From positions 1 through 25,098 of the IMG/VR virus record IMGVR_UViG_3300021962_000600: DNA of 25,098 nucleotides, one strand, 5' to 3'. Within the stretch, counting starts at the first letter, position 1. Each line of letters opens with the position of its first letter. The notes beneath the pieces were generated by a model. The model ran no database searches. It saw nothing but the letters and a program-made list of their open reading frames with translations, and was not told where the DNA came from. The stretch is from a virus. Below are positions 1 to 25,098 of this stretch, in pieces. The translations under genes and the position numbers were made by a program.

Positions 1-161
1 ACGGCTACGGCAGCGGCAACGGCGACGGCAGAGGCTACGGCGACGGCTACGGCGACGGCAACGGCAACGGCTACGGCGACGGCAGAGGCAACGGCTACGG
101 CTACGGCTACGGCGACGGCGACGGCAACGGCAGAGGCAACGGCTACGGCTACGGCTACGGC
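1..161 (+). repeat. GGC-NNN hexanucleotide repeat tract
   Basis: The tract is built of 6-bp units of GGC followed by TAC, GAC, AAC, AGC or AGA. The variable codon mostly differs in its first base only, as NAC. It begins before the window, so its full length is unknown. Such tracts expand and contract easily by slippage or recombination. Confidence 0.85.
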
Positions 162-257
162 ACCGCACTCACCTCAACCGACGGCGACGGCTGCGTTATT
201 CACATACTGACAACCGCCACAACTGTGGCACAACAACCCGCCGCGACAGCGGCATAA
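3..257 (+). CDS. Gly-X dipeptide repeat protein, 5' partial (cut by window edge)
   Basis: An open frame enters from the left edge and stops with TAA at 255-257. Up to about position 161 every odd codon is GGC (Gly) and the alternate codon is TAC, GAC, AAC, AGC or AGA, giving a Gly-Tyr/Asp/Asn/Ser/Arg dipeptide repeat. A short non-repeat tail rich in Thr and Ala follows (ending VAQQPAATAA). The stop lies just before the Shine-Dalgarno sequence of the next gene, as expected for a coding frame. Glycine-rich proteins of this type occur in phages next to homologues of the following gene, but I know of no function. Caution: the low-complexity repeat leaves all three plus frames open (Thr-Ala repeats to 210; an Arg-rich frame running into the next gene), so the choice of frame rests on composition and on stop position. 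Confidence 0.5.
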   Translation, partial: GYGSGNGDGRGYGDGYGDGNGNGYGDGRGNGYGYGYGDGDGNGRGNGYGYGYGTALTSTDGDGCVIHILTTATTVAQQPAATAA

Positions 258-271
258 AGAGGAGAAAGGCA

Positions 272-526
272 ATGTTCAAACCAACACACATCATCGTAGT
301 AGAAAGCGGCTGGGTATTTGCGGCAGTGCTGCAGGATGAGAAAGACCACATCCGTGCGAACGAATGCGCGGTTATACGCACATGGGGCACAACCAACGGT
401 CTCGGGGAGCTTGCGCTCAAAGGCCCGACGTCCTCCACCGTGCTCGAACGCTGCCATGTGACGCTAATACCAAAGTCAAAGGTGCTGTTCACAATGGAAT
501 GTGCCCCGCTGGTATGGATCAAATAA
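272..526 (+). CDS. Small conserved phage-type protein, function unknown
   Basis: 84 aa, ATG start placed by a strong upstream purine stretch (AGAGGAGAAAGG at 258-269). The protein opens with a hydrophobic strand followed by VESGWVFAAVL, then a central IRTWGTTNGLGELALKGPT segment. I recognise this general pattern (ESGWVF, then WGTTxGLGxxAxxGPT) from small uncharacterised proteins of many tailed phages. No catalytic residues, membrane segment or cysteine motif stand out. It follows the Gly-X repeat ORF by 14 bases and is probably co-transcribed with it. It lies upstream of the strong promoter at 534, so it belongs to the preceding transcription unit. Confidence 0.75.
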   Translation: MFKPTHIIVVESGWVFAAVLQDEKDHIRANECAVIRTWGTTNGLGELALKGPTSSTVLERCHVTLIPKSKVLFTMECAPLVWIK

Positions 527-533
527 TCCCATC

Positions 534-563
534 TTGACAAAACTTGTTATACTGTGTTATAAT
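534..563 (+). promoter_or_regulatory. Sigma70-type promoter
   Basis: TTGACA (534-539) and TATAAT (558-563) are both perfect consensus hexamers, separated by 18 bp. Transcription should begin near 570. It sits in the gap between the 272-526 gene and the DUF3150 gene and points into the latter. Confidence 0.85.
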
Positions 564-575
564 GTGTCTACACAT
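562..575. promoter_or_regulatory. Dyad overlapping the transcription start (possible operator)
   Basis: ATGTGT-CT-ACACAT is a 6-bp inverted repeat with a 2-bp centre. It overlaps the last bases of the -10 box and the expected start site, a usual place for a repressor operator. Binding is inferred only from position and symmetry. Confidence 0.4.
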
Positions 576-605
576 TTGGAAGTAAGTCTTTGAAAGTAAA
601 CCAGT

Positions 606-623
606 TTACTAACATCTTAGTAA
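606..623. promoter_or_regulatory. 18-bp palindrome, copy 1 (operator or RNA hairpin)
   Basis: TTACTAACATCTTAGTAA: perfect 7-bp arms around a 4-bp centre. It lies in the leader about 40 nt downstream of the predicted transcription start and 21 nt before the start codon of the DUF3150 gene. Near-identical copies are at 1594-1611 and 4742-4759. Confidence 0.7.
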
Positions 624-644
624 GCGCAACCAAGGAGCAAGACT

Positions 645-1586
645 ATGTACGACCTGACAAACTTGAACGACGACTACCCAGAACTGCCTGCGTTGAACTT
701 CTCGCAGGCTCCGAAGATCGCAGTGCCTTCAATCTCTGGCAGCGCCATGTTGGTGGAGCTATCTATCCGCAATTGGGCAGGGCGCAAGTTGGACAAGAGC
801 GCGTCACAGAAAGTGACCCTCGACAACCGTGCCTCTACCGGCGTTGCCAACGTCAACAAGAAGCTGCTGGGTGACTGCGCCGAGCTCTCTGCAGTGCTCA
901 AGTTCGCTGCCGGTGTGCGTAACGCGCACTACGCCATGACAATGCCGTGGTCTGACACTGGGTTGCGCCTGCTGCCCACCAGCCAGTACTTCAAGTACAA
1001 CCAGACGATGATTGACCTCAAGGCGCAGTACTTCGAGCTGGTCGACGCGTTCCTGTCCTCTTATGGCTGGGAGATTACCCAAGCGCAGGTCAAGCTGGGC
1101 GATCTGTTCAACCCCGACGAGTACCCCTCAGCGGCGTCGCTGCAGTCAAAGTTCGGGTTCGGGTTCACCTTCATTCCACTGGCCGAGGCGAAGGACTGGC
1201 GCATCGACATCGAGCACGAAGCCAAAGAAGAACTGGAGCAGCACTACGCCAGCTACTACCGCAGGCAGTGGGAGTCGGCAATGAGTGACGTGAACGCCCG
1301 GCTGCTGGACGTGCTGACACGTATGTCAGAGCGGCTGGACTACGGCGACAACGAGACCAAGAAGATTTTCCGCGACTCTCTGGTGGCGAACGTGCTGGAG
1401 ATTGTGGAGTTGGTCGACGCCTGTAACCTCACCGGTGACCCCATCATGCGCAGTAACGCACAAGCCCTGCGTGACGCCCTGCACGGTATAGACGCCGCCG
1501 ATTTGCGTGATGACCACAGGCTGCGTGCCGCCACCAAGAAAGCCGTGGACGAGGTGATCGCCTCACTGCCCGGCCTCGGCATGTAA
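645..1586 (+). CDS. DUF3150-like protein, first gene of the MoxR-VWA triad
   Basis: 313 aa, ATG preceded by AAGGAG at 633-638. Mostly helical and charged, with a long central-to-C-terminal helical stretch (about residues 190-310) and no signal peptide, membrane segment or obvious catalytic motif. I assign it to DUF3150 from overall character and above all from its neighbours: in phages and some bacteria DUF3150 proteins are encoded directly before a MoxR-type AAA+ ATPase and a metallopeptidase-like VWA protein, exactly as here. Known for the family: no biochemical function. Inferred: a substrate or adaptor of the ATPase/VWA machine. Probably transcribed from the promoter at 534 and possibly controlled through the palindrome at 606-623. 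The next gene begins 72 bp downstream, after a second palindrome and a hairpin. Confidence 0.75.
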   Translation: MYDLTNLNDDYPELPALNFSQAPKIAVPSISGSAMLVELSIRNWAGRKLDKSASQKVTLDNRASTGVANVNKKLLGDCAELSAVLKFAAGVRNAHYAMTMPWSDTGLRLLPTSQYFKYNQTMIDLKAQYFELVDAFLSSYGWEITQAQVKLGDLFNPDEYPSAASLQSKFGFGFTFIPLAEAKDWRIDIEHEAKEELEQHYASYYRRQWESAMSDVNARLLDVLTRMSERLDYGDNETKKIFRDSLVANVLEIVELVDACNLTGDPIMRSNAQALRDALHGIDAADLRDDHRLRAATKKAVDEVIASLPGLGM

Positions 1587-1593
1587 GCCCGAA

Positions 1594-1611
1594 ATACTAA
1601 GATTTTAGTAA
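1594..1611. promoter_or_regulatory. 18-bp palindrome, copy 2
   Basis: ATACTAAGATTTTAGTAA. The inner 6-bp arms TACTAA/TTAGTA are perfect around GATT; the outermost pair is broken (A/A). It lies 7 nt after the DUF3150 stop codon and 47 nt before the AAA+ ATPase start, in the same relative setting as copy 1. Confidence 0.7.
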
Positions 1612-1621
1612 ACCCCACCCA

Positions 1622-1640
1622 GCGCCACATACCGTGGCGC
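1622..1640 (+). promoter_or_regulatory. GC-rich intergenic hairpin
   Basis: GCGCCAC-ATACC-GTGGCGC forms a perfect 7-bp stem with a 5-nt loop between the DUF3150 and AAA+ genes. No T-run follows, so it is not a classic terminator. It may be a processing or stabilising hairpin that sets the expression ratio of the two genes. Confidence 0.5.
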
Positions 1641-1658
1641 GTTACTAGGAGCACGACC

Positions 1659-2744
1659 ATGCAAATGTACAACCTCAACCTGCAGCAAGCCGCTGACCTC
1701 GTTCTGGCGTCACGATTCGGACGCACCGCAGTGCTGCTGCAAGGCCACATGGGCTGCGGTAAAACATCCATAGGCAAGACACTGGCAGCAGCGCTGCCCA
1801 CTCACACGCTGTGCTACTTCGACTGCACAACCAAGTCCCTTGGGGACGTCATGGTGCCCAACATCAAGGATATGCACGGCAACGACTTCGTGCGCTTTGC
1901 GCCGAATGAAGAGTTCGGTGTGCATTTGAACAAGCCCGTGATCCTGAATATCGACGAGTACGGCAAGGCCGACCCCAGTACCAAGAACGCGCTGCTGCGT
2001 GTCATGCAGGAGTTTCAGGTGGGGCCGTATCCGCTGCCCGAGGGCTCGATTGTGTTTGCCACGACCAACCTCGGTGCCGAGGGTGTCGGCGATCTGCTGC
2101 CACCGCACGCTCGCAACCGCATCACCACGGTGACACTGCGTAAACCCACGGCCATGGAGTTCATCGAGTGGGGTATCTCCAACGGCATCGACCACGCCAT
2201 ACTCGGCTGGGTCAAGGACAACCCGCACTGCATGCAGTCATTCGAGGAAGTCAAAGACCCGGAGGAGAACCCGTACATCTATCACCCGCGCTCCACCCGC
2301 GCCGCGTTCGTCACGCCACGTTCACTGGAGAAGGCGTCCAACTGGCTGAAGCACCGCCGCTCACTGGATAACACAACGCTGACAGCAGCACTGATAGGCA
2401 CACTGGGCGCGCAAGCAGCGATGGACATGGCCGCGTTCATCGAGATGGCAGACAAGCTGCCGACGCTCGACTCGATCAAGAAGTCCCCTGACACGGCACT
2501 TGTGCCGGACAACGTGGCCGCAGTGTGTATGGTGGTGTACCGCGTGCTGGGCTGCATTGACAAGAGCTGGGTGGAGGCATGGCACACCTACCTGCAGCGA
2601 CTGCCCAACGAGGCGCAAGCCCTGTTCGTCAACGGCGTACGCTCTGACAAGTACAACAACGAGCGACGCATCGCCGTGATGAACGCTCCGTCATTCACTC
2701 AGTGGGTACACAAGTTCAGCTATCTGTTCGGAGGGGATCAGTAA
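1659..2744 (+). CDS. MoxR/CobS-type AAA+ ATPase
   Basis: 361 aa. Walker A GHMGCGKT at residues 29-36, Walker B VILNIDEYGKA near 94-104, sensor 1 FATTN near 130-134, and an arginine-finger-like HARNRI just after it. This is the MoxR-branch AAA+ layout, with a helical C-terminal half lacking recognisable motifs. MoxR ATPases form rings that act with VWA-domain partners in remodelling or metal insertion (RavA-ViaA, CobS-CobT, NorQ-NorD). The stop overlaps the start of the VWA gene (TAATG), so the two are translationally coupled and probably interact. The phage target of this machine is unknown. Start: ATG with CTAGGAG upstream at 1645-1651; it follows a palindrome and a hairpin that may modulate its expression. 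Confidence 0.85.
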   Translation: MQMYNLNLQQAADLVLASRFGRTAVLLQGHMGCGKTSIGKTLAAALPTHTLCYFDCTTKSLGDVMVPNIKDMHGNDFVRFAPNEEFGVHLNKPVILNIDEYGKADPSTKNALLRVMQEFQVGPYPLPEGSIVFATTNLGAEGVGDLLPPHARNRITTVTLRKPTAMEFIEWGISNGIDHAILGWVKDNPHCMQSFEEVKDPEENPYIYHPRSTRAAFVTPRSLEKASNWLKHRRSLDNTTLTAALIGTLGAQAAMDMAAFIEMADKLPTLDSIKKSPDTALVPDNVAAVCMVVYRVLGCIDKSWVEAWHTYLQRLPNEAQALFVNGVRSDKYNNERRIAVMNAPSFTQWVHKFSYLFGGDQ

Positions 2745-3904
2745 TGTTCAACACCAAGGTGAGCGAAGAGCAGCGACTGGAGAAGGCCATGTGCAACCTC
2801 ATGGCCGAGCCGTATCTGATGGCGCTGTGCCCGGTGATGATGCTCGGCAAACGCACGATAGATGACAAGACGCCCACGGCCTGCACAGACGGGATCAACG
2901 AGAAGTACGGTCGCAAGTTCGTCGCCGCGTGTCCCGACAAACCCCTGCGCGGTGTACTGCTGCACGAGCTGGGGCACAAGATGTTCCGACACGTCACGAC
3001 ATGGCAGCACCTGTGGAAGCGCAACCCTCGCAAGGCCAACGTCGCAGCCGATTACGTTGTGAACCTGTGGGTGCAGAGCCTGATCGACAGCGGCGTCAAC
3101 GCATCCATGGACTGGCCGCACCCCGCCGTCTGCCTGCTCGACGACAAGTACAAGGGCATGAGTGTGCAGCAGGTGTTTGATCTACTGCCAGATGACGGCG
3201 ACGAAGGCGGTGCTGACGACCACGACTGGGAAGCTGCGCAGCAGATGACAGATGACGAAGTGCAGGAGCTGGCCGAGCAGATTGACTCCGCGCTGCGCCA
3301 AGGCGCACTTGCTGCACAGAAGGCGGGTAATGGCACCCAGCTGGACTTAGGCGAGCTGCTGACCCCGAGGGTTGACTGGCGCGCCGCGCTGCGGGAGTTC
3401 ATCAGCACAACTTGCGCCGGCAACGATTACGCCACATGGTCTCGCCCCAACCGCAGGTTCATCGGCTCAGGGGTGTATATGCCCAGCGGGGTGAGTGAGC
3501 AGGTGGGTGAGATTGTGGTGGGTATCGACACCTCCGGCAGTATCGACGCCGCCGCGCTGCGTGAGTTCTTGTCAGAGGTGGCGGGTATCTGCGAGCAGGT
3601 CAAGCCTAGCCGCCTGCGCCTGCTGTACTGGGACACTGACGTGCAGGGTGAGGAAGTGTACGACCTGACCTCATTGCCTACGCTCGCCAGTTCAACAAAG
3701 CCTGTCGGTGGTGGAGGCACCAGCGCCGCGTGCGTGCCAGACTATCTGCGCGAGAAGAACATCAAGCCGCAGGCGGTGGTGATGCTGACTGATGGGTATG
3801 TGTATTCGTGGGGTCAGTGGGACGTGCCGTTGCTGTGGTGTGTGATTGGGTCTAAACAAGTTCCGCCCGTCGGGCGCGTGGTGTACGCAGGAGCAGGTCT
3901 ATGA
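2744..3904 (+). CDS. VWA-domain protein with HExxH metallopeptidase-like N-terminal domain
   Basis: 386 aa. The N-terminal half carries HELGH at residues 74-78 inside a helix, the zinc-binding signature of DUF2201-type metallopeptidase-like domains. An acidic linker (about 147-175, rich in Asp/Glu) follows. The C-terminal half is a VWA fold with the MIDAS signature DTSGS at 262-266, GGGGT at 322-326 and VMLTDG at 346-351. The layout matches the phage/bacterial family found beside MoxR ATPases and resembles CobT/ViaA-like partners. Inferred role: a metal-dependent effector or adaptor of the AAA+ ring encoded just upstream; whether the HELGH is proteolytic is not shown by the sequence. The ATG at 2744 overlaps the upstream stop; an earlier in-frame start at 2702 would overlap the ATPase gene and is unlikely. 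Confidence 0.85.
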   Translation: MFNTKVSEEQRLEKAMCNLMAEPYLMALCPVMMLGKRTIDDKTPTACTDGINEKYGRKFVAACPDKPLRGVLLHELGHKMFRHVTTWQHLWKRNPRKANVAADYVVNLWVQSLIDSGVNASMDWPHPAVCLLDDKYKGMSVQQVFDLLPDDGDEGGADDHDWEAAQQMTDDEVQELAEQIDSALRQGALAAQKAGNGTQLDLGELLTPRVDWRAALREFISTTCAGNDYATWSRPNRRFIGSGVYMPSGVSEQVGEIVVGIDTSGSIDAAALREFLSEVAGICEQVKPSRLRLLYWDTDVQGEEVYDLTSLPTLASSTKPVGGGGTSAACVPDYLREKNIKPQAVVMLTDGYVYSWGQWDVPLLWCVIGSKQVPPVGRVVYAGAGL

Positions 3905-4152
3905 AGAACGATGTAATCCGAGTGGAGTTCAGGCCAGATCATCGGTGGCAGATAGAAGTCAGCGCCTTTGAGCTCGACCCGGAGCAGTTTGGGCTGCGCA
4001 GCTGGTACACGTCAGTTGACACAATGCCTAAATGGATACAAGATAAGTTAATAAAGCTACAAATAATGCAGACCCCTCCGCCGGTTATCGACATTGCTGG
4101 AGTTGGTAAACGGATAGGAAACAACGTGTTCTGGGTGTACCCAGACGAGTAA
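3901..4152 (+). CDS. Small phage protein of unknown function
   Basis: 83 aa; the ATG overlaps the VWA stop codon (ATGA), implying translational coupling. The central segment WYTSVDTMPKWIQDKLIKL is amphipathic and the end (GVGKRIGNNVFWVYPDE) reads as a beta strand. I recognise the general pattern (MPxWIQxKLxxL ... GVGxRIxxxVFWVY) from uncharacterised small proteins of tailed phages; no function can be assigned. It travels with the MoxR-VWA block but may simply be a passenger. Confidence 0.7.
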   Translation: MKNDVIRVEFRPDHRWQIEVSAFELDPEQFGLRSWYTSVDTMPKWIQDKLIKLQIMQTPPPVIDIAGVGKRIGNNVFWVYPDE

Positions 4153-4167
4153 CTTACGGAGCATAAG

Positions 4168-4446
4168 ATGCGGTACAAACCATGCTTAAGTTGTTCGGCG
4201 TTATTTTTTTACTACGAAGGGGAAGAGTGGAAAACACAGTGCCTGCGGTGCTACCTGCAGAAGAGGCAGAAACAAGCGGACAGCAAACCAACGCAGAACG
4301 GAACGGACATACCCGATGATATTTTGAAAAAGCTGATAATCCTGTGCCACCCTGACAAACACGGGAACAGCGAGATGAGCAACGCTGTAACTGTTTGGCT
4401 GCTGAGCAAAAAGCAAACCCGCGCCGGTAAGCGCGGCTACAAATAA
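4168..4446 (+). CDS. Zinc-ribbon and J-domain-like small protein
   Basis: 92 aa. Two CxxC pairs (C6/C9 and C25/C28) suggest a small zinc ribbon. The C-terminal half holds LIILCHPDKHGNSE (residues 56-69), whose HPDKH at 61-65 matches the signature loop of J-domains, which stimulate Hsp70 (DnaK) ATPase. The segment is shorter than a full J-domain, with one helix after the HPD motif and a basic tail. Similar mini-proteins with an HPDKH motif occur in other phages. Possible roles are recruiting host DnaK or binding nucleic acid; both are inference. ATG with GGAG at 4157-4160. Confidence 0.65.
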   Translation: MRYKPCLSCSALFFYYEGEEWKTQCLRCYLQKRQKQADSKPTQNGTDIPDDILKKLIILCHPDKHGNSEMSNAVTVWLLSKKQTRAGKRGYK

Positions 4447-4468
4447 CTACTGTTATCGAGGCACCGCC

Positions 4469-4756
4469 ATGGCGATGACGCCAGAGAAGAAAGTCAAACA
4501 GCGCGTCGTCGCGCAACTCAAAACGATAGGCGCGTATTACTTCTACCCAGTGACGGCGGGGTATGGCACCTCGGGGGTGCCCGACGTAGTGTGCTGTCAT
4601 CAGGGCCGATTCATTGGCATCGAGTGTAAGGCAGGTAAAGGCAAGACCACGGCCCTGCAAGAGAAGAACCTCAACGACATTCGAGACGCAGGGGGTGTGG
4701 CGCTCGTGATCAACGAGACAAACGTCGATCAACTGCTGGAATTACTAAAATCTTAG
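4469..4756 (+). CDS. VRR-NUC domain nuclease
   Basis: 95 aa, essentially a stand-alone VRR-NUC domain of the PD-(D/E)XK superfamily. Key residues: SGVPD ending in D39, then FIGIECKAGKGKTT with E52 and K54, then Q64; together these give the D...ExK...Q active-site pattern. A lysine-rich helix precedes (residues 5-18). Stand-alone VRR-NUC proteins are common in phages near replication genes and are thought to cut branched or flapped DNA (compare the FAN1 nuclease domain). The start at 4469 places ATG in CCATGG after a weak GAGG at 4458-4461; a second in-frame ATG lies two codons downstream. Its stop codon TAG (4754-4756) lies inside the third copy of the 18-bp palindrome. Confidence 0.88.
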   Translation: MAMTPEKKVKQRVVAQLKTIGAYYFYPVTAGYGTSGVPDVVCCHQGRFIGIECKAGKGKTTALQEKNLNDIRDAGGVALVINETNVDQLLELLKS

Positions 4757-4759
4757 TAA
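4742..4759. promoter_or_regulatory. 18-bp palindrome, copy 3
   Basis: TTACTAAAATCTTAGTAA: perfect 7-bp arms. It overlaps the last codons and the stop of the VRR-NUC gene and opens the 223-bp gap before the HTH gene at 4980. Confidence 0.7.
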
Positions 4760-4979
4760 AGAAAGCGTTTGCACTCCCAGCCGGAGGTGGAGCAAAACAC
4801 CGGCAGCGCAAGGAGTCAGCGGTCTGTGTCACCACGCTCCCCGCCACGTAGAGACGACACACTGGTTGCCCCGTCGGGAACAACATCTGGTGCTATCGTG
4901 GATACGTGCTCTGATTGCGTACCGGTGCCGTCAGCGGTTTATCTGGCGGACACAAATTTACTACTAAGGAGCAACAACC
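4757..4979. other. 223-bp intergenic region, possible weak promoter
   Basis: The longest gene-free stretch in the window. It starts with palindrome copy 3 and ends with AAGGAG (4967-4972) for the HTH gene. A weak promoter candidate is TTGCGT (4915-4920), 17 bp, TTTATC (4938-4943). An open frame at 4769-5044 crosses it but overlaps the HTH gene and has a low-complexity Ser/Arg composition, so I do not call it. No tRNA-like fold or terminator was seen. Confidence 0.35.
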
Positions 4980-5246
4980 ATGAAAGCGCAAAAACGACTA
5001 GAAGCAGAAGACGTACGACACGAAGTATTCCGCCAGTTGCTTGACTTGCTCTGGGGCTATAACGGTGAAGCACTAAAAGAATTGGCCGATGAGGCCGGCA
5101 TCCACTGGACGACGATCTACGCATGGCAGAGAGGCGCGACATACGCCCCTCGCATCGACAAGATCGCTGCCGTCGCCACGGTGCTCGGTTATACCCTGAC
5201 GCTGACGAAGAGTTCGTCCACACCAGCGCTGCGGAGAATCAAATGA
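4980..5246 (+). CDS. Helix-turn-helix (XRE-like) DNA-binding protein
   Basis: 88 aa. Residues about 32-62 (LKELADEAGIHWTTIYAWQR, then PRIDKIAAVATVLG) form an XRE/lambda-repressor-like HTH with the typical run of a helix, a turn at AGI, a recognition helix HWTTIYAWQ and a following helix ending in LGYTL. Small proteins of this type act as phage transcription regulators. It could read the palindromes at 606, 1594 and 4742, one of which sits upstream of its own gene, but that is inference from proximity. ATG after a good AAGGAG site. The stop overlaps the next start (ATGA), so the two are coupled. Confidence 0.8.
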   Translation: MKAQKRLEAEDVRHEVFRQLLDLLWGYNGEALKELADEAGIHWTTIYAWQRGATYAPRIDKIAAVATVLGYTLTLTKSSSTPALRRIK

Positions 5247-5500
5247 GTGGTATTCCAGAAGGTGCAGTAGACGCAGTGACCGATCTGTTCGACAAGGTGC
5301 TGCGCACCATCGACGAGTGGGAAGAAAAGAGCCCCGAGTCAGAGGAGTTCAAGCAGGACGTGGTGATCAACACCATGACCAATGTACTGGCCGTGATGTC
5401 GATGGAGTACGGCTACGAGCCTGAATTTATTACCCACTCACTGCTGTCCACCCTACGCGTCAACGGGGCGTTCGACGACGATCACGCAACGGTACATTAA
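5243..5500 (+). CDS. Small acidic protein of unknown function
   Basis: 85 aa starting at the ATG that overlaps the HTH stop codon; an upstream in-frame start at 5123 would bury most of the HTH gene and is rejected. The protein is strongly acidic (DEWEEKSPESEEFKQD at about residues 25-40) and predicted mostly helical, with no cysteine motif, membrane segment or recognisable domain. Its coupling to the HTH gene makes a co-regulator or antirepressor conceivable, but nothing in the sequence demonstrates this. Confidence 0.65.
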   Translation: MSGIPEGAVDAVTDLFDKVLRTIDEWEEKSPESEEFKQDVVINTMTNVLAVMSMEYGYEPEFITHSLLSTLRVNGAFDDDHATVH

Positions 5501-5526
5501 CAACCAACCACCCAAGGAGAAACACC

Positions 5527-5829
5527 ATGAACCATCTGATGGACAACATAGGCCACACCCAGCTCGGCGCAGAAAAGCCAATGCCTGCTGTAGAAATCCC
5601 TCTGCAGATGCAGGTAATTGGAGGCGAGCTAAACCGGCTTTACGATGTGATCGATACCTTGCACAAGCGTCTTGATTCCGTGTGTTCCGCCGAACAGGAT
5701 GTGAACGAAATCGACTCCAAGCCTCCCACTCCCCAAACGGATCACGGTAGACAGCTACACCTCTTTGCACAGGACATACGCCTTGCCACGCATCGAATTG
5801 GGATTTTGCTCCGGAGACTTGAGCTGTGA
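5527..5829 (+). CDS. Small helical phage protein of unknown function
   Basis: 100 aa, ATG with AAGGAGA at 5514-5520. The central EIPLQMQVIGGELNRLYDVIDTLHKRLDSV (residues 24 to about 53) is a long amphipathic heptad-like helix suggesting a small coiled coil. A polar linker and a C-terminal helix (LATHRIGILLRRLEL) follow. I recognise similar unannotated proteins in tailed phages, without a function. It lies directly before the endolysin and overlaps its GTG start, so it could be a lysis accessory, but it has no transmembrane segment and is not an obvious holin or spanin. Confidence 0.65.
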   Translation: MNHLMDNIGHTQLGAEKPMPAVEIPLQMQVIGGELNRLYDVIDTLHKRLDSVCSAEQDVNEIDSKPPTPQTDHGRQLHLFAQDIRLATHRIGILLRRLEL

Positions 5830-6248
5830 TCCTCTACGAGATCATGTGCATCGCGATGGCGGTGTACTGGGAAGCGCGGGGTGAGCCGATTGAAGGGCAG
5901 TTCGCAGTGGCCGAGGTTGTGGTGAACCGCATGCACGACCCGCGCTACCCGGCCGACGCCTGCAGTGTGGTGTACGAGGCCGACTACTACCCATGGGCAC
6001 CCGAGGTGCCGGTGCGGCACCAGTGCCAGTTCAGCTTCTTTTGCGACGGCAAGTCGGACGAGCCGACAGACTACGTGCCTTGGAAAGTAGCGCAGCTGAT
6101 CGCAGCTGCCGTGTACGAAGGACGAGCCGCTCCCGTGATCGGAGAAGCGACACACTACCACGCGACCCGCGTGCGCCCTGACTGGGCAGCGACAGGCGAC
6201 GTGGTGGCGAAAGTAAATGACCATGTGTTCTATGAAGGAGTGAGGTGA
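5826..6248 (+). CDS. SleB-type cell wall hydrolase (probable endolysin)
   Basis: 140 aa, Hydrolase_2/SleB family. Diagnostic elements: AVYWEARGEPIEGQFAVAEV with the putative catalytic Glu16, VVVNRM (32-36 region), the CQFSFFCDG block near the middle, an AAxxVYEGRAAPVIG segment, and the C-terminal THYHATRVRPDWA and HVFY. SleB-like enzymes are lytic transglycosylases or amidases that cleave peptidoglycan; in phages without another lysin gene they serve as endolysin. No signal peptide is present, so release would need a holin, and none is recognisable in the window. GTG start at 5826 overlapping the previous stop. This length is that of a minimal catalytic domain without a cell-wall-binding module. 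Confidence 0.9.
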   Translation: MILYEIMCIAMAVYWEARGEPIEGQFAVAEVVVNRMHDPRYPADACSVVYEADYYPWAPEVPVRHQCQFSFFCDGKSDEPTDYVPWKVAQLIAAAVYEGRAAPVIGEATHYHATRVRPDWAATGDVVAKVNDHVFYEGVR

Positions 6249-6249
6249 A

Positions 6250-6747
6250 ATGAAACATCTATTCGCAAAGTGGTCTCGCCGTGGTGAAGTGGAACGTACG
6301 ATCTACGAAGTGATCGGCAACGATGAATTCACGCGTGCCGAGGTTGTCCGGCTGGTGCTGGAGCGCGGCGGGGTGCTGGCAAAACTGCAGACCAAGTCCC
6401 GCCGTGCAGCGGTGGATGACGCGCTGACGGAAATGCGTAACTCCGGCCGACTTGAGATAGCCAAGCCTGCGTCCACCAGAGGCGAAGCCCATATCTACCG
6501 CTGCCCCGTGGTGCCAGATAAGGACGCCGATGGTCCGCAGCCTGACAGACCCGCAGCCACCATGACGATGCGTGAAGAGGTCATCGTACGGCTGGCGTGT
6601 GCGATGGCGAGCAACGCGAGGTATTTTGCAGAGGGGTGCCCAAAGGGTAGGCTGGTCAGGGATTACGTAAACGAATGCGCAATTGATCAGGCGGACGCAC
6701 TGATAGCCGCGATGGGGGTGACCGGTGATCACAATCACGCTAAATAA
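6250..6747 (+). CDS. Protein of unknown function, possible winged-helix fold
   Basis: 165 aa; ATG with AAGGAGTGAGGTGAA just upstream. The N-terminal ~80 residues (ERTIYEVIGNDEFTRAEVVRLVL..., DDALTEMRNSGRLEIAKP..., AHIYRCP) read as three helices followed by a beta wing, which suggests a winged-helix DNA-binding fold; this is a weak structural guess. A proline-rich linker (about 88-100) leads to a second helical region ending HNHAK. The last 23 bases overlap the downstream Ala-repeat gene, and the overlapping sequence belongs to the segment duplicated further downstream. No close family recognised. Confidence 0.7.
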   Translation: MKHLFAKWSRRGEVERTIYEVIGNDEFTRAEVVRLVLERGGVLAKLQTKSRRAAVDDALTEMRNSGRLEIAKPASTRGEAHIYRCPVVPDKDADGPQPDRPAATMTMREEVIVRLACAMASNARYFAEGCPKGRLVRDYVNECAIDQADALIAAMGVTGDHNHAK

Positions 6748-7282
6748 GATCAGGGCGCACGGCCCGTGTGAATCAGGTTGGAAAAAGCTGCTGAAAGCCA
6801 AAGCCGGCGTTGGTATGGACGAAGAGTTCCCGTTGTCTGATGTACTCGACAGCAACGGACTAGACGACGCGCTGTGGTGTCTGCGATGCCTACCGGAGCA
6901 TGACAAGACGTGGAGGTTGTTCGCGGTGTGGTGTGCTCGGCGGGTGCAGCATCTGCTGACTGATAAGCGCAGCCTTGACGCGCTGGACGTAGCAGAGCGG
7001 CACGCGCGCGGGCTTGCGACGGACGAAGAACTCGCCGCAGCATGGGACGCAGCATGGAACGCAGCATTAGGCGTAGCATTTGGCGCAGAAGGGGCCGCAG
7101 CACGGGCCGCAGCATGGGCAGCAGCACGGGCCGCAGACGCAGCATGGGACGCACAGGACGCAGCACAAGACGCAGCACGGGAAGCAGCTTGGGGCGCAGC
7201 ATGGGCCGCAGCAGAGGCCGCAGCACGGGGCGCGCAGGAGGAAAAGTTTCGGGAGGTGATCAATGATCACAATAACGCTTAA
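6725..7282 (+). CDS. Alanine tetrapeptide-repeat protein, copy 1
   Basis: 185 aa, GTG start at 6725. The N-terminal domain (about residues 1-105) is non-repetitive: MITITLNKIRAHGPCESGW, then SNGLDDALWCLRCLPEHDK, RLFAVWCARRVQHLL and LDVAERHARGLATDEELAAA. It is followed by a run of AAxx tetrapeptides with Trp, Arg, Asp or Gly in the variable places (about 106-165), then QEEKFREVINDHNNA. The DNA beneath is a 12-bp minisatellite around GCAGCATGGGAC. Proteins with this head followed by Ala-rich repeats are widespread in phages and proteobacteria; the function is unknown. The repeat predicts a long Ala-faced helix. It overlaps copy 2 by 20 nt. The tail motif of the upstream gene (DHNHAK) resembles this tail, which suggests that the duplication unit included the gene junction. 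Confidence 0.75.
   Translation: MITITLNKIRAHGPCESGWKKLLKAKAGVGMDEEFPLSDVLDSNGLDDALWCLRCLPEHDKTWRLFAVWCARRVQHLLTDKRSLDALDVAERHARGLATDEELAAAWDAAWNAALGVAFGAEGAAARAAAWAAARAADAAWDAQDAAQDAAREAAWGAAWAAAEAAARGAQEEKFREVINDHNNA
7034..7231 (+). repeat. 12-bp minisatellite in Ala-repeat gene copy 1
   Basis: Degenerate tandem 12-bp units around GCAGCATGGGAC or GCAGCACGGGCC, encoding AAWD/AARA-type tetrapeptides. The repeats also keep several antisense and off-frame ORFs open; these are artefacts of the composition. Confidence 0.8.
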
Positions 7283-7865
7283 TAAAATCCGGGCGCACGG
7301 CCCGTGCGAATCAGGTTGGAAAACGTTGCTGAAAGCCAAAGCCGGCATCGGAATGGATGAAGAATTTCCGTTATCTCATGTACTCGACAGCAACGGACTG
7401 GACGACGCGCTTTGGTGTCTGCGGTGCCTGCCTGAGCATGACAAGGTGTGGAGGCTGTTTGCGGTGTGGTGCGCTCGGCGGGTGCAGCATCTGATCACGG
7501 ATCAACGCAGCATCAACGCACTGGACGTAGCAGAGCGGCACGCGCGCGGGCTTGCGACGGACGAAGAACTCGCCGCAGCACGGGGCGCAGCACGGGCCGC
7601 ACGGGACGCAGCAGGGTACGCAGCATGGGACGCAGGGGCCGCAGCAGGGGGCGCAGCATGGGACGCAGCATGGGGCGCAGCATGGGCCGCAGCATTGGGC
7701 GCAGCATTGGCCGGAGCAGGGGCCGCAGCAGGGGCCGCACGGGTCGCAGCAGGGGACGCACTTGACGTAGCAGAGCGGCACGCGCACGGGCTTGCGACGG
7801 ACAAAGAACTCGCCGCAGCAAAGGCCGCGCAGGAGGAAAAGTTGAGGGAGATGATAAATGACTGA
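7263..7865 (+). CDS. Alanine tetrapeptide-repeat protein, copy 2
   Basis: 200 aa, ATG with GGGAGGTGAT upstream. The first ~105 residues are nearly identical to copy 1, with many nucleotide differences silent, so both copies appear to be under selection. The Ala-rich tail is longer and differently arranged (AARG, AARD, AAGY, GAAAG units). At residues 166-187 the segment ALDVAERHAHGLATDKELAAA repeats residues 86-106 of the same protein, exactly 240 bp apart in the DNA, so a partial third copy of the head domain is fused in. It ends QEEKLREMIND, like copy 1. The stop overlaps the next start. Function unknown. Confidence 0.75.
   Translation: MITITLNKIRAHGPCESGWKTLLKAKAGIGMDEEFPLSHVLDSNGLDDALWCLRCLPEHDKVWRLFAVWCARRVQHLITDQRSINALDVAERHARGLATDEELAAARGAARAARDAAGYAAWDAGAAAGGAAWDAAWGAAWAAALGAALAGAGAAAGAARVAAGDALDVAERHAHGLATDKELAAAKAAQEEKLREMIND
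7572..7760 (+). repeat. 12-bp minisatellite in Ala-repeat gene copy 2
   Basis: Same 12-bp family as at 7034-7231 (GCAGCATGGGAC, GCAGCAGGGGCC and similar). It is bounded on both sides by the duplicated 63-bp segment encoding ALDVAERHA...ELAAA (7518-7580 and 7758-7820). Confidence 0.8.
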
Positions 7866-8106
7866 AGACCAAGCACACCAGAAACTCGCTGATATGGAGC
7901 GAGTCGGGCTGATAGTGAGTTACAACGTGACAATGACACGCGGCGATCACGCTACGCGGGTAGCAGCACAGAGTGTTGAGACGCTGATCGGGCATTTCTG
8001 TGCCGCAGTACGCGAGCACATGCACGGCTGCACCGACGATGGCCGCCAGCGACTGCTGGACTACTACAACCATGTGATCAAACAATATCCGGGAGGCGAG
8101 GAATGA
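7858..8106 (+). CDS. Small protein of unknown function
   Basis: 82 aa; ATG overlapping the copy 2 stop by 8 nt, with GAGGGAG at 7844-7850. Predicted helical, with two His/Cys-bearing stretches (IGHFCAAVREHMHGC, residues about 44-58) that do not form a standard zinc motif. No family recognised. It is part of a chain of coupled small genes running to 9117. Confidence 0.65.
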   Translation: MTEDQAHQKLADMERVGLIVSYNVTMTRGDHATRVAAQSVETLIGHFCAAVREHMHGCTDDGRQRLLDYYNHVIKQYPGGEE

Positions 8107-8417
8107 GTGACATTGAGACGATACGGGAGGCGCTGGAAGCCTACGTAAAAGTCGCTAAAGAACTGTACTGGGAAGGATGGAGCTCTGCGGACCGTCATGC
8201 AAAACTCGCACCAAAAGCCCTGCGCCTGTTCGACGAGCTGGCGGTGGCGGAGCCAATGATCGTTTGGCAAGAAGAACGCCCGCGGGTTGAGCTAACGCTG
8301 GAAGAGATCGAGAACATCATCAAATCCAACATCACCATCACCGACCCCAACCTGTACGAAGGTGTGTACGCTGTGGCAGTTGGTATAGAGCAAGCCATTA
8401 TGGAGAAGAACAAATGA
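8103..8417 (+). CDS. Small acidic protein of unknown function
   Basis: 104 aa; ATGA overlap with the preceding gene, Shine-Dalgarno GGGAGGCGAGG at 8091-8101. Two helical regions (IREALEAYVKVAKELYWEGW near the start; LTLEEIENIIKSN near residue 65) and an acidic overall charge. No cysteine motif or membrane segment. Not recognised. Confidence 0.65.
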   Translation: MSDIETIREALEAYVKVAKELYWEGWSSADRHAKLAPKALRLFDELAVAEPMIVWQEERPRVELTLEEIENIIKSNITITDPNLYEGVYAVAVGIEQAIMEKNK

Positions 8418-8785
8418 TGCCTGATTACTGCAAGAACGAAGGATGCTTGGAAGCCGAGTTCGTGGGGGAATACTGCTTGGACCACGCCCCGAGACAAGCG
8501 CCGGGTACCCCAAGCGCATCGCAAATCCTGACCACCGCCGCCGGGCACCTGCAAGAACGTGCCGCGACCTACGACCAGCCGCAAGGCGAGCGCAGCATCG
8601 GCAAGACCGTGAACATGTTCCGCGCACTCACCGGGATCAGTATGACCGAGGAGCAAGGCTGGCTGTTCATGGCGTGCCTGAAGATGGTAAGAGCGCAGCA
8701 AGGCGGGTATCGTGCGGACAGCTACGAGGATGGCTCGGCATATTTTGCGCTGGCTGGCGAGAGCGCAGCGAAGGAGCGAACATGA
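8414..8785 (+). CDS. DUF6378-like phage protein with N-terminal zinc-binding motif
   Basis: 123 aa. Residues 4-24 contain C6, C11, C21 and H24 (CKNEGC...GEYCLDH), a compact CCCH zinc-binding pattern typical of short phage zinc fingers. Residues about 35-117 match the DUF6378 type: ILTTAAGHLQERAATYD, GERSIGKTVNMFRALTG, EQGWLFMACLKMVRAQQG and ADSYEDGSAYFALAGE. DUF6378 domains are abundant in phages, often beside nucleotide-metabolism genes; no activity is known to me. The Glu/Asp-bearing helical pattern resembles MazG/dUTPase-like all-alpha hydrolases, but that comparison is speculative. ATGA overlaps link it on both sides. Confidence 0.75.
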   Translation: MMPDYCKNEGCLEAEFVGEYCLDHAPRQAPGTPSASQILTTAAGHLQERAATYDQPQGERSIGKTVNMFRALTGISMTEEQGWLFMACLKMVRAQQGGYRADSYEDGSAYFALAGESAAKERT

Positions 8786-9117
8786 CCAATAACGAGCGAG
8801 AAGAATACAGGCTTGCGGCTTTGGCTGCAGGATATGATTACAGGCACGTTGAAGGAGTAGGCCACGTTAGATGGATTCGGTCCGGGAAATCAGGGTTTTA
8901 TGGCGGATGGAGTCCCAAGACAGACAAGGCCGACAGCTTTGACTTGATGGCGGCTTGCAGAATGGATTTGTTTTTGAGCAGCGGCAGCGTTAGGGCATCT
9001 AATGGTGAATCGGTGTCAGGGATATATCAGTCAGACAAGCCTATTGATGAGCAAGCAATGGAAGTCATATTCATGAGGGCCGTAGCCAAGGGCCGCTCTA
9101 TTGAGGAGAGAAAATGA
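8782..9117 (+). CDS. Small phage protein, possible ABA-sandwich fold
   Basis: 111 aa from the ATG overlapping the previous stop; an in-frame start at 8443 would overlap the whole DUF6378 gene and is rejected. The pattern EEYRLAALAAGYDY, then WSPKTDKADSFDLMAACRMDLF, resembles the phage ABA-sandwich (DUF2591-like) group, in which WxPxxDxxD is followed by a helix. The resemblance is modest. The final EVIFMRAVAKGRS helix is typical of this group's ending. Codon choice looks slightly more A/T-rich than its neighbours. Function unknown. Confidence 0.65.
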   Translation: MTNNEREEYRLAALAAGYDYRHVEGVGHVRWIRSGKSGFYGGWSPKTDKADSFDLMAACRMDLFLSSGSVRASNGESVSGIYQSDKPIDEQAMEVIFMRAVAKGRSIEERK

Positions 9118-9551
9118 GATTCAAGAAACTTACCCCCGACGCGATCACCCCGACACGGGGCACGACACACGCAGCGGGGCTGGACCTGTACGCGTTACGC
9201 ACGACCCTCCTGCCGCCGAACGAACCAACCATGGTGCACACCGGCATTGCCGTTGAAATTCCAGAGGGCTACGTGGGGCTGTTGTTCGCCCGCTCAAGCA
9301 TGGGGCATTGCGGTGTGTCCATGACCAACGCGGTGGGGGTCATCGACGCCGACTATCGCGGGGAGATCATGCTCAGTCTGAGGTACACCAGCGGGGGATA
9401 CGGGCTTTACAACGTTTCTCACGGCATCGCAAAAGGTGAGCGCATCGGCCAGCTGGTAGTGGTTCCTGCCCCGCTGTTCGAGCTGGAGGAAGTAGAGGAG
9501 CTGTCAGAGACAGCGCGTGGAGAAGGCGGTTTCGGAAGCACTGGCAAATAA
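9114..9551 (+). CDS. dut: dUTP diphosphatase (dUTPase)
   Basis: 145 aa, full length for a trimeric dUTPase, which hydrolyses dUTP to dUMP and pyrophosphate to keep uracil out of DNA and supply dTMP synthesis. All five motifs are present: AGLDLYA (21-27), ARSSMGHCGV (59-68), GVIDADYRGEI (75-85, with the catalytic Asp), GERIGQLVV (108-116) and RGEGGFGSTG (135-144), the last being the flexible C-terminal arm with the nucleotide-stacking Phe. ATGA overlap with the preceding gene. Its position just ahead of the DNA polymerase is usual for phage nucleotide-metabolism genes. Confidence 0.97.
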   Translation: MRFKKLTPDAITPTRGTTHAAGLDLYALRTTLLPPNEPTMVHTGIAVEIPEGYVGLLFARSSMGHCGVSMTNAVGVIDADYRGEIMLSLRYTSGGYGLYNVSHGIAKGERIGQLVVVPAPLFELEEVEELSETARGEGGFGSTGK

Positions 9552-9563
9552 TAGAGGTGTGGT

Positions 9564-9770
9564 ATGGAAAGCGACGACGACACCGTAGAACGATCTGAAG
9601 AAGGCCCGAAGATTGACCAAGGCGCGCTGGACGCTGCCGTGAAGCGCTTTCTCGCCTCTGGCGGGACGATCACGCAAGTACCCGCCGGAGTAACCACACT
9701 CGGTGCGATCGCTGACCATGAAGCACGAAAAAAACTTGAACGTATAAGGAACTTTGGGGATAAAAAATGA
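9564..9770 (+). CDS. Small protein of unknown function upstream of polymerase
   Basis: 68 aa; start ATG at 9564 with AGAGGTGTGG just before it. Acidic N-terminus, then DAAVKRFLASGGTITQVPAGV (about 24-44), a pattern I recognise from small unannotated phage proteins, and a basic C-terminal helix (ARKKLERIRNFGDKK). It may bind nucleic acid or the polymerase, given the ATGA overlap with polA; this is inference. Confidence 0.65.
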   Translation: MESDDDTVERSEEGPKIDQGALDAAVKRFLASGGTITQVPAGVTTLGAIADHEARKKLERIRNFGDKK

Positions 9771-11689
9771 GGGTTGTTGTAGGGGACTTTGAAACGTTCT
9801 GGTCTAAAACGCATTCGCTGACAAAGATGTCAGCGGTAGAGTACGTCATGCACCCGGATACGCAGGTAATATCACTCTCCTTGAAGTACGCCGCTGACAC
9901 TGCGCCGAAAGTTCTGTTCGGCGAGGCCGCTATCCGCAGAGAGCTGGAATCACAGGACTGGAGCGACACGCTGTTGGTAGCGCACAACATGTCTGGTTTT
10001 GACTGCATGATTTTTGCGTGGAGGTTCGGAGTTAAACCAAAGGCGTGGGGGTGCACACTGGCGATGGCGCGGCCGATTTACGCCAAGACGTGCGGGGTAT
10101 CGTTGGCGGCACTGGTGACTAAGTACAGTCTGGGGGTGAAGGATAACAGCGCGCTGGTCAACACACAGGGCAAACGACTCGAGCAGTTTACCGACGAAGA
10201 GCTTGCCGAGATGGAGAAGTACAACGCCGCGGATTCCGAGCAGTGCTATGGGCTGTTCACAAAATTGGTGCCCCACTACGACGCCAAGGAGCTGTGGCAG
10301 ATAGACGCAACGATCCGCATGTTGGTAGAGCCACAATTCGTACTCAACCGCAAGCTGCTGGAGAGCACGCTCGACGCGGAGCAACTTCGGAAAGTAGAGT
10401 CGTTGCGCCGGGTAGCGCAGATAATCCCCGGAGCCTCCACTGCCTACGTGTCAGGCGATGACGCGGAAGAATACGTCAGGTCGCAGCTGGCGTCTGCGCC
10501 CAAGTTCGGCAAGCTGTTGGAGTCACTGGGGGTAGAGATACCGACAAAGACAAGCCCTACCGACGACACGAAGCGTATCCCAGCACTAGCTAAAACAGAT
10601 GAGGGATTTATTTCCCTGCTGGAGCATGAGGACGAGCTGGTAGCGATGGCCGCAGCGGCTCGACTGGACGTAAAGTCAACCTTATTGGAAACACGCCTGC
10701 AGATGTTCATAGACACTGGGAAGAAGCTGCGCGGCAAGCTGCCTATCCCGCTGCATTACTGCGGGGCGGATACAACCGGGCGATGGAGTGGGTGGCTGTA
10801 CAACCCGCAGAACTTGCCACGAATAGACCCAAAGAAGCCGAAGCTGTCCGATGCGCTGCGCAAGTGCATGAGCGCCCCGCCGGGGCATAAGGTAGTCGTG
10901 GCCGATTTGTCCGGCATCGAGCTGCGCGTAAACCACTTTCTCTGGAAGGTGCCGTCTTCCATGGCGCTGTACAAGGCGTCCCCCGGAAAGGCGGACCTCT
11001 ACGTGGACTTCGCCAGCAAGCTGTACAACATAGCCCCGGAAGAAGTCACCAAGGCACAGCGGCAGGTGGGCAAAGTAGCTCACTTGGGGTTGGGGTTTGG
11101 CGCTGGCGCAGCGGCATTCAAGAAGGTTGCTAAGCTGATGGGGGGAGTCGACATAAGTGAGGGGGAAGCCCGAGCGATCACGCAGCGATGGCGTGATACG
11201 TACGAGGACATTGTGCTGGGGTGGCGACGGTGCCACGACCTGCTATCGTACCTGCAGAGCGGAGACGCAGTTGTTGTAGACCCGTGGGGGCTCGTAGTCA
11301 CTGAGAAAAACGCGTTTGCGCTGCCAAGTGGGAGAAAGATTCGATACCCCGCGCTGCGCGAAGAGCCTCGTGAAAACGGGAAAACAGAGTGGGTGTATGG
11401 CACTGGTCGGCACCAAGCCCGCATCTACGCAGGGAAGGTGGTGGAAAATCTTGTGCAGGCGCTGGCCCGTGATGTGATCGCGCAGAACGCGTATGATGTT
11501 TACAAGCAGCTGAAGCTGCGCCCGTCGTTGATGGTGCACGACGAGCTGGTGTACGTAGTGCCGGAGGACTCGGCGCAGCAGGTACTGGACGTAGTGCAGC
11601 GCGTAATGCGCACCCCACCAAAGTGGTGGCCTAGTCTGGTGACGTGGAGTGAAGGCGACATAGCCCAAACATACGGTGACGCAAAGTGA
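9767..11689 (+). CDS. polA: Family A DNA polymerase with 3'-5' exonuclease domain
   Basis: 640 aa replicative polymerase. The exonuclease domain shows DFETF (7-11, D7/E9), HNMSGFD (73-79, D79) and YNAAD (Y152, D156), giving the DEDDy proofreading set. The polymerase domain shows TGRWSG (337-342), motif A VVADLSGIELRV (D380, E385), motif B RQVGKVAHLGLGFG (R432, K436) and motif C MVHDELV (H591, D592, E593). There is no 5'-3' exonuclease domain, as in most phage PolA proteins. Aligned with E. coli Pol I motif B, L440 occupies the Phe762 position and F444 the Tyr766 position. ATGA overlap with the upstream gene and GTGA overlap with the nuclease downstream. Expected to act with the primase-helicase and SSB-like protein encoded below. 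Confidence 0.96.
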   Translation: MRVVVGDFETFWSKTHSLTKMSAVEYVMHPDTQVISLSLKYAADTAPKVLFGEAAIRRELESQDWSDTLLVAHNMSGFDCMIFAWRFGVKPKAWGCTLAMARPIYAKTCGVSLAALVTKYSLGVKDNSALVNTQGKRLEQFTDEELAEMEKYNAADSEQCYGLFTKLVPHYDAKELWQIDATIRMLVEPQFVLNRKLLESTLDAEQLRKVESLRRVAQIIPGASTAYVSGDDAEEYVRSQLASAPKFGKLLESLGVEIPTKTSPTDDTKRIPALAKTDEGFISLLEHEDELVAMAAAARLDVKSTLLETRLQMFIDTGKKLRGKLPIPLHYCGADTTGRWSGWLYNPQNLPRIDPKKPKLSDALRKCMSAPPGHKVVVADLSGIELRVNHFLWKVPSSMALYKASPGKADLYVDFASKLYNIAPEEVTKAQRQVGKVAHLGLGFGAGAAAFKKVAKLMGGVDISEGEARAITQRWRDTYEDIVLGWRRCHDLLSYLQSGDAVVVDPWGLVVTEKNAFALPSGRKIRYPALREEPRENGKTEWVYGTGRHQARIYAGKVVENLVQALARDVIAQNAYDVYKQLKLRPSLMVHDELVYVVPEDSAQQVLDVVQRVMRTPPKWWPSLVTWSEGDIAQTYGDAK

Positions 11690-12354
11690 AAAAACCAACG
11701 TGGTCCTTCAGCGCCATGAAACTGTTCGAGCAATGCCCGAGGAAGTACTACCACCTCAAGATCAAGAAGGACTTCAAGGACGAGCAGAACGACGCTGCGC
11801 TGTACGGTGAGCAGTTCCATGAGGCCGCCGAGTTCTATGTGTCGGAGAAGGCAGAGCTGCCCAAACAGTTCGGATTCGCCAAAAAGGCACTAGACAAACT
11901 CAAGGCACTCCCCGGGAAGAAGTACTGCGAGTACGAGATGGGCCTGACCGAAGACCTCGAAGCGTGCGCAATCGACGACCCGAAAGTGTGGTGGCGTGGC
12001 ATCGCGGACCTCAGTATCATCGATGGGACAAAGGCAAAAGTGCTCGACTACAAGGCCGGCAAGAGCGCCAAGTACGCAGACACAGACCAGCTGGAGCTGA
12101 TGGCACTGGCGACGTTCAAGCACTTCCCGCAGGTGCAGGAAGTCGATGCGGCGCTGTTCTTTGTCGTTGCGAAAGCGTTTATACGCCGTGAGTACAAGCG
12201 TGACGAAGCACCGGGACTTTGGGCCAAGTGGCTCAAGCGGTACGGCCGGATACTGACTGCGATTGACACCGGGGTGTGGAACCCCAAGACATCCGGGCTA
12301 TGCAAAAAGTACTGCGTAGTACTGAGCTGCCCGCACAACGGGAGGAACATGTAA
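11686..12354 (+). CDS. Cas4/RecB-like PD-(D/E)XK exonuclease with Fe-S cysteines
   Basis: 222 aa, GTG start overlapping the polymerase stop. N-terminal WSFSAMKLFEQCPRKYY with C17, then H45 (QFHEAAEF), D108 in WWRGIADLS, VLDYKAGK with D121 and K123, and Q135 (DTDQLELMAL): the RecB-like nuclease motif set (PDDEXK_1). Three C-terminal cysteines (C206, C210, C215) together with C17 match the four ligands of the 4Fe-4S cluster of Cas4/AddB-type nucleases. Likely role: 5'-end resection or recombination during phage replication. No cas1/cas2 or CRISPR array is near, so this is a phage recombination nuclease and not part of an adaptation module. Confidence 0.88.
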   Translation: MKKPTWSFSAMKLFEQCPRKYYHLKIKKDFKDEQNDAALYGEQFHEAAEFYVSEKAELPKQFGFAKKALDKLKALPGKKYCEYEMGLTEDLEACAIDDPKVWWRGIADLSIIDGTKAKVLDYKAGKSAKYADTDQLELMALATFKHFPQVQEVDAALFFVVAKAFIRREYKRDEAPGLWAKWLKRYGRILTAIDTGVWNPKTSGLCKKYCVVLSCPHNGRNM

Positions 12355-12983
12355 TGCCTACAGCAAATGCGACAACTGGCATAAGCGGGGCACACCTAAT
12401 AAAGGGAATTGATCCCTCAAAACCGGCCGTCTACGATAAAACGTGGTGCGATGTCATGGAGTATGAACGCACGGCGGCACTGCCTGTGCAGTTTAAAACT
12501 GTGTTTCTGACCCGATTACTCAGTGTAGAACGGTACGATTTTCTGGCTCGTAAAATTCTGGAAGACGGTGCGAGGCTGTACGATGAGGTGCTGGTCGGAC
12601 ACCCCCGCCCCCGCTGCATAATCATGAAGCACGGGGGTAGAGAGTACGTACAGATCGGTCACAGGTATCTGGTCAGGAAAACAATCGAGGAGGAACATCT
12701 GATGCCAAGTTCAAAGAACTACGTGCGTGACTACAAGCAAGAAGCCAAGACCGCCAAGGCCCGTGGTGAACACGAAGACCGCATGGAGCGCCAGCGGGCT
12801 CGACGTGCGATTGACAAGACCGGTGTTGACCGAAACGACAACGGCATCGCCGACCGGCGTGAGGGCAAGGATGTGTCTCACAACAAGATGATGAAGAACG
12901 GCGGCACTAACGCCGACGGGTACAAGCTGGAGTCCCCCAGCAAGAACCGCAGCCGAAACGGCCACAAACCGAAAAAGAAGTAA
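12354..12983 (+). CDS. Two-part ORF: unknown N-terminal region fused in frame to HNH-like small protein
   Basis: 209 aa from the ATG overlapping the nuclease stop (TAATG). Residues 1-116 form an alpha/beta region of unknown family (YERTAALPVQFKTVFLTRLL, then HPRPRCIIMKHGGREYVQIG, then RYLVRKTIEEEHL). Residue 117 is the Met of an otherwise stand-alone phage protein (see 12702-12983). No stop codon separates the parts, so this is either a fusion or one frame with two starts. An in-frame start at 12276 lies inside the nuclease gene and is unlikely. Function of the N-terminal part unknown. Confidence 0.6.
   Translation: MPTANATTGISGAHLIKGIDPSKPAVYDKTWCDVMEYERTAALPVQFKTVFLTRLLSVERYDFLARKILEDGARLYDEVLVGHPRPRCIIMKHGGREYVQIGHRYLVRKTIEEEHLMPSSKNYVRDYKQEAKTAKARGEHEDRMERQRARRAIDKTGVDRNDNGIADRREGKDVSHNKMMKNGGTNADGYKLESPSKNRSRNGHKPKKK
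12687..12694 (+). promoter_or_regulatory. Internal Shine-Dalgarno site
   Basis: CGAGGAGG lies inside the 12354-12983 ORF with ideal spacing to the internal ATG at 12702. It also encodes part of the KTIEEEHL peptide, so it could exist by chance. Confidence 0.5.
12702..12983 (+). CDS. HNH-endonuclease-like basic protein from an internal start
   Basis: 93 aa, sharing frame and stop with the longer ORF. AGGAGG at 12689-12694 ends 7 nt before this ATG, better placed than for most genes here. The sequence begins MPSSKNYVRDYKQEAKTAKARGE, the usual N-terminus of small phage HNH-like proteins, followed by a basic helix (RQRARRAIDK). An EF-hand-like loop DRNDNGIAD then precedes GKDVSHNKMMKNGGTNAD, where HNH relatives have a DxHK...GG...N pattern, and a basic NRSRNGHKPKKK tail. 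The first His of the HNH core is replaced or missing, so activity is doubtful. DNA binding is likely from charge. Confidence 0.5.
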   Translation: MPSSKNYVRDYKQEAKTAKARGEHEDRMERQRARRAIDKTGVDRNDNGIADRREGKDVSHNKMMKNGGTNADGYKLESPSKNRSRNGHKPKKK

Positions 12984-12991
12984 GGGTCACA

Positions 12992-14530
12992 ATGCAGATT
13001 TACGACAACAAGGCCGTGCTGCTGCGCGTGCGCAACCCGCAGCAGATACTCAACACTATCCCCAAGAGCAAGCAGCTGCCAGACGGGCGCGTCGCAGTAA
13101 ACTGGGGGCTCGAAGAGATGCAGGTGTTGAAGAACATCGGCGTCAAGAAAGTCCCCTCGCCCATCAACCGCTCTTACAACTGGCCCGGGCTTTACACCCC
13201 GTTTGCTCACCAGCGCACTACGGCTGAGTTTCTGACCCTGCACCGCCGAGCCTTCTGCTTCAACCAGCAAGGCAGCGGGAAGACCGCAGCTGCTGCGTGG
13301 GCGGCCGACTATCTGATTACCGCAGGGATCATCCAGCGCGTGCTGGTGGTGTGCCCGCTGTCCATTATGGACGTTGCGTGGCGATCAGACTTCTTCAAGA
13401 CCATCATGCACCGTAAGGTGGATATTGCCCACGGCAGCGCAGCAAAGCGTAAAGCCGTGATAGAGAGCGACGCTGAGTTTGTTATCACAAATTACGACAC
13501 CGTGGTGAACTCACTCGACGACCTCAAGTACGGCCGATTCGACCTTATCATCTGTGACGAGGCCACGTACCTCAAGAACGTGCAAACAAAACGCTGGAAA
13601 GCTCTGCGACAGTTGGTCGGGCCGGACACATGGCTGTGGTTAATGACAGGCACCCCGGCAGCACAGTCTCCAGAGGATGCCTACGGGCTGGCAAAACTCG
13701 TGAACCCACTCGGAGTGCCGAAGTATTTCACCGGATTCCGCGACCTCGTGATGTACAAGCTGACACAGTTTAAGTACGTTCCCAGACCGGACGCCAAAAC
13801 GATTGTGCATGAAGCACTGCAGCCGGCAATACGCTTTACCAAAGCGGAGTGCATGGACTTGCCCGACATGGTGACAATCAAACGGCGCGTCGAACTGACA
13901 CCGCAGCAAACCAAGTACTACGAGATCATGAAAAAGAAGATGATTATCGAGGCAGCGGGTGAGCAGGTGACAGCCGCTAACGCAGCGGTAAAGCTGGGAA
14001 AACTCCTCCAGATTTCGGCCGGAGCGGTGTACAGCGAAGACGGTGAGACGGTGGAGTTCGACATCACCAGTCGATACAACGTGCTGATGGAGGTGATTGC
14101 CGAGACAGAGAACAAGGTGCTGATCTTTGCCCCTTTCCGCAGCGTCATCGAGGTGCTCGCCAATCGGCTGAACAGCGACGGGGTAAGCGCCGAGATCATC
14201 AACGGAGGGGTGAGTGCGTCCAACCGCACCGACATCTTCCAGAGGTTTCAGACGACAGACAACCCCCGCGTGCTGGTGATACAGCCGCAAGCTGCAGCGC
14301 ATGGAGTGACGCTCACTGCTGCGGATACCGTCGTGTGGTGGGGGCCAACCTCCTCGGTTGAGATATATGAGCAGGCCAACGCTCGCGTGCATCGTTCTGG
14401 GCAAAAGAACAAGTGCACCGTCGTACATCTGCAAGGGTCTGGGGCCGAGGGTCATGTCTTTTCCATGCTGGAAAACAAGGTCAGTGTCCACGCGGATATG
14501 ATAAATTTATATAAAAAAGTGCTTGCGTAG
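12992..14530 (+). CDS. SNF2-family DEAD/DEAH-type helicase (SF2)
   Basis: 512 aa. ATG at 12992 after AAGAAGTAAGGGTCACA. RecA-like domain 1: Q-motif-like FAHQ (71-74), Walker A QGSGKT (93-98), motif Ia VLVVCPLSIM (117-126), DEAT box IICDEATYLKN (186-196; Thr replaces the usual His), motif III LMTGTP (217-222). Domain 2: KVLIFAPF (375-382), VLVIQPQAAAHGVTLT (427-442) and motif VI QANARVHRSGQ (461-471) with the two arginine fingers. This is the compact SNF2/SWI-like translocase common in phage replication modules. Such enzymes move along duplex DNA, remodelling protein-DNA complexes or branch-migrating forks, rather than unwinding classically. It probably works with the nucleases and polymerase encoded nearby. 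Confidence 0.93.
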   Translation: MQIYDNKAVLLRVRNPQQILNTIPKSKQLPDGRVAVNWGLEEMQVLKNIGVKKVPSPINRSYNWPGLYTPFAHQRTTAEFLTLHRRAFCFNQQGSGKTAAAAWAADYLITAGIIQRVLVVCPLSIMDVAWRSDFFKTIMHRKVDIAHGSAAKRKAVIESDAEFVITNYDTVVNSLDDLKYGRFDLIICDEATYLKNVQTKRWKALRQLVGPDTWLWLMTGTPAAQSPEDAYGLAKLVNPLGVPKYFTGFRDLVMYKLTQFKYVPRPDAKTIVHEALQPAIRFTKAECMDLPDMVTIKRRVELTPQQTKYYEIMKKKMIIEAAGEQVTAANAAVKLGKLLQISAGAVYSEDGETVEFDITSRYNVLMEVIAETENKVLIFAPFRSVIEVLANRLNSDGVSAEIINGGVSASNRTDIFQRFQTTDNPRVLVIQPQAAAHGVTLTAADTVVWWGPTSSVEIYEQANARVHRSGQKNKCTVVHLQGSGAEGHVFSMLENKVSVHADMINLYKKVLA

Positions 14531-14581
14531 TATAAATAAGCCCAGTACAGTAGGTAGCACACTGAACCACTGGAGGCGAGC

Positions 14582-14998
14582 ATGGCCGAGCAAAAGACAG
14601 TTGAGACCGAAGACCCAAAGCTGACCAAACTGGTTCGGGTCTATCTCAAAATGAAGGAAAAGCACGACGAGATCACTTCGGCGTTCAAGGAAAGTGAGAA
14701 AGAACTTGCGGAAAAAATGGCGCTGGTCAAAAGCGCTCTGCTGGAGTACTGCAAGGAGCACGGAGTAGAGGGTGCCCGTACCAAGTACGGCCTGTTCTAC
14801 CGAACGACGACAACCAACTATTGGACCAACGACTGGCAGCAGATGCACCAGTTCGTTCTGGAGCACGCTGCCCCAGAGCTTCTGGAAAAGCGGCTGCACC
14901 AAGGCAACATGAAACAGTTCTTGGAAGAGAACCCCGACGTGTTGCCGCCCGGCCTCAACACCGAAACGAAATACCAGATTAGCATTCGGAGAAAGTGA
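14582..14998 (+). CDS. Coiled-coil phage protein of unknown function
   Basis: 138 aa; ATG with TGGAGGCGAG at 14570-14579. Residues about 10-58 are a highly charged coiled coil (MKEKHDEITSAFKESEKELAEKM...). The second half contains TKYGLFYRTTTTNYWTNDWQQMHQFV and HQGNMKQFLEENPDVLPPGL, which resemble uncharacterised phage proteins found in the replication region next to an SSB-like gene. The 51-bp gap ahead is A/T-rich (TATAAA at 14531-14536) but has no convincing -35 element. Possibly a recombination or Gam-like partner; that is a guess from the coiled-coil architecture. Confidence 0.7.
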   Translation: MAEQKTVETEDPKLTKLVRVYLKMKEKHDEITSAFKESEKELAEKMALVKSALLEYCKEHGVEGARTKYGLFYRTTTTNYWTNDWQQMHQFVLEHAAPELLEKRLHQGNMKQFLEENPDVLPPGLNTETKYQISIRRK

Positions 14999-15222
14999 TG
15001 AATAGCAACAACCTTATCAGGATCGGCGAGCTGGCGGAACGCCTGCAAGTTTCCACGGTTACCATAAGAAACTGGATGGAAAGCGGTGTCATACCAAAGA
15101 GTTCGTACATTGCTGTTCCCGGCGACAATCGAACCACATACCGGTTTGACTATGATAAGGTACGCGACCACCTTAGCGCCGACAATGCCGAAGGGCGCAA
15201 ACAACTTGAACTCGACTTGTAA
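14998..15222 (+). CDS. MerR/excisionase-like helix-turn-helix protein
   Basis: 74 aa from the ATG in the TGATG overlap with the previous gene, with GGAG 6 nt upstream; a GTG one codon earlier is also possible. Residues about 8-33 (RIGELAERLQVSTVTIRNWMESG) are a MerR/excisionase-type HTH, and YIAVPGDNRTTYRF then D forms the beta wing expected for this fold. The C-terminal dimerisation helix is short. It could be a transcription regulator or an excisionase. No integrase lies in the window, so lifestyle cannot be inferred. The tight coupling to replication genes favours a local regulator. Confidence 0.75.
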   Translation: MNSNNLIRIGELAERLQVSTVTIRNWMESGVIPKSSYIAVPGDNRTTYRFDYDKVRDHLSADNAEGRKQLELDL

Positions 15223-15249
15223 CAACCAAACCAAAACGCAGAGGATAGT

Positions 15250-16257
15250 ATGAGCAACGTAACATTGTTTGAAGGCAAGAAATTCAAGCTGCCAGCCATG
15301 CCGGCAGGCTTTGAAGACAGCATCACTAAGACCATCGCAGGCGGTGGCAGCGGCGGCGCGGGTAACCGTCGAATCTCTATCAAGGGTAAGGCGTTTCGTC
15401 AGGTGGTGAACGGCGAAGAAGTCTACGTCAGTGAAGATCGCGCACTGGATGTAATTCTGGTGAACGCTGCGCCGGTGTCCCGTCAATACTACGAAGGGGC
15501 GTACGACCCCAAAGCACAAGCTATTCCTCCCACCTGCTGGTCTTCTGATACTCAGAAGCCAGACGCAGCTGTGCCGGAAGACCAGCGCCAGAGCGACAAG
15601 TGCATGACCTGCCCAAACAATATCAAGGGTTCCGGTCAAGGCGAGTCCCGTGCGTGCCGATTCTCCCAGCGCGTTGCAGTGCTGCTTGATGGTGAAGTTG
15701 AGAAGAAAGAGGTGTACCAGCTGCAGCTCCCGGCCACCAGCGTGTTCGGCGACGGCAAGGACGGCAAGATGGGCCTGCAGGCATACGGCAAGTTCTTGGC
15801 CGCAAACTCTGTGCACGCTATTTCCGTGGTCACCCGCATGAAGTTTGATGTTTCCAGCGAACAGCCTAAGCTGTCCTTCAGTGCGGTGCGCCCGTTGGAT
15901 CAAGAAGAGCTCGAAATCGCGCTGGAGATGCGTGACTCCAAGGAAGCCAAGGACGCTATCACGATGACTGTCGGTGCGTTTGACGGCGACAAAACCTCCG
16001 GGTCTTCCGCAAAGCCTGCGGCCAAAAAGGCTGCCCCGGTAGTTGAAGATGAGGAAGAAGCGCCTGCGCCGAAAGCCAAGAAGAAACCTGCCCCGGTAGT
16101 CGAGGAAGACGAAGACGAAGCGCCAGCACCGAAGAAGAAAGCTGCCCCGGTGGTTGAGGAAGACGACGAGCCGGTGGTGCGCAGCTCCAAGAAGCCCGCG
16201 CCAAAAGACGAACCCGTGGGTGAGCTCGACGACTTGCTGGGTGAGTGGGACGACTAA
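15250..16257 (+). CDS. Probable phage ssDNA-binding protein with zinc site and acidic tail
   Basis: 335 aa, ATG with GAGGATAG upstream. The core (residues ~40-245) is beta-rich and carries four cysteines C96, C118, C121 and C136 (TCWSSD ... KCMTCPNN ... ACRF), a likely structural zinc site. Residues ~250-325 are a low-complexity linker of Lys/Ala/Pro blocks alternating with Glu/Asp blocks, with APVVE repeated three times. The end, GELDDLLGEWDD, resembles the acidic C-terminal tips by which SSBs recruit partners. Related zinc-containing proteins precede the primase in many phages. ssDNA binding is inferred from context and architecture. A hairpin follows at 16287-16304, suggesting strong, partly terminated expression. 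Confidence 0.65.
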   Translation: MSNVTLFEGKKFKLPAMPAGFEDSITKTIAGGGSGGAGNRRISIKGKAFRQVVNGEEVYVSEDRALDVILVNAAPVSRQYYEGAYDPKAQAIPPTCWSSDTQKPDAAVPEDQRQSDKCMTCPNNIKGSGQGESRACRFSQRVAVLLDGEVEKKEVYQLQLPATSVFGDGKDGKMGLQAYGKFLAANSVHAISVVTRMKFDVSSEQPKLSFSAVRPLDQEELEIALEMRDSKEAKDAITMTVGAFDGDKTSGSSAKPAAKKAAPVVEDEEEAPAPKAKKKPAPVVEEDEDEAPAPKKKAAPVVEEDDEPVVRSSKKPAPKDEPVGELDDLLGEWDD

Positions 16258-16286
16258 TCCCAAATAGACTGTGCATACTTTAGGCG

Positions 16287-16304
16287 GGGGCGCTCCGGCG
16301 CCCC
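16287..16304 (+). terminator. GC-rich hairpin, probable partial terminator after the SSB-like gene
   Basis: GGGGCGC-TCCG-GCGCCCC: perfect 7-bp stem with a stable-type tetraloop, 30 nt after the SSB-like stop. Only a weak T-tract follows (TTGTCGTCT), so readthrough into the primase gene is expected. Confidence 0.6.
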
Positions 16305-16333
16305 TTGTCGTCTCTAGAGATCGCTGGTGGGAT

Positions 16334-19216
16334 ATGGGCGCACTAAAATTCTTAGAACATGTGCTCGCCGAGGGGCAGCACTACTGCATATTTGCCGTCA
16401 AGGCCGGTCAAAAGCAGCTCACGCAAAAGTTCTTTTCGTCTCTTGTAGACATGGGGGAATACGCACAGGAGCTTGATGAAACCGACCACGATGTGTACTT
16501 CGCGTTGGCGTCTTTTCTTTCCGAGGGTAAACGTACCGCGGATAACGCAGAGAAGCTGCGCTCGTTTTTTCTTGATCTGGACTGTGGCAAAGACAAAGGC
16601 GACAAAGGTTTTCCGACACAGCAAGCGGCGGTAAAGGCCGTGCGCGTGTTCTGCCAAACACACCAGCTTCCGAAACCCACGATGGTGAACTCCGGTCGCG
16701 GGCTGCACGTGTACTGGGCAATGGACGAGGACATGCCGAAGAGGGAGTGGCACCCGCTCGCGCTTCGCTTCAAGCAAATGTGCCTGAACCACGGGCTTAA
16801 CATTGACCCGGTTGTACCGGCTGACTGCGCACGGGTGCTGCGCTGCCCGGGGACACGTAACCATAAGGACAGCCCGCCGAAGAACGTAGCGGTGCTTGCG
16901 GATTTAGAGCCGGCGATGTCGCTGGATAAGTTCAAAGCGATTCTGGATCACTACGTGCCAGAAGGCGAGGTGCCGCCGAAGAAGGCGCGTACAAACGCAG
17001 CTGACCCCATGATGGCGTCCCTGATGGGAAATGCCACCAGCCGATTCAAAACCATTCTTGAGAAGAGCGCCAAGGGGCGCGGCTGCCTGCAACTGGTCAA
17101 CATCACAACAAACCAAGCAGACGTCGAAGAGCCGCTGTGGCGTGGCGGGCTGTCTATTGCGGTGAACTGCGTGGACGGCGACAAAGCCATTCACATTATC
17201 TCTCGCAAGCACCCGAAGTACGACCCAGAGGAGACTCAGAAGAAAGCCAAGCTGACCGCAGGCCCCTATCACTGCGCGACATTTGACAGCATGAACCCCG
17301 GGCTTTGTGATAAGTGCCCCAACAACGGCAAACTGACGTCGCCGATTCAGCTGGGCAAGGAGATTATTCGGGCGCAGGACGAAGATAACGTCGTGTTTGA
17401 CCGCCCTGAGCAGATGAAGACTGTTGAACTGCAGGCGTACACAATACCTAAATACCCTGCCCCTTACTTCCGCGGAAAGAACGGCGGCGTGTACATCGAG
17501 ACCGAGAACCGGGAAGGGGATGCAGTTGAAATGCTGGTGTATGAGCACGATCTGTATGTTCTGCGACGCGTGGAAGACCCCGAGGAAGGCGCGTCAATTG
17601 TGATACGGGTGCACCTGCCGTATGACGGAGTGAAAGAGTTTACGGTGCCTATGTACGCGGCGACGGCTCGGGACGAGCTGCGAAAGTACCTGTCGAGAAA
17701 CAGCGTGGCGGTTGCCACAACCGCACACTGGGAGGCATTAATGAGTTACGTTATAAAATGGGTCTCCAATCTGGAGCACACTTCCGCTGCGGACTTGAGC
17801 CGCAGACAATTCGGCTGGACTGACGATGAGTTTTCCAGCTTTACGCTGGGTCGCGCCCGCGTGCTGCCGGACCGTGTGGAGCTTAACGCACCATCGAGCA
17901 AGACGTCCCACTTCTTCCCCATGTTTGAACCGCAGGGGTCTATGGACGAATGGAAGAATAATTTGGAGTTCTTCAACAAGCCGGGGTTTGAGTCGTACCA
18001 ATACATTATTGGCACAGCATTCGGCTCTGTGCTGACCAAGATGACTGCGATCAAGGGGTCGATATTTCACTTCCACAGCAAGGATTCAGGGTACGGCAAG
18101 ACCACGGCGTTGCTGGCGGCTGCCAGTCTGTGGGCCGACCCGTCTAAGTTTGTGAAGTTCGAGCGCGACACCTACAACGACAAGATGAACTACGCAGAGG
18201 TCATCAAGGACTTGCCGCTGTATTGCGACGAGTTGACCAACATGAACCCGAAGGAGACCAGCGACTTTATCTACCAGATTCCGAGCGGCAAGCAGCGTGG
18301 CCGATTGGCTCAAGGTGCTAACTCATCCCGCTGGCGCGGGGACCCATGGAGCTTCATCTGCGTCACAACCGGCAACGCCAGCCTCATCTCCAAGGTGAAC
18401 TCCTACAAGGACGCACCGAAGGCAGAGATGCAACGTGTGCTGGAGTTCTCTCCGCAGAAAAAGAACCTTGCCAAGCACGACACCGATGCGCTGGCAAAAT
18501 CCATTGAGCTTCACTTCGGTCACGCGGCGATACCGTATCTGCAGTACATCATGAACAACGTCGACGAAATCCAGAAGCTGCTGGTCAGCGTTCAGATGAG
18601 CATCGATGCCCGTGCCGGGCTCACTGCGCAAAACCGATTCTGGTCAGCGCAAGCTGCGTGTGTGATTACGGGTCTACTGATTGCCAAGCGCCTCAAGTAC
18701 ATAAAATACGATGTCAAAGCGCTGATTGATTGGGTGGTGAACTACCTGCGCGAGTACAAGGAAGAAGACGTCAATATGTACAACCACGACGCCACGCAAG
18801 TGGTCAGCGACTATTTCTACGCCAACGTGAACGACTTCCTGCGCATCCGGGACTCAAGCGACGGCCGTGCCGATAACAGTAGTCGGGCAGATGTGCTGGA
18901 CCATCTGGTTGTGCCGGAAGCAATGCCTCGCGTCGCGCTGCTCGGCCGGTTGGAGACCGACAGCAACACGCTGTACTTGATGCCAAAGCCTTTCAGGGCA
19001 TGGTGTGCAGACAGACAGATCGACTACAACGGGGTGATTCGAGAGCTGCGCACCATGCCGTGCGGCGCGAAGGTGGTTTCCAAGCGCATGGGCAAAGGCA
19101 CAAAGTTGAATCTGCCGCCGGTGAGCGTGCTTATGCTGCAGGGAGCGTCGTGGCTTAGCGACGCAGGGACTGAAGATGAAGTCGTCAATAACGCCCAGAA
19201 AACCGAGGAAGAATGA
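16334..19216 (+). CDS. Primase-helicase fusion (AEP-like primase plus DUF927 helicase)
   Basis: 960 aa from ATG 16334. The frame is also open from a GTG at 16271, but that start would place the terminator-like hairpin inside the gene and lacks a ribosome site. N-terminal primase region: FFLDLDCG (78-85, metal-binding Asp pair), NSGRGLHVYW (119-128) and RVLRCPGTRNHK (167-178), the archaeo-eukaryotic primase/PrimPol pattern. A cysteine cluster YHCATFDSMNPGLCDKCPNNG (312-332) is a likely zinc motif. The C-terminal DUF927-type ATPase has Walker A SKDSGYGKT (582-590), a Walker B-like PLYCDELTNM about 40 residues on, and an ICVTTGN sensor. It should prime and unwind DNA at the phage fork for the PolA encoded upstream. 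Confidence 0.88.
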   Translation: MGALKFLEHVLAEGQHYCIFAVKAGQKQLTQKFFSSLVDMGEYAQELDETDHDVYFALASFLSEGKRTADNAEKLRSFFLDLDCGKDKGDKGFPTQQAAVKAVRVFCQTHQLPKPTMVNSGRGLHVYWAMDEDMPKREWHPLALRFKQMCLNHGLNIDPVVPADCARVLRCPGTRNHKDSPPKNVAVLADLEPAMSLDKFKAILDHYVPEGEVPPKKARTNAADPMMASLMGNATSRFKTILEKSAKGRGCLQLVNITTNQADVEEPLWRGGLSIAVNCVDGDKAIHIISRKHPKYDPEETQKKAKLTAGPYHCATFDSMNPGLCDKCPNNGKLTSPIQLGKEIIRAQDEDNVVFDRPEQMKTVELQAYTIPKYPAPYFRGKNGGVYIETENREGDAVEMLVYEHDLYVLRRVEDPEEGASIVIRVHLPYDGVKEFTVPMYAATARDELRKYLSRNSVAVATTAHWEALMSYVIKWVSNLEHTSAADLSRRQFGWTDDEFSSFTLGRARVLPDRVELNAPSSKTSHFFPMFEPQGSMDEWKNNLEFFNKPGFESYQYIIGTAFGSVLTKMTAIKGSIFHFHSKDSGYGKTTALLAAASLWADPSKFVKFERDTYNDKMNYAEVIKDLPLYCDELTNMNPKETSDFIYQIPSGKQRGRLAQGANSSRWRGDPWSFICVTTGNASLISKVNSYKDAPKAEMQRVLEFSPQKKNLAKHDTDALAKSIELHFGHAAIPYLQYIMNNVDEIQKLLVSVQMSIDARAGLTAQNRFWSAQAACVITGLLIAKRLKYIKYDVKALIDWVVNYLREYKEEDVNMYNHDATQVVSDYFYANVNDFLRIRDSSDGRADNSSRADVLDHLVVPEAMPRVALLGRLETDSNTLYLMPKPFRAWCADRQIDYNGVIRELRTMPCGAKVVSKRMGKGTKLNLPPVSVLMLQGASWLSDAGTEDEVVNNAQKTEEE

Positions 19217-19436
19217 GCACCGCGGGGTTGCCATGGACTTGGCCCCCGACGGTTTACGCATGGTGGTGAACTGGAAAACCTTTGACCCCGGATGCTCCGT
19301 GTTCGTCCCTTGCATCGACATGGTGGAAGCCGTGGCGCAGTTTTACGAGATTGCACAAAGCAAAGGCTGGGTCTGCGATCACCGCTGCCGGGTGGAGAAT
19401 AAACTGCAAGGGGTTCGTTTCTGGCGACTGGCCTGA
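19176..19436 (+). CDS. Small conserved phage protein of unknown function
   Basis: 86 aa, overlapping the 3' end of the primase gene by 41 nt. A basic head (SSITPRKPRKNEHRG) leads to GVAMDLAPDGLRMVVNW, then DPGCSVFVPCID (two Cys), and a C-terminal LQGVRFWRLA. Small phage proteins of this pattern (PGxSVFVPC ... GxRxWR) are common downstream of primase genes; they look like a compact alpha/beta fold, perhaps nucleic-acid-binding. ATG 19233 is an alternative start giving 67 aa; I prefer 19176 because the RGVAMDLAPDG segment looks conserved. It is the last plus-strand gene, 28 nt before the terminator. Confidence 0.7.
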   Translation: MKSSITPRKPRKNEHRGVAMDLAPDGLRMVVNWKTFDPGCSVFVPCIDMVEAVAQFYEIAQSKGWVCDHRCRVENKLQGVRFWRLA

Positions 19437-19464
19437 TAGACTTGCCACGGTTGTTACTTACGGA

Positions 19465-19500
19465 ACCCCGGCAGCCAAACTCCCTTAATGCTGCCGGGGT
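19465..19500 (+). terminator. Rho-independent terminator of the plus-strand replication block
   Basis: ACCCCGGCAGC (19465-19475) pairs perfectly with GCTGCCGGGGT (19490-19500) over 11 bp, with a 14-nt loop, followed by ATTTTT. It ends the plus-strand transcript. The T-tract contains the stop codon of the converging minus-strand gene, so the stem may also limit transcription from that side, though no T-tract follows it in that orientation. Confidence 0.9.
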
Positions 19501-19504
19501 ATTT

Positions 19505-22500
19505 TTAGAAGCCCCACGCGTCGGCTTCTTCCTCCCATCTACCTTCAAACCCCACACCGGGCAAACTACCCATTTTCATTCTGGCAGTGTTGCGATCCCG
19601 AGTTTCGATAGACTGTCTTAGGTCGGAGCTCTTAATTGTTTTTTGTGGGTACTCACGGTTGAACTCCACAATATCTTCCAGAGCGCTCAGGTATCCGGCA
19701 GAGTCTTTGGTGCGATAAGCGGTATATATTCTCTCGTACAGCCGATTACGCTTGTTCATGATGCTGTCTTCGTAACGATTCTGTCGAGTCGTGAAGTCCA
19801 TGCTGCGAGCGTAATCGGCCGGTGCGAACCCCAAAAACTGCGACAGCAGAGCGCCTGCACCAACATCATCAACCACAGGGTCCCCTCGCAGTGTGAGCGC
19901 ACCTTTAGACGCAAACCGTGCTGTTTTGAACATGTTAGACAGCGCCACCGGCATCAGACTTTCAACACCTCGGTCTATACGACCTTCTTGGATCAGCTCT
20001 ATACCGCGAACAAACCGGTTTATTGAACCAAATGTCGGTCCGCCAAACATCGCCACTCCCCAATCCCAAATGCTCGCGCCATCCGGCAAAGTGGTGTCCC
20101 TGATGAGCATGTTGGTGTACTCAATACGCGGACCGATGTTCATGTTGAGCGCCGCCGCGAACAACCCTTCAGTCGCCCCAGTGCCGATAGTTTTTCGCAT
20201 CAAGGTTTCTGCGTCATCTTCTTCGTCATCCGCAAAGGCATCATAGACCGCAAAGACCACGCCCATGAGAGGAAGTCCGCGCACCCCAGCAAGCGCAGCC
20301 GACATAGCGGACATCATTAACCACTGACTCCATGCGGCGCGTTTTAGTTTTTGAGCATCCGCGTCGTTGGGGTCTACGCCTCGGAACATAGTGCTGAGAA
20401 GTCTACCCTGCAAATAGTACTGCAGTGACGCGTACTGCTTATACATTCCAACAACAGACCATATCGGGTGCTGGGTGTATCCGGGCTTTGTGAGCGATGA
20501 AGACCCGCCATTTAGCATAAGGCTGTCCCTGACAGCTTCTTGCGCGACACTTTGGCGAACCTCTGGGGTTATAGCTTTTCCTTCTTTTTTCAGTTTTGCC
20601 AGTTCCGCTTTATACTGCGCGGTTACTGTCATCTCGCGTTTGAAGCGCTCGGTGCTGTGCAGCAGAACACCCATGTAGGCGTTTGCATTAGACAGCAGCC
20701 CACTTTCGCCAACTTCGACCGATTCTTTTTGCGTCGAAAAACGCTGCGAATGCCCCGTGAGCAGCAGCTCGTCTCTCAGTTCTTTAAGCTCCGCAGTTTC
20801 TGGGTCAAGGTTTGGGTCGTTATAATCGTGGTTGAGGATCGACGGGAAAGCTCGGGTGGTTTCAAAGTCCCTGCCGCTGATCTTCATTTCGTCAAGAAGC
20901 GCTTTTATTTCCGGGCTATTAAGCTCGGCGTCAGTTAAATCTTTTGTAATAAGCGTTTCAATTTTTGACGTGAAGCCGCCGCCGAGTATCGTTTTTGCCG
21001 CATCGGCCATTGCTTTCAGTGCCCCTACCCGACCATATTTCTTCTGCAGATGCGGATAGGTGATCATCGCAAGAGACAGCGAGTCTACGATAGGGGAGGA
21101 CACGTTACCCCCAAGAGTCCATGCGAATGTCAGGGTCTTGGTGACGTTAGACCAATTCGGCAACGTCGGGTTAATTGCAAACTTGGTGCGGCTTGTAAGC
21201 TCGCGCATCAACGGAGAAAACTTTTCCGGGCTATCCATCAGTTTATACTCCGCTTGGAGTTTTCTAAGTCCTTCACGAATTTGCGCCCCGTGCTTCAAGT
21301 TTTCCAACTGGCGCCCCGTTCCTATGACGCTTTGTACGAACCGATCAAATGGGTCCTTTGTGTACCCCGGAGTGTCTTTTCTAGCCACGATGCGTTTTGC
21401 AATGGAACGCGAAGGCGAAAGCGCCGCCGCCGCCTCCAGCACCGCACGTTGTGTATCTTTGTTGACATTGCCGTTCTGCATAATCCCTATGAGCTCGCCG
21501 ATGAAACTATTTGACGGCGCGTTGCCCAGCATTTCTTCTATCTGCCGATCCATTCTGTCCGCGGTGCTTATGGTTCCGGGAACAACCAAAGGGTCACCTT
21601 CAAGCTGGTCCATGCGCAGGTCTCGTTCCAACTTACTTTTGAAAATTTCGTAAGCAAGCTCCGGGGTGCCTTTTTCTTTTGTGAAAAAGCTCAGCTTGTA
21701 ATCACCGTCAGGACGGGTATTGGGCTCGTACCCGTCAATACCTTTGGTTTGCAGCTCCTGCATAAACTTGTTTGTAATGGAGGTTGTTAACTGCTTGTCA
21801 CCGGCCATAGAGGCGACGCCTGCGTTTATTGCCTCAACTATTTGTTTGAACTGATTGTCGTACACTTGGCGTCGCACACGATAAAGCTGTTGCCCCTTAG
21901 CGCCCACCTTTTGCCACAGCCCGTCTTTGCCTTTGAGCTTTTTATATGCCTTGAGTTTGTCAGGGTCTGTTGCGTATCGAGACTCCGGATAACGAAGATC
22001 AACGCGAGCTTCATTTCCTTGGTTTACGAGCTCTGTGAAAGCCTCCAATTCTTCTGCTGTGGCGTCGTTAACGTACGCTTTCTGCCGGTCGATAGTGGCT
22101 GCGGCTGACTGAACAAACACTTCTCTGGCGCCTTCACCTTTTTGCATGGTGTTGTGGAACTGGGCCATTGCGCGTTTGAAGCCAGCTGACAAGTCCTTGC
22201 TATGCCGCACCAAATCTTCGATGGAGTTCAGATGCAGAGAGTAATACAACGCCGTTTTCCCAGAGCGCGTTGCTCGATCCATACCGTCGTACAGCGCACG
22301 GGTCGCTTTTGCGCTTTTTGGGTTTACCGCCAGCTTTTTCACAGTGTCGTCCACGACGCTCAAGAACAACTGGTTGCCGTCTATAGTGTTAATTGTGTCG
22401 ATGGCTTTGTTGGCCTTGGCGACTCGTGCAGCGTCCTCCTTTGCCCCCATACGCTTTGTTAAATCAATGAGCTCTTCCAAGGTACCTGACTCGGACGCTG

Positions 22501-25098
22501 GCAGGCCCACGATACGGCGTATAGCGTCTATAAACCGCTCCCACCAGTTTTGTCGTTTGAGCAGGCTTTGGAATTTTTGATTGCTTATGCCTTCAGCAAC
22601 AAACTCGTAAGGATTAAGAAGCCCGTACGCATCTGATTCTGGGTGCTGCGCTTTGTACTGCTCGAATAGCTTGACTACCCGCTTGCCTTCGGGGGTTCCG
22701 CGAGCAATAGCGTTGACCGTCATCGGGTGAATGAACTCGTGCACAAACGTCTGCGCAACCGATTCGGCTCGTGGGTCGAGATAGATCGCCTCGTCACCCT
22801 TGGACGGGTGCACGTACTCGCCTACGACACTCGGGTCATCGTAGCGCTTGGAAATCACAGGCACATTGATGTTCGGCGCAACGCGCAGCATCTGAGCTGC
22901 CATGTCTCGCAGCGCTTGCGGGAGGTCTTTGTCCTGTGTGATCGCACGCAGTATTTGCGCCGGAGTCGCGCCCTGCTTGACCAACTGCATGATTCGCTGG
23001 TTGGCTGGAATGTTGGCAGCTTCTTCTCGCTTGGGCTGGACGGCGTTGAGGATGGGACCTTCAATCTGCGCAACAACCCGGTTGTACGTTTCAGGGTCAG
23101 ACGTTCTGAGATTGCCCAGCCACTGCGTGGCTTTTCCCTTGGCCGGCATGTCGTCCAGCTGCAGCTCTTCCGCAGCGCTTCGGATGTCTTGGTCCGGGTA
23201 CGTTGTTGTCGCAGGCTCCGCCGCTGGTGCGACAGGTGCAGTTTCTACCGGGGCCTTGGGGACTTGGGCGGCAGGTCGGCGCATTTCCACCCCGTCTTCG
23301 TCCCGATTTGTTACTTCAAACCCTCTTCTGCCGTACCACTCAACAAGCTGTGGTGTGGTCATCCCAGAACCATCGAAAGATAGGTCTTTTGCCGTCAAAG
23401 AAACCGGGACTTGTTGCTTATCCGCTTCCGCCAAAACCATATCGAGTAACTTGGAGGCGTTTCCTTTTCCCGGTTCAATTGCACGTATACTGCTTATATG
23501 AAGCCTGTTTCCAAAGTTAACTACTTCAACGGCGGCGCTAGTGTCAGGGGAGAGCAGTTCTTTTTCATTAGAAGGGTTGGGGGAAAGCATGGATTCAAGC
23601 GAAGAAATAACCTCTTTAATTTTTTCATTACCTTTCCCCAACTTAATCTTTGGTGCTGATTCAACCGCAGGTTCCACAGGAATACTGTCAGCCAGTTTTG
23701 TAACGGCTGCGGCGACTTCGGGCTTTACCACCGGGTTGGCAGCAAATGCAGTCAGCTCGGCTTTTGCCTGTGCAGGGGACTTGTTTTTTACGCGCTTTCT
23801 GACAGGCGCCGCTTTGGGCACCCCAGCTTCGTCGAGGGCTGCGTCAAAATCAAAGACCATCTGCTGCGGTGCAGCGCCTTGATCGGCTGCCGGGGCTTCT
23901 TGTGCAGGAGCTTGCGCAGCTGGTGCACCCTTTGCCCGGGGGATAACCGGGATTTCAAGCTGACCTTCCAGTCCTCGACCGGTGCGGTCAAGCCGCTCAC
24001 GGTTGAGCCGAGCCTTTTCGGCACGCTCTTGTTCCTGCGGTGAAACCACAACCGGAGCTGCCGGGGGTACTGTTCTGCGCTCAGGGATCAAACTTTCAAG
24101 CGGGGCCACCCCGGCGCGCTGCTCGGCCTCTTGTCTGGCTTGCAACGCCGCGTCGGCTGCTGCTCTTTCTGTTTCGGCCGTTGTAACGGCTTGCTGTACA
24201 CCAACCGCACGCTCAATGGTGGCGAGTTCGGTTTCCGTTGGAGTTGTGTTAGCAAACCCCTGACGGCGCAGCTCTGCGCTGAACGCACGAGCCAAGTTCG
24301 CGGGGTCGGCAATCCGCCCGCTTTCAATAATGGGGAGTAGTATCTGTCTGCGTTTTTCGTCTGATTCGGCTGCACGAGCCGCTTCTCTACGCGCATCCAG
24401 CGTTGCGATTTCCTCAACCGTACGAGTTCTTTCGGCGTCGGCACGGGCTGCTTCTTGAGCAGCCAACCGTGCGTCTTCCTCTTGCTGCATGCGGGCAAGC
24501 TCTTCTTCGTCCAGCAAATCCTGTATCTGCCGGGTCTCGTCGATGTCGATAAAGTCGGATTGGACATCCGCCGGTGACCTAACTCTGATTCTTTCTTCTA
24601 GCGGTATCTCTTCTTCCGGTGCCGCAATAGTTCCTATAGGAGCAAAGTCCTCGTCTTCTGCTTTACGTCGAAAGATGGGGGAATCGAGTATGGGGCGTAT
24701 GCGAGAGATAACTTCTGGCTTATTGCGGCGCACCAGCGGGTTATTTATGTAGCTTGTAAGTATAGCTTCGGCTTCTGCTCGTTGTGCGCGGTCAGCCAAA
24801 TCCAAACCAAACAGCTTGTTTGCCGTGGATTTTCCAAGATCGAGACCAATTTCTTCTATAATATCGGAGTCAAACACCGTGGCTAGTTCTTGGCCGCCAA
24901 ATAACCCACCTTCAATGCTCGGGGGTGCGGGGGGCACTTCAGGTGCCTGTTCTTCCTCTGTAGGCGCAGGAGGTGGTGCGCCAGCAGCCGAACGGTCCTT
25001 TACAAACAGGTCGAACAGACCTTGCACAAGTCCGCCTACCCCAGCGCCGTAACCGAAAGACTCGCCGGTTCCAACAAACACACCCTGCTCTGGGTCAT
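19505..25098 (-). CDS. Giant phage polyvalent protein (GNAT-like, HExxH peptidase-like, LPD38-like), 5' partial
   Basis: At least 1,858 aa and open to the right edge; the codons before GTG 25081 are in frame (DPEQG), so the true start lies outside. Numbered from that GTG: Gly-rich hydrophobic start (1-23); Pro/Glu-rich and charged coiled coil (about 180-330); Ala/Pro-rich linkers; a GNAT-like domain (about 516-602, EPGKGNASKLLDMVLAEA ... LVEWYGRRGFEV ... VEMRRP); a metallopeptidase-like domain with HEFIH (781-785) and NPYEFVAEG (823-831); long helical regions; an LPD38-like domain from about 1310 (NWSNVTKTLTFAWTLGGNVSSPIV); a hydrophobic stretch (LMMSAMSAALAGV ... LPLMGVVFAVYDAF); and a charged helical C-terminus. 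Polyvalent proteins of this kind are packaged in virions and injected with the DNA, where their domains counter host defences or modify host proteins. Specific targets are unknown. Confidence 0.85.
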   Translation of the reverse strand, partial: DPEQGVFVGTGESFGYGAGVGGLVQGLFDLFVKDRSAAGAPPPAPTEEEQAPEVPPAPPSIEGGLFGGQELATVFDSDIIEEIGLDLGKSTANKLFGLDLADRAQRAEAEAILTSYINNPLVRRNKPEVISRIRPILDSPIFRRKAEDEDFAPIGTIAAPEEEIPLEERIRVRSPADVQSDFIDIDETRQIQDLLDEEELARMQQEEDARLAAQEAARADAERTRTVEEIATLDARREAARAAESDEKRRQILLPIIESGRIADPANLARAFSAELRRQGFANTTPTETELATIERAVGVQQAVTTAETERAAADAALQARQEAEQRAGVAPLESLIPERRTVPPAAPVVVSPQEQERAEKARLNRERLDRTGRGLEGQLEIPVIPRAKGAPAAQAPAQEAPAADQGAAPQQMVFDFDAALDEAGVPKAAPVRKRVKNKSPAQAKAELTAFAANPVVKPEVAAAVTKLADSIPVEPAVESAPKIKLGKGNEKIKEVISSLESMLSPNPSNEKELLSPDTSAAVEVVNFGNRLHISSIRAIEPGKGNASKLLDMVLAEADKQQVPVSLTAKDLSFDGSGMTTPQLVEWYGRRGFEVTNRDEDGVEMRRPAAQVPKAPVETAPVAPAAEPATTTYPDQDIRSAAEELQLDDMPAKGKATQWLGNLRTSDPETYNRVVAQIEGPILNAVQPKREEAANIPANQRIMQLVKQGATPAQILRAITQDKDLPQALRDMAAQMLRVAPNINVPVISKRYDDPSVVGEYVHPSKGDEAIYLDPRAESVAQTFVHEFIHPMTVNAIARGTPEGKRVVKLFEQYKAQHPESDAYGLLNPYEFVAEGISNQKFQSLLKRQNWWERFIDAIRRIVGLPASESGTLEELIDLTKRMGAKEDAARVAKANKAIDTINTIDGNQLFLSVVDDTVKKLAVNPKSAKATRALYDGMDRATRSGKTALYYSLHLNSIEDLVRHSKDLSAGFKRAMAQFHNTMQKGEGAREVFVQSAAATIDRQKAYVNDATAEELEAFTELVNQGNEARVDLRYPESRYATDPDKLKAYKKLKGKDGLWQKVGAKGQQLYRVRRQVYDNQFKQIVEAINAGVASMAGDKQLTTSITNKFMQELQTKGIDGYEPNTRPDGDYKLSFFTKEKGTPELAYEIFKSKLERDLRMDQLEGDPLVVPGTISTADRMDRQIEEMLGNAPSNSFIGELIGIMQNGNVNKDTQRAVLEAAAALSPSRSIAKRIVARKDTPGYTKDPFDRFVQSVIGTGRQLENLKHGAQIREGLRKLQAEYKLMDSPEKFSPLMRELTSRTKFAINPTLPNWSNVTKTLTFAWTLGGNVSSPIVDSLSLAMITYPHLQKKYGRVGALKAMADAAKTILGGGFTSKIETLITKDLTDAELNSPEIKALLDEMKISGRDFETTRAFPSILNHDYNDPNLDPETAELKELRDELLLTGHSQRFSTQKESVEVGESGLLSNANAYMGVLLHSTERFKREMTVTAQYKAELAKLKKEGKAITPEVRQSVAQEAVRDSLMLNGGSSSLTKPGYTQHPIWSVVGMYKQYASLQYYLQGRLLSTMFRGVDPNDADAQKLKRAAWSQWLMMSAMSAALAGVRGLPLMGVVFAVYDAFADDEEDDAETLMRKTIGTGATEGLFAAALNMNIGPRIEYTNMLIRDTTLPDGASIWDWGVAMFGGPTFGSINRFVRGIELIQEGRIDRGVESLMPVALSNMFKTARFASKGALTLRGDPVVDDVGAGALLSQFLGFAPADYARSMDFTTRQNRYEDSIMNKRNRLYERIYTAYRTKDSAGYLSALEDIVEFNREYPQKTIKSSDLRQSIETRDRNTARMKMGSLPGVGFEGRWEEEADAWGF

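Follow-up and report, generated by a model that had tools for sequence, protein, structure and literature searches.

Here we present an analysis of two adjacent phage genes, A and B, whose family forms tandem arrays that probably change by unequal recombination: in four lineages, close relatives carry different numbers of copies at a shared locus, and the lineage of the pair itself carries two copies in both of its records. The genes lie in a 25,098-base virus record (IMGVR_UViG_3300021962_000600), taken in its whole length and hereafter called the window. Distant members of the family resemble toxin-neutralising proteins, and the family may therefore be a toxin shield that is reshuffled by recombination.

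Organization of the A/B gene pair

The window encodes phage replication functions (DNA polymerase, helicase, primase/helicase, dUTPase and a PD-(D/E)XK nuclease), and upstream of A lie a Cell Wall Hydrolase gene and an ORF without assignment. A and B, which overlap by 20 bp, each encode a head of about 107 residues followed by an alanine-rich tail specified by a 12-bp minisatellite (Table 1). The original prediction of tandem Ala-repeat genes with nearly identical heads of ~105 residues was borne out, with 92% amino-acid identity over residues 1-103 (tblastn) and an 87% direct repeat of 300 nt in the DNA comparison (6714-7013 vs 7252-7551). A third, partial head, proposed to lie at a spacing of exactly 240 bp around the minisatellite, was found as well: a 74-nt repeat occurs at 6977, at 7515 (95%) and at 7755 (91%), with spacings of 538 and exactly 240, so that the last ~22 codons of the head reappear within B, 240 bp downstream. 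This recurrence is above chance, because it matches 13 of 14 residues while the maximum among shuffled tails was 8 (156 tails, one shuffle each). At its left junction the pentamer ACGCA is common to the minisatellite and the head, and the partial head may be what is left of a third gene lost by deletion, or a copy generated within B. Codon choice differs between the two parts of the genes, GCA making up 28 of 36 alanine codons in the tail of A and 30 of 41 in that of B, as against 3/13 and 4/13 in the heads. Another repeat-coding gene of the same phage is likewise duplicated.

Table 1. Features of the A/B gene pair in the window
Feature	Position	Strand	Details
ORF A, copy 1	6725-7282	+	185 aa, GTG start; phrog_18326 E=6e-61
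ORF B, copy 2	7263-7865	+	200 aa, ATG start; phrog_18326 E=1e-59
A head domain, ~107 aa, predicted mostly helical	6725-7045	+	block pLDDT 90-97, residues 1-110
B head domain	7263-7583	+	vs A: dS 0.408, dN 0.049
A minisatellite, 12-bp, codes Ala-rich tail	7036-7233	+	17.2 copies; lag-12 self-match 0.71
B minisatellite, 12-bp, codes Ala-rich tail	7574-7760	+	16.3 copies; lag-12 self-match 0.78
Partial third copy of head 3' end, inside B	7755-7828	+	91% repeat match; 240 bp past B's own
60-bp tract identical in A and B, copy 1	6983-7042	+	permutation P=0.014
60-bp tract identical in A and B, copy 2	7521-7580	+	permutation P=0.014
A gene end, conserved, AQEEKFREVI; reaches into B start	7217-7266	+	86% to 7812-7861
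B gene end, conserved, AQEEKLREMI; reaches into next gene's start	7812-7861	+	86% to 7217-7266

The duplicated unit and the integrity of the pair

It had been proposed that the duplicated unit includes the gene junction, on the grounds that each upstream ORF ends in similar DHN-type residues. These residues arise when the beginning of the following gene (gtgatcacaatcacgc / atgatcacaataacgc) is translated in a different frame, and the proposal does not hold: the sequence before the start of A resembles the A/B junction at 67% over 12 bp and at 33-45% over 20 to 60 bp, while the ends of A and B agree at 75-87% over 12 to 60 bp. Since the resemblance holds at the gene ends and not before A, the duplicated unit is the gene itself, excluding the ORF before A.

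Short reads make repeats difficult to assemble, and in a five-copy relative described below (locus L084) a shared 80-bp stretch could let an assembler loop; nevertheless, it is extremely improbable that the A/B pair is such an artefact. The two genes differ at 37 of the first 330 positions and throughout the tail, and an assembler looping through one gene therefore cannot yield them. Moreover, the same two copies are present in a second record, IMGVR_UViG_3300021963_002023 (locus L004), which is identical to window positions 4225-9544 over 5,320 bp and shows one difference from the first 1,185 bases of the window; its sample is possibly related to that of the window. For A/B we reject an artefact.

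Distribution of the family

Both proteins match the PHROGs v4 family phrog_18326 over profile positions 2-191 of 203, and the same family was matched by all 52 relatives scanned (E<=1e-5). In IMG/VR at least 415 stretches encode a relative (415 of 432 pattern-matching stretches), as do 15 of 357 pattern-matching stretches from a collection of 84,980 species genomes, and the family is matched in 22 of 50,697 phage records and in 1 of 72,556 plasmids. It is mainly a phage gene, and the Pseudomonas phages AF and PPpW-3 were each found to have one head. The phrog_18326 entry, a near full-length match to A and B, gives no function and no tandem behaviour, and neither tandem arrays nor an Imm5-like function of the family is described among the literature matches listed, which comprised titles and abstract openings and lay mostly outside the subscription literature. 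Among the 52 relatives no Pfam family was seen above its cut-off, and PADLOC and NCBIfam each gave one weak match, in one member.

Over 149 unique full proteins, the head measures 107.1 +- 1.9 aa, a constancy that is partly by construction as the profile defines the head, and the tail, 46% alanine, measures 79.7 +- 21.8 aa with a range of 0-135. Head ends recur inside the tails of three of 156 proteins, namely B of the window (as L004), L019 and the third copy of L143, with scores of 13, 12 and 10 out of 14, where shuffling gave no more than 8.

Tandem arrays across lineages

A head-profile search of 267 loci gave a match in 257. After 18 loci were set aside (the window's own, re-fetched regions and cellular Imm5_like loci), along with eight more that contained no full-length head, the remaining 241 loci with 274 full heads were grouped into 122 lineages at 90% head identity. 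Direct tandem arrays of two to five copies were found in eight of the 122 lineages, and one further lineage has a dispersed pair; as the loci were the best matches to three related queries, two of which were taken from or aligned with tandem genes, 8/122 is not an unbiased rate. One full head is present in 113 lineages, and no direct array in 114, the fetched DNA often ending early. Among the 95 lineages having 900 bp upstream and 1,200 bp downstream, eight have more than one head.

The arrays comprise two copies in the window and L004, three in the L017 group, rising to five in L033 and L084, two in L202 and three in L209, two in L133, four in L143 and two in L210. L098, located in a Pseudodesulfovibrio MAG, has a two-copy array, and L028 has two copies plus a third that starts 3.9 kb after the second; the dispersed copies of L214/L215 are 1.4 kb apart. 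When one locus per lineage was considered, an adjacent homologue was found for 11 of 90 family ORFs and for 0 of 781 other ORFs of at least 100 aa, a count made with a crude ORF caller that lost some family genes to antisense frames. In a looser count of plus-strand ORFs of at least 60 aa, 17 of 132 family ORFs were in adjacent homologous pairs, and the other ORFs gave six pairs (at most 12 of 2013 ORFs), some of them perhaps true duplications.

In a tree of 139 heads, built on few columns and with bootstrap not settled, the copies of one lineage's array cluster together, relative to other arrays, in eight of nine cases. Copy 1 of L143 pairs with another virus, L167, and the single-copy L177 lies within the L133 pair. 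Because array copies group by lineage, we conclude that several lineages formed, or homogenised, their arrays separately.

Copy-number change and traces of crossover

The comparison of tandem copy number among relatives suggested by the original prediction thus revealed both arrays and, in four lineages, close relatives that differ in how many copies they have at one and the same locus. The four cases are of unequal strength, and the lineage of the window is not among them. L087 has three copies and L084 five, with two differences in 4,470 aligned bases; L202 has two and L209 three, aligned at 93-96%; and L028 has two and L024 one, with flanks about 94% identical. The least clean case is that of L133 (two copies) and L177 (one), which are 98% identical over 2,012 bp upstream, with ~1 kb extra before the copy of L177.

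The copies of L084 follow the order c1 c2 c3 c2 c3. The last 760 bases of its copy 3 are those of L087 copy 3 save for two diagnostic sites near the end, which match copy 1, and the switch to c1 bases in the first copy 3 follows an 80-bp zone in which c1 and c3 do not differ. Such a pattern is expected from unequal crossing-over of c3 with c1, and a chimera assembled through the 80 bp might look alike; the additional two copies of L084 may reflect looping by the assembler. A further trace is a remnant in L254, in which the first ~89 bases of the head are joined to the gene end at a shared CGCAAGC.

Unequal recombination is, with good confidence, the best mechanism for these changes. The earlier description of the pair as active amplification by unequal recombination accordingly has support at the level of the family, with arrays in 8/122 lineages and differing copy numbers in four; the word active finds no support in the A/B pair as a whole, whose heads have a dS of 0.41.

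Age, selection and exchange between A and B

The observation that DNA changes between the two copies are often silent was confirmed, there being 24.5 synonymous and 11.5 non-synonymous differences in the 107 codons of the head. Synonymous and non-synonymous divergence are thus far from equal (dS 0.408, dN 0.049). The resulting dN/dS of 0.12 indicates that the heads are under purifying selection, which contradicts an arms race understood as positive selection acting on the head, and the dS of 0.41 indicates that the duplication is not recent. Fifteen head pairs were available; they came from nine lineages, in one of which the copies are dispersed. The ratio, defined in 14 of the 15 pairs, ranged from 0.06 to 0.31, that of the L133 pair being based on two changes only, and the remaining pair was saturated in dS. 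Since these ratios hold even at dS >1, second copies have been kept as functional proteins over long times. Selection for dosage or for tail diversity is possible.

The last part of the head contains 60 bp that are identical in A and B, a tract with P=0.014 by permutation and P=0.015 at the codon level. In relatives the same stretch has a codon conservation of 0.32, compared with 0.43 for the rest of the head (113 head rows, duplicates kept). At this modest significance, the tract suggests that A and B later exchanged a short segment.

Kinship with Imm5-like proteins

Neither A nor B gave a Pfam Imm5 match at E<=1 or reached the 25-bit cut-off of PF21805 (Imm5_like), and within the main family Imm5_like gave one weak match, in 1 of 52 relatives (E=0.0077). 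The cut-off was passed by three divergent proteins, that of L224 (39.1 bits) and both copies of L098 (27.0 and 26.9 bits); of seven other divergent proteins, three matched weakly (14.3-19.7 bits), four gave no match and none was over the cut-off. L098 in turn can be aligned to the main family across 165 columns (E=7e-39). When the main family was compared with five cellular Imm5_like sequences by hhalign, the result was not significant (probability 2.7%, E=0.017, 44 columns), so the Imm5 link rests on these bridging members. When viral sequences were scanned with one cellular Imm5_like protein, there were 13 pattern matches, none confirmed as a relative, and Imm5_like is present in 8 of 192 genomes of one phylum.

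Both Pfam families, PF21805 and PF14423 (Imm5), are predicted immunity proteins of polymorphic toxins. The shared segment leads into an Ala-rich C-terminal part in both groups, whereas the phage head has about 60 extra N-terminal residues and the phage tail is long and minisatellite-coded; scores against PF14423 are below its cut-off, and no toxin was recognised near the phage genes.

The structural model of A bore out the expectation of a long Ala-rich helix: AlphaFold returned a confident, mostly helical head (pLDDT 90-97) and a tail that is mostly one 58-residue helix, with low confidence at the tail start, residues 111-140. The model of L098 copy 2 is also mostly helical (pTM 0.80). For both models the top PDB match was chain 7jtu_B, at Foldseek E values of 2.9 and 7.2, which are not significant. 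The VIA comparison with this chain gave Z scores of 5.5 (114 residues at an rmsd of 4.3) and 6.0 (121 residues at 4.1), values that may be noise for helical proteins; the next chains had Z 2.9 and 4.5, and identity to 7jtu_B was 9% and 7%. No other convincing fold appeared in the VIA lists of the two models, an absence that carries no weight. PDB sequence searches with four queries (A1, A4, A2 and L103) returned only non-significant, unrelated chains. Among the viral models of BFVD, the second-ranked match was an Imm-5-like phage protein (E=7e-5).

The entry 7JTU holds the deaminase toxin SsdA and its immunity protein SsdAI, which is described as exclusively alpha-helical and as inserting residues into the active site of the toxin (PMC7901873). 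From its length of 193 residues and the helical match we infer that chain B is SsdAI. SsdA has been named a DYW-like deaminase (PMC11789416), and Imm5 is listed with DYW deaminase toxins (PMC3482391). SsdAI, the immunity protein of Pseudomonas syringae SsdA, is helical like the phage models, but there is no sequence match and the structural match is statistically weak. Taken together, we consider the family probably Imm5-like in kinship. That it also functions as an inhibitor, as the bridging homology and the weak structural similarity may hint, is a possibility to which we give rather less than even weight.

Neighbouring genes

Neighbouring genes were clustered at 122 representative loci. A group of YqaJ-type recombination proteins was found at 15 loci and a group of ERF proteins at seven, each identified by a Pfam match to one member. 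A group at eight loci, which with these two makes up the largest groups, is presumably SSB-like, and the SSB near L098 has a Pfam match; a further group, at three loci, we take to be RecT-like, the member scanned giving no Pfam match. Combined, the four groups occur at 23 of the 122 loci, the SSB-like and RecT-like labels being our assumption. In phage AF, ERF, exonuclease and NinB genes are nearby, and in phiEt88 an exonuclease and a RecT-like gene. No toxin-like partner was seen in the 18 largest neighbour groups, and those window proteins that were submitted to Pfam, the flanking ORFs among them, showed no toxin domain.

A model for the arrays and its alternatives

We propose that A and B arose as tandem paralogues from one phage accessory gene, which encodes a conserved, mostly helical head of Imm5-like type and a long Ala-rich helix specified by a minisatellite. 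The similar repeated tails and heads would allow neighbouring copies to pair out of register, and such pairing would lead to gain or loss of whole genes, reshuffling of tails and short conversion tracts, with occasional fusions such as the partial head of B, which would have been joined at the ACGCA common to minisatellite and head. The protein might act in host takeover or counter-defence by binding a toxin-like enzyme and blocking it, as SsdAI blocks a DNA deaminase toxin, and extra copies would then supply a higher dosage or a more diverse tail surface. The full statement, in which A and B act as an Imm5-like inhibitor of the phage and the minisatellite of the tail fuels unequal recombination, is put forward tentatively, since its parts are of unequal strength: the recombination is well supported, the Imm5-like kinship probable and the inhibitor function only possible. 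More speculative still, and in our view improbable, is that the arrays are phage polyimmunity loci in which Imm5-like heads anchor the fold and resized tails provide a variable binding surface or dosage against host toxins, deaminase-type or other; in polyimmunity operons, according to the available text of one survey, toxin genes are usually absent (PMC3482391).

The arrays could instead be a mutational by-product, in which the GC-rich 12-bp minisatellite drives duplication and deletion and the copies are tolerated by a phage with room for them, neither dosage nor diversity being selected. The wide variation of tail length (79.7 +- 21.8 aa, 0-135, n=149), the partial fusions and the remnant, the single full head of 113/122 lineages and the duplication of another repeat-coding gene in the same phage would all fit, but duplicated heads retain a dN/dS of 0.06-0.31 even where dS exceeds 1, and we regard this explanation as unlikely, if worth keeping in view. 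It is less probable again that A and B are a stable old pair of specialised paralogues, for example forming a hetero-oligomer or dividing targets between them, and not an array in flux. The dS of 0.41, the retained frames with overlapping ends, the identical two-copy state of the second record and the identity of the heads of L202 copy 2 and L209 copy 3, whose other copies differ, are in keeping with such a pair; the shifts in copy number between close relatives in four other lineages and the 60-bp identical tract, which suggests exchange between A and B, argue against it.

Equally doubtful is a structural or DNA-related role in place of inhibition, with the helical protein serving as a coiled rod, a virion part or a replication accessory. 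A homologue in Curvibacter phage P26059A is annotated as a tail fiber protein, the model of A shows most of the tail as a single helix of 58 residues (of low confidence where the tail begins), and several phages have the family gene close to genes for recombination or replication. Against these points, none of the 52 relatives scored over a curated cut-off for any family with a described function, and it is Imm5_like that the divergent members match. The reading we prefer is still that of an Imm5-like gene whose copies are remodelled by recombination, and it makes phrog_18326, which is without an assigned function, a testable candidate for toxin inhibition. If the polyimmunity reading were true, this would be an inhibitor diversified without a reverse transcriptase, by a coding minisatellite and recombination alone.

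Comparison with other amplified phage genes

Tandem amplification of phage genes that counter bacterial defence is known from other systems: phage T4 under toxIN selection amplifies tifA, a toxin inhibitor (PMC9391042), and SegB drives amplification of phage loci (PMC13096335). As far as the accessible portions of these reports describe them, the amplified segments are recent and arose under laboratory selection, whereas A and B are single genes with a repeat-coded tail. The pair is not of the tifA type of recent, near-identical segments, its dS being 0.41 and its unit a single gene. The recurrent arrays are candidates for natural phage gene amplification outside the laboratory, and they offer a coding minisatellite with readable likely products of exchange: an identical tract, a partial fusion, a deletion remnant and a hybrid copy. 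A further likeness is found in the tail fibres of Xanthomonas oryzae phages, where short G-rich repeats flank duplicated coding modules that vary between related phages; in the part of that report available, the modules are domains within one tail-fibre gene and are linked to host range, whereas A and B are whole genes without a virion assignment (PMC2248197).

Head domain in other protein architectures

The conserved head domain of phrog_18326 was found at quite different positions within larger proteins. In the Vibrio phage SUMAE (locus L273) the head lies near the end of a 606-aa protein, and in the Vibrio phage K45 (L274) it opens a protein of 375 aa that has an additional C-terminal region; these placements indicate that the head is a module that occurs in other architectures. 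A segment of the type of Imm5_like, the Pfam family of predicted immunity proteins, was also found with SAAW repeats and preceded by an unrelated N-terminal region, in an ORF that extends past the end of its contig (L112 1-521, minus strand; from a genome of the phylum searched for Imm5_like).

Annotation of family members in named phages

The family member of the Curvibacter phage P26059A (L275 3001-3588) carries the annotation "tail fiber protein", a label perhaps owed to the Ala-rich repeats. In the Erwinia phage phiEt88, the family ORF (L270 3501-4019) has been annotated from an internal start only (3732-4022), and a CDS on the opposite strand is annotated across the family head.

Repeats and gene duplication in the family

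The tail of the divergent family member in L224 (3001-3555) is Ala-rich at first and consists of an LRGLRG repeat from part-way on, as would be expected if an indel had shifted the reading frame of the 12-bp minisatellite.

Two loci, L214 and L215, each hold two family genes (at 3001 and 4999) that are separated by 1.4 kb and do not form a direct tandem. In L254 a second family copy has been reduced to a deletion remnant (4550-4726), in which the start of the head is joined to the end of the gene at a junction that is a 7-bp match. A further direct repeat of about 245 bp (84%) was observed at 1390-1989 of L084, upstream of the five-copy array of the family gene.

Other genes and repeats of the window

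Three further features of the window are listed below. The Pfam scan gave no match for the 335-aa protein, nor, at E<=0.001, for the 1858-aa ORF.

Further features of the window
Feature	Position	Description
AAA ATPase gene, then DUF2201 metallopeptidase/VWA-like gene	1659-3904	adjoin phage replication genes
54-bp repeat, 2.5 copies	16031-16166	lies in the gene of a 335-aa protein, where it encodes an acidic linker of Ala, Pro and Lys
1858-aa ORF	19505-25081	minus strand, opposite to the replication genes

A second tandem duplication was observed at the start of the window, which falls within it (window 1-257 and L086 1-330). The duplicated gene is a Gly/Tyr-rich repeat gene with a 6/12-bp minisatellite, the first copy of which is located in L086, beyond the window's start. 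Over 201 bp the identity between the copies is 88%, and their ends resemble each other (GYGYGTALTSTDGDGCVIHILTT).
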